Shown here: piece after piece, positions 1-64,000 of the stretch
How the letters are laid out: each line of letters opens with the position of its first letter
Numbering within the stretch: the first letter of the stretch is position 1
DNA from: Halieaceae bacterium
Lineage (GTDB): Bacteria; Pseudomonadota; Gammaproteobacteria; Pseudomonadales; Halieaceae
Direction of reading: 5' to 3'
Length of the DNA: 64,000 bases
Assembly (NCBI GenBank): GCA_028280635.1
Contig: JANQLM010000014.1
Coordinates: 1-64,000, forward strand
Notes under the pieces: generated by a model
What the model saw: the letters and a program-made list of their open reading frames with translations, nothing else
Database searches by the model: none
Told to the model about the DNA's origin: nothing
Made by a program: the position numbers and the translations under genes

Positions 1-2
1 AG

Positions 3-293
3 CGCCTGCTGCGCCATTGTGAAACCCTCGGTTCCCGCAAGGGATATCACCCCATGGTGGGCAGCTTCCGCACACCTCGCTATCTTCTCGACCTCGCCAT
101 TGATGGTGGCAGCCGCAGGTTCCAGGCGGGCATATTGCCCGACCGGCTGGAGACTCTGCTGCAGGCGGATCGCCTCGACGGCATTCTGGGCATCGATCTG
201 CTGGAGCATTTCGGCGTCTGCCTGCGCCTCACCCGCAGAATGATCACCCTCGGACCCCGCAGTTTCGGAATACAGGTGGCGGCTGGCGCCTGA
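3..293 (+). CDS. C-terminal part of a retropepsin-like protein (cut by window edge)
   Basis: The reading frame is open from the first bases of the window to a TGA at 291-293, so this is the 3' end of a gene that starts upstream. The visible 96 or so residues end in DGILGIDLLEHFGVCLRL, which parallels AGMIGTELLRHFGMSLSL at the end of the next gene. The stretch LAIDGGSRRFQAGILPDRLETLL likewise matches LAVELGGHSRRFRFGEVPEEL there. The two genes are therefore tandem paralogs of a retropepsin-like aspartic protease family. The catalytic D-[ST]-G motif, if present, lies outside the window, so proteolytic activity cannot be judged. The spacing to the next gene is 25 bp, consistent with co-transcription. 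Confidence 0.7.
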   Translation, partial: RLLRHCETLGSRKGYHPMVGSFRTPRYLLDLAIDGGSRRFQAGILPDRLETLLQADRLDGILGIDLLEHFGVCLRLTRRMITLGPRSFGIQVAAGA

Positions 294-318
294 AGCCAAG
301 TTCTAGGCGGGTAAAACC

Positions 319-1053
319 ATGTTGGAAAGTCGTGCCTTCCACGACTATAGCCACATGGCTAATTACCTATTCCAACTGCACCACGGCCACATCATCGTCA
401 ACCTTGAGGGCCGCCCCTGCCTGCTGGATTCCGGCGCCCCGTTTAGCGTTGGCTATGACGCGTTGTACGTGGATGGCAAGTACTTCCCGGTGGAAGACGC
501 CTATATGGGAGTGACGCCGAGTTATCTGGCGGAACATATCGGTGTGCCCATCGAGGGGATGATCGGCGCCGATGTGCTGCGCGAGTTCAATGTCTCGGTG
601 TATACCGCCGAGCGCATGGTTCAGTTCCACCAGCTGCCGCCAGCGGGAGACATTGTGCTGCCGGTGCAGGAGTCCGGTGAGTTACCGGTGATCAACGTCA
701 AGGTGAACGGTCGGGTGCGACGCATGTTCTTCGATACCGGTGCCCCCATCTGCTATCTGCTGCCGGATGCCCTGCGGGGTACCGTGCCGGAAGGTCGCCA
801 CGAGGATTTCTATCCACTGCTGGGGAACTTCCTCACCCCGGTGTACAGCCTGGCGGTGGAACTCGGGGGGCACAGCCGAAGGTTCCGCTTCGGCGAAGTG
901 CCGGAGGAATTGCGCGCCATGCTCAAGTCCGCAAACGTGGCGGGCATGATCGGCACCGAACTGCTGCGCCATTTCGGCATGAGCCTGTCGCTGCGGGATC
1001 GCATCATGCGCCTGGAATCCCCGCACAGCCTGGTGGGCCTCGCCACCGGCTAA
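319..1053 (+). CDS. Retropepsin-like protein with two D-[ST]-G-A motifs
   Basis: 244 aa, no signal peptide seen. The chain holds two similar halves. Each has a hydrophobic-hydrophobic-D-[ST]-G-A-P motif (LLDSGAPF at about residue 37, FFDTGAPI at about 139) followed about 60 residues later by a GMIG element and an E/V-LLR-HFG-like segment. This is the pattern of a retroviral-type aspartic protease domain. Such proteases normally work as homodimers contributing one Asp each, so a duplicated chain could form an intramolecular pseudo-dimer, as pepsins do; that is inference. An alternative start is the ATG at 355 (MANYLFQL). It is a paralog of the preceding truncated gene. Substrate and true proteolytic activity are unknown. 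Confidence 0.7.
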   Translation: MLESRAFHDYSHMANYLFQLHHGHIIVNLEGRPCLLDSGAPFSVGYDALYVDGKYFPVEDAYMGVTPSYLAEHIGVPIEGMIGADVLREFNVSVYTAERMVQFHQLPPAGDIVLPVQESGELPVINVKVNGRVRRMFFDTGAPICYLLPDALRGTVPEGRHEDFYPLLGNFLTPVYSLAVELGGHSRRFRFGEVPEELRAMLKSANVAGMIGTELLRHFGMSLSLRDRIMRLESPHSLVGLATG

Positions 1054-1197
1054 GCGGGTTTCTTGCCGCCCCGCGGCTGCCTGCTGTTTCACCGTGCTGG
1101 CCAGCCACCCACTGCCGCAGCGTTTTTCGACGCGCACGTCCGGCCATCCTCTGGTTTAATGGGCGAGCGGATAAGCCACAAAAAGTGCTTTTGCTTC

Positions 1198-1977
1198 ATG
1201 AGTGTTTCCGACGCGCGACCGAGAGACTGGGGCTGCTTGTTTGCCGCTTTGGCATTGCTGGTGTTGGCCTGGCAGGGGGGCGTTGACCGCTTGGCGGGGG
1301 ATTACGTCAGTGCCTCCCTGGTAGATGCCGGCATCATCTACGGCACCGCTCGCGGCATCAATGCGCTGGTCTCGGCCCTGCAGGGAACCGAGCTGGATAT
1401 GTGGCTGGTCACCTTTTCTATTGGCGAATTGCTGGACCCCATCAACGACGTGATCGAGCGGTTTTCCGCGGTGATGACCCTGGCGGTGACCAGCCTGGTG
1501 ATCCAGCAACTGCTGCTTGTGATCGTGTCCGACACCACCTTCTCTGTGGTACTCACCGCACTGGCGGTGGCGACCCTGCTGGCCTGGTTCGTGGCCCGTG
1601 GCGGCGGCTTCCCGGCGCTGATGAAAACGTTCCTGGTAGTGGCGTTTGTCCGCTTTGCCCTGGCACTGGTGATACTCGCCAACCTGTGGGTGGACAGGGT
1701 GTTCCTGCCGGACTCCAGTGGGCCGGAACACCAGATCATGCAGTCGTTCTACGGTGACCTGGAAGAAGTGGACCGCACCGTTCGCGGGGAGGGGGAGCGC
1801 AAGCGCAGTGAACTGGCGGGGCAGTTCGACGACCTGCAGGCGCGTTTTGCCGAGTTCGTCGACGGTACCCTCAGCTTGCTGGGGGCAGTGTTGCTGAAGA
1901 GCGTGATTATCCCGCTGTTGTTCCTGCTGGCCGTCTGGCGGCTGGCCGGCCTGGTGTTGCGGTTACCCGACCGCTAG
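1198..1977 (+). CDS. Polytopic membrane protein of unknown function
   Basis: 259 aa from the ATG at 1198 (MSVSDARPRDWG). The ORF track extends upstream to a TTG at 1063, but that extension is polar, Pro/Arg-rich and lacks a convincing ribosome site. An N-terminal hydrophobic segment (CLFAALALLVLAWQGG) is followed by three central hydrophobic segments (about residues 100-185), a charged helical stretch rich in E, R and Q (about 195-230) that could form a coiled coil, and a last membrane span near the C-terminus. I do not recognise the family. It converges with the following minus-strand gene, with 1 bp between stops. Confidence 0.7.
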   Translation: MSVSDARPRDWGCLFAALALLVLAWQGGVDRLAGDYVSASLVDAGIIYGTARGINALVSALQGTELDMWLVTFSIGELLDPINDVIERFSAVMTLAVTSLVIQQLLLVIVSDTTFSVVLTALAVATLLAWFVARGGGFPALMKTFLVVAFVRFALALVILANLWVDRVFLPDSSGPEHQIMQSFYGDLEEVDRTVRGEGERKRSELAGQFDDLQARFAEFVDGTLSLLGAVLLKSVIIPLLFLLAVWRLAGLVLRLPDR

Positions 1978-1978
1978 C

Positions 1979-2314
1979 TCAGTCCTGACGCTGCCGGTCG
2001 AGTATGTCGATCAGTCGCCGCTCGGTCCGGAACACCGCGAAGGCCAGCCCCACCATCAACACGAACGCGCCCAGGCAGGCGAGCATCAGGATGGGCAGCA
2101 GTACCGCCATCACGTAGAGGGTGGTTTCCTCCAGGCCGCCTGATTTGAGCGCTTCCACTGTTGCCCAGGGGTTTATCATCAGCGGGACAAAGAACCACAG
2201 CCAGATCGCAAAACCCAACAGGCCCGCCAGCATGCCACCGCCCACATAGGGCCACAGCGTGATCAGGCGCCGACGCCGGTCGACAAAAGCCTGGTCAGTC
2301 GGGTTCAGGTACAT
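1979..2314 (-). CDS. Small two-span membrane protein
   Basis: 111 aa. A short cytoplasmic head with an RRRR cluster precedes two hydrophobic spans (about residues 24-48 and 66-92), and the tail is charged (RTERRLIDILDRQRQD). Family not recognised. It is probably co-transcribed with the lipocalin gene upstream on the same strand (12-bp gap). The only functional clue is this envelope-related neighbourhood. Confidence 0.7.
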   Translation of the reverse strand: MYLNPTDQAFVDRRRRLITLWPYVGGGMLAGLLGFAIWLWFFVPLMINPWATVEALKSGGLEETTLYVMAVLLPILMLACLGAFVLMVGLAFAVFRTERRLIDILDRQRQD

Positions 2315-2326
2315 GAGCGTCTCCGG

Positions 2327-2848
2327 TCAGGGGGCGATGCCGTGATCCACGTAGATCAATTCGTCGATGGGGAAGTCCAGTGCCGCAGCCTGGGCCACCA
2401 ACGCCTCCAGCACGGCGGACTGCAGGCTCGGTTCTCGCGCCAGGATCCACAGGTAGCCGCGATTGGGCCCCACTACCATGGCCCAGCGATAGTCCGGGTC
2501 CAGGGCGATCACGTTGTAGCCACCGTAGAAGGGGCCGAAGAAGGATACCTTGAGCTGGGAGTAGTCTCCCTCCTGCAGCGGGTAGGCCTTGCCCTGGGCC
2601 TGGCTCCACTCGGCATCGTCGACGCTATAGCCGCGGTTCAGCACACTGATACCGCCGTCTTCGCGCGTGCCGTAGGTGGCCGTAACGTCGCTCAGCCCGC
2701 GCTCGAAGGAATGGTCGAGCCGGGCGATTTCGTACCAGGTACCCAGGTAGCGCTCCGGGTCGACCGCCTCTACCGATTCGACCCCCTCTGGCAGTCCTGT
2801 GCAGGCCGTGAGGATTGTGGCGAGTATCGCCGGCAAGAGCTTCCGCAT
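2327..2848 (-). CDS. blc: Bacterial lipocalin, outer-membrane lipoprotein
   Basis: 173 aa. The N-terminus is a lipoprotein signal ending in a lipobox-like LTAC, so Cys16 would be acylated. The lipocalin signature GTWYEIARLDHSFERGL follows at about residues 36-52, with the closing motif YLWILAREPSL near residue 130. Blc-type lipocalins bind fatty acids or lysophospholipids at the outer membrane and are linked to envelope stress and starvation. Length and motif order are typical of the family. The gene sits between two small minus-strand genes and may be transcribed with them. Confidence 0.92.
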   Translation of the reverse strand: MRKLLPAILATILTACTGLPEGVESVEAVDPERYLGTWYEIARLDHSFERGLSDVTATYGTREDGGISVLNRGYSVDDAEWSQAQGKAYPLQEGDYSQLKVSFFGPFYGGYNVIALDPDYRWAMVVGPNRGYLWILAREPSLQSAVLEALVAQAAALDFPIDELIYVDHGIAP

Positions 2849-2860
2849 GGCTTTTATCCG

Positions 2861-3244
2861 CTATTGGGAAACGTCGGAGTATAGCGGAGAAGCGGGCTCG
2901 GCCAGCCAGGCCAGGGCGGCCTCCTCGTCGCGGAAAATGGCTTCCTCGGTGTCGGCGTGGTTGCGGTAGTGCCGGTGGAGGCGGGCGGTTTCATAGGCAA
3001 TCAGGTGGTCGGCCACGACAGCCACACGGTCCGGTGGGTGCGGATAACCCTTGGCGTTCTCGGCAAGCTGCTGTAGCTCGGCAACAGTGAACATCAGGCG
3101 TTCGCCATTCAGGCAGTACAGGCGCCGCCGCCCGGGGTAGCCAATGCTCACCGTCTGCTGAATTTCCAGCACCATGTCCACGGTGGGAGTGGTGTGGAAA
3201 TCGATACGTATGACATCTCTGTGCACAGAGATCGTGTATTCCAC
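2861..3244 (-). CDS. SpoIIAA-like (STAS-fold) small protein
   Basis: 127 aa, soluble. The pattern of an N-terminal beta-hairpin (MEYTISVHRDVIRIDF), a central hydrophobic strand followed by a helix (DRVAVVADHLIAYETAR) and the C-terminal FRDEEAALAWL motif resembles the SpoIIAA-like/STAS-fold proteins common in proteobacteria. In that family the FRDEEAALAWL-type ending is the best landmark. Function is unknown; STAS folds bind hydrophobic or nucleotide ligands or partner proteins. It lies 12 bp upstream of blc on the same strand. Confidence 0.65.
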   Translation of the reverse strand: MEYTISVHRDVIRIDFHTTPTVDMVLEIQQTVSIGYPGRRRLYCLNGERLMFTVAELQQLAENAKGYPHPPDRVAVVADHLIAYETARLHRHYRNHADTEEAIFRDEEAALAWLAEPASPLYSDVSQ

Positions 3245-3383
3245 CGTATTGCCTCCAGAACCGAACCGGTGTCATCTATTTTTAGTGTAGCCCCGCCCGC
3301 CGGGTGGGCAAGCGGGCGGTTTTCGTTTCCGCATCATACCCGCGGTGATATGCTACGCGCCCTTTTTTTCCCGGCCCGCCATC

Positions 3384-4763
3384 ATGAATGCAACGCAGCC
3401 CGCAACACCGCGCAATACCACGCGGGAGCTGCTGCACATTGCCATCCCCATGGTGGTGTCGCAGGGCTCATTCGCGGTGATGGTGTTCTGTGATCGGCTG
3501 TTCCTGTCGTTTCTGGGGCCTGAATACATGGCTGCCGCCATGGCCGGCGGCGTCGCAGGTTTCTTCACCATTTCCCTGTTGACCGGCACCCTGTCCTACG
3601 CCAACGCACTGTCTGCCCAGTATTATGGGCGCGGCGACATGCACAAGTGCCCGCGGGTAGTGGCCCAGGGATGGCTGGTGTCATTGGTGTCGCTGCCGCT
3701 GCTGTTGTCAGCGGCGGTGGGCGTATACGTCATGTTCGGAATGGCGGGGCATGAGCCCAGGCAGTTGGAGCTGGAGCGTAACTACTACCAGATCCTCATG
3801 GTCGGCGCGCTGTTCCAGTGCCTGAAAACTGTGATGGGTTCCTATTTCGCGGGTATCAGCCAGACGCGGGTAGTGATGATTGCGGACGTGTTGGCGGTGC
3901 TGCTGAACATTGGCCTGTCCTATGTGCTGATCTTCGGCAAGCTGGGCCTGCCGGCCATGGGTATTGCCGGCGCCGCCTGGGGCACGGTGATCTCCACGGG
4001 CTTTGCGGTGTGTGTATTCCTGCTGTTCTACCTGCATCCGGTGCACCGGGCGCGCTTCAGCGTGATGGAATCCTTCCGGTTTGATGCCGGCATCATGCGC
4101 CGTTACCTGCGGCTGGGAGTGCCGTCGGGCTTCGAGATGTTCATGAACGTGGCGACCTTCCACCTGTTCCTGATGATGTTCCAGTCCTACGGCATTGCCG
4201 CGGGCGCCGCTGCATCCATCGTGTTCAACTGGGACATGATGTCCTTCGTGCCAATGATCGGCCTGCACATCGCCGTTATCAGCCTGATCGGCCGTTACGT
4301 CGGGGCGGGGGACCTGAGTCGCGCCAATGCGGTGATCGCGGCGGCCATCCGGATTGCCTACGCCTACGGTGCAGTGCTGGCGATCGCGTTCACAGTATTC
4401 CGGGCGGAAATGATCATGCTGTTTGCCCAGTCCGGTGCTGACTTCACCGAGATCGTCACCTTGGGCAGCTTCATGATGGTGGGGCTCAGTGTCTATGTGC
4501 TCGCCGATGCCACCATCCTGGTTGCTGGTGGCGCCCTGCGTGGGGCTGGTGACACCCGCTGGCTGATGACCACGTCGATAGTGTTGCACTGGCTGATGGT
4601 TGTGGCTCAGTACTTCATTATCATCGTCTACGACGCCGGCCCGCGCCTGTCCTGGGTGGCCTTCGTGATCATGATTATTTCCCTGGCCGCCTGCTACCTC
4701 TGGCGCCTGCTCGGCGGCGTATGGCGCCAGCCGGAGCGGCTGGCGCGGGTGATGCAGGAGTAG
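3384..4763 (+). CDS. MATE-family multidrug/cation efflux transporter
   Basis: 459 aa from the ATG at 3384 (MNATQPATPRN). The track's GTG start at 3345 adds 13 residues lacking family similarity. The opening ELLHIAIPMVVSQGSFAVMVFCDRLFLSFLGPE matches the first helix and loop of MatE proteins, and hydrophobic segments consistent with 12 membrane spans in two repeats run to the C-terminus (GALRGAGDTRWLM in the second half is also typical). MATE pumps export cationic drugs or metabolites using Na+ or H+ gradients across the inner membrane. The substrate cannot be read from the sequence. It is transcribed alone, divergent from the SpoIIAA-like gene. Confidence 0.9.
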   Translation: MNATQPATPRNTTRELLHIAIPMVVSQGSFAVMVFCDRLFLSFLGPEYMAAAMAGGVAGFFTISLLTGTLSYANALSAQYYGRGDMHKCPRVVAQGWLVSLVSLPLLLSAAVGVYVMFGMAGHEPRQLELERNYYQILMVGALFQCLKTVMGSYFAGISQTRVVMIADVLAVLLNIGLSYVLIFGKLGLPAMGIAGAAWGTVISTGFAVCVFLLFYLHPVHRARFSVMESFRFDAGIMRRYLRLGVPSGFEMFMNVATFHLFLMMFQSYGIAAGAAASIVFNWDMMSFVPMIGLHIAVISLIGRYVGAGDLSRANAVIAAAIRIAYAYGAVLAIAFTVFRAEMIMLFAQSGADFTEIVTLGSFMMVGLSVYVLADATILVAGGALRGAGDTRWLMTTSIVLHWLMVVAQYFIIIVYDAGPRLSWVAFVIMIISLAACYLWRLLGGVWRQPERLARVMQE

Positions 4764-5182
4764 TTTCCCCGGCTAGTGAGGCCTCCCACCGCTACCCATT
4801 GCCACATCCCGGTGTCTTACTTTAACCGGTGGCCGGAATTGCGCCAGGTAATCTGCGACGCTCACCGGTGGAGGGGTAATGGGCGGAGGCATGGGAAGTA
4901 TGCCCCCTGCAGTCGTCCTCGCCTCCTGTTCAGTGAGTTCCCTGGGCTTGTTGCCCGAGCACGTGAATATGTCCATTGGCCATGACCTCGTTCGTCCTTG
5001 AATAGAGTGTGTCCGTGAATTCCGGCAGCGCGCATCCGGAGCCGGCCGGTGTTTACAAGCCTAGCGTAAGCGCCTGTCGCCGGGTGCGACCTTTACTACC
5101 GGAGCGCGCATTCTTTGACGGCCTCAGAGCCCTTGTCTGGTTACTGCATCCTCTTTAACATGCTCTCGCTGGCGCGGACGGC
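4764..5182. other. Intergenic stretch, no convincing gene
   Basis: This gap of about 420 bp separates the MATE gene from the PepSY pair. Two overlapping short ORFs in opposite directions (4773-4976 minus, 4776-4985 plus) are present. Neither has a recognisable domain or a clear ribosome-binding site, and their codon use does not stand out. The 3' part presumably carries the promoter of the PepSY operon, but I see no clean -35/-10 pair. Confidence 0.5.
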
Positions 5183-5920
5183 GTGCCGACATCCTCCCAA
5201 TCTGAAACAGGAACTCCCTTGTCCCCCAGGCGTCTGGCTCGCCGCTTGCACAAATGGCTCGCAATTGTGGTCGGTGCACAGATGGTGCTATGGGCGATCT
5301 CCGGCGTGTACATGGTGTCGGTTGATCTCGACATCATTCATGGCGATATGCTGGTCAGGAAAGTTCATCCTGTGGTGAATGAGACGCTGGACGAGGTGCT
5401 CCCTCCCGCCGAGGTGCTTGCCGACCAGGGGATGGTGACCGGCTTCGAGCTGGTGTCGCGCCTGGGTACGCCGGTCTACCTGATCACCGGCCCAGGCGGG
5501 AAGCGGCGCGCGCTGGATGCCCTCACGGGCGCACCGCTGCCTGGCCTGGACGCCGAGGCGGCGGCAAGGGCCGCGCAGCGACACTACCGTGGCAACAACG
5601 CCGTATCGAAGACCACCCTCCTGACCCGCAATCCGCCGTCTGAAATTGGCTCCCTCGCACTGCCTGTATGGCAGGTGAACTTCGACGATGCCTGGGGCAG
5701 CAGCTTCTATATCGACCCGGTGAGCGGCGCTTTCCTGAAGCGCCGCCACACCCTGTGGCGGGTGTTCGATTTCCTGTGGATGCTGCATATCATGGACTAT
5801 GAGGCGCGCACGAATATCAACAACCTGCTGCTGCGCCTGTTTGCATCTCTGGCGCTGCTCATGGCCCTGAGTGGCACCTGGCTGCTGTACTACCGCTTTG
5901 TGCGCCGGGGGGCGGCGTGA
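5183..5920 (+). CDS. PepSY-associated transmembrane protein (first of a pair)
   Basis: 245 aa from a GTG at 5183. An N-terminal RRLHKWLAIVVGAQMVLWAISGVYM segment is the typical first helix of PepSY_TM proteins, where a His near the cytoplasmic end of the helix is characteristic. A periplasmic region of about 150 residues follows, then LWMLHIMDYEARTNINN and a second helix ending in LLYYRF. Proteins of this family are found in iron/flavin reductase and heme-linked membrane systems. The stop codon overlaps the GTG start of the next gene (GTGA), so the two are translationally coupled. An ATG at 5284 would delete the first helix and is unlikely. Confidence 0.75.
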   Translation: MPTSSQSETGTPLSPRRLARRLHKWLAIVVGAQMVLWAISGVYMVSVDLDIIHGDMLVRKVHPVVNETLDEVLPPAEVLADQGMVTGFELVSRLGTPVYLITGPGGKRRALDALTGAPLPGLDAEAAARAAQRHYRGNNAVSKTTLLTRNPPSEIGSLALPVWQVNFDDAWGSSFYIDPVSGAFLKRRHTLWRVFDFLWMLHIMDYEARTNINNLLLRLFASLALLMALSGTWLLYYRFVRRGAA

Positions 5921-6579
5921 AGGCACTGCGCACGCTGCACCGCTGGGTCGGCATACTGGTGTTCATCCAGGTACTGCTGTGGATCGGCAGTGGGCTGGTG
6001 ATCAGCTTGCTGGATGCGGACCTGGCGCGCGGCAAGGCCACTCGCGCGGACCTGCCCGTGGCGCCTTTGGTCACCGAGGCGCTGCTACCCGTCTCAGCGC
6101 TGCCCAGGCCCTTTGCCGGCATCGAGAGCATTCGCCTGCAGATGCTGGCGGATACCCTGGTGTATCGTGTCGCCGGACGTGACAGCAGTCGGCTTTACGA
6201 CGCTTTCAGCGGTGAGCCCGTTGTTGTCGACGAAGCCCTGGCGCTGGCCATTGCGCGCCAGAGCTACAGGCCCTTATCCGGCGGCGAGGGGGTGCCCGCC
6301 AACACCGCGTACTTCGAAGAAACGGTATGGCGGGTAGCTTTCGCCGACCGGGTGGCGACCAACGTATTTATTGGTGCCGAAGATGGCCACGTGCTCGGCC
6401 ACCGCAACAACCGCACCGAGCTGGTGGAGTTCCTGCTGATGCTGCATTTCATGGACTATACCGGTGGCCACGATTTCAACCACCCGTTGATTGTTATCGC
6501 CGCCGCGCTGGCCCTGTGGCTGACCCTGAGTGGGGTACTGCTGTTGGTCACCAGCCTGCGACGGGTAGGCCTGGGGTAG
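5917..6579 (+). CDS. PepSY-associated transmembrane protein (second of a pair)
   Basis: 220 aa, start GTG overlapping the previous stop by 4 bp. The architecture repeats that of its neighbour: LHRWVGILVFIQVLLWIGSGLVI at the N-terminus, a periplasmic domain, a conserved LLMLHFMDYTGGHDFNHP motif and a last helix. The shared LH-x-MDY element shows that the two are diverged duplicates, plausibly acting as a heterodimer in the inner membrane. A role in periplasmic reduction or heme handling is only suggested by family context. An 8-bp inverted repeat (GCAGGGAT at 6579-6586, ATCCCTGC at 6605-6612) begins at the stop codon. Confidence 0.75.
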   Translation: MKALRTLHRWVGILVFIQVLLWIGSGLVISLLDADLARGKATRADLPVAPLVTEALLPVSALPRPFAGIESIRLQMLADTLVYRVAGRDSSRLYDAFSGEPVVVDEALALAIARQSYRPLSGGEGVPANTAYFEETVWRVAFADRVATNVFIGAEDGHVLGHRNNRTELVEFLLMLHFMDYTGGHDFNHPLIVIAAALALWLTLSGVLLLVTSLRRVGLG

Positions 6580-6649
6580 CAGGGATGTATACTCAGGCTC
6601 CCGCAATCCCTGCAGGCCCATTGCCTGCGCCAACCCATAGGAGAAAGCA

Positions 6650-7024
6650 ATGTTCAGTCACGTGATGGTCGGCGCCAACGACATCGAGGAATCCCGCAAA
6701 TTTTATAATGCCCTGCTGGGCAGCCTTGGCTACCCGGAAGGGGTAATGGACGAGAAGGGTCGCGTGTTCTGGTTTACCGACACCGGCATCTTCGCCATTT
6801 CCAAGCCGATCGACGGCCAGCCCGCCAGCTGTGGCAATGGCAGCACCGTGGGTTTTTCGGTCAACGGCCCGGAACAGGCCGATGCCTGGCACGCCGCCGG
6901 CCTCGCCAATGGCGGCACTACCTGCGAAGACCCGCCCGGTGTGCGCGAAGGTGCCATGACCCTGTACCTGGCCTACCTGCGCGACCCCTCCGGTAACAAG
7001 CTCTGCGCCCTGCACCGCATGTAA
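6650..7024 (+). CDS. VOC-superfamily (glyoxalase/bleomycin-resistance-like) protein
   Basis: 124 aa preceded by a good ribosome site (AGGAG 7 nt before ATG). It starts FSHVMVGANDIEESRKFYNALL, the usual first beta-alpha unit of VOC proteins, and ends with YLAYLRDPSGNKLCALHRM, the usual metal-ligand strand (LRDPxGNKLCAL). This single-domain type forms dimers with two metal centres. The substrate is unknown; relatives include lactoylglutathione-lyase-like proteins. Confidence 0.88.
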   Translation: MFSHVMVGANDIEESRKFYNALLGSLGYPEGVMDEKGRVFWFTDTGIFAISKPIDGQPASCGNGSTVGFSVNGPEQADAWHAAGLANGGTTCEDPPGVREGAMTLYLAYLRDPSGNKLCALHRM

Positions 7025-7033
7025 GGGTTTTGT

Positions 7034-7058
7034 GGGCCGGGCGAACCTTGCCCGGCCC
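7034..7058. repeat. Perfect 9-bp inverted repeat (hairpin) between two genes
   Basis: GGGCCGGGC and GCCCGGCCC are perfectly complementary around the 7-nt loop GAACCTT. No U-tract follows, so it is not a classical intrinsic terminator. It ends 8 bp before the ATG at 7067. It could be a REP-like element or a 3'-end stabiliser. Confidence 0.6.
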
Positions 7059-7066
7059 TACCAGCG

Positions 7067-7252
7067 ATGGCGGACGTTCTTCCATTTAAGAAAAAGACCC
7101 TCAAGGAAAAGCACAGGGGCAACACCCTGTGCCGCAACGGCCACCACAAATGGCAGGTCGACACCGAGAAGCGCTTCGACGTGAAACAGGGCAGACTGGT
7201 CACCAGCTACAGGTGCATACGCTGCGGCAAGACCCGCAATGAGGCGCGCTGA
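7067..7252 (+). CDS. Small conserved zinc-ribbon-like protein
   Basis: 61 aa, basic. The pattern LCRNGHHKW near residue 22 and YRCIRCGKTRNEAR at the C-terminus gives C-x3-H and C-x2-C, a plausible zinc-binding set. Small proteins of this kind, with a Lys-rich N-terminus followed by a CxxCGxxR ending, are widespread in gammaproteobacteria without known function. No Shine-Dalgarno is visible. The start lies just after a strong hairpin, so expression may depend on coupling to the VOC gene. Confidence 0.75.
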   Translation: MADVLPFKKKTLKEKHRGNTLCRNGHHKWQVDTEKRFDVKQGRLVTSYRCIRCGKTRNEAR

Positions 7253-7316
7253 GCACTCGCGGAACTCTCGCACAACGCTCGAATAGCTCTCTCATAACAA
7301 CAAGGAGATAACAATA

Positions 7317-7739
7317 ATGAACTTCCTCAACGACTATTCCACGGCCTTTGCAGGCCTGGCGGTGATTCTCGCCACCATGCTCGTACAGCAGCTGATTGCC
7401 AGTGGCAAGAAGGCCCGGGCACCGGGCGCCATCCCCGGCAAGATGGATGACGGGCTCGGCCACGAGTCGGTGGTGTTCCGCACCCAGCGCACCTGGATGA
7501 ACTCGCTGGAAAACCTGCCGGCGATGCTGGGGACCGTTTTCCTGGCGGTCATGGTGGGCGCCAACGATACCTGGACCGGTATCCTGGTCTGGGTCTATGC
7601 GATCTCTCGCATCATTCACATGGTGCTGTACTACGCGATTTCCACGGACGTGAACCCCAGCCCCCGTAGCTGGTTTTTCCTGCTGGGGCTGGTGGCCAAC
7701 CTGGTGTTGCTGGGTTTCTGCGTTGCTGCGTTGCTGTAG
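7317..7739 (+). CDS. MAPEG-family membrane protein
   Basis: 140 aa with four hydrophobic spans. RTWMNSLENLPAMLGTVFL matches the MAPEG core (a conserved R-x-x-x-N-x-x-E-x-x-P at the start of helix 2), and YAISRIIHMVLY matches the conserved R-x-x-H/Y segment. MAPEG proteins are trimeric membrane glutathione transferases or peroxidases; bacterial members are mostly uncharacterised. An AAGGAG ribosome site lies just upstream. It is transcribed alone in a plus-strand group of small genes. Confidence 0.85.
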   Translation: MNFLNDYSTAFAGLAVILATMLVQQLIASGKKARAPGAIPGKMDDGLGHESVVFRTQRTWMNSLENLPAMLGTVFLAVMVGANDTWTGILVWVYAISRIIHMVLYYAISTDVNPSPRSWFFLLGLVANLVLLGFCVAALL

Positions 7740-7757
7740 CCGCGGCGGAGAACAAGC

Positions 7758-7873
7758 TTGTTTGGCCGGGTGGAGGATATCGGCGCTGCCGTGGTGTTCA
7801 GGGCGTCTCCGGCGGCTGGACTACGGGCCAGTGCCTGTACGTGGACGGCGGTCTCCTGGCGACCGCGACGCTA
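7758..7873 (+). pseudogene. Frameshifted C-terminal remnant of a short-chain dehydrogenase
   Basis: In one frame the sequence reads FGRVEDIGAAVVF-ASPAAG and, after a frame change near 7811-7820, TGQCLYVDGGLLATAT. Together these are the well-known SDR ending (RFGRPEDIAxAVxFLASPxAxxITGQxLxVDGG). No N-terminal SDR domain with a TGxxxGxG motif precedes it, because the MAPEG gene ends at 7739. It is therefore a gene fragment left after deletion. It abuts the stop of the intact minus-strand SDR at 7871, although the two run in opposite directions. Confidence 0.75.
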
Positions 7874-8569
7874 CCAGTTTTCGCCGAAAGGCCGAATCAC
7901 CGAGTCGAACGTCCAGGCGGAGCGCGGCTGGTGCGCCAGGCGATAACACTCCTCGGCAATATCCGCTGGCTGGCAGAAGAACTCATCGGGTTTGTCGGCG
8001 TACCACTCTCGGGTCCAGGGCACATCGATCACCGCATCGATGGCCACGTAGCCACAGTGCACGCCCTTCGGGCCCAGGGCGCGGGCGGCGGATTCCAGCA
8101 GGATACGCTGGGCTGCCTTGGTCGGCGCAAAGGCTGAGAAGGCGGACTTGCCGCGATAGGCGGCGGTGTTGCCGGTGGCGAGAATTGCCCCTTCACCGGC
8201 CTCCACCATGGCCGGGCCGCAGGTCTGGACAAGCTGCAGCAACGCCATGGTGTTGATCCGGAAATTGCGTTCCAGCACCCGCGGCTCCAGTTCCATGATG
8301 TCCACCATGCCGCCCCCCACGGCGTTGTGCAGCACCACCTTTGCCGCACCCAGTTGGGCTTCAATGGCGGCCAGCGCCGCACCGAAGGCATCGCTGTCGG
8401 CCACATTGCAGGGCCACGGGCTGGTGTCCGGCACTTCGGTGGCAAGTGCTGACAGGCGTTTTTCATCGCGGGCGATCATGGCCACGCGGTAGTCCCCGGC
8501 GAATCGCCGCACCAGCGCGCTGCCGGTGCCGGGCCCGACCCCGGTGATGATGCAAACGGGCTTTTCCAT
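7871..8569 (-). CDS. Short-chain dehydrogenase/reductase with atypical catalytic residues
   Basis: 232 aa. The N-terminal TGVGPGTG is the Rossmann cofactor loop (TGxxxGxG), and HNAVGG stands where NNAG is usual. At the active site the expected Y-x-x-x-K reads F-A-P-T-K, so the catalytic Tyr is Phe while Lys is kept. The Ser normally 13 residues upstream is replaced in the ATGNTAAYRG stretch. The protein may be a divergent SDR with altered chemistry or a binding protein. It is the last gene of a minus-strand group (nucleoside hydrolase, MaoC fragment, SDR) with an 10-bp gap to the upstream ORF. Confidence 0.85.
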   Translation of the reverse strand: MEKPVCIITGVGPGTGSALVRRFAGDYRVAMIARDEKRLSALATEVPDTSPWPCNVADSDAFGAALAAIEAQLGAAKVVLHNAVGGGMVDIMELEPRVLERNFRINTMALLQLVQTCGPAMVEAGEGAILATGNTAAYRGKSAFSAFAPTKAAQRILLESAARALGPKGVHCGYVAIDAVIDVPWTREWYADKPDEFFCQPADIAEECYRLAHQPRSAWTFDSVIRPFGENW

Positions 8570-8579
8570 AGTGGCCTCT

Positions 8580-8810
8580 TCAGTCCTGGTTCATGTGCAC
8601 CGTGGCATGACCTTCCAGTAAGCGGCGGCCATCGCTGTGCTCCAGCCACACCTCGCAGTGTGCGAGTTCATCCTCCAGGCTGTTCACCGTACCGCGCGCG
8701 ACCACTGGGTCGCCATCCAGCACCACCTGCGGGAAGGTCATGGTAATGCGCTTGAGGCAGCCCGGCCCTTGCCAGGCGTGCAGCCTGGTCTGACATGGTT
8801 TCACCTTCAT
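8580..8810 (-). pseudogene. Truncated MaoC-like (hot-dog) ORF
   Basis: 76 aa. GCLKRITMTF, VVLDGDPVVARGTV, EVWLEHSDGRRLLEGHATV follow the C-terminal half of MaoC-type acyl dehydratases (FxxPVxxGDxLxxxGxV...VEVWxENxxGxxxxxGxAxV). The N-terminal half, which carries the catalytic Asp/His, is absent. A better ribosome site (AAGGTG) precedes an out-of-frame ATG reading MSDQAARL, which could be the original start joined out of frame by a deletion. An independent small hot-dog protein is the alternative. Confidence 0.5.
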
Positions 8811-8844
8811 TTTTCTGCTTGTGGCGGGCTTGAAAGAGAGTAGC

Positions 8845-9960
8845 TCATTTGGCGGCGGGTGCTCCGGTCAGCGTGGCGGTAAAGCCTTCGAACACCGCCT
8901 CCGCATCGGTTTCGCTGCATACCATGGTGGCCGGCCCCGCGCTGGCTTTCACCACCCGCCCGGCACTCGCGGCGTCCAGGTGTTGTCGTGCCGTACCGCG
9001 TGTCGTGGTGGCTGGCATGTCCGGGTCTGAGGTGCCGAGGTAGGGGGTGTCACCGGCGGGCGTATCCACTGCGGAGAGGGGGATGCTCTCGCCATGGCAG
9101 AGCCCGGGCTCCGCAGTGACCAAGGCAGCCATCACATCCCAGAAGTAGTACTCCTTGGAGTCGATGAACCAGCGGTTCCTGTCGAACACCCCGTCTACGA
9201 ACTCCGCGGCGGCGCCCCGGGTGCGCGCCTTGAAGTCGTCGGCAAAGGCGTGGGTCAGCCGCACCCGATTGGTCACATCCAGGCCCACCATCACCCGTTT
9301 GAGCCCGTCCGCCTCCAGGGTTTCCCGCGTGGCTACCGGGTCGATAAAGAAATTCCACTCCGATACGGCATTCGGGTGGTCTTTGGTGAACAGCGGCACG
9401 ATGATATTGCCGGGCGCCTCATAGCTGCCGCCCATCATCACCAGCTCCGCAACGGCGCCGCGGTCATCCGGGTAGCGCTCCAGCCACTGCGCCACATTGG
9501 TAAGCGGGCCCACTGCGACAAGGGTGACGGGCTGCGGGCTGAAGCTGACGACGCGGTGAATCAGCTCCGCCGCGTGACCGTCTGATTCGCTACCCACCAC
9601 CCGTTCTGGCAGCCAGCGGCCGAGGTCGATGCCCGACAGAGTGTCGGAGTCCACCTGCCAGGGCTCCGGAAATACGAAGTAGCCATCCAACGGGTAGTCG
9701 TCGCCGCAGGCCACCGGCACCTGAGGATGATCGGCCAGTGCCAGCAGGTTGCGCACGTTGTCCAGGCCCGGCGCGCAGTGAGACTCGCCGCTGGCGGAGA
9801 TGGTTACAGCAACAATATCCACTGCCGGGTGTTTGGCCAGGTAGAGCAGCGCCAGCCAGTCATCGATCGCCATATCGGTGTCATAGATGATGGGTTTTCC
9901 GGCCCAGGTCGGCGTGGTGAGCAGCGTAATCGTGAGAATCAGGGCTTGGCGGTAGCGCAT
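8845..9960 (-). CDS. Exported inosine/uridine-preferring nucleoside hydrolase family protein
   Basis: 371 aa with an N-terminal signal peptide (cleavage near TWAG), so it likely acts in the periplasm. IIYDTDMAIDDWLALLYL carries the DxDxxxDD Ca2+ site that defines nucleoside hydrolases, although the final residues are variant for the family. LMMGGSYEAPGN and EWNFFIDPVAT are the usual second and third landmarks. The enzyme hydrolyses ribonucleosides to base and ribose; specificity cannot be read. The C-terminal part (about residues 300-371) is extended relative to a minimal enzyme. Confidence 0.88.
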   Translation of the reverse strand: MRYRQALILTITLLTTPTWAGKPIIYDTDMAIDDWLALLYLAKHPAVDIVAVTISASGESHCAPGLDNVRNLLALADHPQVPVACGDDYPLDGYFVFPEPWQVDSDTLSGIDLGRWLPERVVGSESDGHAAELIHRVVSFSPQPVTLVAVGPLTNVAQWLERYPDDRGAVAELVMMGGSYEAPGNIIVPLFTKDHPNAVSEWNFFIDPVATRETLEADGLKRVMVGLDVTNRVRLTHAFADDFKARTRGAAAEFVDGVFDRNRWFIDSKEYYFWDVMAALVTAEPGLCHGESIPLSAVDTPAGDTPYLGTSDPDMPATTTRGTARQHLDAASAGRVVKASAGPATMVCSETDAEAVFEGFTATLTGAPAAK

Positions 9961-9975
9961 GGCGTCTCCTGTGGG

Positions 9976-10359
9976 CTAATGGTGGTCACCGTCGCGGTAG
10001 TACCAGCGCCCGTCGATGCGTTCAAAGCGGCTGGTCTCGTGCAGGCGATGGCCGCGGCCAACCACCTTATAGCGGGCGACAAACTCCACGGTGCCACTCT
10101 GGTCGCGAGCGCCGCCGGCTTCGCCGCCCTTGATAGACAACCCCAGCCAGCGCTGTGCCTTCGACAGCCGAACCCGGGAAGGCCGGGTGTCGGGATGCCA
10201 GGTAGCCAGGAGGTAAGGCTCATCGCGTTCCACGAAGGCGCTGTAGCGTGAGCGCATCAGTTGCTCCGCCGTGTCCGGCAGCGCCTCACCGCGGATAAAA
10301 GGGCCGCAGCAGAGCTCAAAGCCCCGGGCCTGGCCGCAGTGGCAGGGTGTATTACTCAT
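9976..10359 (-). CDS. ychJ: YchJ family (UPF0225) protein with SEC-C motif
   Basis: 127 aa from the ATG at 10359 (MSNTPCHCGQ); the track's longer start adds 11 residues. The N-terminal CHCGQARGFELCCGPFI is a SEC-C zinc-binding motif, and the remainder (LMRSRYSAFVERDEPYLLATWHPDTRP) is the standard YchJ M-R-S-R-Y-x-A-[YF] signature followed by an NTF2-like fold. Function of the family is unknown. It is 15 bp upstream of the nucleoside hydrolase on the same strand. Confidence 0.92.
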   Translation of the reverse strand: MSNTPCHCGQARGFELCCGPFIRGEALPDTAEQLMRSRYSAFVERDEPYLLATWHPDTRPSRVRLSKAQRWLGLSIKGGEAGGARDQSGTVEFVARYKVVGRGHRLHETSRFERIDGRWYYRDGDHH

Positions 10360-10454
10360 GGCGGCAGTGTAGCGCAAAGCTGCGCCAGGCATTCTCCGGG
10401 CGGCCGCGAGTGGGCTATGCTTGATGGGTTGTTCGCGTTTCCCAGGAGTCGGCC

Positions 10455-11063
10455 ATGAGTGGTCCCATGTATCAGGCGTCTGCCCGAACCTTTACCCACA
10501 ACCTCAAGAACCTGTCCACCATCCTGCGCAAGGCGCAGAAGGATGCGAAGTCGCGCGGGATCGAAGAGTCGGTGCTGATGAATGCGCGCCTGGCGCCGGA
10601 CATGTTCGCGCTCAATGCGCAGGTGATGCTTGCCTGTGATATTGCCAAGGGGGCCTGCGGCAGGCTCACCGGCAATACGCCGCCGGTGTTTGCCGATGAC
10701 AATGCCAGCTTCGCGGAACTGCAGGTACGCATCAAAAGCACCCAGGCCTTTATTCGCGGCATCAAGACCAGCGAATACGCGGGTAGCGAAAGCCGCGAGA
10801 TAGAGGCGGAGAACCCCATGGGAGTTCTGGAGTTCAGCGGTGCGGACTTCCTGTACGGCTGGGCCTTGCCGAATTTCTATTTCCACTGTGCGGCGGCCTA
10901 CGACATCCTCCGCCACAACGGTGTACCCCTGGGTAAGGCTGACTGGCTGGGCCAGGTGCCCGGCATGACGGCCCGCGGGCCCATCGTGAAGATGTTTGGC
11001 CTCAAGCAGAAGGCAAAGCCGAAGAAAACGCCTCGCAAGAAAGCGCCCGCGAAAAAGAAGTAG
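10455..11063 (+). CDS. DUF1993 (DinB-like helical) protein with Lys-rich tail
   Basis: 202 aa. The first about 170 residues (FTHNLKNLSTILRKAQ, APDMFALNAQVMLACDIAKG, NFYFHCAAAYDILRHNGVPLGKADWLG) fit DUF1993, a four-helix-bundle family related to DinB. A tail of about 25 residues made almost entirely of Lys, Ala and Pro (KPKKTPRKKAPAKKK) follows and could bind nucleic acid or acidic surfaces. The tail appears to be an add-on to the usual domain. It is 12 bp upstream of the small hydrolase gene and probably co-transcribed. Confidence 0.85.
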   Translation: MSGPMYQASARTFTHNLKNLSTILRKAQKDAKSRGIEESVLMNARLAPDMFALNAQVMLACDIAKGACGRLTGNTPPVFADDNASFAELQVRIKSTQAFIRGIKTSEYAGSESREIEAENPMGVLEFSGADFLYGWALPNFYFHCAAAYDILRHNGVPLGKADWLGQVPGMTARGPIVKMFGLKQKAKPKKTPRKKAPAKKK

Positions 11064-11075
11064 CGGTCCCGCAGC

Positions 11076-11576
11076 ATGCACATCGTATTCTCCCACGGCA
11101 AGGAGTCGGGCCCTTGGGGCAACAAGATCACGGCCATGGCCGAGGTGGCCAGGGAACACGGCTGTAGCTACGACAGCCTGGATTACACCGACCTGGTAAA
11201 TGAACCCGAGGCCCGGGTTGAACGCCTCGTCAAACACATTGGCTCCCTGGCGCAGCCACCCGTCCTGGTGGGGTCCAGCATGGGTGGCTATGTCTCGGCA
11301 GTGGCCTCAACCCGGGTCGAGGTGCCCGGCCTGTTCCTGATGGCGCCGGCGCTCTACATCTCAGGATATGCCATGCAGGAATATCCCTGCCGGGCCCGGC
11401 ATATCGAGGTGGTGCACGGCTGGTCGGACGACGTGATCCCGGTGGAGCTGTCCATGCAGTTCTGCCGCAGCATGAACTGCACCCAGCACGTGGTGGCGGG
11501 CGGCCACCGGCTCACCGATGCCATTCCCGAACTGCTGGTGCTGTTCGGCTTCTTCCTCGAACGGGTGTGTGACTAG
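11076..11576 (+). CDS. Small alpha/beta-hydrolase (YqiA/RBBP9-like)
   Basis: 166 aa. IVFSHGKESGPWGNK is an oxyanion-region loop, VGSSMGGYVS is the nucleophile elbow (G-S-S-M-G), VHGWSDDVIP holds the acid and GGHRLTD the catalytic His. The short chain, without a lid domain, resembles YqiA/UPF0227-type esterases. Substrate unknown. The 22-bp tandem repeat array begins 9 bp after its stop codon. Confidence 0.85.
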   Translation: MHIVFSHGKESGPWGNKITAMAEVAREHGCSYDSLDYTDLVNEPEARVERLVKHIGSLAQPPVLVGSSMGGYVSAVASTRVEVPGLFLMAPALYISGYAMQEYPCRARHIEVVHGWSDDVIPVELSMQFCRSMNCTQHVVAGGHRLTDAIPELLVLFGFFLERVCD

Positions 11577-11584
11577 AGCCTGCG

Positions 11585-11778
11585 GCGGGTTTGTGTACAG
11601 CCTTGAGCGGGCTTGTAGAGAGCCTTCAGCGGGTTTGTAGAGACCATTCAGCGGGTTTGTAGAAAGCCTTCAGCGGGTTTGTAGAAAGTCATCAGCGGGT
11701 TTGTAGAAAGTCTTCAGCGGGTTTGTAGACAGCCTTGAGCGGTTCTGTAGAAAGCCTTCAGCGGTTTTATGGAAAGCC
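11585..11778. repeat. 22-bp tandem repeat, about 8.8 copies
   Basis: Consensus GCGGGTTTGTAGAAAGCCTTCA repeats head to tail with a strict 22-bp period. Copies start at 11585, 11607, 11629, 11651, 11673, 11695, 11717, 11739 and 11761, and each differs from the consensus at 0-5 positions. The array fills the space between two convergent genes and touches the stop codon of cti. The period is not a multiple of three and the array is not translated. There are no spacers, so it is not a CRISPR array. Confidence 0.95.
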
Positions 11779-14042
11779 TACCGATTCTGGTAGCGGTTCA
11801 GGTCAAACAGCCCGGCTTCCACCGGGTGCCTGCGCCGGTACTCCGCAACGAAGTCATCGCTAAGGCGCCAGAACCAGGGGGCGGTGCGGCGCACGCCGAA
11901 GCGCTCCACCAGCTTCGTATAGTCCGCGTCACTGTCCAGTGCCTGCACGGCAGCGGCGAAGCGCGGTAACTCTGCCTCGGTGAGCTGGAAGAACATGTTC
12001 GGGTAGGAGCCGATAAAGCCCGGCGCCACGGTCAGCGTGTCTTCCTCCGGCAGTAGGCGGTTCTCCTCGCCGAACAGCTGCGCAATATTGGAATGCCCCC
12101 GGTTGCGCACCAGGCTGTAGGCGCGACGGCTGCCGTTCCTGGACAGCAACTGTATAAAGGCAACCTCCGGCAGGTAGCTGTAGGCCTTGCGTGGGCCGGC
12201 CATCAGCGTTGCGAGGGCGTCGTTTTCCAGTGCGTAACGGGGGTTGGTGGCGGCCGGGATGTGTGCCCGGAACATGTCCATCAGCTCCTGCTTGTGGTTG
12301 TCGGACTGGTATTCGACGGCCGTGTCGCGCTCGTAGCTTTCATTGTCCCGCGACAGTACAAAGTCTCGCACGTGATCACCGGCGCCACGGTACCAGTAGT
12401 TGCGGAGTTTGCGCCGGTCTTCCCTGGGCAGCAGTAGCAGGAAATTCTGCTCGCCTTCCATGCGTAGGAAGTCCATGTAAAGGCGGCTTTCGAGCTGGTG
12501 CCCGATGGCCCCGTACACGTCAAAGCCCGCCACCAGCAGGTAGTGAATGCGTTCCAGCAGCGAGTAGTCGATCACCCACATGGTTTTTGGGTACTGGCCC
12601 ACGTGGCCCTTCACCACGGTGGCGCTGTCGAAGTGGCGGAAAACGGTGAGCGCCGCATTGGGGTTCTGCTGGGCATCGCCGTCCCAGATCAGCTCCATAT
12701 TGAGCTGTATGTCGGTGTCGTCGATCACTTCGGCCACCTTGCGAGCCTCGGCCTCAAGATAGCGCTTCTGGTTCCTGGCGTAGCCGCGCCACTGCAACAG
12801 AGTGACTGTCAGGCTGCCCTTTGGCTGGGGCAGGCGCATGTGGTGGGCCTCTTCCGCGAGAAAGTCGGCCTTTTGCTCCGGGTCCAGGTTGTTGGGCCTG
12901 GTGAAGGCCACCCAGAAGTGATCGTCAATGACGTTCAGTGCTACCTGGCCCCGGCACACCGGCCCCTTGATGTAGGCCATGATCGTGAAGTGCGCTTCGT
13001 CCAGCATAAAACGGTAGCGCGCATCCACCGGCAGTTGCTCGAAGCTGATAAAGGGATTGGCCGCCTCCCGGCCCCGGTAATCGGGCAGGCGTGTGACCTC
13101 GTACTCGGGTGTAAGGAACAGCGCTTGCCAACGCGCCATGCGTGCCGGATTCAGGGCGTAGGGCATATGGCGCTTGTCGAGGATGCTGGTATAGCGCTGC
13201 TGCAGCCGGTAGTAGAACGCCTCCGTGCCGGGGTCATCGTAAGGTCGACGGGTGGCGATTATGTCGATGGGCTGGCCCGGGGCGGTGCGCGAACGTACCA
13301 GCTTGTACCAGCCCGAATTCGGCAAGGTGTCGAAGTGCAGGTTGCCGATAAACAGGTGCTCGTAGATATAGCGGCTCATCAGCCGCGCCTTGTTGGAGGG
13401 CTGGTTGAAGAAAGCCTCCCAGCGTGCCACCGCCTCGGACTCGGCGCCGCTGCGCGCTGGTATGTCAACGCCAGGCGCGCCGCTGTGCAGCCAGTCGGCC
13501 AGTACCTTCATGCGGTCCGGGTCCACGCCGGGAAAACCGAAGGGCATTCCCTGGTAGGGGCGGTTCTGGTTATAGAGGCCAAACTGGCTGGGCCTGGGGC
13601 AGCTCTGGTTGCGGTCCAGGCGGAAGTCGAAGTTGTCCGGCAGTGGGCCCTCACTGGGCAGCGGGTACTTCTCCTTCAGCGACAGCATCTTGTAGAGCAC
13701 GCTCTGGGTAATGTCCTCGCGCTCCAGCACCGGGTAGAAGCCTTTGCCGCGCCACTCCTCGGTGCTCAGGGCGTCTTCATACAGCCGGGTAAGATTGGCG
13801 GACAGCAGCCGGGTACCGTCGTACACCTTGTCCTTGCTGGCGCCGCGCTCCAGGCCGATCCAGTCATCCAGCTTGAGCTGGCAGGGCGCATCGTAGCAGC
13901 CGTGGCACACCATGCAGCGGCTTTCAATAATGGGTTTGACTCGGGGTGGATAGTCCTGATGTGGATAGCCCCGGTGCGGCGCGACTTCTGCCCACAGCAG
14001 AGCGGGCAGGTAGGCGAGCAGAACAATGGCTAGGCGACTCAT
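11778..14042 (-). CDS. cti: Periplasmic fatty acid cis/trans isomerase (heme c type)
   Basis: 754 aa with a signal peptide (LLAYLPALLWAE). SRCMVCHGCYDAPCQLKL at about residues 41-58 contains the CxxCH heme c site and the family's characteristic CHGCYDAPCQ stretch. The remaining length and landmarks (LNVIDDHFWVAFTRPN, MWVIDYSLLERIHYLLVAGFDVYG) match Cti proteins of Pseudomonas and Vibrio. The enzyme converts cis- to trans-unsaturated fatty acids in phospholipids, rigidifying the membrane under solvent or temperature stress. It is transcribed alone, and its 3' end touches the 22-bp repeat array. Confidence 0.95.
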   Translation of the reverse strand: MSRLAIVLLAYLPALLWAEVAPHRGYPHQDYPPRVKPIIESRCMVCHGCYDAPCQLKLDDWIGLERGASKDKVYDGTRLLSANLTRLYEDALSTEEWRGKGFYPVLEREDITQSVLYKMLSLKEKYPLPSEGPLPDNFDFRLDRNQSCPRPSQFGLYNQNRPYQGMPFGFPGVDPDRMKVLADWLHSGAPGVDIPARSGAESEAVARWEAFFNQPSNKARLMSRYIYEHLFIGNLHFDTLPNSGWYKLVRSRTAPGQPIDIIATRRPYDDPGTEAFYYRLQQRYTSILDKRHMPYALNPARMARWQALFLTPEYEVTRLPDYRGREAANPFISFEQLPVDARYRFMLDEAHFTIMAYIKGPVCRGQVALNVIDDHFWVAFTRPNNLDPEQKADFLAEEAHHMRLPQPKGSLTVTLLQWRGYARNQKRYLEAEARKVAEVIDDTDIQLNMELIWDGDAQQNPNAALTVFRHFDSATVVKGHVGQYPKTMWVIDYSLLERIHYLLVAGFDVYGAIGHQLESRLYMDFLRMEGEQNFLLLLPREDRRKLRNYWYRGAGDHVRDFVLSRDNESYERDTAVEYQSDNHKQELMDMFRAHIPAATNPRYALENDALATLMAGPRKAYSYLPEVAFIQLLSRNGSRRAYSLVRNRGHSNIAQLFGEENRLLPEEDTLTVAPGFIGSYPNMFFQLTEAELPRFAAAVQALDSDADYTKLVERFGVRRTAPWFWRLSDDFVAEYRRRHPVEAGLFDLNRYQNR

Positions 14043-14083
14043 TGGCAGAGACTCTAGCCATCGACGGGGTCAACTACAAGCGC

Positions 14084-14105
14084 GGGCTTGCGAGTGCGCA
14101 AGCCC
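14084..14105. repeat. Perfect 9-bp inverted repeat between aminotransferase and cti
   Basis: GGGCTTGCG and CGCAAGCCC surround the loop AGTG (plus strand). Both neighbours are on the minus strand, so the hairpin would form in the 3' UTR of the aminotransferase transcript and upstream of cti. No U-tract follows on either strand. It may stabilise or terminate weakly, or act in cti control. Confidence 0.55.
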
Positions 14106-14136
14106 TGTAGAACTTTAGAAAGGGCTTGGCCATTTT

Positions 14137-15243
14137 TCAGGCGCGCGCCGCTGCCAGTGCCTCCGGCATGGCTTTCACGTACTGTGCCACCTGTTCCAGT
14201 TTGCCGGCGCTGACCCGCGACCAGTGGGTGTAGTCCTGGTAGATGCCGCGAATCAGCACCTTGCGCTTCTGCATTTCCTCGCGGAAGCGTCCGGCGTTCA
14301 CGTCCCCCAGGTTCACGAATACGAAACTGGTCTGTGAAGGCGCGGCGCTCAGTTCATTCACGCGCGCCGCGTCCAGGATCATTTCGCGGGATTCATGGAT
14401 ACGAGCGCGGGAGTAGTCGACAAACTTCCAGTCGTCGAAGCTGGCCACTGCGGCTGCCACCCCGGCCTGGTTGAGGTTGTAGTTGCCGAGGCTGTACCGC
14501 TTTACATCGGCCGTGGTTTCTTCGCTGGCCAGCAGGTAGCCCACCCGCATACCGGCCAGGCCATAAACCTTGGAAAAGGTGCGCGCCACCACCACGTCGT
14601 GGCCCTCGTTGATCAGGCCCGCCATGGAGTTTTCCTTCGGTACATCGGTGATCTCGTTGTAGGCCTCGTCGATCAACACCGTGCACTTCTTGCTGGCCTT
14701 GATGCAGAAGTCACGCAGTGCAACCGGGTCCAGCAGCATGCCGGTGGGGTTGTTGGGATTGCAGATCTGCACCATCGACACCCCGGGAGTGATAGCCGCA
14801 TAGAGCGCATCGAGATCGATGTCCAGGTCGTCGGTTTTTGGTGTGCGGATCAGTTCGCCACCCTGGCGCAGGGCGAGCCGGGTGGTGGTATCCCAGAACA
14901 GGTCGGGGCCGAGGATCTTGCCCTCGGTGGCCCGGGCACGGGCCAGGTTCGCGAGCGCGCCGGAGGAGCCGGCACTCAGGGTGATGTTGCCCTGGCCGAG
15001 GCTGAAGCGCTCGGCAATCATGTCCTGCAACCGCGCCACCGAACTGGTCACATAGTAGGCGCCGTTGGCCGAAGCCTCCGCCATGGCCTTCAGTGCAGCG
15101 GGGCTCGGACCGTAGGGGTTCTCGTTGGCATTCAGGCGGGCGACACCCGGGGCCGGCCCATAGAGCTTGGCCAGCGCCGGTGGTACCAGCGACAGTGAAC
15201 CGGCGGCCGCGGTGGCCTGGATGAATCTGCGTCGAGTCAGCAT
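14137..15243 (-). CDS. Tat-exported PLP aminotransferase (HisC-like, fold type I)
   Basis: 368 aa. The N-terminus MLTRRRFIQATAAAGSLSLVPPALA is a twin-arginine signal (RRxFI, then a hydrophobic region and an ALA-type cleavage site). The rest is a class I/II aminotransferase: ARLNANENPYGPS, QICNPNNPTG, LIDEAYNE and TFSKVYGLAGMRVGY with the PLP lysine in SK. These motifs are closest to histidinol-phosphate aminotransferases. Export of a PLP enzyme is unusual and fits Tat, which carries folded cofactor proteins. Substrate unknown; a biosynthetic HisC role is unlikely for an exported protein. The TSUP permease gene lies 27 bp upstream on the same strand. Confidence 0.88.
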   Translation of the reverse strand: MLTRRRFIQATAAAGSLSLVPPALAKLYGPAPGVARLNANENPYGPSPAALKAMAEASANGAYYVTSSVARLQDMIAERFSLGQGNITLSAGSSGALANLARARATEGKILGPDLFWDTTTRLALRQGGELIRTPKTDDLDIDLDALYAAITPGVSMVQICNPNNPTGMLLDPVALRDFCIKASKKCTVLIDEAYNEITDVPKENSMAGLINEGHDVVVARTFSKVYGLAGMRVGYLLASEETTADVKRYSLGNYNLNQAGVAAAVASFDDWKFVDYSRARIHESREMILDAARVNELSAAPSQTSFVFVNLGDVNAGRFREEMQKRKVLIRGIYQDYTHWSRVSAGKLEQVAQYVKAMPEALAAARA

Positions 15244-15270
15244 GGTCTTTCCTCCTTGGCCCCGCCCCGC

Positions 15271-16095
15271 TTAGAGGGCGAGATACTTGTTGTACATAAG
15301 CGCCGAGATCACCAGCAGGTAAACGCCAAAGGCGCGCCGCAGGTGAAACTCGCTCAGGGCATGGGCACAGCGCGCCCCCAGCGGCGCGGTCACCATGGAC
15401 ATGGCGCCAATCGCGGCAAAAGCCGGCAGGTTCACATAACCCAGTGAACCCGTGGGCAGACCGTTTTGCCCCCATCCGAGCAGCGCAAAGCCCAATGCCC
15501 CCGGCACGGCAATCAGGAAGCCGACACCGGCGGCGGTCCCCACCGCCTGGTGCACGCTGCGTCCGCACACCACCATGGTCACTACGAAGGGCGTGCCGCC
15601 GCCAATACCCAACAGAGCTGAAAAGCCGCCCAGGCCGGATGCCAGCGCGGCGCGGCCCACGCCCACCGGGATGGCGTAGTGCTTTTCCCGCCGCACCACG
15701 AACTCCGGGCGCAGGAAGTAAAAGGCATACAGCAAGACACCGGTGGCAAACAGCAACACCAGGGTGCCGGTATCGACCACGGCGGCAACGCCGATCCCCC
15801 CCAGCACACCCAGTGTCAGCCAGGGTGCCCAGTCGCGCAGGATCAGGAAGTCCACCGCGCCCCGGGCCCGGTGCGCCTGCACAGAACGCAGCGACGTGAC
15901 AATGATGGTGGCCAGTGAGGTGCCGATGGCCACGTGCAGTTCGTGGGGCGTCGGCGCCAGTGACGCAAACACCAGCAGCAGGGCCGGCACCACCACGAAG
16001 CCGCCGCCGACGCCGAACAGCCCGGCAAAGAAACCCGCCAACGCGCCGGCCGCCAGCAGGGCCAGCAACAACATCAGGGCGTCCAACAGCGGCAT
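15271..16095 (-). CDS. TSUP-family (TauE/SafE) membrane permease
   Basis: 274 aa with about eight hydrophobic spans. The two halves carry the repeated glycine motif of the family: AGFFAGLFGVGGGFVVVPALL in the first and SGLGGFSALLGIGGGTPFVV in the second. TSUP permeases move sulfonates, sulfite or other organic anions across the inner membrane. It is the first gene of a two-gene operon with the exported aminotransferase, suggesting uptake or export of a small amino- or sulfo-compound handled in the periplasm. That link is inference from spacing. Confidence 0.9.
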   Translation of the reverse strand: MPLLDALMLLLALLAAGALAGFFAGLFGVGGGFVVVPALLLVFASLAPTPHELHVAIGTSLATIIVTSLRSVQAHRARGAVDFLILRDWAPWLTLGVLGGIGVAAVVDTGTLVLLFATGVLLYAFYFLRPEFVVRREKHYAIPVGVGRAALASGLGGFSALLGIGGGTPFVVTMVVCGRSVHQAVGTAAGVGFLIAVPGALGFALLGWGQNGLPTGSLGYVNLPAFAAIGAMSMVTAPLGARCAHALSEFHLRRAFGVYLLVISALMYNKYLAL

Positions 16096-16261
16096 AGGGC
16101 CTTTCCGTACGGGGTAACGTGAATGTCCTACAAGTTTCGTGCCAGCCGCTCAGCCCAGGAAACTAGAGGCCTGTGGGGTGGGGCAGCGATCACAGGCCCA
16201 GGGAAAACGCCCGCTTTTTGTGCAAACCGCCTCGCACTGGTGCGCGTGCTAGACTCGGGGC

Positions 16262-17293
16262 ATGAATGCCGAACGCCCCATCGTACCCACCTCCGTCATC
16301 GTCCTTGCCGTGCTGGTGCTGCTGTTGGCGGCGGCCTGGGGGTACCTGTTCGGCTACCCGCCACCGCCGGTCAACCCGGACTGGGAAGTGGAGGCCGCTG
16401 AGACCATTCCCGAGGGCGCGTTGACAGTGCGCTACGCGGGTACCAGCACCCTGCTGTTCGACGACGGCGAGACCGCTTTCATGCTCGATGGCTGGTTCTC
16501 ACGGCCGCCGCCGTTTCAGGTGTTCTTCGGCAAAATCGAGCCGGATCTGGAGGCCATCAGCTACGGCCTCAAGGCGATGGACGTGGACAAGCTGGCTGCC
16601 GTGCTGCCGGTGCACTCGCACTACGACCACGCCATGGATACCCCGGAAGTGGCCCTGCGTACCGATGCCACTGTGTACGGCAGTGAGGCTACCGCCAACA
16701 TCTGCCGGGGCTGGGGGTTCCCCGAGGAGCGTATCGCCATCCTCGCTGACCGGGCGCCCTTCCAGCTCGGCGCTTTCACCATTACGCCCATCGAGTCGAA
16801 ACACTTCCAGTTCAACGACCCGGAGATGGTGGAGACCATGCTCACCGAGGCCGACATTCCCGAGCCGCTGGTGCCGCCGGCCTCGGCCTTTGATTACAAG
16901 CTGGGCAAGGCCTATGTGCTGCATATCGAACACCCCAAGGGCAGCATGCTGGTAATCGGCAGTGCCGGATTCGTGCCGGGACAACTGGAGGGTATCGAGG
17001 TGGATGTGTTGTTCGCCGGTGTCGGCGGCATCGGCTCCCAGACCGCCGGGTACCGTGAGCAGTACTGGCAGGAAACCGTAGAGACCGTGGACCCGGAGCG
17101 GCTGGTGCTGATTCACTGGGATTCCCTGACCGGGCCCATCGACCAGCCCATGACTGGCGAAGTCCGTATTGCCGGTTTTCTGGCGGCAGGTGCTGAGGAC
17201 ACGAAAGCTTTCCTGCAGGCCAAGGCCGATGCGAATCCTGGGCTACCGTTCCAAACCCTGCCGCGTTTCGCACCGGTTGTGCTGTTTCCCTGA
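16262..17293 (+). CDS. Membrane-anchored MBL-fold metallohydrolase
   Basis: 343 aa. An N-terminal hydrophobic span (VIVLAVLVLLLAAAWGYLFG) would anchor the protein with its catalytic domain in the periplasm. VHSHYDHAMD at about residue 117 is the HxHxDH metal motif, and LIHWDSLTG near the C-terminus holds a late His. The overall form resembles UlaG/NAPE-PLD-like beta-lactamase-fold hydrolases. Substrate unknown. It opens a plus-strand run with an ABA4-like gene and a second MBL gene. Confidence 0.85.
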   Translation: MNAERPIVPTSVIVLAVLVLLLAAAWGYLFGYPPPPVNPDWEVEAAETIPEGALTVRYAGTSTLLFDDGETAFMLDGWFSRPPPFQVFFGKIEPDLEAISYGLKAMDVDKLAAVLPVHSHYDHAMDTPEVALRTDATVYGSEATANICRGWGFPEERIAILADRAPFQLGAFTITPIESKHFQFNDPEMVETMLTEADIPEPLVPPASAFDYKLGKAYVLHIEHPKGSMLVIGSAGFVPGQLEGIEVDVLFAGVGGIGSQTAGYREQYWQETVETVDPERLVLIHWDSLTGPIDQPMTGEVRIAGFLAAGAEDTKAFLQAKADANPGLPFQTLPRFAPVVLFP

Positions 17294-17322
17294 TTACCCT
17301 TCCATAGTAACGATTGGAGCCC

Positions 17323-17769
17323 ATGATGAGCCCCGACCAGATCTATTCCATCCTGAATATCGCCGTGCTGCCCGCCTGGCTGCTGCTGGCGGTGCTGCCG
17401 CACCACAAGGTGACTCAGTATGCGATACACGCGGTGTGGATTCCGCTGCTGCTGGGCCCGCTGTACACCTGGGCGCTGTTCTTTGGGCCGCCGCCGGTAG
17501 ACGGGGCGGGTTTTGCCAATCTCGAGTCACTCATGAAGCTGTTCCAGAGTCCCTGGGCGGTGATCGCCGGCTGGGTGCACTACCTGGTGTTTGATCTGTT
17601 TATCGGCGCCTGGATCGTGCGCGACGCCAAACGCCAGGGCATCAACCACTGGCTGACGCTGCCGTTCCTGTTCGCCACCATGATGGCCGGCCCCCTGGGC
17701 CTGATGCTCTACCTGCTGTTGCGCACCGGCGTGTCGCGCTCAGTGCGTTTTGATGAGGCCCTGGCATGA
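17323..17769 (+). CDS. ABA4-like (DUF4281) membrane protein
   Basis: 148 aa from the ATG at 17323 (the track's start 9 bp earlier is a TTG). Four hydrophobic segments are visible. IYSILNIAVLPAWLLLAVLP, the central YLVFDLFIGAWIVRDA and the C-terminal GPLGLMLYLLLR are typical of the abscisic-acid-deficient-4-like family, which in plants affects carotenoid neoxanthin formation and in bacteria is uncharacterised. The stop overlaps the next start (ATGA), so it is translationally coupled to the MBL gene. Confidence 0.85.
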   Translation: MMSPDQIYSILNIAVLPAWLLLAVLPHHKVTQYAIHAVWIPLLLGPLYTWALFFGPPPVDGAGFANLESLMKLFQSPWAVIAGWVHYLVFDLFIGAWIVRDAKRQGINHWLTLPFLFATMMAGPLGLMLYLLLRTGVSRSVRFDEALA

Positions 17770-18635
17770 ATAGCGTTGTGAACCAACGCTGGCAGGTGGG
17801 CGAGGTCACCATCACCAAGCTGCTGGAGCTGGAAAGCGTGGGCGGCGGCGAGTGGATCCTGCCGGAGGCGAAGCCCGAGAATGTAAAGGGCATCGAGTGG
17901 CTCTATCCGGATTTCATGGACGAGCAGGGCCAGCTGCGCTTCAGTGTCCACGCGCTGGTGCTGGAGACCCCCTCCCTGACCATCGTGGTGGATACCTGTG
18001 TCGGCAACGACAAGGACCGACTGCCCTATAGGGCCTGGCACCAGTTGCAAACCGAGTTCCTGGAGGACTTCGCCGCGGCCGGTTTTGATCGTGAGACAGT
18101 GGACGTGGTGCTGTGCACCCACCTGCACGTGGACCATGTGGGCTGGAACACCATGCGGGTGAACGACGCCTGGGTACCCACCTTTCCCAATGCCCGTTAC
18201 CTGCTGGCCCGCGATGAGTTCGAACACTACCGCGATACCGACGAGGAGTTCAGCGCCACAGTGTTTGCCGACTCGGTGCAGCCGGTGTTCGATGCCGGGC
18301 TGGTGGACCAGGTGGAGACCAGCCACCAGGTGTGCGAGGAAGTGCGCCTGGTGCCGACGGTGGGCCATACCCCGGGGCATGTCAGTGTGCAGGTGGACTC
18401 CGGCGGCGCGCGGGCGCTGATCACCGGGGATATCGTTCATCACCCCTGCCAGCTCTCGCGGCTGCACTGGGAGAGCGCGGCAGACCACAATCCCCCGCAG
18501 GCCGAAGCCACACGCCGTGCGGTGATTGCCGAACATGCGGACACCCCGACCCTGGTAATCGGCACCCACTTTGCAGGTTACACCGGTGGCCACGTGGTCA
18601 GCGATGGCGACAGCTACCGTCTTGTAAAACCCTAA
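17766..18635 (+). CDS. MBL-fold metallohydrolase (lactonase-like subgroup)
   Basis: 289 aa, cytoplasmic. THLHVDHVGWN at about residue 119 is the HxHxDH metal motif. VGHTPGHVSVQV supplies the next His, ITGDIVHHP the bridging Asp and GTHFAGYTGGH the last His, giving a complete binuclear site. The arrangement matches the group that includes N-acyl-homoserine lactonases and alkylsulfatase-like hydrolases, but specificity cannot be assigned. Its start overlaps the ABA4-like stop by 4 bp, so the two are one unit. Confidence 0.88.
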   Translation: MNSVVNQRWQVGEVTITKLLELESVGGGEWILPEAKPENVKGIEWLYPDFMDEQGQLRFSVHALVLETPSLTIVVDTCVGNDKDRLPYRAWHQLQTEFLEDFAAAGFDRETVDVVLCTHLHVDHVGWNTMRVNDAWVPTFPNARYLLARDEFEHYRDTDEEFSATVFADSVQPVFDAGLVDQVETSHQVCEEVRLVPTVGHTPGHVSVQVDSGGARALITGDIVHHPCQLSRLHWESAADHNPPQAEATRRAVIAEHADTPTLVIGTHFAGYTGGHVVSDGDSYRLVKP

Positions 18636-18763
18636 GAAGTAGTGAAAACCACCGCCATTCTTAAAATTCCAGAGTAATTCACCGTTTTTCCTTGCTGTAC
18701 GTTTACTGCCAGAGTGTGACCTGGGCCGAATTTACTTAAACCGAGATGGTTTAAGCTGGGTCC

Positions 18764-20578
18764 ATGTCTGGAGGCAGTCGCTGCATAGGCCGGGTGGTTT
18801 GGTGCCTGGCGTCGCCCCTGGCGCTGTTTGCGCTGCTGTGGGCGGGGCCGACCGCCGCCAGCGATGAATCCTGCCTGGCCGATGCGCAGGGCAGTCAGCG
18901 GGACTTGCGCTGCTGGACCCTGGAGCATTCCATCACCCTGGACGGTAGCTGGCAGGTGCGCTCCGGCGAACTGCCGGAACGGGTCACCCCCGACTTTCTC
19001 ACCGAACCCGGCTGGGACCTGCTGCCGGTCACCCGCGCGTTGCAACAGCTCGGGCTGCCGTCGCTGGGTTCGCAGTTGAGCTACCAGGTTGAGCTTGAGC
19101 TACCCGCTGCCGATCTGCCTTTGTACCTGCGCCTGGGTGAGAGCTACAGCAATCTGCGGGTGTGGATTCTCGATGCCACGGGTGAACTGCAGTCGATTCA
19201 CCACAGCCACGAGGTGGCCACTGACCGGGTCGTGCGCCTGCCGACCCTGGCCGAAACCACCACCCTGTTGTTTCATGTGGAAAACACACTGCACCCGACC
19301 CTGGGTGGCATCACCCGGCCGCCGGAACTGGGCACCCATGAGATTCTCGAGAGCCGCATTCGCGCCGAGGTGATGTTTGGCGCCTTTTCCTGCGGCGCAC
19401 TGGTACTGCTGGCCTTGATCAACTGGAGTCTGTGGAGCGCTCGCAAGCACGACATGGCACCGCTGTATATCGCCCTGGCCGCGCTGGTCATGTGCGCGCG
19501 CATGCTGGATAGCGCGCGCCTGCTGCCGCTGCTGCTGCCGGACACTCCGTACTTCGTGCAGTGGCAGTTCGGCTGGTACACCATGGAGCTGTTTATCCTC
19601 ATCTGGGTGCTGTTTGTGCGCGCGCTGGCCCCCGCCGACGTGCCCGGCTGGCTGGTGTCGCTGACCGGCGCCCTGTGTTTCACGGTGATTGCCGGCAGCG
19701 TGGTGAGTGGTGATGCCGCGTCGATGATCCGTTGGGGTACCGTGAGCCGCGGCTACGGCCTGTTTGTTCTGATGCTGACGGGTTGGTACCTGATCAAACT
19801 GGTGCGTAAGCGGGAGGCGGTGACCAACTCGCTGTTTGCCAGCCTGCTGATTGCGGTGAGTGCGATGGCCTTCGATGTCGGCCTGCTGGCGCTGCGCATC
19901 ACCACGGTGCCCTCCATGTCCAACTACGCCTTTCTGTTGTTTGCGCTGTTGCAGACTATCGATATGAACCGGCGCTACCTTACCGCGCTGGCTGAGAGCG
20001 AAGCTCTGACCTACCGACTCGAAGAGCGGGTACACGAGCGCACCGAGGAGCTGACCCGGGCCAATGAGCGCCTGGCCCAGCAGGCGACCACCGACGGTCT
20101 CACCGGGCTCAAGAACCGGCGTGCCTTCAACGAGGTGTTCAGCCAGGAAATCAAGCGCCTGAAGCGGGGCGGTGAGGGCCTGTGCCTGGCGCTGCTGGAT
20201 ATCGACTTCTTCAAGTCCATCAATGACAGCCACGGACACGACGGCGGCGACCAGGTGCTGAAGAATGTGGCCCGGGTACTGGAAACGGAATTGCGCGCCA
20301 CCGACACGGTGGCACGGATCGGCGGCGAGGAATTCGCGGTGCTGTTGCCCACCCAGCAGGTGAGCGGCGCGCGGGCCCGCCTCGAGGAACTGCGTCAGCG
20401 TATCGCCAACTCCCCGCTGGAGGATGAAGACAAGCAGATCTCGGTAACGGTGAGCATCGGCCTGACGCGAGTGACGGCGGAAGACAGCATCAAGAAAGCC
20501 AGCAAGCGCGCTGACGATGCGCTGTATGCGGCCAAGCGCGGCGGCCGCAACCAGCTCCAGACCGCCGATGGCTTCTAG
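18764..20578 (+). CDS. Diguanylate cyclase with 7TMR-DISM sensor module
   Basis: 604 aa. A signal peptide (residues 1-33) is followed by an extracytoplasmic beta-rich domain (about 45-185) of the 7TMR-DISMED2 type, seven membrane spans (about 205-400), a short coiled coil (YRLEERVHERTEELTRANERL) and a GGDEF domain (about 440-600). The catalytic loop is intact (RIGGEEFAVLLP), as is the inhibitory I-site (RATD, five residues before GGEEF). The enzyme should make cyclic di-GMP from two GTP in response to an external ligand, with product inhibition. No adjacent partner is seen. Confidence 0.93.
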   Translation: MSGGSRCIGRVVWCLASPLALFALLWAGPTAASDESCLADAQGSQRDLRCWTLEHSITLDGSWQVRSGELPERVTPDFLTEPGWDLLPVTRALQQLGLPSLGSQLSYQVELELPAADLPLYLRLGESYSNLRVWILDATGELQSIHHSHEVATDRVVRLPTLAETTTLLFHVENTLHPTLGGITRPPELGTHEILESRIRAEVMFGAFSCGALVLLALINWSLWSARKHDMAPLYIALAALVMCARMLDSARLLPLLLPDTPYFVQWQFGWYTMELFILIWVLFVRALAPADVPGWLVSLTGALCFTVIAGSVVSGDAASMIRWGTVSRGYGLFVLMLTGWYLIKLVRKREAVTNSLFASLLIAVSAMAFDVGLLALRITTVPSMSNYAFLLFALLQTIDMNRRYLTALAESEALTYRLEERVHERTEELTRANERLAQQATTDGLTGLKNRRAFNEVFSQEIKRLKRGGEGLCLALLDIDFFKSINDSHGHDGGDQVLKNVARVLETELRATDTVARIGGEEFAVLLPTQQVSGARARLEELRQRIANSPLEDEDKQISVTVSIGLTRVTAEDSIKKASKRADDALYAAKRGGRNQLQTADGF

Positions 20579-20654
20579 TGCGGTAACAAGGTCTCCCGTT
20601 CCCCGTTCCAGAGCCTGATGGTGGCGCCGGCCCCCGCAGGCTAGTCCCGGTGCG

Positions 20655-21902
20655 TTAGAGCGCCCTATCAAGCGCTGCCAGTATCCGCTCCGCCTCTTCC
20701 ACGGTGTTGTAGTGCAGCAACGAGATGCGCACCACGCCGTCGGCGGGGTCGATGTCCATTGCCTCCAGCGCCCGCGGGGCGTAGAAATCGCCGTTCTCGG
20801 TGCCGATGCCGTCGGCCTGCAGGGCGGCCGCCACCACTGCGGAGCTGTGGGCCAGCGGCCGGAACGCGATAGTGGGCGCGCGGTCGCCGTCGCGGCAGTG
20901 GGGCTTGCCCAGCAGCTGCACCTTGCCGGAGTTACCCAGGTAGTCCAGCAGCGGCTCCGCCAATGCCCGTTCCTGGGCGGTGATCAGCTCGTACAGGGCC
21001 GCGCTGCGCGTCGCCCGGCCGTCCGCGGTGCTGCCGCCATGCTGCACATGCAGGGCCTCAAAGTAATCCAGCACCCCCTGGCAGGCGGCGATCTGCCCGT
21101 GCTGGGGGCCGGCGGGGTTGTAGCGTTTCGCCGGGTCGTCGCGATTGAAATAGTGGCCCTGGCCGTCCAGCTCCGCCGACAGCTCACTTTTCACATACAG
21201 CAGCCCCTGGTGAGGTCCGTACACCTTGTACAGGCTGAACATATAGACATCCACGCCCAGCGCTTTCACATCGGGGACGTGATGTGGGACATAGGACACT
21301 GCGTCCACGCAGACTTTTGCGGGGCTGCGGGCGTGAATCTGGCGGGTGATCTCCGCCACCGGGTTCACCGTGCCCATCAGGTTGGAGCTGTGGGTGAAGA
21401 ACACCCAGCGGGTGTTGTCATTGAGCAGCCGGTACAGGTCTTCCGGGTCCAGCAGGCCGGTCTCGGGGTCGACCGCCCACTCGCAGACTGTCGCCCCTTT
21501 TTCCTCGGCCTTGCGTGCCCAGGCGCCGATATTGGCCTCGTGATCCTGTTGGCAGATGATGATCTCGTCCCGCGGGCCCCAGCCCGCGCCCAGGGCCTGC
21601 GCCATCACATAGCTGTTGGCCGAGGTGGAGGGGCCCAGGGTCAGTTCCTTCGCATCCACATTCAGGGCGGCGGCCCAGTTGGCCCTGGCCCGGTCCATGG
21701 CCTCACCGGCCTCCCGGGAGGGCGTGAACTGGGAGTAGGGCTGCACCCGGGTATGGGTGTTGTAATGGTTGAGCAGCTCGATCACCGGGGCGGCTACAAA
21801 GCTGCCGCCGGCGTTGCTGCAGAACACCACTTCTGGATAGTCGGCGCACTGGGGAAACTGGGAGCGAACGTAGTCTAGGTTGAGCTTTGAATCGAGTGGC
21901 AT
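20655..21902 (-). CDS. Class V aminotransferase / cysteine-desulfurase-like PLP protein
   Basis: 415 aa from the ATG at 21902 (MPLDSKLNLDYVRSQFPQ); the track's extension upstream is not conserved in character. GPSTSANSYVMAQALG, QQDHEANIGAW and THSSNLMGTVNPVAEI are class V landmarks, and FSLYKVYGPHQGLLYVK contains the PLP lysine. It resembles the cysteine-desulfurase-like subgroup (SufS/Csd-related, VC1184 type) rather than IscS. No sulfur acceptor gene is adjacent, so its role is open. It is divergent from P450 no. 1 (about 100 bp between starts). Confidence 0.85.
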   Translation of the reverse strand: MPLDSKLNLDYVRSQFPQCADYPEVVFCSNAGGSFVAAPVIELLNHYNTHTRVQPYSQFTPSREAGEAMDRARANWAAALNVDAKELTLGPSTSANSYVMAQALGAGWGPRDEIIICQQDHEANIGAWARKAEEKGATVCEWAVDPETGLLDPEDLYRLLNDNTRWVFFTHSSNLMGTVNPVAEITRQIHARSPAKVCVDAVSYVPHHVPDVKALGVDVYMFSLYKVYGPHQGLLYVKSELSAELDGQGHYFNRDDPAKRYNPAGPQHGQIAACQGVLDYFEALHVQHGGSTADGRATRSAALYELITAQERALAEPLLDYLGNSGKVQLLGKPHCRDGDRAPTIAFRPLAHSSAVVAAALQADGIGTENGDFYAPRALEAMDIDPADGVVRISLLHYNTVEEAERILAALDRAL

Positions 21903-22003
21903 GGCGCTAGGGTCCGTACTGCAATGGGCGCCAAGATACCACCAAAGCGCGAGGGAAAATCGCTCGGGCACCTTTTTTGCGCCGCTTTCACTACACTTAA
22001 TTG

Positions 22004-23323
22004 ATGGCGCTCAAGAATCAGCTATTCAACCGGGCCAGCGTGGCCGCCCTGATGGTGCTGCGGCTATTGGACCGCTACGTCAGTGGCAGCAATCTGGGCC
22101 GCACCATCGAGGAGGCGCGCCGGGATCCGCACACCGGTTACCGCCACCTGCGCCAGCTCGGCCCGGTGGTGCGCTCCTACGCCAGCCGCGGCTGGTTGGT
22201 CACCCGGTTTGAGGCGGTGCAGGCCGCTTCCCGCGACCCGCGCTTCGGCAACGACATGCGCAAGAACCGCTTTCTTTCCACTGTGCTGCGCGCCGCCGCG
22301 GACGGCCGCCCGGTACCGGTGCTGGATAGCCCCTCCATGATCGTGCTGGACCCGCCGGACCATACCCGCCTGCGTCGGCTGGTCAGCCAGGGTTTTACCA
22401 ACCGCTATGTGCAGACCCTGGCGCCGAGGATCGAGCGCATCGTTGCGCAGTGCCTGGCCGGTCTGGATGGCGAGGGTGAGGTGGATATCGTTGAGCACCT
22501 GGCGCGGCCGCTGCCCGCTATCGTTATCGCCGAGATGCTGGGGCTGCCGGAAGCCGACCGCGAACAGTTTCGGGTCTGGGCCCAGCAGATGCTGGGTATT
22601 ACCGCCGTCGGTGAGCCGCAATTGATTGAGCAGGCTACCATTGCCAACGAAGAGCTGGTGGATTACCTGAAGGGCATTATCGAGCAGAAACGCCAGCAGC
22701 CGGATGACGACATCATCAGCCAGCTTATTGTGGCAGAGGAGGAGGGTGACCGGCTGACCGCCGATGAGATGTACTCCACCTGCACCCTGTTGCTGAACGC
22801 CGGCCACCTTACCACCACCAGCCTGATTGGCTCCGGCCTGTGGCTGCTGCTGCGCCACCCGGAGCAGCTTGAGAAGCTGCGCGCCGACCGCGGCCTGATG
22901 GACAACGCTATTGAGGAGATGCTGCGCTACGAGGCCCCGGTGCAGTTTACTCCGCGTTTTGCGCTGGAAGACATGAGCTTCTACGGCCAGCGCATCCGCA
23001 AGAACCAGCTCGTGCTGCTGATGGTCGCCTGCGCCAACCGCGATGAGGCCGCCAATCCCAACCCGGGCCTGTTCGATATCACCCGCGAGGAAATCAATCA
23101 CGTCGCCTTCGGTCATGGCATCCACCTCTGCCTGGGTCTTGCCCTGGCGAAGCTGGAAGCGAAGATCGCCTTCAACGCCATCCTCGACCGCTTCGATTCC
23201 CTGGAGCTCATCGACCGCGAGCCACCCTGGGCCCAGAACGCCCTGGTGCGGGGGCCGGATCGTTTGCTTGTTCGCTACCGGGTCGGCGGTGCAGAGGCGC
23301 TGCCGCAGGCGGCTACTAGTTGA
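22004..23323 (+). CDS. Cytochrome P450 (no. 1 of four)
   Basis: 439 aa from the ATG at 22004 (a TTG lies one codon earlier). DPPDHTRLRRLVSQGFT is the bacterial C-helix motif, EEMLRYEAPVQ contains ExxR, and AFGHGIHLCLGLALAKLE is the heme loop with the ligand Cys near residue 376. The I-helix reads LLLNAGHLTTTS: the usual acidic residue before the conserved Thr (AG-x-[DE]-T) is Leu, which may change proton delivery. The protein is soluble class I type and needs separate ferredoxin partners not found here. Its 3' end overlaps the DUF885 gene tail to tail by 8 bp. Confidence 0.93.
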   Translation: MALKNQLFNRASVAALMVLRLLDRYVSGSNLGRTIEEARRDPHTGYRHLRQLGPVVRSYASRGWLVTRFEAVQAASRDPRFGNDMRKNRFLSTVLRAAADGRPVPVLDSPSMIVLDPPDHTRLRRLVSQGFTNRYVQTLAPRIERIVAQCLAGLDGEGEVDIVEHLARPLPAIVIAEMLGLPEADREQFRVWAQQMLGITAVGEPQLIEQATIANEELVDYLKGIIEQKRQQPDDDIISQLIVAEEEGDRLTADEMYSTCTLLLNAGHLTTTSLIGSGLWLLLRHPEQLEKLRADRGLMDNAIEEMLRYEAPVQFTPRFALEDMSFYGQRIRKNQLVLLMVACANRDEAANPNPGLFDITREEINHVAFGHGIHLCLGLALAKLEAKIAFNAILDRFDSLELIDREPPWAQNALVRGPDRLLVRYRVGGAEALPQAATS

Positions 23324-25103
23324 ACGCCATCCCCTCATAGGGATTTGGTCCGCCGGCGGCGATCCAGGCGTCCAGTTCGTCTTCCAGCACCCACAGCGGC
23401 ACCGAGCGCAGGCCGAGGATCTTGTCATGGAAGTAGCGCTGGTCGAAGTCGGTGCCCAGGGTGTCTTCCGCCTTGGCGCGTTTTTCGCGGATCAGCATTT
23501 CCCCCAGCTTGTAGGCCAGTGCCTGGCCGGGCCAGGAGATGTAGCGGTCGATCTCGGTGGTAATCTCGTGTTCTGACATGGCGGCGTTGTCGCGCAGGTA
23601 GGCCAGGGCCTGCTCGCGGCTCCAGCCGAACTGGTGCACGCCGGTGTCGATCACCAGCCGGCAGGCGCGCCACATTTCGTAGGTGAGCTGGCCAAAGCGC
23701 TCGTAGGGGGTGCGGTAGATGCCGATCTGGCCGCCCAGCCACTCGGTGTACAGGCCCCAGCCCTCGCCATAGCCGGAGAAATAGTTGTAGGCCCGGAACT
23801 CCGGTATCTCTCCCGGCGCCTCCCGGGAAATCGCGGCCTGCAGCGAATGCCCCGGCGAGCACTCATGCAGGGTGAGCGCCGGCAGCGTGTACAGCGGTCG
23901 CGCCGGCAGGTTGTAGGTATTCATCAGGCAGCGACCGTAGCCGCCACGGCCGCCGGTGTAGATCGGTGCGATAGCGTCCGGCACCGGGGCAATGGTGTGG
24001 CGCTTGCGGGGCAGGAAGCCCAGCACCTTGTCGAGCTGGGCGGCCATGCGCTTGTCCACATAGGCGGACACGCCCATCAGTTCATCCGGCGTTTTGGCAT
24101 AGAACTGCGGGTCGCTGCGCAGGAACTCAAAGAACTCGGGCAGCTCACCGGGGAACTCCACTTCCACCAGGATGGCCTGCATTTCGGCCCTGATGCGCGC
24201 CACCTCTGCCAGGCCCTTGTCGTGAATCTCCCGGGGTGTGAGGTTCAGGGTGGTAAAGCCGCGAATCTGGGCCTGGTAGAACGCCTCGCCGTCGGGCAGC
24301 TCGCTGGCCGCCAGCTCGGTGCGGGCCCCGGGCAGGTACTCCTCGCGCATAAATACCAGCAACTGGGTGTAGGCCGGCACCACCGACTCATCGATAGCGG
24401 CCAGCACCTCGGCGGTGATGCGCTCGCGCTCCTCGCCGGTCATGTTGGCCGGGAAATGGCCCAGGGGCACTGCGAAGGGGTTGTCCCTGCCCGTGGCGAT
24501 GTAGGCCTCAATGGAGACATCCCGGCCCGCCAGGGTAATGGCGGGCGGTGTATAGCCGCGCTCCAGCCCGGCACGCATATTGACCTGGTTCTGTTCAAAG
24601 TAACGCGGCAGGTCGTACAGGCGCCCCAGGTAGCGTCGGTAGGCGGCGAGGTCATCAAAGCCCGAGGCCTGGGGGTGCAGGCCGCCCCAGAAGAAGGTAT
24701 CGGAGTTTAGTGGCGCTTCATAAGTACGATAGCGGGCATCGCTGGCCAGCGTGGAGACAATCTGCTCGAACACCGCTGCGTTGATACGCTCTTCGTCACT
24801 CAACTCCTCGCGGGGAATGGTGGCCAGTTCGGCCAGTGCCGCATCCCAGTAGGCGAGCCGTTCAGCGTAGGCCGCCGGCGAGACATCCGGCAGGTGGTCG
24901 GCGTCCACCCAGTCACCCATCGTATTGCGCATCTGCGCCTGCTGGTCCTGGCGCCAGGCCCACTCCCGTTCATACAGGGCCTTGAGCTGCGCATCGGCGC
25001 CTTTTTCTTCACTGGCAGGGGATGCGGGATTCGCAACGGGTAATTCGGAGACAGAGCACGCGGTCAGCAGCAGCGTTACAAGCGTGAAGCGGAGCAGGGG
25101 CAT
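23316..25103 (-). CDS. DUF885 family lipoprotein (putative metallopeptidase)
   Basis: 595 aa. LLLTACSVSE at the N-terminus is a lipobox, so the mature protein is a lipoprotein. TLHECSPGHSLQ is the HExxxGH-type motif of DUF885, followed by YNYFSGYGEGWGLYTEWLG, the family's conserved GEGWGLYxE block, which supplies further metal ligands in a zincin-like arrangement. Length and motif order are typical. Substrates of bacterial DUF885 proteins are mostly unknown; some cleave peptides. It converges with P450 no. 1 with an 8-bp overlap. Confidence 0.88.
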   Translation of the reverse strand: MPLLRFTLVTLLLTACSVSELPVANPASPASEEKGADAQLKALYEREWAWRQDQQAQMRNTMGDWVDADHLPDVSPAAYAERLAYWDAALAELATIPREELSDEERINAAVFEQIVSTLASDARYRTYEAPLNSDTFFWGGLHPQASGFDDLAAYRRYLGRLYDLPRYFEQNQVNMRAGLERGYTPPAITLAGRDVSIEAYIATGRDNPFAVPLGHFPANMTGEERERITAEVLAAIDESVVPAYTQLLVFMREEYLPGARTELAASELPDGEAFYQAQIRGFTTLNLTPREIHDKGLAEVARIRAEMQAILVEVEFPGELPEFFEFLRSDPQFYAKTPDELMGVSAYVDKRMAAQLDKVLGFLPRKRHTIAPVPDAIAPIYTGGRGGYGRCLMNTYNLPARPLYTLPALTLHECSPGHSLQAAISREAPGEIPEFRAYNYFSGYGEGWGLYTEWLGGQIGIYRTPYERFGQLTYEMWRACRLVIDTGVHQFGWSREQALAYLRDNAAMSEHEITTEIDRYISWPGQALAYKLGEMLIREKRAKAEDTLGTDFDQRYFHDKILGLRSVPLWVLEDELDAWIAAGGPNPYEGMAFN

Positions 25104-25345
25104 GGCGGGTATCCGTGGTCACAATACCCAGACCATACGCCACCGGACGCAGCCCTGGCTATGCGGGCGAGGACAGATGGGTCGTGAAAAAGTTCCCCGT
25201 AGAGTCGACAAAAACCTGGTTCAGCGACTTTGGTCACAAAACTAGTCTTTACCAGCATTCTGCCTGATCTCTTGACACATGTGGCTCGTAAATTTCCTGG
25301 AGCTCACAAGGCTCGCCCCTGATGTAATTTCTGAGAGGTAACTTC

Positions 25346-26134
25346 ATGAAGAATACGACCATCCTGGCCCGCGGAGCGCTAGGCGTCATGCTTATGTCTG
25401 CACCACTGGTGCAGGCGGCAGATGTCTATGTTGGCGCCACCTACGGCATTGTTGATATGGACGACATCGATACCGACGGTAACTTCACTTCTGATTTCAC
25501 CACCGGCACCGTGACGGGTGTTAACCCGCCGCTGACCATCCCCGCCGGAGAGCCTGTGAACTGGAACACTGAACTGGATGACGGCGATGGCTTTGGCCTG
25601 GTGTTCGGTGTTCAGTTCGAACTGTTCCGCGCTGAGATCGAGTACTCATACACCAGCAACGATGTTGACTCCCACGACGGTGTCACCGCGGCGGGTATCG
25701 GCCTGGACGGCATCGATGCCGGCGTGTTGCTGACGGGGAATGTCGGCGACCTCGGCACCACCGTGGGCCAACTGGTGGGCAACGGCCAGGGTGAAGTGGA
25801 AACCTCCACCTTCTTCCTGAATGGTTACTACGACTTCAAGAACAGCACCAACTGGACTCCGTTCCTGGGTGCGGGCATCGGCTACGCCAATGTCGAGATC
25901 GACTACTCTCCCTCCAACGTCGGCATTATCGATGATGACGACGATGTCTTCGCCTGGCAGATCATGGGCGGCGTGAGCTACGCCATCAACGAGCAGTTCG
26001 AGATTACCGGTTCCATCCGCTATCGCGAGACCGATGAAGCCGAGTTCAATTCCGACCTGCTGCCGGCGGAGTTCGACATCGAAACCGAGACCCTGATCTA
26101 CGATGTGGGGATTCGCTACAACTTCAGCATCTGA
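25346..26134 (+). CDS. Outer-membrane beta-barrel protein
   Basis: 262 aa. A signal peptide ends at VQAA-D. The mature chain alternates hydrophobic and polar residues with strand motifs such as FGLVFGVQFELFRAEIEYSYTS, FFLNGYYDF, FLGAGIGYANVEIDYS and a C-terminal IYDVGIRYNFSI, the pattern of an eight-stranded OmpA/OmpW-like barrel (OMP_b-brl type). Acidic loops (DDDDD, DVDSHDG) may bind cations. The gene is monocistronic, with a strong intrinsic terminator after its stop, which suits high expression. Confidence 0.85.
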   Translation: MKNTTILARGALGVMLMSAPLVQAADVYVGATYGIVDMDDIDTDGNFTSDFTTGTVTGVNPPLTIPAGEPVNWNTELDDGDGFGLVFGVQFELFRAEIEYSYTSNDVDSHDGVTAAGIGLDGIDAGVLLTGNVGDLGTTVGQLVGNGQGEVETSTFFLNGYYDFKNSTNWTPFLGAGIGYANVEIDYSPSNVGIIDDDDDVFAWQIMGGVSYAINEQFEITGSIRYRETDEAEFNSDLLPAEFDIETETLIYDVGIRYNFSI

Positions 26135-26158
26135 CCCTACCGGTTCATAGTGCTTTTG

Positions 26159-26181
26159 AGGGCCCCGTGGGGCCCTTTTTT
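26159..26181 (+). terminator. Rho-independent terminator of the outer-membrane protein gene
   Basis: A perfect 7-bp GC stem (GGGCCCC, loop GT, GGGGCCC) is directly followed by TTTTTT. It lies about 25 bp after the stop codon at 26134, on the plus strand. Confidence 0.93.
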
Positions 26182-26306
26182 GTGTATCTCTCCTTGCATT
26201 TTGCACAGGTCATCCCGCTGATAGATCAACTGATCTCGCGTTCGCTGGGCGGGAGTTTTGTTCACACTATACTATTCGGCTGTTGCCGCTATGGGGGAAT
26301 AGCACC

Positions 26307-27437
26307 ATGCTCAATCGCGCCTTTGCCATCCTGGCACTGCTGTCTGCAACGCTGCCGGCCCACGCTGACCTACCCTTTGGCGTAAAGGAGATGGCCCGCT
26401 TTGACCAGCCCTGGGCCATGGACTTCCTGCCCGACGGCCGCCTGCTGGTGACCGAGAAGAAGGGCAGCCTGTTCATTGTCGACCCCGAGGGCAACAAACA
26501 GCCGGTAGGCGGCGAGCCCGACGTTGACTTCGGCGGCCAGGGCGGTTTCGGTGATGTGCTGGTACACCCGGATTTCGGGAAGAACAGCATCTTGTACCTG
26601 AGCTACGCCGAGGCCGGCGTCGGCGATACCCGGGGGGCCGTGGTGGCGCGGGCCAAACTCGACCCGGAAGGTGAGCGACCGATGCTCTTGGACATCGAGG
26701 TGATCTGGCGGCAGTATCCCAAGGTGCTGGGCCGTGGCCACTACGGCCACCGCCTGTTGATCGATACCGACGGCTACCTGTGGATTACCTCCGGCGACCG
26801 GCAGAAGTTCACGCCGGCCCAGGACATGCAGTCCAACATCGGCAAGATCCTGCGCCTGAACCAGGACGGCTCCATTCCGGAGGATAACCCCTTCGTGGAT
26901 TACCTGGAGAGCGATCCCAACGTTGACGACGAGGCGGTGTATGGCGAGATCTGGGCCCTGGGCGTGCGCAACCCGCTGGGCATTGCGCAGGCGCCGGACG
27001 GGCGCATCTGGGAAGTGGAGATGGGGCCCCTGCACGGCGATGAGATTAATCTCGTGAAGCGTGGCGCCAACTACGGCTATCCGATAGTGTCCAACGGTGA
27101 TCACTACGACGGCCGGGAAATCCTCGACCATGACGCCCGCCCGGAATTCGATGCCCCGGCCATCTGGTGGGACCCGACCATCGCCCCCGGCGACATGATC
27201 ATCTACAACGGCAAGATGTTCCGCGACTGGCGCGGCGATGCCCTGGTGGCGGGCCTGGCTTCGCGGGCCATCATCCGCGTGGAGTTGAACAGGGACGGCA
27301 GCGCGGAAGAAGTCGAGCGCTACGAACTGGGCCAGCGCATCCGCGCGTTGGGAGAGGGCCCGGACGGCGCCGTCTGGGTGCTGGAAGATGAACGCCGCGA
27401 CCAGGGCGGCCGGCTGTTGAAACTGACTCCGCGGTAG
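26307..27437 (+). CDS. PQQ-dependent soluble aldose sugar dehydrogenase-like protein
   Basis: 376 aa from the ATG at 26307 (MLNRAFAILALL), which begins a signal peptide ending near AHAD. FDQPWAMDFLPDGRLLVTEKKG, GHYGHRLLIDTDGYLWITSGDR and EIWALGVRNPLGI are the hallmark blades of the GDH-B/YliI six-bladed propeller. GRGHYGHRL lies where the catalytic His is expected. Such enzymes oxidise aldoses in the periplasm with pyrroloquinoline quinone. No PQQ biosynthesis genes are in the window. It converges with recQ (10 bp between stops). Confidence 0.92.
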   Translation: MLNRAFAILALLSATLPAHADLPFGVKEMARFDQPWAMDFLPDGRLLVTEKKGSLFIVDPEGNKQPVGGEPDVDFGGQGGFGDVLVHPDFGKNSILYLSYAEAGVGDTRGAVVARAKLDPEGERPMLLDIEVIWRQYPKVLGRGHYGHRLLIDTDGYLWITSGDRQKFTPAQDMQSNIGKILRLNQDGSIPEDNPFVDYLESDPNVDDEAVYGEIWALGVRNPLGIAQAPDGRIWEVEMGPLHGDEINLVKRGANYGYPIVSNGDHYDGREILDHDARPEFDAPAIWWDPTIAPGDMIIYNGKMFRDWRGDALVAGLASRAIIRVELNRDGSAEEVERYELGQRIRALGEGPDGAVWVLEDERRDQGGRLLKLTPR

Positions 27438-27447
27438 CGCCGAGGGC

Positions 27448-29271
27448 CTAGGCCGTCAGGTCGGATTCCTGCGGCACCAGGCCCTTCTGATCGGCGATGA
27501 CCCGCAGGAACACCTCGCCGTATTTGTCGAGCTTGCGCTGGCCCACACCGCCGAGCTCGCTGAACTGGCTCATGCTGGTGGGCTGCGTGACGCACATTTC
27601 CTGCAGTGTGCTGTCGTGGAAGATCACATAGGGCGGCACACCCTGGGCCTCGGCGAGCCGGCGGCGGCAGTCCCGCAGGGCCTCCCACAGGCCGACATCG
27701 AGATTTTCAGGCAGCGGCGTTTTGGTCTGCCGTTTGGCCGCCGTCTGTTTCACTTCGCGGCGCAGGTCGATGGATTCCTCGCCCTTCAGCAGCGGCCGGC
27801 ATTTCGGTTCCAGCCGCAGGGAGCCGAAGCCCTCCAGGTCCACGCTGAAGTAGCCGCGCGCCACCAGTTGCCGGAACACCGAACGCCACTGGTTCGCATC
27901 CAGGTCCCTGCCGACACCGTGGGTGGGCAGCAGGTGGTGGTCCCACTGGAAAATGCGGTCGTTCTCGGCGCCTCTCAGCACATCGATCAGATGATTCACG
28001 CCAAAGCGCTGGCCGGTGCGGTAGGCGGCACTCAGGGCCATGCGTGCGGCTTCGGTGCCGTCCCAGGTGTCCACCGGGTTGAGGCAGGTATCGCAGTTGC
28101 CGCAGGGTTCAGGTAACTCCTCGCCAAAGTAGCCCAACAGCGCCTGGCGCCGGCAGCTGGTGATCTCACACAGGCCCAGCATGGCGTTGAGGCGATGCTG
28201 CTCGGCGCGTTTGTGCTCCTCACTGCCCTCGGAGTTGGCCATCATCTGCCGCAGCTTGATCACGTCCTGCAGGCCGTAGACCATCCAGGCATCGGCGGGC
28301 TGGCCGTCGCGGCCCGCGCGGCCGGTTTCCTGGTAGTAGCTTTCCACGGTCTTGGGCAGGTCCAGGTGGGCGACGAAACGCACATCCGGCTTGTCGATGC
28401 CCATGCCAAAGGCGATGGTGGCGACCACGATGACCCCGTCTTCTTTCAAAAAGCGGGACTGGTGGTAGGCACGCATCTCACTGGACAGGCCCGCGTGGTA
28501 GGGCAGGGCGGTGAAGCCTTCCTCGCACAGCCAGGCGGCAATTTGCTCGGTCTTGTTGCGGGACAGGCAGTAGACGATGCCGGCGTCATTGGGGTGCTCG
28601 TTCTTGAGGAACTTGAGCAGTTGGGTCTTCGGGTTGTGCCGCGGGGCAATCCGGTAACAGATATTGGGCCGGTCGAAGCCGGCGATAAACTGCCGGGCCT
28701 CTCCCAGGTCCAGCCGGCTGACAATCTCGGCCCGGGTGCGGGCATCGGCGGTGGCGGTGAGTGCGATGCGGGGTACGGCGGGGAACTGCTCGTGCAGCAG
28801 CGTGAGTTTCAGATAGTCCGACCGGAAATCGTGCCCCCACTGGCTCACGCAGTGGGCTTCATCGATGGCAAACAGGGCCAGCCGGCTTTGCGCCAGCAGT
28901 TCCAACATGCGCGGCTGGTTGAGCCGCTCCGGGGCGATGTACAAAAGGTCCAGCTCGCCTGTCAGCAACTGCTGCTCCACTGCCTCCGCCTCGAAGGGCG
29001 GCAGAGTGGAGTTCAGGAAACTGGCGCGGATGCCCAATTGCTTCAGCGCATCCACCTGATCCTGCATCAGGGCAATCAGCGGTGAGATGACGATGGCGCA
29101 ACCATCCCGGGCCAGCGCCGGCACCTGGTAGCACAGGGACTTGCCTCCGCCGGTGGGCATCAGCACCAGTGCGTCACCACCGGCCAGCACGGTATCGATA
29201 ATCTCGCCCTGGGGTGGGCGGAATTCGGCGTAGCCGAAGGTGTTCTGGAGGATTTGCTTTGGTTTCGGCAT
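27448..29271 (-). CDS. recQ: ATP-dependent DNA helicase RecQ
   Basis: 607 aa, close to the E. coli length. [17 protein letters not shown] is the Walker A box, [14 protein letters not shown] the DEAH box, and [12 protein letters not shown] motif VI. The RQC zinc site is visible ([17 protein letters not shown]...CGNCDTC). A C-terminal HRDC domain (about residues 525-600) ends in [20 protein letters not shown]. RecQ unwinds 3'-overhang DNA in recombination and replication-fork repair. Transcribed alone. Confidence 0.97.
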
Positions 29272-29407
29272 GGCCGGGTTGTTTTTACTTCAGCCCCGAT
29301 TATGCAGCATCGGTGGGTTGAAGTAACCGAGCCGGCACGGTGCATTTTCATCTGGACCGATCGTGTTGTTCGTTGCATATTAGCCCTGCCGCCAGGCACC
29401 GTGGCTT

Positions 29408-31591
29408 GTGAGTACCCATGGGCGCGCGGGCGGAGTCTTCGTGGTATTGAGGCTGCTTGTAGTGAACAGGGACGTGTCGGATTCTTCCCACCAGGGCCAG
29501 TTTTGCGCCAGGTGGCTCATCAGGAGAGTATTTGCACTAACGGCGCTACTCTCGCTGTCCGGGTGCTTCGTGGTCGAGCTGAACGGACCTGTCGCGGGCG
29601 CCATCATCGAGCTGTCGGAATTGCGCAATCCCGGCGTGGTATTGCGGCGTGAACGCTCGAGTGACGACCGGGAGATGATTGATGAGCTGGGCGAGCAGGC
29701 CTGGGACGAGCTTCCCGATGTGTTCCAGATTCTGAGTCTGGGAACTTTCGAGCTGGGCTACGACGCTATTGACCCGGACAAGCTCTACCTCCTGACGGCC
29801 TCGGGCGGTACCGATGTCGACCACGACCTCGACAACGTCCGCTTCAACACTTTTCAAAGACTCCGGGGCGAGCTTTATGCGATCACCTCGGGTGAGCAGC
29901 TCATTGAACTTGGAAACTCTTCCGGGCGTGTCAACCTGGCCACAACCGCCCTGTATAGCCTGTTGCAGCCAATGCTGGGTGAGCTGACCGATGGTGAAAT
30001 CCTGGAACTGCTGGACGCGTACTCGGCGCGCATGCTCAGCGATGTAAACCGTGACGGCCGTGTGACCTACGACGACGCCCTGCGCTGGAGCCGCGGTTTC
30101 CATCTGGCGGCGTTTCGGCATGATGCGGTTGCATTCGACTCGCTGATTGAACTGGTGAACCGGCCCAATACCTTACCCAGTCAGATTGCCGCTACCTACG
30201 CAGTGACCGGTGTTCTGGTGGAGGACGAGAAGCTCCTGTCGTGCATGCTGGAGTCGAACATACTGTGGGACAGTGAACAGGACACGCTGAGCTGCCCGGC
30301 GCGGAGTATTCAAAGCCTGCAGGGCCTGTCCGGCTTTCCACAGATTCAGCATGTTGACCTGTCCGGCAATGGACTGACGGCAGCCGACCTCGAGACGCTT
30401 CGCCTCATGGAAGATCTAGTGTCCATTAATCTGCAGCAGAACCAACTGCGGGGTCTTGCGGATCTCGGTAGCAAACCTGATCTCAAGACTCTAAATCTCG
30501 CAGACACGGGTATCGAAAGTATTGCCTGGCTGGCGGCTCTACCGGCCCTGGAGGAGCTGACGCTTTCCGGCGGGCACCTTGAAAATATCGAAGCTTTGGC
30601 CGGTGCTGTGAACCTGCAGTCTCTGGTGATTCGCGGGCAGGCCAACGTCACTGACTGGTCCGTGCTGAGTAATTTCTCAAAGCTGACCCGTCTGGAACTA
30701 CCGGGCTCTGGTGTCAGGGATGTGTCTTCCCTGGCTGAGCTCACCAGGCTGGAAGAGTTGCGTATGCCCAGCCTCAACACCGAAGCCTTCGACACGCTGC
30801 ACATGCTGGCTGGCCTTACCCGATTGCGCGTGCTGGACCTGAGCCTCAGCCGGGTCGAGGACATCAGTTTTGTTGCTGACATGAGGGAGCTTCGCGAGCT
30901 CTACCTGCAAGATTCCCGGGCCGGGGACTGGAGCGCACTGGCGGGCCTGTCAAAACTCGAGATACTGGACCTCGGCGACATTGGCGCAGGCATCGACGCC
31001 AGCCCGCTGGCAGGCCTGACAGCGTTGCGCTACCTCGATATTCACGGCGCCTTCTGCCTGGGTACGGAGACCCTGCGCGGGCTGACCAGGCTGGAGTGGC
31101 TCTCCATCGAAGGCTGCCAGCTATCGGATATCAGCTTTCTGGCCAACATGTTGGAGCTGAAAACCTTGATCATGAGCCGCCAGAGTGCGGAGCTTGAGAA
31201 CGTCGATGCCCTGGCGAATCTGGTGAGGCTGGAAACGCTCAAGATGTGGAGCCTGGATCTCGACAACATTGACGGCCTGTCTGGCCTCTCGATGCTTACC
31301 GTCCTCGAGATGACGGATACCGATGTCGCGCAGGCCTACGGGCCGCTGGCAAATCTCTTCGCCCTGGAGGTTCTGTTTCTGGACAGCACGGAAATCAGAG
31401 ACCTGAGCCCGCTCTCGGGCCTGCGGAATTTACGGGACCTGTTGCTTATCAATAGCTGGCTGCTGACCGATGCAACCCCGCTTTACCCGCTTACCAACCT
31501 GGTTTCCCTGCGCATTGGTCCTTACATCAGCAACGACGACATTGAGGCCTTGCGGCAGGCGTTGCCCGCCACCAGCGTCAACGGCAGCTAG
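29408..31591 (+). CDS. Internalin-type leucine-rich-repeat lipoprotein
   Basis: 727 aa from a GTG at 29408; a later start (for example another GTG near 29458) is possible because no good ribosome site marks either. A hydrophobic segment ends in LSLSGC, a lipobox, followed by FVVELNGPVAG. The N-terminal third is helical and holds DVNRDGRVTYDD at about residue 214, an EF-hand/dockerin-like Ca2+ loop. From about residue 300 to 715 there are some 17 repeats of 22-24 aa with an LxxLxxLxLxxxxLxxLxxL pattern, the SDS22/internalin type. It is likely a surface or periplasmic binding protein. It converges with another large lipoprotein. Confidence 0.8.
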   Translation: MSTHGRAGGVFVVLRLLVVNRDVSDSSHQGQFCARWLIRRVFALTALLSLSGCFVVELNGPVAGAIIELSELRNPGVVLRRERSSDDREMIDELGEQAWDELPDVFQILSLGTFELGYDAIDPDKLYLLTASGGTDVDHDLDNVRFNTFQRLRGELYAITSGEQLIELGNSSGRVNLATTALYSLLQPMLGELTDGEILELLDAYSARMLSDVNRDGRVTYDDALRWSRGFHLAAFRHDAVAFDSLIELVNRPNTLPSQIAATYAVTGVLVEDEKLLSCMLESNILWDSEQDTLSCPARSIQSLQGLSGFPQIQHVDLSGNGLTAADLETLRLMEDLVSINLQQNQLRGLADLGSKPDLKTLNLADTGIESIAWLAALPALEELTLSGGHLENIEALAGAVNLQSLVIRGQANVTDWSVLSNFSKLTRLELPGSGVRDVSSLAELTRLEELRMPSLNTEAFDTLHMLAGLTRLRVLDLSLSRVEDISFVADMRELRELYLQDSRAGDWSALAGLSKLEILDLGDIGAGIDASPLAGLTALRYLDIHGAFCLGTETLRGLTRLEWLSIEGCQLSDISFLANMLELKTLIMSRQSAELENVDALANLVRLETLKMWSLDLDNIDGLSGLSMLTVLEMTDTDVAQAYGPLANLFALEVLFLDSTEIRDLSPLSGLRNLRDLLLINSWLLTDATPLYPLTNLVSLRIGPYISNDDIEALRQALPATSVNGS

Positions 31592-31599
31592 GTCCGTGG

Positions 31600-34500
31600 C
31601 TAATCGCTGCGGGGAGCAAGCTTAAGTATGTTGTCTTCGGGTGTGAGAATGCCGATCTCCCCCGGCGTTGCAACGAGTTTGCGGCCATCTCTCCACCCGG
31701 TACGAGAGTCACTGTATTCAGTTGTCGACAACAGGGCCCCATTGCTCAGGTCATGGGTATAGACGCTTGCTCTACCGCTATTCGATATACCCATGTAGTG
31801 AATACGTTGGGCCTCTGGCTCGACAAGAATCTCCCTGACATAGTAACTCGGGGTCTCGATAGCCTCGTTGGTAAACCTCTCCAGCCAGTTGAATTCGCCG
31901 AGCATCGTTTCCCGGCCCTGGCTGTCAAAAAATCTGCCGTCGCCGATGGCGACCTCGAAGGAGTTGACGCCTCTTCTTCCCTCAGTGCTCACAGCGCCCG
32001 TAGCTGTTATGCCCTCGTCTGAGAACACAGTGGGAATCAGGGTGCTATTGCCCTGGGTGCCGGCCTGGAAGTACCCGTAGAAGCTGCCATCATCATCAAA
32101 ACCGCCGGTATCCTCGTCGCAGAAGCTTGCATTCCCGGTAAGGGTCAACACCTCCTGGCGCGTGGGGCCTGTCGGCAGGCGCAAGCCGTTGCGCAACAGC
32201 CTGAAGCCTGCAAAGGCACAGCTGGAGTTGTCACCCAGCTCGAGTACTACTGTGTCCGCCTCGGTCGGCGAGCTGTAGAGTGCATCCGGCCTGACGCGAT
32301 CGGTGACGAATCCGCCGCCAAAGTCGTTAACTGAGATGAAGCTGACGGCGTTCGATTCCAGATCCACCCTGGCGATCTGTTCTGAGAACCTGGAGACGGC
32401 GTACACGAACTGGCCGCTGCCGGAGACCGCCATTCTGACGGGCTCCATGGTGATGGGTATGCTGCGTTCTATCTCCAGTGTCTGCCGGTCCAGCACCAGT
32501 ATGCTTGCACCGAGCGAGCCTGCGTCGCGGCCCGTGGCCGCAATCAGCTTGTCAGTGGCTGCGTGGTACACAATATCCTGAACGTCGCAGTCGAACTCCC
32601 TGTACCCCTGTGCATCCAGGCCGATGAAGCCTTCACAGACTGACAGGGAGGTGTCGGTAATGTCAGCTTTTTCTATGCGCAGGACCTGCTCGTTGCGCAG
32701 TGCAAACAAATAGTCGCCGGCGGATATCACCTTGGAGGTATTCCCGAGCGATATCTCGCCTTCGCCCTGTAATTGCAGGTGATCAAGCCGGTAGCGCGAT
32801 ATCCGGCTCGTGCCGAGTACGTAGATGGCGTTCTCGTCGGAGTCGAAGGCCCGGGCCTGGCTGCCAGGAAAGCTGGCCCGCTTATCGATACCCCGACCGG
32901 TAAACATACCTAAGTTGCTGTAGATCGCGTCGCCGACGGCCACGATCTGCCTGCCCATGGTGCGCCTGGACGTTTCCAGTGTCTGGATGCCGCCACTACC
33001 CAGGGTCATCAGGGTTATGCGGTTGGGTGTGCCGGCCGTGTTTACCCCCAACAAAGCGCCGCCATCTCCGAGATACACGACTTCGTCGGGGTCGCCAAAG
33101 GTGCGGCCAGGGCTCAGGCTGCGGTAGGAGCCTGGCAGTACCTGTCCCTCCCGCACGATCTGGACATCGACACTGCCAAAAGGCCGGGAACCGCCCGATT
33201 CCCAGCGCAGGGAGATCATGAATTCATTGCTTGTGACGGGAGACGCCACAAAGCTGGTCAAAACCGCGGCGCTGTCATAAAAGTGTTCGTGCACGCGCTG
33301 CAGTGTGGCCAGGCGGTAGGTGGCAATTCGACCGGACTGCTCAAAGGCGATGTGCAGGTATTGTCCGTCGTTCGACAGGGCCAGGCGGGAGGGGCTGTCA
33401 CTCAGCTCGATCAGGTCCGCCGCAACCTCGCGGCTGGGATCGAATGCCACGACACGGCCGCCTGTCTGCGAATCCGGGTTGGCAAACAGCACACGATTCC
33501 CCACGGCATCGTACACCGCGTCGCTGGCGGCCAGGCTGAGCACGCTTGCTGATACCTCATTACCGTCGGTGACCCGGTCGGGTTGGTCGCCCACCTCGAT
33601 GCCACTGAACAGGGAGCCGCGAAGAAATGCGGTGTACCTGTCGGCGGTGACGCCTGTGCTGTTATATTGCCCGCCTGCCCGTCTCAGCTCGTCGATTTCC
33701 CGGGTGGCGCCATTCATACGAATGGCTGCCCCATTCTGGTCAAAGCAGCTGTGGAAGCCCGCGATGAGTCCCAGAAGTTGATGACTGGCACAGCTTGTTC
33801 TTCCCCCCAGGGCATCACTGTCCAATTGCAGGGCAGTATCTATGGTGGCCGTATAACCCCCGAAGTCCGCGGCGTATCTGGTCAGGGAGTAATCAGACAG
33901 GGTGTCCGACGCGAAGCGGGTGCCGATGGTTGTGGATTGGGAGCCGAGGGCATAAGCCGCCAGCACCTGCCCACCGGTGGCCCCACCACGGGGGTTCCGC
34001 GCGAAACTGCCGATGGCATAGCGAAAGCTGTGTGCTCCGGTGATTTCGGCGTTGTCACCCGTGTTTACGTCAAAGTAACTGATGCCATCCCGATAATCGA
34101 TTTCTCCCTCGAGCTTGATACCCCCCGCTATAACGGCAAGGTCAAACAGCGAGACAGTGACGTGGCCGGTGAGATAGAGATTCAGGTTGCGGTCCAGACA
34201 ATCCCTCAGTTCCACCAGCAGGACATCGCCGGCGCTGGCGGTGAGCGAGCTGTCGCGATCCTCAAGCCGGGTGAAAATGCTGCCCTCACCGCTGCAGGAG
34301 TAGTCGGTATCAACAGGGGTGCGTACCGCTTCGACGCCGCGTTGCACCAGGGTGCGTGTGAAACCCAGTACGGTCTCAGTGAGCGCGAGAGACCGGGTCA
34401 GGGCTGAATAGTTGCGCTGCTGCAGTATCGCTACGGTATTGGAGGCGCTGAATTCGGGTGCGAAGCTGTCTGCCTGGCCGGCTTGCACATCCGCGTTGGG

Positions 34501-34893
34501 TTGCTCGGCGCGTATCGGGAAGACAGCGGGGGAAGTGGCGAGATAATTCTCGAATGCGGTGTTCCCGCGCAGAGCGCCGGGCGCGATTCTGCAAGGTACA
34601 GTGGCCCCGCCGCACAGGTAGCCCGGACCTTCGGCCCAGGCCTCAGCATACATGCCCGGTGCGGTTTCTATGCGGAAAGTTTCATCGAAAAACGTGTCGG
34701 CAATGTCGATGGTACAAAACTGGCCGCCCGGGCATTCGTAGCTGCCTGACTCAGAGTAGATGCGCGTTCCCGGCGGAGCCTGTAGCTCCACCTTGCACCC
34801 CGTCACTATCAATACTGCGACGGTAGCCAGCAGGCCGGCGAAGGAAGGTCTGAACAGTGTTGTCGAGAACGCTCGACCTCGAGCGGGTACCAC
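31600..34893 (-). CDS. Large beta-propeller-type lipoprotein, lineage-specific
   Basis: 1097 aa from a GTG at 34893. This start has an AAGGAG ribosome site 9 nt upstream and leads straight into a signal peptide with lipobox (AVLIVTGC), whereas the track's 1196-aa start adds 99 residues of Arg-rich sequence before the signal. After KVELQAPPGTRIYS come Cys-rich early segments (CPGGQFCTID, CGGATVPCRI). The middle and C-terminal parts contain YVTN/beta-propeller-like repeats (LALSNDGQYLHIAFEQSGRIATYRL, MAVSGSGQFVYAVSRFSEQIARVDL). The family is not otherwise recognised. An extracellular or periplasmic scaffold role is inference. It converges with the LRR gene (8 bp between stops). Confidence 0.8.
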   Translation of the reverse strand: MVPARGRAFSTTLFRPSFAGLLATVAVLIVTGCKVELQAPPGTRIYSESGSYECPGGQFCTIDIADTFFDETFRIETAPGMYAEAWAEGPGYLCGGATVPCRIAPGALRGNTAFENYLATSPAVFPIRAEQPNADVQAGQADSFAPEFSASNTVAILQQRNYSALTRSLALTETVLGFTRTLVQRGVEAVRTPVDTDYSCSGEGSIFTRLEDRDSSLTASAGDVLLVELRDCLDRNLNLYLTGHVTVSLFDLAVIAGGIKLEGEIDYRDGISYFDVNTGDNAEITGAHSFRYAIGSFARNPRGGATGGQVLAAYALGSQSTTIGTRFASDTLSDYSLTRYAADFGGYTATIDTALQLDSDALGGRTSCASHQLLGLIAGFHSCFDQNGAAIRMNGATREIDELRRAGGQYNSTGVTADRYTAFLRGSLFSGIEVGDQPDRVTDGNEVSASVLSLAASDAVYDAVGNRVLFANPDSQTGGRVVAFDPSREVAADLIELSDSPSRLALSNDGQYLHIAFEQSGRIATYRLATLQRVHEHFYDSAAVLTSFVASPVTSNEFMISLRWESGGSRPFGSVDVQIVREGQVLPGSYRSLSPGRTFGDPDEVVYLGDGGALLGVNTAGTPNRITLMTLGSGGIQTLETSRRTMGRQIVAVGDAIYSNLGMFTGRGIDKRASFPGSQARAFDSDENAIYVLGTSRISRYRLDHLQLQGEGEISLGNTSKVISAGDYLFALRNEQVLRIEKADITDTSLSVCEGFIGLDAQGYREFDCDVQDIVYHAATDKLIAATGRDAGSLGASILVLDRQTLEIERSIPITMEPVRMAVSGSGQFVYAVSRFSEQIARVDLESNAVSFISVNDFGGGFVTDRVRPDALYSSPTEADTVVLELGDNSSCAFAGFRLLRNGLRLPTGPTRQEVLTLTGNASFCDEDTGGFDDDGSFYGYFQAGTQGNSTLIPTVFSDEGITATGAVSTEGRRGVNSFEVAIGDGRFFDSQGRETMLGEFNWLERFTNEAIETPSYYVREILVEPEAQRIHYMGISNSGRASVYTHDLSNGALLSTTEYSDSRTGWRDGRKLVATPGEIGILTPEDNILKLAPRSD

Positions 34894-35236
34894 GTTGGGG
34901 AACTCCTTATCATCACGCACAACAGACGCGCGTGAACCTCTCCAATGACAATAGTGTGCACGCAACAGCGGAGATTCGCCACCCAGGCTGCGCTTGGCAG
35001 GCGCATGTAGTGCCCTGGATCGAGCTGCCTCGCGCTGGCGAATTGCCAGCACCCCGCGGTGCCCTGCAACACCTTCCTGTACGAGTGAAAGTGGCTGATA
35101 CTCCACTCGATATCGCTTAGCCGGGAACCGATGAAGCCCGCAGCCTCGGCGGCACGGCAGATGTCCAGCGCGGATTGCCGTCGATGGCAATGCTGCTGGC
35201 GAAGGCCGGTGCAGCTTTCTTGGATGACTCTCCCTA
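34894..35236. other. Non-coding leader region upstream of the propeller lipoprotein
   Basis: These 343 bp lie between the start of the minus-strand lipoprotein and the end of the limonene-epoxide-hydrolase-like gene. They fall inside the 1196-aa ORF of the track, but the translated peptide is Arg/His-rich with no domain. The region should hold the lipoprotein promoter; I found no clean -35/-10 pair. Confidence 0.5.
34903..34908 (-). promoter_or_regulatory. Shine-Dalgarno AAGGAG deciding the GTG start at 34893
   Basis: On the minus strand AAGGAG is followed by TTCCCCAAC and then GTG, a 9-nt spacing. This site places the start of the large lipoprotein 99 codons inside the longest ORF. Confidence 0.75.
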
Positions 35237-35632
35237 TTATTGTTGGGATTGTTGCGCCGCCTGGGCCTTCTCCATCTGCGACGTTAGGGTGGCCAGGTCG
35301 AAGTAGTCACGCCAGGCGCGAATCTTGCCATTCTCAATTTCGAAGGTGCCCATCACCGGCATCACCAACTTGTAGTCACCCGGCAGCAGGAAGTTGTCGA
35401 TGCGCTCGGTGAGTACCTTGTTGCCATTTTCGGCGATGCTCAATACCTCCCAGTCGACCCCGGTCAGCTCCATGCCGTGGCGAAGCGCGGGTTCTACCAC
35501 GGCCTTGCCTTCCAGCCGTTCCATGGGAATGTTGTCGTAGACAATGTCGTCGGTGAGGGCATCGATCACCGCGTCCATATCCATGCGGTTCCAGGCGTCG
35601 ATGAAGTCCAGCACAATCTGCGTATTGCTCAT
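35237..35632 (-). CDS. Limonene-1,2-epoxide-hydrolase-like (SnoaL-fold) protein
   Basis: 131 aa. IVYDNIPM (Tyr, Asn), LTERIDNF (Arg, Asp) and AWRDYFDL (Asp) correspond to the five active-site residues of limonene-1,2-epoxide hydrolase (Tyr53, Asn55, Arg99, Asp101, Asp132 in the Rhodococcus enzyme), and all five appear present. That suggests a working epoxide hydrolase rather than a generic SnoaL fold. A paralog with the same residues lies at 60832-61209. The tail is Gln-rich (QAAQQSQQ). Epoxide substrates could come from the P450s of this window; that link is inference. Confidence 0.85.
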   Translation of the reverse strand: MSNTQIVLDFIDAWNRMDMDAVIDALTDDIVYDNIPMERLEGKAVVEPALRHGMELTGVDWEVLSIAENGNKVLTERIDNFLLPGDYKLVMPVMGTFEIENGKIRAWRDYFDLATLTSQMEKAQAAQQSQQ

Positions 35633-35751
35633 GAATCACTCCCGGGTTGGCTGCCGCCGGGTGCACTCCGGCGGCGGTAGTGGGGAGGCAGTATAGCCCC
35701 AGGTGCGGGGCATGGGTGACTGGCTCGCCGCTGCGGGTGAGCGCGATGCAG

Positions 35752-37605
35752 CTATTTCTTCTTGCTGGCGGCCTTGCGCGCCTCCACGGCCGGGCGCTTT
35801 TTGCTGCGCCGTTTCGCCCCGGCGGGGGGCTTGCCGGGCGGTCCGCCCCGGGTGGCTTTCGGCGGCTTGTTGCCGGTGCCGGTGTTGTCCGCCGTCTGCC
35901 GTTCCCGCGCGCGCCTGGAATCGGCTTTTGCGATCTGCAGCCGCTGGCCCGACACCCACACGCCCTTCAGATGGTTGAATACCTCTTTGGGCATGCCCTC
36001 GGGCAGGTCGACGGTGGCGTGGTCGTCGTAGATTTCGATACGGCCGATGTACTCGGAATCGATCTCGGCCTCGTTGGCAATGGCGCCGACGATGTTGCCG
36101 GGCTTGACGCCGTGGTCGTAGCCCACCTCCAGACGGTAGCGCACCATACCCTTTTCCGGGCGCGGCACCTCGCGCTCGTCGCGGCCCGGGCGCCGCGAGC
36201 CCTCGGGCACCGGCGAGCCTTCTTTCTGGCGGCGTTTTTCCCGCTCCTCGGCCCGGCGCTCCGGCGTTTTGCGCAGTTTTTCTTTGGCGAACAGCGGCTG
36301 TTTGTCCTGGGCCATGGCCGCCAGGGCGGCGGCCACTTCGATCACCGGCACGCCGTACTCGTGCTGGTACTGCTCCACCAGACCGCGAAACTTGTCGAGA
36401 TCGTCGCTGCTGTCGAGGGTTTCCGAGATACGCCCCTTGAAGCGTTTGACGCGGGTGTCCGACACATCCTCGGCGCTGGGCATGTCCATCTTCTCGATGG
36501 TTTTGCCGGTGGATTTTTCGATGGCGCGCAGCAGGCGGCGCTCGCGGTTGGAGGCAAACAGGATGGCGTCACCCTCGCGCCCGGCGCGGCCAGTGCGGCC
36601 GATGCGGTGCACGTAGGCTTCCACGTCGTAGGGTATGTCGTAGTTGAGCACGTGGGAGATACGCTCCACGTCAAGTCCGCGGGCGGCGACATCGGTGGCC
36701 ACCAGGATATCCAGGCGGCCTTGCTTCAAGGCCTCCACGGTTTTCTCGCGCTGGGCCTGGGCGATATCGCCATTCAGGGCCGCGGCCGCGTAGCCCCGGG
36801 CATTCAGTTTTTCGGCCAGCTCGGTGGTGGCGATACGGGTACGCACGAAGATGATCATGCCGTCGAACTCTTCCACCTCGAGGATACGGGTGAGCGCATC
36901 CAGCTTGTGCAGACCCGACACCATCCACACTCGCTGGCGAATGGTCTCAGCGGTGGTCTGCTTCACCTTGATGATGACCTCGGCCGGGTCTTTCAGGTAA
37001 TTGCGGGTTATGCGCCTGATGGCATCCGGCATGGTGGCGGAGAACAGGGCGAGCTGGCGGGCCTCCGGGGTCTGCTCGAGAATCCATTCCACGTCGTCGA
37101 TAAAACCCATGCGCAGCATTTCGTCGGCCTCGTCCAGCACCAGGCAGCGCAGGGTGTCGAGGGTCAGTGAGCCCCGCTTCATATGGTCCATGATGCGCCC
37201 GGGGGTACCCACCACCACCTGCGGGCCGCGCTTCAGGCCGCGCAACTGGGTGCGGTAGTCCTGGCCGCCGTAAATGGGCAGCACGTGGAAGCCGTCGAGA
37301 TAGGCCGCGTAGCGCTGGAAGGCCTCGGCCACCTGGATGGCCAGCTCCCGGGTGGGCGCCAGCACCAGCACCTGTGGGGCGGTTTGCGCCAGGTCCAGCC
37401 GCGCCAGCAGGGGCAGGGCAAAGGCCGCCGTCTTGCCGGTGCCGGTCTGGGCCTGGCCCAGCAGGTCGCGGCCCGCCAGCAGATGAGGAATGGTCATGGC
37501 CTGGATGGCGGAAGGCGATTCATAGCCGACTTCTTCCAGGGCGCGCATCAGCGGGGCCGGCAAGCCCAGCTCGTCAAAGCGGCTTGCCGTAGGTTCGGAT
37601 GACAT
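35752..37605 (-). CDS. deaD: DEAD-box ATP-dependent RNA helicase
   Basis: 617 aa from the ATG at 37605 (MSSEPTASRFDELGL); the track's start adds 26 residues. The motifs run in order: AQTGTGKT, PTRELA, DEADEML, SAT, then HRIGRTGRAGREG. The C-terminal DbpA-like RNA-binding domain (about 475-560, RLEVGYDHGVKPGNIVGAI) and a basic Lys/Arg/Pro-rich tail are those of CsdA/DeaD, which acts in ribosome assembly and RNA decay in the cold. The tail is rich in GGPPGKPPAGAKRRSKKR-like sequence. Confidence 0.95.
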   Translation of the reverse strand: MSSEPTASRFDELGLPAPLMRALEEVGYESPSAIQAMTIPHLLAGRDLLGQAQTGTGKTAAFALPLLARLDLAQTAPQVLVLAPTRELAIQVAEAFQRYAAYLDGFHVLPIYGGQDYRTQLRGLKRGPQVVVGTPGRIMDHMKRGSLTLDTLRCLVLDEADEMLRMGFIDDVEWILEQTPEARQLALFSATMPDAIRRITRNYLKDPAEVIIKVKQTTAETIRQRVWMVSGLHKLDALTRILEVEEFDGMIIFVRTRIATTELAEKLNARGYAAAALNGDIAQAQREKTVEALKQGRLDILVATDVAARGLDVERISHVLNYDIPYDVEAYVHRIGRTGRAGREGDAILFASNRERRLLRAIEKSTGKTIEKMDMPSAEDVSDTRVKRFKGRISETLDSSDDLDKFRGLVEQYQHEYGVPVIEVAAALAAMAQDKQPLFAKEKLRKTPERRAEEREKRRQKEGSPVPEGSRRPGRDEREVPRPEKGMVRYRLEVGYDHGVKPGNIVGAIANEAEIDSEYIGRIEIYDDHATVDLPEGMPKEVFNHLKGVWVSGQRLQIAKADSRRARERQTADNTGTGNKPPKATRGGPPGKPPAGAKRRSKKRPAVEARKAASKKK

Positions 37606-37746
37606 GGGTGTTCCCGGCCTCTGGGGCCGTTGGTAGTAGATGTGAGTGGCGCGGATGATACAGGATCGGCCGCATTGCCGCACTCGGCAGCCACAGGGCC
37701 CCGGCGGCCGGTAAGCGGTGGCCGAAAAGAGGGCGATGCGTCTCGG

Positions 37747-39009
37747 CTAGCGGGCTGCCGGCCTGAACTCGATATGCAGGGCTTTGAGCGACCTGAGCAG
37801 GTAGTGGGGGTGATAACTGAAGTCGTTCTTGCCCTCGGCAAACCACATCTCGTCGATGCGATCGACCACCGCTTTGAAGGTCCAGTACAGCTCGCGCCGG
37901 GCCAGGGGAGCGCCCAGGCAGTGGTGCTTGCCAGAGCCGAAGGCCATATGGGCGCCGGGCTTGTCGCGGTCCAGGTCGATCTCATCCGGTAGCTCGAAGC
38001 GGCGCTCATCGCGGTTGGCGGCGGCGTAGCGCACGTTCACCAGGCTGCCGGCGGGGATGGTGGTGCCGCCAATCTCCACGTCTTTGGCGGTGGCGCGCAT
38101 CAGGCTTTGCACCGGTGACTCGAGCCGCAGCACTTCCTCGATAAAGGGTTTCAGGTAGCGGTCCGGGTCGCCCTTCAGTTGCTGCCACACCTCCGGGTGT
38201 TCGATCAGCAGCTTCACGCCGGAGGAGATGGCATTGGTGGTGGTTTCGGAGCCGCCCACGAAGGTGTCGGCCATCATCTCCGCGTGCAGTTCGTTGTCGG
38301 TCATGGGCCGGCCCCATTCCTCGATCACGGTATTCACCAGGCTGCTCAGCAGCGAGTCGTCCGGGTGCTCCCGCAGGTGTTCAAAGATGGGCTGGAAGTA
38401 GTGCTGGGCTTCAATTTCCTTTCTCACCGAGGCCAGCTCCTCGTCCTCACTCTGCATCAGGCTGATGCGATGGAAGAAGGCCTCGGTCCATTCCTTGATC
38501 TGCCAGATATCGTCCGGGTTGGCGCCCATCTGGCGGCCGATGATCAGCAGCGGCAGGGGAATGGCGAACTGGCGCACCCAGTCGCAGTGGCCGTCGGCAA
38601 TAAAATCGTCGATCAGCCGGTAGGCCAGGTCGCGCACCTCGTCGTCCAGGGCCTCGATCTTCTTCGGGCGGAAGGCGTCGTTGAACACAGCGCGCAGGGC
38701 CTTGTGGTCGGGGTCGTCTCGCCCGGCCAGGGTCTTGGCGGGCACCCAGCCCTCGTTCTGGAAGGTCTCGGTCACCCGTTTGGCACGCTCGCTGGGCTCG
38801 GTGGCATCGGTGAGGTAGGTGATTTCGTTGGTGAAATTCTCGGTGTCGGTCAGCACCCGCCGCACGTCTTCAAAGCGCGTGATCACATACATGCCGCTGA
38901 AGGGGCATTGGTAGGCGGGCGCCTCATCGCGCAGGGTCTTGTAGGCATCGTAGGGGCACTGCTGGGTGCCGATATCAAACAGGTTCACCTGCGGGGTGCG
39001 GTCTGACAC
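37747..39009 (-). CDS. Cytochrome P450 (no. 2 of four)
   Basis: 420 aa. MAFGSGKHHCLGAPLARRE is the heme loop with Cys ligand, EEVLRLESPVQ holds ExxR, and DTFVGGSETTTNAIS is the I-helix with the normal acid-Thr pair (SETT). DDPDHKALRAVFNDAF is the C-helix motif. It is a soluble bacterial class I type. It is divergent from the SnoaL-like gene at 39088 with 78 bp between the starts, suggesting shared control. No ferredoxin or reductase gene is near. Confidence 0.94.
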   Translation of the reverse strand: MSDRTPQVNLFDIGTQQCPYDAYKTLRDEAPAYQCPFSGMYVITRFEDVRRVLTDTENFTNEITYLTDATEPSERAKRVTETFQNEGWVPAKTLAGRDDPDHKALRAVFNDAFRPKKIEALDDEVRDLAYRLIDDFIADGHCDWVRQFAIPLPLLIIGRQMGANPDDIWQIKEWTEAFFHRISLMQSEDEELASVRKEIEAQHYFQPIFEHLREHPDDSLLSSLVNTVIEEWGRPMTDNELHAEMMADTFVGGSETTTNAISSGVKLLIEHPEVWQQLKGDPDRYLKPFIEEVLRLESPVQSLMRATAKDVEIGGTTIPAGSLVNVRYAAANRDERRFELPDEIDLDRDKPGAHMAFGSGKHHCLGAPLARRELYWTFKAVVDRIDEMWFAEGKNDFSYHPHYLLRSLKALHIEFRPAAR

Positions 39010-39087
39010 TGATCATCCTCCTGCCACTTGTGAGAAGCGCGAACCAGTCTAGTATCTCGGAAAGCCAATGGGAACTGGAGCAAAGCG

Positions 39088-39597
39088 ATGGACGCACGAC
39101 TGGAGACGCTGTTGGACAAGCAGGCCATCGAAGAGGTGGTGATGCGCTACAGCCGCACCCTGGACTGGCTGGACACCGAAGGGCAGGGCAGCTGCTACTG
39201 GCCCGAGGCCGACATTAACTACGGCTTCTATGCCGGTGACGGCGCTGGCTGGGTGCCGGTGGTGATGGAGGTGGAACTGGCCTCTGAGCGCCGCTGGCAC
39301 CTGTGTGGTGGGCTGCTGATTTCTGTGGAGGGCGACCGCGCCAGCAGCGAGTGCTACGGCTTCACCGTGAGCTCCGCGCCCGACCAGCCCGGCGAGAAGA
39401 TGGACAGCCTGTTCGGCGGCCGCTATCTGGATGAATGGGAGAAGCGCAACGGCAAGTGGCGCATCATCAAGCGCAAGTACATCCTGGATTTCACCTACCA
39501 GTTGCCCCACGGCCTGGATGCGCTGGCTAAGTCGGGGTTCACCCTGCCGATTCTGCAGATACAGCAGCCTGGCCACCCGGAATACCGGCCGCTTTGA
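39088..39597 (+). CDS. SnoaL_4-type NTF2-fold protein
   Basis: 169 aa. The opening LDKQAIEEVVMRYSRTLDWLDTE and the ending YLDEWEKRNGKWRIIKRKYILDF are the landmark first helix and last strands of the SnoaL_4 family, which includes small ring-hydroxylating-dioxygenase-like or dehydratase-like enzymes. A Trp/Tyr-rich cavity is implied by YWPEADINYGFYAG. Substrate unknown. Its position back-to-back with a P450 suggests a role in the same catabolic path. Confidence 0.82.
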   Translation: MDARLETLLDKQAIEEVVMRYSRTLDWLDTEGQGSCYWPEADINYGFYAGDGAGWVPVVMEVELASERRWHLCGGLLISVEGDRASSECYGFTVSSAPDQPGEKMDSLFGGRYLDEWEKRNGKWRIIKRKYILDFTYQLPHGLDALAKSGFTLPILQIQQPGHPEYRPL

Positions 39598-39713
39598 GAC
39601 CGCCACGGTTCTTCGGGATGTCGGCTGGCCAGACTGTGTCTATCCTTGTCTAAATAAGAAAACACAATGCATGGCCAGTACTCTAGCCATATAAAAAGGA
39701 CACGTTAGCTACA

Positions 39714-41444
39714 GTGCCCACCGCCCTGATTCTCAGCCAGCGTCCCGGCGTGCGCTACCTGACCGGTGCGCTGATGTACTTTGCCCAGGGCATTCCCCAT
39801 GGGCTGCTGGCCATTGCGCTGCCGGCCTGGCTGGTCAGCGAGGGCGCCAGCGCCGGGCAGATCGGTTCCTACCTTGCGATCATCGCGCTGCCCTGGGCCT
39901 TCAAGCTACTGACAGGCCCGCTGATGGAGCGCTTCGAATTCCTGCCCATGGGCCGCCGGCGCCCCTGGGTGCTGGGCGCCCAGGCCGGCCTGTGCCTGGC
40001 CCTGCTGGCACTGACCCAGGTCGATAACCCCACCCAACAAATGGGTTTGCTGGCCGCTATTGGCTTTCTGATCAACAGCTTTGCCGCCACCCAGGACGTG
40101 GCGGTGGATGGCATGGCTATCGACGTCACGCCGCTGCAGGAGCAGGGGCGCCTGAACGCCTTCATGAGTTTCGGCAAGGCGATTGGCTGGAGTGCCTCCG
40201 CCGCTGTATCCGGCCTCCTGCTCGCCAACCTTGGGCTGGCTGCCACCGCCACCGCGGCTGCAGGGGCGTCGGTGGTGGGCGTGTTGCTGATGCTGGCCAT
40301 CCGCGAGCGCGAGGGTGAGTGTCTGCTGCCCTGGAGTACAGGCCAGGCCAGCCGAATACTGCGCGCGGAGGCCTCCTTCCATGCGGTCAAGGTGGCCCTC
40401 AATCACGTGCTGTGGACCCGCACCAGCCTGATCGTGATGGGGGTGATGTTCTTCGACGGGCTGATCTACGGCTACGGTCAGGCATTAATGCCCATTGCCG
40501 CGGTCAATCTGTTCGGCTTTTCCTCGGTGCAGTGGTCACAGTTGGTGGCGGTGATGGGGCTGGTGGGTGCCGTGATTACCCTGGGCCTTGGCCCACTCAT
40601 CGACCGCGCCGGCGCTAAGCCCATGCTGCTGTTTACTATCGCACTGGTAGGCATTCACGCCTTCACCCTGGCGCAAACCCAGCACCTGTGGGAGAACACT
40701 CTGTATGTGCGCAGCATGCTGTCGATCTACGTGATGATGCTGCCCATCGTCATGGTGGCCTCCCTGGCGCTGGCCATGGCGATCTGCTCCGGGCCGGTGT
40801 CGGCCACTCAGTTTGCTATCTATATGTCGGTGGCCAACCTTGGCCACGCGGCGGGCGCCAAGGTGTATGGACTGGTGGCCGCGCAGTCCGGCTATGTGCA
40901 GGCCTATACGGTGCTCAGCGTGCTGGTGGTGGCCATGATCCTGGTGCTGGTGTTCTACCGTCAGGCTCCGCCCGAAGACCGCAAGGCCGGGCGGCGCAAA
41001 CACCACGCTACCGTGGCCATCCCCGGCGGTGCGGTCGCCTTCTGGACCGGCGCCATCCTCTGCCCGAAATGCCGTATGCCCATGGACCAGGTAACTTACG
41101 ACGGTATCGAAGTCGACCGCTGCCAGCACTGCCAGGGCATCTGGTTCGACGCCGGTGAGATCAAGGCGCTGAGCACCCGGGACGCCGCCGAGGAACTGGA
41201 TATCGGCAGCACCACCATCGGCCACTGGCAGGACGGCATCCAGGACTACGACTGCCCGCGCTGCGGCGGCCCCATGCAGAAAGCCGTGGTGAAGCACCAA
41301 CCCCACATCCGCATCGAGACCTGTGTCGACTGCAAGGGCTCCTTCCTCGATGCCGGTGAACTGAAAGATCTTGCTGAACTCACTCCACGGGAGTTCCTAC
41401 GCTCACTGATGCCCGACCGCAATCACCGCAACCACAGGAAGTAG
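39714..41444 (+). CDS. MFS transporter fused to two TFIIB-type zinc ribbons
   Basis: 576 aa from a GTG at 39714. Residues 1 to about 425 form a 12-span AmpG/major-facilitator-like transporter (YFAQGIPHGLLAIALPAWLVSEG; ALPWAFKLLTGPLMERF; AATQDVAVDGMAIDV). After a basic linker (DRKAGRRKHH), two zf-TFIIB ribbons follow: CPKCRMPMDQV...DRCQHCQGIWFDAGEI and CPRCGGPMQK...ETCVDCKGSFLDAGEL, each with CxxC pairs. The frame is continuous across the junction and codon use does not change. Such ribbons are normally separate small proteins, so this is an uncommon fusion. The ribbons would be cytoplasmic. Substrate unknown. Confidence 0.88.
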   Translation: MPTALILSQRPGVRYLTGALMYFAQGIPHGLLAIALPAWLVSEGASAGQIGSYLAIIALPWAFKLLTGPLMERFEFLPMGRRRPWVLGAQAGLCLALLALTQVDNPTQQMGLLAAIGFLINSFAATQDVAVDGMAIDVTPLQEQGRLNAFMSFGKAIGWSASAAVSGLLLANLGLAATATAAAGASVVGVLLMLAIREREGECLLPWSTGQASRILRAEASFHAVKVALNHVLWTRTSLIVMGVMFFDGLIYGYGQALMPIAAVNLFGFSSVQWSQLVAVMGLVGAVITLGLGPLIDRAGAKPMLLFTIALVGIHAFTLAQTQHLWENTLYVRSMLSIYVMMLPIVMVASLALAMAICSGPVSATQFAIYMSVANLGHAAGAKVYGLVAAQSGYVQAYTVLSVLVVAMILVLVFYRQAPPEDRKAGRRKHHATVAIPGGAVAFWTGAILCPKCRMPMDQVTYDGIEVDRCQHCQGIWFDAGEIKALSTRDAAEELDIGSTTIGHWQDGIQDYDCPRCGGPMQKAVVKHQPHIRIETCVDCKGSFLDAGELKDLAELTPREFLRSLMPDRNHRNHRK

Positions 41445-41508
41445 GGGGAGCACCGCGCGGGCCGGAATTCATCTACACTGACAGCGAATAACAATAAGGA
41501 GCACCACC

Positions 41509-42549
41509 ATGCAAGTTGACGCCTACGCCATCACCGCCGAGGGCCAGGGCCTCGAGCCCTTCACCATCGAACGCCGCGAGCCCGGCCCCGAAGAGGTGCT
41601 GGTGGAACTGATGTACTGTGGCATCTGCCACACCGACCTGGTGGTAGCCAACAACGAATCCAAACAGGCCCAGTACCCGGTGGTGCCCGGCCACGAAATG
41701 GTGGGCCGCGTGGCGCAAGTAGGCGAGGGCGTGACCAAGGTGGCAGAGGGTGACCTGGTGGGCATCGGCTGCATTGCCGACTCCTGCAGAACTTGCGACC
41801 CCTGCCACGCCGGTGAGGAGCACTACTGCAACTCCGGCTTCGTGATGACCTTCAACAGCACCAATTTGGCCGGCGAGAAGACCTGGGGTGGCTACAGCAG
41901 CCATTACACCATTCATGAACACTATGTGGTGAAAATCCCCGAGGGCCTCGACCCGGCGGGTGCCGCCCCGCTGTTGTGCGGCGGCATTACCGTGTACACC
42001 CCGCTCAAGCGCTTCGAAGCCGGCCCCGGCAAGCGCGTGGGTGTGGCCGGCCTCGGCGGCCTCGGCCACCTCGCCATCAAGATGGCCAAAGCCATGGGCG
42101 CCCACACCACCATGATCACCGGCTCACCGAATAAAATCCCCGACGCCGAACGCCTCGGCGCCGACGACGTCGTCCTCACCAGCGACCCGGACCAGGTCGC
42201 CGCCCACGCCGGCAGCTTCGACCTCATCATCAACACCATCTCCGGCGAACACGACGTTAACGCCTACCTTCCCTATCTCAGCCGCAAAGGTGTCCTTTGT
42301 TACGTCGGCGCGCCCCAGGTCCCGCTACCACTGGTGATGGGCCTACTGATCTTCGGCGACAAAGTCATGGCCGGCAGCCTGATCGGCGGCATCCCCTCCA
42401 CCGAGGAGATGTTGGAGTTCTGTGCGAAGCACAACATCACCGCCGATATCGAGATGGTCGACATCCAGGACGTCAATGCGGCGTGGGATCGGATTGAAAA
42501 GAATGATGTTAAGTATCGGTTTGTGATTGATTTGGGGTCGCTCAGTTAG
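41509..42549 (+). CDS. Zinc-dependent NAD(P) alcohol dehydrogenase (MDR/CAD-like)
   Basis: 346 aa. YCGICHTDLVV and GHEMVGRV carry the catalytic zinc ligands, and CRTCDPCHAGEEHYC the structural zinc set. The cofactor loop is VAGLGGLGHLAIKMAKAMG. The layout is that of YahK/CAD-type aldehyde-reducing alcohol dehydrogenases. Codon choice shifts abruptly to A/T-ending codons in the last about 25 codons (from about 42476, GATCGGATTGAAAAGAATGA), although the protein end (YRFVIDLGSL) is still conserved. This marks the left border of the island. Confidence 0.92.
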   Translation: MQVDAYAITAEGQGLEPFTIERREPGPEEVLVELMYCGICHTDLVVANNESKQAQYPVVPGHEMVGRVAQVGEGVTKVAEGDLVGIGCIADSCRTCDPCHAGEEHYCNSGFVMTFNSTNLAGEKTWGGYSSHYTIHEHYVVKIPEGLDPAGAAPLLCGGITVYTPLKRFEAGPGKRVGVAGLGGLGHLAIKMAKAMGAHTTMITGSPNKIPDAERLGADDVVLTSDPDQVAAHAGSFDLIINTISGEHDVNAYLPYLSRKGVLCYVGAPQVPLPLVMGLLIFGDKVMAGSLIGGIPSTEEMLEFCAKHNITADIEMVDIQDVNAAWDRIEKNDVKYRFVIDLGSLS

Positions 42550-42768
42550 CAAGTTAGTAGACTGCATGAGAGCAGTCCATGTTTAGAGAAGCTCAATTTG
42601 TTTAGATAAACTTGTTCTTCCTAATTGCTTCTAATTCGATGGACGCAGATGGGCAGGTTTGAGGTGCTCATACGCCGTCCTGATGTGACCACCAAAGCTG
42701 TACGTACGGTATAACTAGACTCTAATCTTCGATTCTCTGTCTTTAGTGAGGATATCCGGCTTTACCCA
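42550..42768. other. A/T-rich gap at the left border of the restriction island
   Basis: 219 bp of visibly A/T-richer sequence with no ORF of note. A 6-bp inverted repeat (GACTGC at 42560-42565, GCAGTC at 42572-42577) lies just after the alcohol dehydrogenase stop and may act as a weak terminator. The rest should contain the promoter of the restriction endonuclease. I saw no integrase, tRNA gene or obvious att repeat. Confidence 0.55.
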
Positions 42769-43953
42769 ATGATTGATGTAACTACAGAGTCTCGATCGAT
42801 TGATTTGGTGGTGGATCAGGTTTATGGAGGATCTAGAAATGGTGATGTCTCCGACGACCCGCTTCCCAAGCTCCTCGGAGTTGACAACCGAGCGGGGTTT
42901 CGGCACTTGGGCCAGCGTCGACAGATCGAAACGCTTAAGATGGTTGTATTGAAGTCAAGTGGCAAAGAATTGGACTGGCCCGATTCCTTTGACCCTGAAA
43001 CGGGTATATTCACGTACTACGGTGACAGACGAACCCCGGGTGATCTGCACGCCACCCCGAGGCAGGGGAATCTGATTCTTAAGAATTTGTTTGATGCTGC
43101 GCATGATGAGAGCTTTATAAGCCACTTTCCCCCAATTTTTCTTTTCCAGAGCACGGGAGTGTATAGAGATGTGAAGTTTCTAGGACTTGCTGTGCCAGGC
43201 TCTGACAAAATTCCACACGATAGTGACTTGGTGGCTTTGTGGCGTAGTACTGGTCCTCAGAACCTGAGATTCCAAAACTATCGAGCGAAGTTCACGGTTC
43301 TAGACGTCCCAGTGGTTTCCAGGGAGTGGATAAAGGACGTGCAGAGCGGAGTTAACGTTTCTTCAAAGTATGCCCCAGAAAACTGGGTAAGGTGGGTGAA
43401 GGAAAGAAGCTATTGCCCACTGGTGGCGCCACGCACCTCTGGTGTCAGGACTAGACAGCAACAGCTTCCATCGGATGCTGAGGGTGGGCGCATTCTCAAA
43501 TCCGTCTATCTGCGATTTGCTGACAACCCAATTGCATTTGAGAGCTGTGCTCTGGAGTTGGCGCGCCTTATGATGCCAGACGTGATCTCTGCAGATCTCA
43601 CTCGGCCGTGGAGGGATGGAGGAAGAGATGCGGTGGGCCTGTTCCGGATCGGGGAAGGGGAGAGTGCGATAGAGGTGGATTTCGCCTTGGAGGCGAAGTG
43701 TTACGCTGCAGACACCAGTGTAGGCGTCAAGCCCTTGTCAAGACTGCTGTCGCGTCTCCGTCATAGACAGTTTGGTATCCTTGTCACGACTTCATACTTA
43801 GGTAAGCAGGCGTATGAGGAGCTCAGGGAAGACCAGCACCCGGTCGTAGTAGTTGCCGGAAGGGACATTGTGGACGTTCTTCGGACGAGGGTGGGAAACA
43901 AGCAAGCTATAGGCCGATGGCTTGATAACCTACCAGTGAACGAGTGGCTTTAG
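42769..43953 (+). CDS. AspBHI/MspJI-like restriction endonuclease
   Basis: 394 aa. The N-terminal about 190 residues (LVVDQVYGGSRNGDVSDDPLPKLLGV, TYYGDRRTPG, HATPRQGNLILKNLF, PPIFLFQSTG, RFQNYRAKFTVLD) match the SRA-like recognition domain of AspBHI, an enzyme that cuts near 5-methylcytosine. The C-terminal part is an Mrr-type PD-(D/E)xK nuclease: FESCALELARLMMP (helix with Glu), then Asp287 in DGGRDAVG and Glu308/Lys310 in FALEAKCY, then QFGILVTTSYLGKQAYEE. All catalytic residues seem present. It converges on a C5 methyltransferase. Methyl-dependent cutting is inferred from the family; a change of specificity to unmethylated sites cannot be excluded. Confidence 0.85.
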   Translation: MIDVTTESRSIDLVVDQVYGGSRNGDVSDDPLPKLLGVDNRAGFRHLGQRRQIETLKMVVLKSSGKELDWPDSFDPETGIFTYYGDRRTPGDLHATPRQGNLILKNLFDAAHDESFISHFPPIFLFQSTGVYRDVKFLGLAVPGSDKIPHDSDLVALWRSTGPQNLRFQNYRAKFTVLDVPVVSREWIKDVQSGVNVSSKYAPENWVRWVKERSYCPLVAPRTSGVRTRQQQLPSDAEGGRILKSVYLRFADNPIAFESCALELARLMMPDVISADLTRPWRDGGRDAVGLFRIGEGESAIEVDFALEAKCYAADTSVGVKPLSRLLSRLRHRQFGILVTTSYLGKQAYEELREDQHPVVVVAGRDIVDVLRTRVGNKQAIGRWLDNLPVNEWL

Positions 43954-43994
43954 CTATGGTGTGATCTTTGCCCCCGCAGCTACGCTGGTGTTTG

Positions 43995-44011
43995 CCTGAA
44001 GATGTTTCAGG
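43995..44011. repeat. Short hairpin between convergent nuclease and methyltransferase genes
   Basis: CCTGAA, loop GATGT, TTCAGG form a perfect 6-bp stem in the 136-bp gap between the two stop codons. It lacks a U-tract but could serve as a bidirectional terminator element. Confidence 0.4.
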
Positions 44012-44089
44012 TGGGCCAGCAAGGGGCTCCGGTCGCTACGGGTGTTCGTTGTCTTGAGTTTGTGAACAAATTGTGGATGCGAACATGCT

Positions 44090-45073
44090 CTACGAACAGG
44101 CTGCTGCAAGCTCCGGCGATTCTGCTTTGGAAATCTCTCTGAAGATGGCCTCCAAAACAGGAGCGCATACGCCGTTTCCGCAGAGCTTCACCTTTTCTCT
44201 CCGAGTTCCATATGACAAATTGTGATCATCCGCACCCATGGCCTGCTTAAGCTCGTCTGGTTGAAGCATGCGAAGATAGGCATTTCTCCCTCTCCAGGTT
44301 ACTAGTCCAAAGCGATCTAGTGTTGTAATGGTCCTCAACGGAGCATCTAGAGACTGCCAGCCGCCAGCATAATCTGATCCGTAGTAAACTATAATGAAGT
44401 CTTCTCCCTTCCCAAGCGTGCTAATTGCTCGGTTTGCTCGAGCAATTGTTGCTTCCGCCCTTCCAGGCTTTAGTAGCGGTGTGCTGCGGTAGGTACCCTC
44501 TGGTGCAATAATCTCCCTGGCCGATTTCCGCACTGCTTGGTGCCCTCGCAAAAGGTCTCTCTTGGTGATCTGGCTTTGCTCTCGGTCACATACAAGGAAC
44601 ATCCTTTTCCTTGACTGCGGCGCCCCAAAATCGGCGGCGTTCAAAAAGAGATCGTTAACTCTGTAGCCGGCCTGCTCGATGGTATTGATCAACTCCTCAT
44701 GTCGATCCCATCGTCTCATCCGGTTGACGTTCTCAACAATAAGCCACCGGGGACTAAGTGCTTCCAACCAGGGGAGTATTCCAATAGCAGTAGCCCTGCT
44801 TGTCTCTGAGCCAGGTTTGGCGCCCCTGGCTATGGAATGCGAAGTACATTCTGGTGATGTTAGTAGTACATCTGGTGAGTGGGTACTGGCGAGCTCGAGT
44901 GGGTCGAGATGCTCTATTGCTGAGCAGATTACTTCCGCCTCGGGGAAGTTGTCGCGATACGTTTCTACCGCGACACTCCACGCATCGACGGCCAGTAGTG
45001 GGCGGCCTCCCGCGCGCACTGCGCCACGTGCGCCAAATCCTCCGCCGCAGAACAAATCGACAAATGTTAGCAT
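44090..45073 (-). CDS. C5-cytosine-specific DNA methyltransferase
   Basis: 327 aa. Motif I is VDLFCGGGFGARG. Motif IV reads LLTSPECTSHS with the catalytic Cys76, where the common form is PPCQ-x-FS; the variant S-P-E-C-T-x-H-S marks a separate subgroup. Motif VI is ENV (114-116), motif VIII QSRKRMFLV and motif X GNGVCAPVLEAI. The variable target-recognition region is short, so a short recognition site is likely. It converges with the nuclease and is divergent (128 bp) from the mismatch glycosylase gene. It should place 5-methylcytosine in host DNA, whose deamination yields T:G mismatches that the glycosylase could repair. Confidence 0.93.
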   Translation of the reverse strand: MLTFVDLFCGGGFGARGAVRAGGRPLLAVDAWSVAVETYRDNFPEAEVICSAIEHLDPLELASTHSPDVLLTSPECTSHSIARGAKPGSETSRATAIGILPWLEALSPRWLIVENVNRMRRWDRHEELINTIEQAGYRVNDLFLNAADFGAPQSRKRMFLVCDREQSQITKRDLLRGHQAVRKSAREIIAPEGTYRSTPLLKPGRAEATIARANRAISTLGKGEDFIIVYYGSDYAGGWQSLDAPLRTITTLDRFGLVTWRGRNAYLRMLQPDELKQAMGADDHNLSYGTRREKVKLCGNGVCAPVLEAIFREISKAESPELAAACS

Positions 45074-45145
45074 TTGCTAACCCCGAGTCCCTTGAAATTT
45101 CATTGTTCATTCTTGCTTCAACGAAAGTCTACCAGGTTTGACAGT

Positions 45146-45160
45146 ACAGAGATATTCTGT
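45146..45160. promoter_or_regulatory. Perfect palindromic operator candidate between methyltransferase and glycosylase
   Basis: ACAGA-GATAT-TCTGT is a perfect 5-bp inverted repeat with a 5-bp centre. It lies 40 bp before the glycosylase start and 72 bp before the methyltransferase start, a position suited to controlling both divergent genes. A TTGACA hexamer at 45138-45143 adjoins it. No dedicated controller protein is encoded in the island; the response regulator has no recognised DNA-binding domain. Confidence 0.4.
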
Positions 45161-45201
45161 CGCTGCCAGAATCCGGTCAGTTTTGTTAGGTTCCCTTCTT
45201 G

Positions 45202-45858
45202 ATGATCGATTTCCCAAGCCAAGAAGTACGTCGCCTAATTACTAAGTGGGGGGAAGAGCATAAATCCTCCTATCCTTGGCGGTCCGTTGATGAACCGTGG
45301 CTAGGAATGCTTGCCGAAATTCTCCTTCAGAGGACAAATGCTCAGCATGTCAAAAAATACTATAAGGAGGTAGTAGGTCTATTCCCAACAGCAAGATCAG
45401 TCCTTACTGCGCGGCCTAGCGATTTGAGTCGTCTGGAACACCGTTTTGGATTGGATAGAAGAATCAGGACTGTGGTTTCAGCGGCGGAATATCTGACCGA
45501 GCGCGGAGAGTTTCCATGCGAGGTCAACGAGCTTTCGAAAATTTACGGCATCGGACACTACACTGCATCGGCGTATCTATCATTTCACGCAAATACTCGG
45601 GCCCTGCTGGTCGACGTGAACATAGCCCGGTGGTTGTCAAGAATGACTGGATTGGAGGAGCAAACGAACTTAAGGAAAAAGTCCTGGGTATGGAGTCTGG
45701 TAGATTCCCTAACTCCTCATGAGGAGCACACACTATTCAATTACAGCGTTTTAGATTTTACAATCGAGATATGTAGGCCGCGTGTACCGAATTGTGATGT
45801 CTGTCCAGTTGGGCACCTATGCAAGCACAAAGAGAAAAATGATGGTGACAGTGGGTAA
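45202..45858 (+). CDS. Mig.MthI-like T(U):G mismatch DNA glycosylase (HhH-GPD)
   Basis: 218 aa from the ATG at 45202 (the track begins at a TTG one codon earlier). EILLQRTNAQHVKKYYKEV parallels the EILLRRTTAGHVKKIYDKF segment of Mig.MthI as I recall it. The helix-hairpin-helix KIYGIGHYTASAY is followed by VDVNIARWLSR with the catalytic Asp138. The residue at the EndoIII lyase Lys position is Tyr120, as in the thymine mismatch glycosylase, so a monofunctional enzyme is expected. Cys191, 198, 201 and 207 give the C-x6-C-x2-C-x5-C iron-sulfur loop. It probably removes T from T:G mispairs arising by deamination at sites modified by the neighbouring methyltransferase. MutY is the alternative, but its C-terminal domain is missing. 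Confidence 0.88.
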   Translation: MIDFPSQEVRRLITKWGEEHKSSYPWRSVDEPWLGMLAEILLQRTNAQHVKKYYKEVVGLFPTARSVLTARPSDLSRLEHRFGLDRRIRTVVSAAEYLTERGEFPCEVNELSKIYGIGHYTASAYLSFHANTRALLVDVNIARWLSRMTGLEEQTNLRKKSWVWSLVDSLTPHEEHTLFNYSVLDFTIEICRPRVPNCDVCPVGHLCKHKEKNDGDSG

Positions 45859-45869
45859 TGGCACCACCT

Positions 45870-47039
45870 TTAGCTGGTGTATTCGGTGCCTTTCTGTGAG
45901 CTAAATCGTTCATCGATAACTCCCCAGAGGCCATCTAAGTCCAAGTCCGGTGTTCCAATTCTTCCATAGTATCTCGAAAAGTACTGAAGTAGTTCTTCAC
46001 GATACGGATTGTCTAGACTACACACGACTTCGAATTCCGCTTCGTTAATTCTTGGTTCTATTCTTACTTCTTGAAAATCTACAACTGAGTCCGGAATGAA
46101 GAAAGTGCCGGGAAGGAACTTGTAGCGCTGCTTGTACCTCCCCTTTACCAAATTCTTCACTTCATTCCTGGCTGAGTTAACGCCGCTCTTGGCTGCCTTT
46201 GCTCTCTGTTCCTCTTTCGAAAGTCTGTTGAAAGACGCGGCCTCCTTCACCCAGTCAATGTAAAGAGGATGCTCTGAAACTGGAACAACCTTCGCAAGAA
46301 GCACATTTTCGACGTTATTCTGTTCGAAATCACAGGCGGGAGTTAGCACCATCCACATGCTTCCATCATTTCGTTTCTTGAAGATGTCGGCTGGACTGCA
46401 TGTTTCCGGGCGAGGTGGATAGAGATACATCTCAAGAGGTTTAATTTTCGATTCCTCAAGTCCAAGAAGATCGCGTACGGAGAACTGAGAGAGGTTTAGT
46501 GAGAGATTTCGAGCTGCCAAAAGTGCAATCTCGTATGCTTCCAGCCCTTCAACTTTGGACGAAAACAAAGAGTCCAAAGACTCCCATATATAGTTTCTGC
46601 TCAAATCTTCAATCTTGCGATAAAGATGAGGCAACTTCGTATCGAGTATCTCACCTACAGCGGTTCTAATCTCATTCAACTCAGCACCTTTTTCAACAAC
46701 CTTAACTACCGGGCTAGCCAAATGCGTGACCTTTGCGGCGTAGCCCGTGTAGAAAACAACGGGCAGGAAACGCTCTGACTTAATGACCTCTAGCAGCTCT
46801 TCACCTCTTTGAGGTTTGTTCCCACCTTCTATGCTAGGGTCAGGATCACTGGCTTCATCATTTACGTCTAGGAAAACTAAATCAAATCGCCCATCACGAA
46901 TGTAATTAATGCCTTCTTCGAAGTTAGTAGTTTTTGTAAACAAAAATTCGTCATCATCGAATCCCCCTGCGATTGCTCGCTCTAGAGCGTCTTGCATCTC
47001 CTTGTCGTCGTCAACCGACAGCACCTTCCAAGTTGTCAT
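45870..47039 (-). CDS. Response regulator with unrecognised output domain
   Basis: 389 aa. Residues 1 to about 130 form a receiver domain: VLSVDDD (acidic pocket, Asp10-12), FLDVND with phospho-acceptor Asp58, YTG with Thr98 and VVEKGAE with Lys117. The remaining about 260 residues have no DNA-binding helix-turn-helix, GGDEF or other output I recognise. They contain a helical segment (130-200), MWMVLTPACDFEQN and VLLAKVVP strands, and a Lys/Arg-rich helix (SARNEVKNLVKGRYKQRYKF). A long acidic insert lies after the phosphorylation strand (NDEASDPDPSIEGG). It is the second gene of an operon with the dual-ATPase kinase (6-bp gap) and is likely the kinase's partner. Confidence 0.82.
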   Translation of the reverse strand: MTTWKVLSVDDDKEMQDALERAIAGGFDDDEFLFTKTTNFEEGINYIRDGRFDLVFLDVNDEASDPDPSIEGGNKPQRGEELLEVIKSERFLPVVFYTGYAAKVTHLASPVVKVVEKGAELNEIRTAVGEILDTKLPHLYRKIEDLSRNYIWESLDSLFSSKVEGLEAYEIALLAARNLSLNLSQFSVRDLLGLEESKIKPLEMYLYPPRPETCSPADIFKKRNDGSMWMVLTPACDFEQNNVENVLLAKVVPVSEHPLYIDWVKEAASFNRLSKEEQRAKAAKSGVNSARNEVKNLVKGRYKQRYKFLPGTFFIPDSVVDFQEVRIEPRINEAEFEVVCSLDNPYREELLQYFSRYYGRIGTPDLDLDGLWGVIDERFSSQKGTEYTS

Positions 47040-47045
47040 TCTCTA

Positions 47046-49274
47046 CTAGACCCGCCTATTGAATGTCAGCCGAAACACGGCGCCTCTTTGCTTGCCAGAA
47101 TCGAGTAACTCTGCGCTCCCACCATAGTAGTCCTTTACTATTTCTCCAACTAGGCAGAGGCCAAGCCCATGCCCGTCAGGTTTCTTCGAGAAGTACGGAG
47201 TAAAAATCTGGTCTCTATCTTCGGGGTGTACGCCAGGCCCCGTATCTGAAAAAACCAGTTCGAGTGGGCCTTCATCTTGCCTTTCGACGTGGACCCGGAT
47301 TTCCCTCTCATCCTCAGGAACGCTATGGAGCCAGTAAATACTATTTGTGATCAGATTTGTGAGTATCTCTGATAACTCTGTCTGATCAATGGTGACCAAG
47401 GTATCTGTTGATGGCAAATCAGTTCTGATTTTTGCTTTTTCCAGCTCCCTTTCGTATAGCGCAAAGTAGTCCTTTATGAGTTCTTCGATATAGTATTTCT
47501 TTTGTCTTCCTCGCTTCCTGCCACCAAACGGTTCTGCTCGACGCAGCACGTCGCTCAGGACAGATGATTGAGTTACGATCGTTTTGAAACTCTTGACCAC
47601 ACTTGATGTCGCTTTGCTGTCTTTTTGAGAACCAGAAAGCTGTTCTGCAGTTTCTTTTCCCAGTCCTGCCTCCATTTGGATTTTCGCGAGGGGCTGCCTG
47701 CCGTCATGGAGGATTTTGTCTACAATTCCCCCAAGAGTTGCTAGGGCATGGTACTGAGAAAGTACTACTTGAACCTTTTTGATCTGTGATCTCCAATCCG
47801 CTTCGACTTTTGAAACTAGTTCCAACGTAGTCTGTTTGCTTTCGTCCTTCTTTATTGATTCCACTACGGACTCGAAATCTGGCATCTCGAACATTCCAGG
47901 TTCATCCTGGTGTGGCGTTGCGGTTGATCCATCACGTCGCTTCGCCTTAAATCTCGAGTTTTCGATTTCGCTGAGCACTTGCATCATCATGTTCTGAAGG
48001 TCAGCGTAAGCAGAGTTATTGTCCAATCCTTCCCGGTTGCTTCTATCATGTAATAGCGGATTCTCGTCTGCCGAGATAGAAATGTAGCCGGTGATTTGAT
48101 TATTCGAGAGGTTCCTTGTTGGGTTTTGCACTCGCCGCAGGTCTAGGCGTAGCCAATCATTGTCTGGTTCGCCGTACGGTAGAACTCTAAACCCGTCTCG
48201 ATAAATATTGATTCCCGCTATTGCATCCAGATCCTTGCGGATGCTCCTAATCCCACCACCAACTTTCTGGACTACGTTTTCAAGATCATCTCTATCCCAA
48301 ACTCTAAGCTCAAATTGGATTGCGCCACAGCTAATATCTTCAGCTGACTCAGACTCAATTTGATCATCCCGCTCACTGTTAGCTGCTACCACTACCCACT
48401 CGTCATTGACAAGGGCCCTAATGAACTTACCTTCAAATTCAGCTTTCTTTTGGGTTTCGAGCACCTCAATTTGATACGAGAACTTTCCATCGCCTTCAAT
48501 GGCTCCCGCTGCTTTGTAGTGTGGATAATCGATTATTTCTGGTGGGGAGATTTTGGTTGCTAGTTCGTCATGAGGCGGCGGAAGTTGCACGTAGATATTG
48601 AAGTCACTATTCGAATGAAACGGCGATATCAACCTAGACAACCCTCTTCGGAGTTGCTCCAAGTCTTTACGCTCCCATGTGTGCTTCAATCGATTCATTT
48701 TTAGGTAAGTGCCACTCACCCTCGCATGGGTAGACTCATCCTTGTATTCGTATATTGGTGAATACGTTGTGACAAACTTTGCGTCCTGCTCTTCTGCTAA
48801 AAATTCTATTTCCTCAAGGAAAAGCTCATCGTTATCAAACTGTGACCAGTCAAAGATTGCGTAGGACTCAGTTTGCTTTTGCGAAATCGTACGAGTGAAC
48901 AGCTCAAGCTCCCTGGCAATGCGTGCCGTGGCGAATCTGCCAATACCCTTCTCACCAAGCACCCGTCTTGTTCCACTTCGACTCGTTGTACTCGACTTCT
49001 TGCTCGACGTTGCAATCACCATCCACGAGTCATGTATCGTTGCCATGTCCATGCCATGGCCATCATCGATCACTGATATAGAACCCTTGCCTTCTACTAG
49101 CTCACCCTCAAAGAGAATGAGCACGTTCTCCGCATCCGCGTCGTAGGCGTTTTTGACGAGCTCTATAAGGGCTACTGTTTCGCTGCTTATAAGCTCTTCA
49201 CCAAGAGTTCTGAGTATTCTGGCCTTTGGCCTAAGCACTAGAGGCGCGTTACTTTTATCTGCCGAATCGTTCAT
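47046..49274 (-). CDS. Histidine kinase with two GHKL ATPase domains (Hsp90/MORC-like plus HATPase_c)
   Basis: 742 aa from the ATG at 49274; the longer track start is a TTG. The N-terminal domain is an Hsp90/MutL/MORC-type ATPase: ELVKNAYDADA (N box, Glu38/Asn42), VIDDGHGM (G1, 69-75) and GEKGIGRFA (G2, 108-115), followed by a transducer-like region to about 480. A second module has ATLGGIVDKILHDGRQPLAKIQ with candidate phospho-His523, then a classical kinase ATPase with LTNLITNSIYW (N), SDTGPGV (G1) and HGLGLCLVGEIV (G2). No membrane span or periplasmic sensor is visible, so it is cytoplasmic. Hsp90-like ATPases linked to restriction genes are known. The partner is the response regulator 6 bp downstream. 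Confidence 0.85.
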   Translation of the reverse strand: MNDSADKSNAPLVLRPKARILRTLGEELISSETVALIELVKNAYDADAENVLILFEGELVEGKGSISVIDDGHGMDMATIHDSWMVIATSSKKSSTTSRSGTRRVLGEKGIGRFATARIARELELFTRTISQKQTESYAIFDWSQFDNDELFLEEIEFLAEEQDAKFVTTYSPIYEYKDESTHARVSGTYLKMNRLKHTWERKDLEQLRRGLSRLISPFHSNSDFNIYVQLPPPHDELATKISPPEIIDYPHYKAAGAIEGDGKFSYQIEVLETQKKAEFEGKFIRALVNDEWVVVAANSERDDQIESESAEDISCGAIQFELRVWDRDDLENVVQKVGGGIRSIRKDLDAIAGINIYRDGFRVLPYGEPDNDWLRLDLRRVQNPTRNLSNNQITGYISISADENPLLHDRSNREGLDNNSAYADLQNMMMQVLSEIENSRFKAKRRDGSTATPHQDEPGMFEMPDFESVVESIKKDESKQTTLELVSKVEADWRSQIKKVQVVLSQYHALATLGGIVDKILHDGRQPLAKIQMEAGLGKETAEQLSGSQKDSKATSSVVKSFKTIVTQSSVLSDVLRRAEPFGGRKRGRQKKYYIEELIKDYFALYERELEKAKIRTDLPSTDTLVTIDQTELSEILTNLITNSIYWLHSVPEDEREIRVHVERQDEGPLELVFSDTGPGVHPEDRDQIFTPYFSKKPDGHGLGLCLVGEIVKDYYGGSAELLDSGKQRGAVFRLTFNRRV

Positions 49275-49654
49275 ATGGACGTGATTTGTAGTTCCATTGT
49301 GTCTACCAAGAAGCCAATCACTGCATTGCTTTACCGGACTCATCACTAGCTGCAAGGCAGCCTACAGAGGGTAGCAAGGTGGATCGTATCATGTAGTTTA
49401 TTTGGTGAGACCTCGGGCTCGTTGTCCAGCGCACTTTTGCATATGCGTCCAGGTTAGCCATCTGGGATGGGTGATCCGAAAAAGCAGCTATTGGCCCATG
49501 TGCTATACAGGAATTGCTCATTCTGGGGTTGACGAGGTGGTATCTACGGCTGTGCATCTTTAGCGCGTGTTTGCGCGAGGGTTACTAGCTGGTTACTTTT
49601 GCTACTCGGTTAACAGATAATTGAGCAACCCGTCAGTCAACTATCCGACATAGT
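49275..49654. other. Non-coding right border of the restriction island
   Basis: 380 bp between the divergent starts of the kinase and P450 no. 3. Composition is A/T-richer than the downstream genes. The short minus ORF 49318-49557 has no domain and I treat it as chance. Promoters for both flanking genes should lie here. No integrase, tRNA, inverted terminal repeat or target-site duplication matching the left border was visible. Confidence 0.5.
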
Positions 49655-50956
49655 ATGAGCTTCCGTTCACGCCTCGGTAATTTGGACCTGTTCATCAATG
49701 GTGCTCAGGAACGCTGGTACGAAGCCTATGACATCTTGCACCGAGAGGCCCCGGTGTTACGCCTTGGTGGCGAGGGCTTCTTCCCCGGCACCGACGGCTT
49801 CGTGCTGACGCGCTATGAAGATATCGACAGGGTAGTGAAAGATCCGCTGCGGTTTCCGCCGATCTCGACCTTGATGCTGGAGCAGATTGCTGCATCGGAT
49901 ACCCCTGTTGAAGACATGGATTACATCAACGTGATGATGGTCTCCATGTTGACGCTGCGGCCGACGGTGGAGTTGTGGCGCTCCCATCGCAAGGAGCTGA
50001 CGGATCCCTGGGTGGGGCCGGGGTCCGGGCGGCATACAGAGATGATTACCGGGCATGCGGATGAGCTGATTGATGCGTTCCCGGCGTCCGGGGAGCTCGA
50101 CTTTATCCAGGCCTTTGCCCGACCCATGCCGCAGCGGGTGTTGGCGGCGGTGCTGGGTTTTCCGCCGGAGGATATTCCGCAACTCGCCGAGTGGGGCGAG
50201 GCGCAGGTGATGCCGTACGTGTATGGGGAGGGGCATCTCAACAAGCTCACCGATGAGCAGTTGGCGGCGCAGTTCAAGCAGCTCGACGGCTTCAAGGAAT
50301 ATGTGCAGGAGCAGGTGAAGCGCAAGCGGGTGGAGCCTGCGGATGACATGATCACCTTCCTCACCCAGGCGCACTACGAGGCGCTGGATCGGCCGCTTAC
50401 CGATATGGAGATCAACGGCATTGTCTACGCCATGGTGATTGGCGGGCTGGAGACCACGCAGTACGCGCTGGAAGAGCAGGCCCAGTTGATCTGTGAGCAG
50501 CCCGGGTTGTTTGAGACGCTGAAGGCCGACCGTTCGCTGATTCGCACCTTTATCGAAGAGGGCATGCGGCTGCGCTCGCCCACCCAGGGGCTGTCTACCC
50601 GCACCACCGGGCAGGACGAGGTGTTCCAGGGGGTGGAGGTGCCGGCGGGCTCCACGCTGCACCTGCGCTGGGGGGCGGCCAATGTCGATGAACACGAATT
50701 TGAATGCCCCCGCGAACTGAAACTCGACCGCAAGGCGGCCAGCCGCCACCTGGCGTTTTCAGCGGGGCCGCGGGTATGCCCGGGGGCGGGGATTTCGCGG
50801 CTGGAGCAGACCATTGCCTGGAACCGGCTCCTGGACCGGCTCGAGTCCATGGAGTTTGCGCCGGGCAATACCTTCGAGCACCAGCCTGGCATTATGCTGG
50901 GCACCAAGGAGCTCAAACTCAACGTAACTCTCAACAGCACAAGCACCGCCGACTGA
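49655..50956 (+). CDS. Cytochrome P450 (no. 3 of four)
   Basis: 433 aa. LAFSAGPRVCPGAGISRLE is the heme loop (the common Gly-x-H/R becomes AGPRVCPG). VIGGLETTQYALE is the I-helix and EEGMRLRSPTQG contains ExxR. The C-helix motif is LWRSHRKELTDPW, less typical than DPPDHxRxR. The chain is soluble and bacterial. The antibiotic-biosynthesis-monooxygenase gene follows after 12 bp with its own AAGGAG site, so the two form an operon. Redox partners are not encoded nearby. Confidence 0.93.
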   Translation: MSFRSRLGNLDLFINGAQERWYEAYDILHREAPVLRLGGEGFFPGTDGFVLTRYEDIDRVVKDPLRFPPISTLMLEQIAASDTPVEDMDYINVMMVSMLTLRPTVELWRSHRKELTDPWVGPGSGRHTEMITGHADELIDAFPASGELDFIQAFARPMPQRVLAAVLGFPPEDIPQLAEWGEAQVMPYVYGEGHLNKLTDEQLAAQFKQLDGFKEYVQEQVKRKRVEPADDMITFLTQAHYEALDRPLTDMEINGIVYAMVIGGLETTQYALEEQAQLICEQPGLFETLKADRSLIRTFIEEGMRLRSPTQGLSTRTTGQDEVFQGVEVPAGSTLHLRWGAANVDEHEFECPRELKLDRKAASRHLAFSAGPRVCPGAGISRLEQTIAWNRLLDRLESMEFAPGNTFEHQPGIMLGTKELKLNVTLNSTSTAD

Positions 50957-50968
50957 AGGAGACTCAGC

Positions 50969-51367
50969 ATGGCCACAATTCTTGCGCATATCGATATCCA
51001 GCCCGGCAAGGAGGCGAAGTGGGAGGCGATTATCGCCGACATGGTCAAGCAGACCTTCGAGCAGGAGGAGGGCGTGCTGCGCTACGAGTACTTCAAGGGC
51101 CAGACACCCAACCACTACTACTGCCTGCTGTCCTTCGAGGACAAGTGGGCGTTCTATGTGCACCAGGCCTCGGACTATCACGAGGGGCATGATTTCACGG
51201 ATGTGATCGCGGGGATCGAGCTGGAGTATATCGACCCGGTGCGGAATGCCAGCGGGCTGCCCGCCACCGAGAATCCGCCGCTGCCGGAGGATGCCACCGA
51301 GTTGCTGCGGCAGACGGAGGCCACGTTCCCGATTGCCATCGCTTCCTGGTGGGCCGGACGCGCCTGA
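50969..51367 (+). CDS. ABM (antibiotic biosynthesis monooxygenase)-like protein
   Basis: 132 aa with a strong AAGGAG ribosome site. ILAHIDIQPGKEAKWEAIIADMVKQTFEQEEGVLRYEYFKG is the ABM ferredoxin-like fold signature, and YYCLLSFEDKWAFYVHQASDYH continues it. The last about 40 residues are an extension beyond the usual 95-100 aa domain. ABM proteins are small heme- or cofactor-free oxygenases or decyclisation factors. Being in the P450 operon suggests it acts on the same substrate or product. That is inference. Confidence 0.85.
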   Translation: MATILAHIDIQPGKEAKWEAIIADMVKQTFEQEEGVLRYEYFKGQTPNHYYCLLSFEDKWAFYVHQASDYHEGHDFTDVIAGIELEYIDPVRNASGLPATENPPLPEDATELLRQTEATFPIAIASWWAGRA

Positions 51368-51433
51368 GGCCCTCCCTCCTGTCATGCCTGGGCTGCTATA
51401 GTTCAGGCAGACGTTTTTCGAGGCCCCGTGGTT

Positions 51434-51664
51434 ATGGATACCTCGCAACACACCCTGAACACTCTGTTCGAACAGCTCGGCCTGCCCTCAGACGCGGGCG
51501 CCATAGACAGCTTTCTTGAGAATCACACCCTCGAGCCCGAAACCCGGCTGGAGCAGGCCGGCTTCTGGAGCGCGGGCCAGGCCCAGTTTATTCGTGAGGC
51601 GCTGGAAGAGGACTCCGACTGGTCGGAGATCGTCGACCAGCTTGATACCTTGCTGCGCGGCTAG
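51434..51664 (+). CDS. DUF2789 family protein
   Basis: 76 aa from the ATG at 51434 (a GTG lies two codons before). MDTSQHTLNTLFEQLGLPSD at the N-terminus, FWSAGQAQFIREALEEDSDWSEIVDQLDTLLRG at the C-terminus and the full length match DUF2789, a small acidic helical family of gammaproteobacteria with no known function. It ends immediately adjacent to the stop of the minus-strand membrane protein. Confidence 0.9.
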   Translation: MDTSQHTLNTLFEQLGLPSDAGAIDSFLENHTLEPETRLEQAGFWSAGQAQFIREALEEDSDWSEIVDQLDTLLRG

Positions 51665-52048
51665 CTATTGGGCAGGTGACGGGGCGGTGGGGTCTTCTGC
51701 CGCCCCGCGCAGGCGCAATTTGCCGGCGACCAGGAAGGCAATACCGAAGGCGATGGGTATCAGCCCCCATATGGCCTCGTTTGGCCCACTGGTGACCCAC
51801 AGCCCGAGGGTGACGGGGATGCCCAGCGCCAGCCAGAGCAGGCCCCACTTGTAGTCGGTCTTGTAGCTGTTGGAGGCGCCGGTCATCAGGCGGATGGTCT
51901 CTGGGTCGAGCCGGGCGCCGCTGTCGGCAAGCTTGAGCAGGGTCTCCATCTGCCGGGTGCGCAGCTTGTAGAAGAACAGCGCGGCGGTGACCGGGATTAC
52001 CCCGAAGATCAGCACTGTGGCTGCCATGCCGATGTGTAGTCCATTCAT
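51665..52048 (-). CDS. Small membrane protein (DUF6249-like)
   Basis: 127 aa from the ATG at 52048 (MNGLHIGMAATVLIFG). One N-terminal membrane span is followed by a cytoplasmic helix (KLRTRQMETLLKLADSGARLDPETIRLM) and two further spans (LLWLALGIPVTLGLWV, AIWGLIPIAFGIAFLVAG). This arrangement resembles DUF6249-type proteins, often found beside sigma factors, although none is adjacent here. Function unknown. Confidence 0.72.
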   Translation of the reverse strand: MNGLHIGMAATVLIFGVIPVTAALFFYKLRTRQMETLLKLADSGARLDPETIRLMTGASNSYKTDYKWGLLWLALGIPVTLGLWVTSGPNEAIWGLIPIAFGIAFLVAGKLRLRGAAEDPTAPSPAQ

Positions 52049-52236
52049 ATCCCGGGTCCCTCTCCTTGCAATCTGCGCCCTATTGTACCGAGTGATGCGG
52101 GGGTGGGGGCAGGGCATTCGCCGTGTGGTGGCGTAGATGCGGCAGGGCGCAGGGGGTTGCTGGCTGCAGGGCTCTCATCACCGTTGGATTTCAGTACACT
52201 GGGTGTCGCGGTTGCCACTCTCAACCTGGAGTCCCC

Positions 52237-53451
52237 ATGGCTGACAAACCCGTGCCCACCGGTCTGGCGCTCACCCAGCTCGATAACACCTTCCGGGCCG
52301 ATCCCTACCCGGTGCTCAAGGATCTGCGCGAGCGCGATCCCGCTCACCACGATACCGAGCTGAACCGCTGGTTCTTCTGCGAGTACGCTGAGGTGAAGCG
52401 CATCCTGCGCGATCCCGACTACTTCTCAGACCCGCACAAGTCCCGGGAAGACAGTTTTGCCCGCTTTCTGCTGCGGGGCCTGGAAGAGGGCGAGGAAGTC
52501 AGCATGCTGCTGGCGGATGAGCCGGAGCACAAGCGCCTGCGCAACCTGGTCAACGATATCTTTACCCCGCGGGCGGTGCAGGCCTGGCATGACCGCATCG
52601 TGGAGGTGATCGAGGCCCAGCTAGACAAGATTGAGGGGCCGGAGTTCGACCTGATCGCCGACTACGCGGGCCCGGTGCCCACGGTGGTGATTGCCGAGAT
52701 GATGGGTATTCCCGCCGACCGCCACGCGGACTTCAAGGCATGGTCGGATACTGTGGTGCAGTCCAGTTTCAACCCGGCGCCGACCGAGCAGGACCTAGCT
52801 GAGAGTGTCGCGGCGCGGGACAAGCTGGTGGCGTTTTTCCTCGAACAGATTGAAGCGCGACGGGCCCGGCCGGGGCCGGATGTGATCTCGCAGATGCTCG
52901 CCGCCGAGTTCGACGGGCAGCGCCTCAGCGACCGGGATATCGTCAACCAGTGCAACCTGCTGCTGGTGGCGGGCAATGTCACCACCACCGATATGATCGG
53001 CAATGGCGTCAAGGCGCTGCTGGCCCACCCGGAACAACTCGCCAAACTGCGCGCCAACCCGGACCTGATTGGGGCGACAGTGGAGGAGGTGCTGCGCTAC
53101 GACTCACCGGTGACCAACTCCGGCCGCATCAGCCACGATGACATCGAGATCGCCGGCTGCCCGATCCGCAGGGGGGAGTCGCTCAACGTGTCCCTCGCCG
53201 CGGCCAATCGCGACCCGGCGGTCTACGACAACCCGGACCAGTTCGATATCGAGCGCAAACAGATTCCCCACCAGGCCTTTGGTGGCGGTCGCCACCACTG
53301 CCTGGGGGCTTCGCTGGCACGGTTGGAAGGGGGCGAGGCCATCCTGCGCCTGGTGCAGCGTTTCCCGAACCTCGCCATGAGTGAGAAGGGTTTTGAAATG
53401 GCCGGTATTCCCGCATTTCGCGGCATGGCAAGCTGCTGGTTGCGCATTTAG
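52237..53451 (+). CDS. Cytochrome P450 (no. 4 of four)
   Basis: 404 aa from the ATG at 52237 (MADKPVPTGLALTQLD); the track start is 38 codons earlier in unrelated sequence. QAFGGGRHHCLGASLARLEG is the heme loop, EEVLRYDSPVTN contains ExxR and LLLVAGNVTTTDMIG is the I-helix. As in P450 no. 1, the acidic residue before the conserved Thr is absent (AGNVTTT). DEPEHKRLRNLVNDIFTPRAV is the C-helix motif. Soluble bacterial type; the substrate may be a terpenoid, steroid or fatty acid. Twenty-five bp separate it from the nuclease gene. Confidence 0.94.
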   Translation: MADKPVPTGLALTQLDNTFRADPYPVLKDLRERDPAHHDTELNRWFFCEYAEVKRILRDPDYFSDPHKSREDSFARFLLRGLEEGEEVSMLLADEPEHKRLRNLVNDIFTPRAVQAWHDRIVEVIEAQLDKIEGPEFDLIADYAGPVPTVVIAEMMGIPADRHADFKAWSDTVVQSSFNPAPTEQDLAESVAARDKLVAFFLEQIEARRARPGPDVISQMLAAEFDGQRLSDRDIVNQCNLLLVAGNVTTTDMIGNGVKALLAHPEQLAKLRANPDLIGATVEEVLRYDSPVTNSGRISHDDIEIAGCPIRRGESLNVSLAAANRDPAVYDNPDQFDIERKQIPHQAFGGGRHHCLGASLARLEGGEAILRLVQRFPNLAMSEKGFEMAGIPAFRGMASCWLRI

Positions 53452-53476
53452 GGCCTGCGGGCCTGGACGAGGGGTT

Positions 53477-54874
53477 ATGGCGGAATTGCAGTTTCTCGGC
53501 GCCACCGAAGGCGTGACCGGCTCGGCCTACCTGCTGCGGGCCCGCGGCACGGTGGTGCTGATGGAGTGCGGCCTGTACCAGGGCCGCCGCGAGGAAGAGG
53601 CCTGCAATCGCGAGCCCTTTCCCTTCGATGTGGGCGAACTGGACGCGGTGGTGATCTCCCACGCCCATCTTGATCACTCGGGCCGCCTGCCGATGCTGTC
53701 CGCAGCGGGTTATGCCGGCCCGGTGTACATGACCCGGCCCACCGCCGCGCTGCTGGACATCATGCTGAAGGATTCCGCGTCCCTGGAGGAGCGGGATGCG
53801 GAGTGGGAGAACCGGCGCCGGCGCCGGTCGGGCAAGAAGGAGGTTTTACCGCTCTACACCCTGGACGACGCCGAGGCGGCCCTGAAGCTGTGCGAGGGTA
53901 TACCCTACGGCGAACGGCGCGAAATTGCGCCGGGCATCTCGCTCTGCTATCGGGATGCCGGGCATATCCTCGGTTCGGCGATCGTGGAACTGTTTGTGGA
54001 GGACGGCGGCGATGAGCGCAAGCTGGTGTTCTCGGGCGATCTGGGCAACAGCGATGCCGCCCTGCTGCGCGACCCCGAGACCATCGACAGCGCCGACGTG
54101 CTGCTGCTGGAGTCCACCTATGGTGACCGCGAGCACCGCAGCATGGCGGAGACCCTCGAGGAGTTCTCCGACGTGATCGAGCGCGCTACCCGGGGGCGGG
54201 GCAATGTGCTGATCCCGTCGTTTGCGGTGGGCCGCAGCCAGGAGATCATCTTCCACCTGGGGGAGTTCTACCGGCAGGGGCTGCTGCAGCGCCATGCGGT
54301 GTACCTGGACAGCCCCATGGCCATAGCCGCCACCGCGGTCTACCAACGCTTCCAACATGTCTTCAACCACGAGGACCGGGAGGAGTTGTACGACACTGAG
54401 TCGGGCAGCCTGCACGATTTCCTGCCCAGCCTGCGTTACATCGCGGATACCGAGGCGTCCATGGCGCTGAATCGCGTCACCGAGGGGGCCATCATCATCG
54501 CCGGCAGCGGCATGTGCACCGGCGGCCGCATTCGCCACCACCTCAAGCACAACCTGTGGCGGCGGGGCGCCCACGTCGTGATGGTGGGTTTCCAGGCCCG
54601 CGGCACGCCGGGCCGCGCCCTGGTGGATGGCGCCCACTCCCTGCGCCTGGCGGGCGAGGACATTGCCGTGCGCGCGGAAGTGCATACCCTGGGGGGGTTC
54701 TCGGCCCATGCCAGCCAGTCGCAATTGCTCGACTGGGTGGGCGGGTTCAAGCAGCGGCCGCGCATTTTCCTGGTACACGGGGAGGAGGATGCCAAGGCGG
54801 CGCTCAAGACAAAACTGGATGAGGGCGGCTGGCAGGCAGACATTGCCAGGACCGGCGCCAGGGTGCAGCTATGA
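53477..54874 (+). CDS. MBL-fold/beta-CASP ribonuclease-like protein (RNA specificity factor family)
   Basis: 465 aa from the ATG at 53477. LGATEGVTGSAYLL opens the fold, SHAHLDHSGRLP is the HxHxDH metal motif, and RDAGHILGSAIVEL and FSGDLGN supply further ligands. The beta-CASP domain (LLESTYGDREH, IPSFAVGRSQEIIF) and the C-terminal RMMBL part (VRAEVHTLGGFSAHASQSQLLDW) are all present, as in COG1236 exonucleases and archaeal CPSF homologs. The start codon of the LOG gene overlaps its stop (ATGA), so the two are coupled. Confidence 0.93.
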   Translation: MAELQFLGATEGVTGSAYLLRARGTVVLMECGLYQGRREEEACNREPFPFDVGELDAVVISHAHLDHSGRLPMLSAAGYAGPVYMTRPTAALLDIMLKDSASLEERDAEWENRRRRRSGKKEVLPLYTLDDAEAALKLCEGIPYGERREIAPGISLCYRDAGHILGSAIVELFVEDGGDERKLVFSGDLGNSDAALLRDPETIDSADVLLLESTYGDREHRSMAETLEEFSDVIERATRGRGNVLIPSFAVGRSQEIIFHLGEFYRQGLLQRHAVYLDSPMAIAATAVYQRFQHVFNHEDREELYDTESGSLHDFLPSLRYIADTEASMALNRVTEGAIIIAGSGMCTGGRIRHHLKHNLWRRGAHVVMVGFQARGTPGRALVDGAHSLRLAGEDIAVRAEVHTLGGFSAHASQSQLLDWVGGFKQRPRIFLVHGEEDAKAALKTKLDEGGWQADIARTGARVQL

Positions 54875-55797
54875 CCAAACCACGTAAACCGGCGGGTGGG
54901 CGCCACGATGGCGGCGAGCCGCTGGACGCCACCTTTCCCTCCGCCCTGCAGGAATCCGGGGCGGCTGATCTACACCCGGCCACGCCACAGACGGACTCCA
55001 GCTCGCACCGGCTGGCTTACGCCGATGTCGACTTTCTGATGCGCGACGAGTTGCGCGGCGTAAGGCTGCAGCTCGAGTTCGAGAAGGCCGACCTGGTGCA
55101 GGCCGACCACGGCATCGCATCGACGGTGGTGATATTCGGCAGCACGCGGGTGCCGGAGCAAGCTCAGGCCGAGGCGCGGCTGCGCGATGCGCAGGCAGCG
55201 GCGGACGCCGCGCCGCAGGATGAGGCCCTGGTTTGCGCGGTGCGGGTGGCGCAACGCATTGTCGACAAGGCCCACTACTACCAGCAGGCGCGGGAACTGG
55301 CGCGGCTGATCACCGAGGCAGGGCAGGCGAACCCCTACCAGTCTGCCATGGTGGTTACCGGGGGTGGGCCCGGCATCATGGAGGCCGCCAACCGCGGCGC
55401 CCGGGAGGCGGGGGGCAAGAGCATCGGGCTCAATATCGTGCTGCCCCACGAGCAGCGCCCCAATGACTACATCACCCCGGAACTGTGCTTCCAGTTCCAC
55501 TACTTCGCTGTACGCAAGCTGCATTTCCTGCTGCGGGCCCGGGCGCTGGTGGTGTTTCCCGGCGGCTACGGCACGCTGGACGAAATGTTTGAGACCCTCA
55601 CCCTGATCCAGACCGGCAAGGCCAGGCCGCTGCCGGTGATCCTGTTCGGCGAGTCTTACTGGCGTCGCATCATCAACTTCGAGGCGCTGATGGAGGAGGG
55701 CACTATCGCCCCGGAGGATCTCGAACTGTTCCAGTACGTCGACACGGCGGAGGATGCCTGGCGTATCGTCAAAGCGGGCCTTGAAGCGGGAAACTGA
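54871..55797 (+). CDS. LOG family (TIGR00730-type) protein
   Basis: 308 aa. VVTGGGPGIMEAANRGA and FPGGYGTLDEMFETLTLIQ are the two signatures of the LOG (lysine decarboxylase-like / cytokinin riboside 5'-monophosphate phosphoribohydrolase) family, which hydrolyses nucleoside 5'-monophosphates to base and ribose 5-phosphate. The chain is longer than the 190-aa minimal enzyme because of an N-terminal extension of about 100 residues. It overlaps the upstream nuclease gene by 4 bp, suggesting a shared role in RNA or nucleotide turnover. Many authors label this type a Rossmann-fold nucleotide-binding protein. Confidence 0.9.
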   Translation: MTKPRKPAGGRHDGGEPLDATFPSALQESGAADLHPATPQTDSSSHRLAYADVDFLMRDELRGVRLQLEFEKADLVQADHGIASTVVIFGSTRVPEQAQAEARLRDAQAAADAAPQDEALVCAVRVAQRIVDKAHYYQQARELARLITEAGQANPYQSAMVVTGGGPGIMEAANRGAREAGGKSIGLNIVLPHEQRPNDYITPELCFQFHYFAVRKLHFLLRARALVVFPGGYGTLDEMFETLTLIQTGKARPLPVILFGESYWRRIINFEALMEEGTIAPEDLELFQYVDTAEDAWRIVKAGLEAGN

Positions 55798-55923
55798 GTT
55801 TGCTCCCCCCTGCCCAGCGCGCAGTCGAGCACAGTTGCGCGACGGTGACGCCAGCCAGAAATATTCCCAGGCTCTCCAAGGAAATGCCCTTAAGCTCCGT
55901 CTTATCACCAGAGAGGACCTCTG

Positions 55924-56463
55924 TTGACCGATGACGACGCGCTAATCCGCGCCGCCCAGTCCGGTGACGCCGATGCCTTCGAGGCCCTGCTCGAGGCGCA
56001 CTACGACACCCTCTACCGCTTTGCCTACAAGTGGAGCGGCAACCCGGCGGACGCGGAAGACATTACCCAGCAGGCCTGCATCAAGCTGGCCGGGGCGCTG
56101 TCGTCCTATCGATTTGAGTCGGCCTTCACCACCTGGCTGTATCGGGTAGTGGTGAACTGCGCCAAGGACTGGGCCCGGGCCCAGGGGCGCCATGTGGGGG
56201 AAGCGCTGGAGCCCGCCCTGGAACAGAGCGGCGGGGAGAGCGCGAATGTGGAGCAGCGCGCCTTCCTGCGGCAACTGCTGGAACGGCTGGAAGAACTGCC
56301 CGAGGGCATCCGCGAAACCCTGCTGCTGGTACACGCCGAGGGTCTGACCCATGGGGAGGCCGCCGCCGTGCTCGAGGTGAAAGAGAGCACCGTGTCCTGG
56401 CGGCTCCATGAATTCAGGAAACGCTACCGCCTCGCGTTGGACGGGGGAGGTATAGAGCTATGA
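55924..56463 (+). CDS. ECF-type RNA polymerase sigma factor
   Basis: 179 aa from a TTG at 55924 (ribosome-site-like AGAGAGGA just upstream). Region 2 is FEALLEAHYDTLYRFAYKWSGNPADAEDITQQACIKLAGALSSYR in outline, with the DAEDITQ hallmark. Region 4 holds LPEGIRETLLLVHAEGLTHGEAAAVLEVKESTVSWRLHEFRKR. Its stop overlaps the start of the VWA gene (ATGA). The coupled VWA protein has a cytoplasmic N-terminus before a membrane span and could act as an anti-sigma or sensor; that is inference. Confidence 0.92.
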   Translation: MTDDDALIRAAQSGDADAFEALLEAHYDTLYRFAYKWSGNPADAEDITQQACIKLAGALSSYRFESAFTTWLYRVVVNCAKDWARAQGRHVGEALEPALEQSGGESANVEQRAFLRQLLERLEELPEGIRETLLLVHAEGLTHGEAAAVLEVKESTVSWRLHEFRKRYRLALDGGGIEL

Positions 56464-58619
56464 ACGACGACGACATCGATCAGCAATTGCGGGCGGGCCT
56501 GGACGGCGATATCCCGTCGCCCGACCCGGCTGCCAGGCGCCGGGCGATTGCCATGGCGCGCGAGGCTTTTGAGGCTGAGCAGGCGCAAGTACCTGAATCT
56601 AATGAAGAAAAAGAAAAGCAAAACACCGCCCAAGGAATACCGGGTTGGCTACGTCTCATCTTCGGACAACGTGCCGAAGAGGAGGGCACCATGACAACCT
56701 ACAACCCGAAACTGATGTATTCCGGCGTGGCCACGGCCGCGGTCATGGCGGTGGCCGTGGGCCTCGCGCTGCAAACGCAAACCGGCCGCGAGCTCACGAT
56801 TAACTTGCCCGGGGTCGAACTGGAGACGGAAGAGGACCTCCGTGCACCCAGTGGTGATGCCGATGAGGCCTTGGCGCGGTCTACTAGCAGACTGGCACCG
56901 GAGGTCAGCTACATCACCGAAGAGCGCAGGCGCAAAATAGAGGCCAGCGCGCTCTACGGCCGGCCGCAATCGGTGGCGGGAGCCGAGGATGAGGGGGCCA
57001 CGGTTCGCCTCGACATTGCTGGCTCCGGTGCGTCTGTGCCACCCGGCATTCAGGAGATTCTTGCGAAGGAGGCTGCAGCCGGCCCACAAGTGGCGGTTAC
57101 CCGGTCACGGCAAGAGGTGGTGCAGAGCGGGGCGTTGCGCGCCGGATACGTCACGCCGGGCACCCTCCCCGCCGACGTCATTCCCCAGCCGGGCTACCAG
57201 GAAGTCGGCCGCGACAAGTTCATCGCGTTCGAAGAGAACCGGATGACGCCGGTGAGCGTGGAGCCAGTGTCGACTTTCTCCGCCGACGTGGACACGGCCA
57301 GCTACAGCTTCGTGCGCCGCATGCTCAACCGTGGTGTACTGCCGCAGCCGGATGCGGTGCGCGCCGAGGAGATGATCAACTACTTCGACTACCGCTACGC
57401 CCTGCCCGAGCGCAAGGCCGAACCCTTTGCCCCCAGTGTGGCGGTAGTGGATTCGCCCTGGGCAGATGGCCGCAAGCTGATGCACATCGGCATCAAAGGC
57501 TACGACATTGCCCCGGCCGACAAGCCGCGCTCCAACCTGGTGTTCCTGCTGGACGTATCGGGCTCCATGAACAGCCCCGACAAGCTGCCGCTAGTGAAGC
57601 AGTCCATGGAGATGCTGCTGTCGTCGCTGGACCCGAACGATACGGTGGCCATCGCGGTGTACGCTGGTGCGGCCGGCATGGTGCTGGAGCCGACGCCGGT
57701 GAAGGAGAAGCAGAAGATTCTCGATGCCATGCGCAGCCTCTCCGCAGGTGGCTCCACCGCGGGCGCCCAGGGCCTGCGCCTGGCTTATGAACTGGCGGAG
57801 AGCCAGTTCGATGCAAGCGCCATCAACCGTGTGTTCCTGGCTACCGATGGAGACTTCAATGTAGGGTTGACCAACCCGCGCGAGCTGGAGGGTTTTGTGG
57901 AGCGCAAGCGCGAGGAGGGCATCTTCCTGTCGGTACTGGGTTTCGGGCAGGGCAACTACCGGGACGCCCTCATGCAAACCCTGGCCCAGAACGGCAACGG
58001 CGTGGCCGCCTATATCGACACGCTGTCCGAGGCCCAGAAGGTGCTGGTGGACGAGGCCAACTCCACCCTGTTTCCCATTGCCAAGGACGTGAAGCTGCAG
58101 GTGGAGTTCAACCCGGCCACGGTGGCCGAGTACCGGCTGATCGGCTACGAAACCCGCGCGCTAAACCGGGAGGATTTCAATAACGATGCGGTGGACGCGG
58201 GCGATATCGGCGCCGGCCACACGGTCACCGCCATCTACGAGTTTACGCCCGTGAGTTCTGAGGCACGCCTGATCGATGACAGCCGCTACGCGCCGACCCT
58301 GGTGCGCGATGGCTATGGCAAAGAGTACGCCCACCTGAAGATCCGCTACAAGCTGCCGGATGAAGATAAGTCCAGGCTGATTGAGCGGCCTATCACGCTT
58401 CAGGACGGCAGCAAGCTCAGCGGCGACACCGGTTTTGCCACCGCGGTAGCTGGCTTTGCCCAAGTGCTGAAGGGCGGCCGCTACACCGGTGACTTCGATT
58501 ATGACGACGTTATCGGGCTGGCCCAGCAAACCAAAGGCGACGACCCCTACGGCTATCGCACGGAGTTCATCCAACTGGCCCGCAAGGCCAAGACCGCGGC
58601 GGCGATGCAACCGCGCTAA
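56460..58619 (+). CDS. Membrane-bound VWA-domain protein (YfbK-like) coupled to a sigma factor
   Basis: 719 aa. A charged cytoplasmic N-terminus (about 1-80) is followed by one membrane span (VATAAVMAVAVGLAL, about 90-106). The VWF_A N-terminal domain contains FSADVDTASYSFVRRMLNRG. The VWA domain (about 355-530) has an intact MIDAS site, FLLDVSGSMNSPDK, and the C-terminal about 180 residues match DUF3520. This is the YfbK/von Willebrand type found beside sigma factors in many proteobacteria. The ATGA overlap with the sigma gene points to co-translation. A role as membrane-bound regulator or metal-ion-dependent binding protein is plausible. Confidence 0.88.
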   Translation: MNDDDIDQQLRAGLDGDIPSPDPAARRRAIAMAREAFEAEQAQVPESNEEKEKQNTAQGIPGWLRLIFGQRAEEEGTMTTYNPKLMYSGVATAAVMAVAVGLALQTQTGRELTINLPGVELETEEDLRAPSGDADEALARSTSRLAPEVSYITEERRRKIEASALYGRPQSVAGAEDEGATVRLDIAGSGASVPPGIQEILAKEAAAGPQVAVTRSRQEVVQSGALRAGYVTPGTLPADVIPQPGYQEVGRDKFIAFEENRMTPVSVEPVSTFSADVDTASYSFVRRMLNRGVLPQPDAVRAEEMINYFDYRYALPERKAEPFAPSVAVVDSPWADGRKLMHIGIKGYDIAPADKPRSNLVFLLDVSGSMNSPDKLPLVKQSMEMLLSSLDPNDTVAIAVYAGAAGMVLEPTPVKEKQKILDAMRSLSAGGSTAGAQGLRLAYELAESQFDASAINRVFLATDGDFNVGLTNPRELEGFVERKREEGIFLSVLGFGQGNYRDALMQTLAQNGNGVAAYIDTLSEAQKVLVDEANSTLFPIAKDVKLQVEFNPATVAEYRLIGYETRALNREDFNNDAVDAGDIGAGHTVTAIYEFTPVSSEARLIDDSRYAPTLVRDGYGKEYAHLKIRYKLPDEDKSRLIERPITLQDGSKLSGDTGFATAVAGFAQVLKGGRYTGDFDYDDVIGLAQQTKGDDPYGYRTEFIQLARKAKTAAAMQPR

Positions 58620-58770
58620 CGCTCGGTGAAGTTTCTGTGACACTTATCGGCTAATCCGATAGTTGACTTGCCGTCGTCACACGCCGGTGCAATGCTGGAC
58701 TCACCGGGCGGGACTTTCCTCGCCTGGTTTTCCTTTTTCGGTGCCTGTCCAAGGCCCGCAGGAGCAACGC

Positions 58771-60066
58771 ATGAGAGTCCGGAGTCTTCTGGTGCTGTCT
58801 TTTCTCGCGATAGCATCTTGCAAACACCCCCTGCAGATCGTCGGCGAAGGCGATATCGTCGAGCTGAATGACGGCGCGCGCGGTTGCACCCTGGAAGAGT
58901 TCCAGGCCCAGGCCACCCGCTGTACCGACAACGATGTGGTTGGCGACTACAACGTGCTCTACGAGGCCCGGCCGCGTCCCGGCTGGCGTTTCGTCAGTTG
59001 GAACGGCGCCTGCGGCAATGTTCCCCTGGGGCAGTGCGCGGTAAACGTGCCGGCCTCTTTCCCGGCCTTCTGGGATGAGACATTTCCCGGCGTACCCGTG
59101 CCGGCGCTGGTGGCTACCTTCGAGCCCGCCGACTTCGTGGGTCAGGACCAGTCTTTCCTGGGGGCGGTGTTTGGCGTTGATGACGACGACGCTTTCAGCG
59201 CGCTGTTGCGCGCCACCCTGTTTGCCGACGGTCGCTTCCGCTACGAAACCGTGCTGGAGTCCGCCGACTTTGATGACAGCCTGGGCTCCGGCTTCTATGA
59301 GCGCCAGGACGATGGGCTGATGTCGGTGTCTGGCAGCGACAGTGATTTCTCCGCCGGGGGCGTCGCCACGGCGGAGTTCGACCTGGTAGCGCTGGTGGAC
59401 GTGGACGCCAGCGACGATGAGATATCGGTGGCCTATCTGACCGAGTCGCAGACTGACGCCAGCAATGCCACCCTCAACGGCGAGTACTTCTGCGGCTTTA
59501 TCGATTCCGACCTGGCGGGCAGCTTCGCGCAAGCCGTTCTCAACGGCGACGGAACGGGTACAGTGAATGTGCTGGAAAGCACCTCCGGCGTCACCGGCGG
59601 TGGCGCTGCCACCTACAGTGTGACCAGCGAAGGGCGCGTCACCCTCAGCTTCCTGGGCGCCCGGGTGGTGGGCGGTGTGGCGGACAATGGCAACGTGGTG
59701 GCCCTCACCCAGACCCAGAGTGCTACCCAGGGCGCCGGCATGTGCATCAGGGCCAGCAGCGCACAGTCCCTGGCGCAGGTGGTCGGTGAGTTCTACGGCG
59801 CGTACGCTGATACCGGTGCCAGCACATCTATTCGCGATTTTCGGGTGTTTTCTGACGGTAGCGCCAACTACACCGTGGTAGCGGACTCCTTCGGTGGGTT
59901 GATCTCCCTGCCGGTGCAACTGCCGTTCAGCGTGCAGTCCAACGGTCGGATTTCCACCGGCTTCGAGCAGGGCATGGTATCCAGCGACGGACGAATCGCC
60001 TTCCTGATGAATTCTCGCCCGGGTGGGCTTCCCGAGCTGGCGGTCTACATCCGCAAGACCGATTAA
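58771..60066 (+). CDS. Lipoprotein of a lineage-specific family (KHPLQIVGEGD type)
   Basis: 431 aa from the ATG at 58771, which has an AGGAG site 6 nt upstream; the track's start 36 codons earlier does not. LSFLAIASC is the lipobox, followed directly by KHPLQIVGEGDIVELNDGARGC. The first about 110 residues hold three Cys pairs and a WRFVSWNGACGN stretch resembling InlB-type B repeats. The remainder is a repetitive Gly/Asp/Ser-rich beta structure. Families opening this way are common in marine gammaproteobacteria; the function is unknown. Confidence 0.8.
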   Translation: MRVRSLLVLSFLAIASCKHPLQIVGEGDIVELNDGARGCTLEEFQAQATRCTDNDVVGDYNVLYEARPRPGWRFVSWNGACGNVPLGQCAVNVPASFPAFWDETFPGVPVPALVATFEPADFVGQDQSFLGAVFGVDDDDAFSALLRATLFADGRFRYETVLESADFDDSLGSGFYERQDDGLMSVSGSDSDFSAGGVATAEFDLVALVDVDASDDEISVAYLTESQTDASNATLNGEYFCGFIDSDLAGSFAQAVLNGDGTGTVNVLESTSGVTGGGAATYSVTSEGRVTLSFLGARVVGGVADNGNVVALTQTQSATQGAGMCIRASSAQSLAQVVGEFYGAYADTGASTSIRDFRVFSDGSANYTVVADSFGGLISLPVQLPFSVQSNGRISTGFEQGMVSSDGRIAFLMNSRPGGLPELAVYIRKTD

Positions 60067-60082
60067 CCTTGCCTGGCGCAGG

Positions 60083-60835
60083 CTACGGCGCGTACTGGCG
60101 CTCGAGGTAGGCGACGATGGCCTCAGACTCGAACAGCCCTTCACCGGTATTGGGGTCGTAGAGGTAGGGAATCCCCTGTTTGCCTTCCTTCTCCAGCAGC
60201 GCCACCCGGTTGTGCAGCTTGCTGCCCGGCTCAATGCCCAGGCGTGCGCGTAGCCGGGGTGGCAGCCACTCACCGGGTTCGCTGCGGCCGCAGCTTCGCA
60301 GCACATAGGGCAGCTCCATCTGGCACAGTACTTCCCGCACCGGGCGGGCAAAGGGGCTGCCCTCGAAGCTGTAGAGCTCCAGTGAGTGTTTCGGTGCCCT
60401 CGATTTTACGGCGTAGATGCCGCGGGTCACCCGCGCCAGGGTGGCGAGGGTGGAGGAGACCTGCTGCAGAGTCGCGGCACGCCACCTCAGCGGCACGTCG
60501 TCATGGCCGTACTGCTGGTACAGGTAGCTGACGATGTCCATGGACTCGTACATCTCCGCCCCGGTATTGGGGTCGATGAGGTAGGGGAACTGGGCCTTGC
60601 CGCCACGGGCGATTGCTTCGTCGCGGAAACGTTCGCCGCCCTTGGGGCAGGGGTAGATATGGGCATCCAGGTCCAGTTCAGTCAGCACCTCACGCACGAT
60701 GCGGCAGTAGGGGCAGTTCTCGAACTCGTAGAGCGTCAGCAGTTTCTCAGGCTGCTGTGCATCCGTACGCGCCCTGATGCCCTGCCAGCCGCGCAGACTG
60801 GAAGCCAGGGTAGAGGTGAAGAGGTTGTTGCTCAC
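60083..60835 (-). CDS. Tandem GST N-terminal (thioredoxin-fold) domain protein
   Basis: 250 aa from a GTG at 60835. Two GST_N domains are joined in one chain. The first (about 30-110) has a glutaredoxin-like ENCPYCRIVREVL motif and ends with EMYESMDIVSYLYQQY. The second (about 150-250) has EGSPFARPVREVLC in place of CPYC and ends with LFESEAIVAYLERQY. No GST C-terminal helical domain is visible. The first domain could be redox active, the second not. The start overlaps the stop of the limonene-epoxide-hydrolase-like gene (GTGA), so the two are coupled. Confidence 0.87.
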   Translation of the reverse strand: MSNNLFTSTLASSLRGWQGIRARTDAQQPEKLLTLYEFENCPYCRIVREVLTELDLDAHIYPCPKGGERFRDEAIARGGKAQFPYLIDPNTGAEMYESMDIVSYLYQQYGHDDVPLRWRAATLQQVSSTLATLARVTRGIYAVKSRAPKHSLELYSFEGSPFARPVREVLCQMELPYVLRSCGRSEPGEWLPPRLRARLGIEPGSKLHNRVALLEKEGKQGIPYLYDPNTGEGLFESEAIVAYLERQYAP

Positions 60836-61209
60836 TGCTGAGGAAGCTGGCTCAGGTACTGGTTCATATCAAAGTAGTCTCGCCAGGCGGTGATCTTGCC
60901 ACCGGCGAGTTCGAAGCTCCCCATCACCCGCAGGGCGATCTGGTGCTCGCCGATCTGGAAGGTATCGGTGCGCTCGTTGAGCACCACGCCATCCGGGCTC
61001 TCGGCCTGGTGGTGCACCGCGAAGGTGACCGCGGTGGGGTCTTTCATGAACATCTCGATCACGCCGCGAATCATGTCCTTGCCCACGTTGGGCGGGTCCA
61101 TGGGTATGTTGTGGTACACCGCATCGTCAGCAAAAAAGCCCATCAGGGCGTCGATGTCCCGGCTGGCCCAGGTGTCACAGAAAGAAGAGATGATGTCGTA
61201 GTTGCTCAC
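60832..61209 (-). CDS. Limonene-1,2-epoxide-hydrolase-like (SnoaL-fold) protein, paralog
   Basis: 125 aa from a GTG at 61209 (VSNYDIISSFCDTWASRD); the track's upstream extension is weak. AVYHNIPM (Tyr, Asn), LNERTDTF (Arg, Asp) and AWRDYFDM (Asp) keep the five active-site residues of limonene-1,2-epoxide hydrolase, as in the paralog at 35237-35632. Coupled translation with the tandem GST-N gene suggests a pair handling epoxides or electrophilic products. A working hydrolase is likely, but the substrate is not known. Confidence 0.85.
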   Translation of the reverse strand: MSNYDIISSFCDTWASRDIDALMGFFADDAVYHNIPMDPPNVGKDMIRGVIEMFMKDPTAVTFAVHHQAESPDGVVLNERTDTFQIGEHQIALRVMGSFELAGGKITAWRDYFDMNQYLSQLPQQ

Positions 61210-61371
61210 GGCGCGGTTCCTGTTATTGCTGTACTTGGGCCAGTGTAACAGCGCAGACCCTGTGCGCGGTGTCACGATTTTGAAGAGTGCTGCGGATCGA
61301 TCTGTTAATAGGTTCTCAATTGAGCACTATTCCAGTGACCGGACCTTGTCGTTGGGGTAGTTTTGATACAT

Positions 61372-63867
61372 ATGGAAACCGATCTTCCCATTAGTGAAGT
61401 CCTGACCCAGATCTCGGGAGTATTTGAGGATCACCTGGACGCGGTGCTGGAAGCCCCCCCGGGCGCCGGCAAAACGACCATTGTGCCCCTGCACCTGCTG
61501 ACCGCGCCGTGGCTGGAGTATCGCAAGATCCTGGTGCTGGAACCCCGGCGCCTGGCGGCCCGTACCGCGGCCCAGCGCATGGCCCAGTTGTTGGGGGAAG
61601 ACGTGGGCGAGACGGTGGGCTACCGCATTCGCCAGGGCACCAAGGTCAGTGCCAACACCCATATTGAAGTGATCACCGAGGGCATCCTCACCCGCATGCT
61701 GCAGGAAGACCCGGCGCTGCCCGGGGTGGCGATGGTGATCTTCGATGAATTCCACGAGCGCCACCTGAATACCGATGTCGGCCTGGCGCTGCTGCTGCAG
61801 GCGCGGGGCCTGTTCCGCGACCCGGACGACCCGCTGCGAATCCTGGTGATGTCGGCCACCCTGGACGGCGTACCGGTGGAAGAGATGCTAAAGGCCCCGG
61901 TGGTCCGTTCACAGGGGCGCCAGCACCCGGTGGAGGTTCACTACGGCGCGCCCCGCAAGCCCGGCGCCTCGATCATTGGCCCGGTGGTGGACACCATCCA
62001 GCGCGTGCTGGCTGACCCGCGCAGTGGCAGCATACTGGTATTCCTGCCGGGCGAGCGGGAGATTCGCGTGGTGGAAGCAGCCCTGCCGGATATGCCCGGC
62101 GTCACGGTGCGGCCCCTGGCGGGCAGCCAGGCGCTTTACAACCAGCAGCTTGCCATCGAACCGGCGCCACTGGGCGACCGCAAGGTGGTGCTGTCCACCA
62201 ACGTGGCGGAATCCTCTCTCACCATTGACGGCATCAAGGTGGTGATCGACTCCGGCCTGGAGCGGGCACCCCAGTACGACCCGGTCACCGGTATGTCGCG
62301 GCTCTATACCCGCCGTATCAGCAAGGCGTCTTCTGCCCAGCGCGCCGGTCGCGCCGGGCGCATGGCGCCCGGTAAATGTTATCGCCTGTGGAGTGAAGCC
62401 CAACAGCGGGAGCTGGTGCAGCAGGCGCCGCCGGAAATCCTGCAGGCGGACCTCAGCCAGATGGCCCTGCAGCTACTGGCCTGGGGTATCGATGACGTGA
62501 ACTCCCTGGACTGGCTCAACAAGCCGCCGGCCGGCGCCTGGGCCCAGGCGCTGGAATTGCTGGAAGGTTTTGACGCGATATCCCGCAGTTCCGGCGGTGC
62601 CTGGGTGGTAACGCGCACCGGCGAACAGATGGCGCGTCTTCCAGTACACCCACGGGTGGCGCATATGATGATTCGCGGCTGCAAGTGGGGCCTGCGTGAG
62701 GAGGCCTGCGCACTGGCGGCCATCATGAGCGAGCGCGACCCGTTCCCGGACCTGGGGGCGGATATTGAGCGCCGGGCGCTGATGGTGCGGGACCGCGAGG
62801 AGTGCCCGCAGGAGCAGCGGCACTGGAAAGTGCGCGCCCAGCGCCAGATGACGTACTACAAGGTGATGTGCCGCGGCCTGCCTACCGGGCGAGAGAATGT
62901 GGCCAATATCGGCGCCCTGATCGCCGAGGCCTACCCGGACCGCATCGCCCGCCGCCGCGGCGAGAGCGGCCATATCTACCAACTGGCCAATGGCCGCGCC
63001 GCGGCGCTGGACCCGTCCGACCCACTCTGCAACGAGGAATGGCTGGCCGTGGCGGAACTGGGGGGGCAGATTGGCGCCGCCCAGGACCGGGTGTGGCTGG
63101 CGGCGCCGCTCAACAAGGGGCTGTTCATGGGTCTGTTGTCGGACTGCATCGAAACTGCCGACCGGGTGGAGTGGGACGATCGCAACGAACGCTTCGTGGC
63201 GGAGCGCCAGCGCCGCATCGGCGCGCTGGTGATGGCCCGCGAGCCGCTCAGGGACATCCCCAGCCGCGCCCACCAGCAGGCACTGCAGGAACTGATGTGG
63301 GCCCGGGGGCTGAACGTGCTGCCCTGGACCGAAGAACTCGAGCAGTGGCGGGCCCGGGTCGGCCTGCTGCACCAGGAGATTGGCGAGCCCTGGCCGGACG
63401 TGTCCAACGAGGCCCTGATGGGCCGGCTCGATGAATGGCTGCTGCCCTACCTGGGAACGGTGAAAAAGCTGGCGGACTTCCAGAAACTGGACCTGCGCAG
63501 CATTCTTACCGCGATGATTCCCTGGCCCCTGCCCAAGGAACTGGAAAAGCTGGCGCCGGAAACCCTGGAGGTGCCTTCCGGCTCAAAGGTGAAGGTGGAC
63601 TACACCCAGGAGCCGCCGGTGCTGGCCGTCAAGCTGCAGGAAATGTTTGGCTGTGAGGAAACACCGGAGATTCTTGGAATCCCCGTGTTGATTCACCTGC
63701 TGTCACCCGCGGGCCGGCCGCTGCAGGTCACCCAGGACCTGGCCAGCTTCTGGCGCAATGGTTACGCCGAGGTGCGCAAGGAAATGCAGGGGCGTTATCC
63801 CAAGCACCCGTGGCCGGAGAACCCGCTGGAGGCGTCACCGACCGGGCGTACCAAGGCGCGCGCCTAG
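61372..63867 (+). CDS. hrpB: ATP-dependent helicase HrpB
   Basis: 831 aa from the ATG at 61372 (METDLPISEVL); a TTG three codons before gives the track's start. EAPPGAGKTTIVPL is the Walker A box, IFDEFHERHLNTD the DEFH motif of HrpB, MSATLDG motif III, and QRAGRAGRMAPGKCYRLW motif VI. The C-terminal HrpB domain ends with FWRNGYAEVRKEMQGRYPKHPWPENP. HrpB is a DExH RNA helicase of unclear role, conserved in gammaproteobacteria. A 10-bp palindrome CTCAATTGAG (61315-61324) lies in its leader. Confidence 0.96.
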   Translation: METDLPISEVLTQISGVFEDHLDAVLEAPPGAGKTTIVPLHLLTAPWLEYRKILVLEPRRLAARTAAQRMAQLLGEDVGETVGYRIRQGTKVSANTHIEVITEGILTRMLQEDPALPGVAMVIFDEFHERHLNTDVGLALLLQARGLFRDPDDPLRILVMSATLDGVPVEEMLKAPVVRSQGRQHPVEVHYGAPRKPGASIIGPVVDTIQRVLADPRSGSILVFLPGEREIRVVEAALPDMPGVTVRPLAGSQALYNQQLAIEPAPLGDRKVVLSTNVAESSLTIDGIKVVIDSGLERAPQYDPVTGMSRLYTRRISKASSAQRAGRAGRMAPGKCYRLWSEAQQRELVQQAPPEILQADLSQMALQLLAWGIDDVNSLDWLNKPPAGAWAQALELLEGFDAISRSSGGAWVVTRTGEQMARLPVHPRVAHMMIRGCKWGLREEACALAAIMSERDPFPDLGADIERRALMVRDREECPQEQRHWKVRAQRQMTYYKVMCRGLPTGRENVANIGALIAEAYPDRIARRRGESGHIYQLANGRAAALDPSDPLCNEEWLAVAELGGQIGAAQDRVWLAAPLNKGLFMGLLSDCIETADRVEWDDRNERFVAERQRRIGALVMAREPLRDIPSRAHQQALQELMWARGLNVLPWTEELEQWRARVGLLHQEIGEPWPDVSNEALMGRLDEWLLPYLGTVKKLADFQKLDLRSILTAMIPWPLPKELEKLAPETLEVPSGSKVKVDYTQEPPVLAVKLQEMFGCEETPEILGIPVLIHLLSPAGRPLQVTQDLASFWRNGYAEVRKEMQGRYPKHPWPENPLEASPTGRTKARA

Positions 63868-63931
63868 TTTCCGGGCCGGCCCGGCGCCCGTCGTATTACA
63901 ATGCGGGCAATTCACTTCCAGAGGATTGCCC

Positions 63932-64000
63932 ATGACCCGCCTTAGCTGGCTTGCACCGCTCACGCTTGCGTTCTTGTTCCCACTGGCCCAGGGGCAGGAT
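63932..64000 (+). CDS. Start of an exported protein (cut by window edge)
   Basis: Only 23 codons lie in the window: MTRLSWLAPLTLAFLFPLAQGQD. This is a classical signal peptide with a cleavage site near AQG-Q, preceded by AGAGGA 8 nt before the ATG. The frame is open to the end of the window. The mature protein is outside, so no function can be given. Confidence 0.7.
   Translation, partial: MTRLSWLAPLTLAFLFPLAQGQD

Follow-up and report, generated by a model that had tools for sequence, protein, structure and literature searches.

This locus raises the question of how a bacterium can carry, side by side, a nuclease of a kind that cuts DNA containing 5-methylcytosine (5mC) and a methyltransferase of the kind that makes 5mC. 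In this study, we analyzed a window of 64,000 nucleotides from a Halieaceae bacterium (the whole stretch of DNA presented here), in which the two genes are convergent with 136 bp between them (Table 1). The original prediction held that the host would cut itself if both enzymes were active with overlapping specificities, and offered three ways out: the nuclease has switched to unmethylated or differently methylated sites, the methyltransferase site escapes the nuclease, or the nuclease is gated, perhaps by the adjacent two-component pair. The question is a fair one because an intact AspBHI-type pocket does lie beside a complete C5 methyltransferase. Judged from sequence, the second way out fits best, since the pocket and catalytic residues are kept, the paired methyltransferases are intact, and two other loci show translational coupling between the two genes. 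We consider it somewhat probable that both enzymes are active, that the nuclease reads 5mC contexts not made by the host enzyme and that modified invaders would thereby be destroyed.

Table 1. Features of the island and its flanks (positions in the window).
Feature	Position	Strand	Basis
Alcohol dehydrogenase gene, one island flank	41509-42549		
Five-gene island, horizontally acquired (probably recently)	42550-49654		GC, GC3, methyltransferase absence from relatives
AspBHI-like (MspJI-family) modification-dependent restriction endonuclease, 394 aa	42769-43953	+	Pfam, PADLOC, PDB homology
SRA-like 5mC-reading domain, residues about 10-213	42796-43407	+	Alignment on AspBHI/LpnPI numbering (PMC4499157)
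Mrr_cat PD-(D/E)XK nuclease domain, residues 254-370	43528-43878	+	DGGRD...EAK intact
C5 cytosine DNA methyltransferase, PADLOC DrmMII-like, 327 aa	44090-45073	-	Pfam, PADLOC, motifs
HhH-GPD T:G mismatch glycosylase, MIG (V.MthTI) type	45202-45858	+	PDB match, motifs
Receiver-domain protein, C-terminal domain about 240 aa	45870-47039	-	Response_reg 5.6e-5
Soluble paraMORC-type histidine kinase: N-terminal HATPase_c_3, H-box, C-terminal HATPase_c	47046-49274	-	
Cytochrome P450 gene, other island flank	49655-50956		

The nuclease frame is open and intact. Its N-terminus had been taken for the SRA-like domain of AspBHI, and this identification holds: RE_AspBHI_N (PF18062) matched at 7.8e-62, and the pocket residues align and are conserved. 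Both features of the MspJI family are present, an SRA-like domain with a 5mC pocket and a C-terminal Mrr-type PD-(D/E)XK domain (Mrr_cat, 1e-11). The methyl-directed mREase_II model of PADLOC matched residues 9-386 at 8.5e-148. Homology to AspBHI (4oc8) extends over the whole length (2.2e-108, identity about 48%), and LpnPI (4rzl) matched in the recognition domain (2.6e-46). AspBHI was also the best match of the AlphaFold model (E 4e-34), but the mean pLDDT of this model was only 65, and around the pocket (residues 65-68 and 87-97) it did not reach 50; given these values, the pocket was judged by sequence alignment instead. W69, D71, Y82, Y83, G84, D85 and R87 of AspBHI correspond to W70, D72, Y83, Y84, G85, D86 and R88 in the window, and D71, Y82 and D85 are each essential, as alanine changes kill the enzyme (Sasnauskas et al. 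2015, PMC4499157). AspBHI N63 is replaced by S64, and MspJI likewise has Ser at this position (PMC4499157). The pocket W, D, Y and D are invariant in AspBHI, LpnPI and all 18 of the 18 other intact homologues aligned. With the catalytic motif also kept (D283, E308 and K310), pocket and catalytic residues are retained in the window nuclease and in every intact homologue.

Two DNA-contact loops are unlike those of all relatives examined, and the sequence context of the nuclease therefore probably differs from theirs. In Loop-2B, the usual GN is changed to GD at the position of LpnPI N27, and Loop-6C is shorter by one residue, with the near-invariant GDN changed to GDR. These changes could also be signs of decay, in which case there would be no working pair in the host and the nuclease would be an inactive passenger of a defense island; an alanine change at LpnPI N27 is indeed dead. 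However, LpnPI with N27H and S29G is active (PMC4499157), so the position tolerates change, and the full-length frame with its intact pocket and catalytic motif also speaks against a passenger, which we regard as rather improbable. Most parsimoniously, the window nuclease depends on 5mC and has a putative sequence context of its own.

The convergent neighbor is, as had been proposed, a complete C5 methyltransferase. The gene (METHYLTRANSFERASE) is an open frame with the full catalytic motif set, namely motifs I (DLFCGGG), IV with its Cys (PECT), VI (ENV), VIII (QSRKR) and X (GNGV), and it matched Pfam DNA_methylase at 5.7e-35 and PADLOC DrmMII at 3e-76. It is the sole C5 methyltransferase in the whole genome. 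Its nearest relatives in the sample of the class, 64-68% identical, lie in three loci (L009, L016 and L017 in our numbering). The nearest solved structures, Dnmt2 and HhaI, are too distant for a target to be transferred. CmCWGG has been ascribed to one DISARM C5 methyltransferase; our literature search neither confirmed this nor gave the specificity of the window enzyme, and our argument does not draw on it. If the window enzyme made CmCWGG, its sites would overlap those of LpnPI (CmCDG) and AspBHI (YSmCNS), and the paradox would be real. Membership in DISARM was rejected, as neither the drmA helicase nor drmB is among the genes of 36000-52000; the MrfA Zn-binding (MZB) domain, which we found in a DrmB, occurs nowhere in the host genome. 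Membership in MZA (Z1 helicase MzaC with MzaB, MzaD and MzaE) was likewise rejected, as the host genome has no Z1 domain.

The glycosylase gene has its best PDB match in 1kea (2.5e-26), so that MIG, the T:G enzyme, is its nearest relative of solved structure, and it carries the HhH-GPD fold, the motifs RTNAQHVKK, GHYT and VDVN, and four FeS cysteines. It stands in the position that Vsr holds in the relatives L009, L016 and L017, and a Vsr gene is absent from the host genome. Vsr and MIG both repair deaminated 5mC, by unrelated chemistry; the locus thus presents a non-homologous swap of the deamination-repair gene within a C5 methyltransferase module that is otherwise of the Vsr type. pCALKR01, pFV1 and a Halobaculum plasmid likewise carry MIG-type genes close to C5 methyltransferases. 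The replacement of Vsr by a T:G repair gene of a different fold implies that the methylation is real and costly, with selection to repair actual 5mC. This bears on the possibility that the methyltransferase is inactive, so that no conflict arises. The precedent is the MspJI locus, where the adjoining C5 methyltransferase was printed as a pitfall and is thought to be inactive (PMC3874153). In the window, however, the motifs are all intact, as they are in nearly every paired methyltransferase, the closest relatives have kept Vsr, and a T:G repair gene adjoins. We rejected an inactive methyltransferase on the intact motifs and the retained repair gene, and consider it highly unlikely.

Neither the glycosylase nor the acquisition of the five genes as one island was part of the original prediction. 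GC content is 43-54% inside the island and 62-64% outside, and GC3 is 46-54% in the island genes versus 80-86% in the flanking genes. In addition, its C5 methyltransferase was not found in 97 related genomes, three of them of the same genus. The odd composition and this absence point to a probably recent acquisition of the island. The completeness of the host genome is about 98.6%. The nuclease and methyltransferase (42769-45073) have a slightly higher GC3 (51-54%) than the glycosylase, receiver and kinase (45202-49274; 46-48%), so the island itself may be composite. Outside it, a single open frame at 39714-41444 appears to fuse an MFS-type transporter with two C-terminal CxxC zinc-finger-like repeats, which would be unusual.

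The nuclease family is rare. In the class, 2 of 369 genomes carry it, one of them as a remnant; the counts are 3 of 399 for the phylum and 2 of 289 for a second class. One scan of genome contigs gave one locus, and a Priestia query had no match among viral contigs. Neighborhoods were counted in 16 other intact loci, with L035 and L045 left out because their contigs end near the nuclease. A C5 methyltransferase lies within 2 kb of the nuclease in nine of the 16 (L006, L008, L034, L036, L037, L038, L039, L040 and L044) and within 8 kb in twelve (L003, L004 and L007 in addition), and there is none in the other four (three Rhodococcus plasmids and L046). At an assumed density of 10 C5 methyltransferases/Mb, the chance of nine in 16 is about 1e-7, and that of seven in 14, with one close clade collapsed, about 7e-6; both are rough estimates that ignore the clustering of defense genes. 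Because the pairing recurs in most homologous loci, it exceeds chance. It occurs in the settings of MZA (L036, PADLOC MzaB-E), DISARM (L040, DrmA/DrmB), a DndH-like ATPase (L008) and paraMORC (the window and L009), and Vsr adjoins the nuclease in L034, L035, L036, L038 and L008. The paired methyltransferases come from several subfamilies and range from 325 to over 500 aa. In L037, the nuclease is an AspBHI sister (70% identical) and the methyltransferase lies 120 bp away, convergent as in the window; it is 62% identical to the window enzyme and has nearly the same putative target-recognition segment. From the recurrence of the pairing in many unrelated loci, the nuclease may be a guard against foreign methyl marks that leaves the host's own sites alone.

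Two neighborhoods have the genes in tandem, the methyltransferase stop overlapping the nuclease start by 4 nt in L040 and by 1 nt in L009, which implies co-expression. This order resembles a type II pair, and MspJI itself was first mistaken for a type II enzyme on such adjacency (PMC3874153). The window nuclease might then have turned into an ordinary type II enzyme that cuts the unmodified methyltransferase site and is held off by methylation. However, its 5mC pocket is unchanged and is common to the characterized relatives AspBHI, LpnPI and MspJI, which require modified cytosine (PMC4499157, PMC3874153), and the methyltransferase partners are of several subfamilies and sometimes missing, unlike co-evolved type II pairs. 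On the conservation of the pocket we rejected this explanation as barely credible; the switch to unmethylated DNA that had been offered as part of the first way out is unlikely.

The main rival to non-overlapping specificities is that the specificities do overlap and that the host survives by silencing the nuclease, for example because the resident methyltransferase methylates the promoter of the nuclease gene. There is a precedent for exactly this conflict in PcaRCI/PcaRCII (PMC8989522), and a separate upstream region of 219 bp precedes the window nuclease. Promoter and terminator scans of 42540-45900 gave no more matches than shuffled sequence. The overlaps in L009 and L040 point to joint translation and argue for ordinary co-expression of writer and reader, although they are not decisive for the window. 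Moreover, silenced genes are expected to decay, whereas 19 of the 20 loci read carry an intact nuclease. We judge silencing to be unlikely.

The two-component pair proposed beside these genes is real. The open frame of the kinase extends to a TTG at 49355, and its homologues begin near 49274; its H-box and ATPase motifs look intact, and the phospho-acceptor D58 of the receiver is invariant. The C-terminal domain of the receiver protein is conserved (motifs PACD and YYGRxGxPDLD) and matched no Pfam family and no solved fold; the model was only moderate, and its Foldseek matches were receivers alone. This domain is possibly the effector of paraMORC-type systems. HEF_HK and Response_reg_2 had no Pfam match in the kinase and receiver of the window or in five relatives. 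The kinase, with its HATPase_c_3, His box and HATPase_c, lies by a receiver gene and a C5 methyltransferase as in TCS-like systems, and an association of such a pair with a C5 methyltransferase and Vsr has been published (PMC8011034, PMC2292703). Relatives of the kinase also stand by a gene resembling N6-adenine methyltransferases, together with a short receiver (L029, 4628-8676), and by a PAPS-reductase-like gene accompanied by a receiver-like protein (L030, 6765-11882); from these neighbors, this family of kinases may be used with more than one type of DNA modification. Many conjugative Campylobacter plasmids carry relatives of the pair.

Each of L009, L016 and L017 combines a relative of the methyltransferase with Vsr, a receiver protein and the same type of kinase. 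L016 and L017 have no nuclease, and L009 has a stump (8420-8710) that ends after about residue 80 and is coupled to an intact C5 methyltransferase followed by Vsr. This stump is a scar of nuclease loss. Among 65 viral-contig loci with kinase relatives, a C5 methyltransferase was present in about 28, Vsr in about 10 and the nuclease in none. The nuclease is thus mostly missing from relatives of the methyltransferase, repair and kinase module and, as judged by gene content, is dispensable to the rest of it. The nuclease-free modules of L016 and L017 count against our preferred explanation, and they support a passenger, as does the intact module around the stump of L009; a truncated nuclease by an intact methyltransferase would fit a conflict between the two enzymes too.

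The same distribution bears on gating, in which the activity or expression of the nuclease would be held by the kinase/receiver pair and released on infection. The genes are close, and the motifs for phosphotransfer look intact. However, the pair accompanies the methyltransferase and the repair gene, being nuclease-free in L016, L017 and 65 of 65 viral-contig kinase loci, every other intact nuclease locus lacks the pair, and no recognizable DNA-binding domain was found in the receiver protein. The third way out of the original prediction is therefore unsupported. It was rejected on gene distribution, and we hold it to be very improbable.

We infer that the island is a 5mC-marked defense module, formed by the methyltransferase, the T:G glycosylase, the receiver and the paraMORC kinase, to which an AspBHI-type nuclease would be accessory. 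The methyltransferase would mark one sequence motif as self, and the glycosylase would fix the T:G mismatches that arise from deamination of the marked methylcytosines. The kinase/receiver pair is probably part of an arm acting on unmarked DNA. The nuclease would flip out and read 5mC (or 5hmC), cut a short distance off, and be restricted to sequence contexts outside the output of the resident methyltransferase. Its targets would be invaders with modified cytosines, which a 5mC self-mark alone would let pass, and the host would be spared by sequence context rather than by gating. Selection is expected to make modification-dependent enzymes spare co-resident methyltransferases (Loenen and Raleigh, PMC3874153). 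It counts against the proposal that the in vivo action has not been explored for any MspJI-family enzyme (PMC12707154). A broader idea, which we put forward only tentatively, is that AspBHI-type nucleases are dedicated partners of 5mC-writing defense systems, co-inherited with them, often in one operon, and co-evolved to read 5mC except in the motif of the partner. Recurrent intact writer/reader pairs, some of them translationally coupled, suggest a role in closing a loophole that 5mC-marked defenses leave to cytosine-modified invaders. Natural pairs of this kind are also material for learning which loop residues set the sequence context, and MspJI-family enzymes are laboratory tools for methylome mapping.

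Each part of the locus belongs to a known family. As late as 2025, a review presented type IV enzymes as unpaired (PMC12707154), and the literature searched, which excluded subscription journals and curated enzyme databases, yielded no account of AspBHI-like nucleases recurrently paired with intact C5 methyltransferases. The recurrent pairing with intact writers across several defense systems may therefore be new. The nuclease is homologous over its full length to the AspBHI, LpnPI and MspJI family (type IIM / type IV), with the same two domains, pocket and catalytic residues. The MspJI gene also immediately adjoins a C5 methyltransferase gene (PMC3874153), but the neighbor in the window has all its motifs intact. 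The window shares with the TCS-like/paraMORC neighborhoods (Bellieny-Rabelo 2021, PMC8011034; Iyer 2008, PMC2292703) a HATPase_c_3...HATPase_c kinase beside a receiver, a C5 methyltransferase and a mismatch-repair gene, and differs from them in its MIG-type glycosylase in place of Vsr and in its modification-dependent nuclease. The glycosylase resembles MIG / V.MthTI in its HhH-GPD fold, the motifs RT.A.HVKK and G.YT, the FeS cysteines and a nearby C5 methyltransferase, but the identity is about 30%, and it belongs to a bacterial paraMORC-type module in which the relatives use Vsr. As in Pectobacterium with PcaRCI/PcaRCII (PMC8989522), a 5mC-making system and a methylation-dependent nuclease occur in one genome. 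The Pectobacterium nuclease, however, is an HNH enzyme silenced by promoter methylation, with no methyltransferase gene near it (PMC8989522), whereas the window genes are adjacent and those of relatives are translationally coupled. BREX and BrxU on pEFER likewise place a methyl-marked system and a modification-dependent nuclease on one island and give complementary protection (PMC8565348). BREX marks N6-methyladenine, which BrxU apparently ignores (PMC8565348), whereas the writer and the reader of the window share one base.
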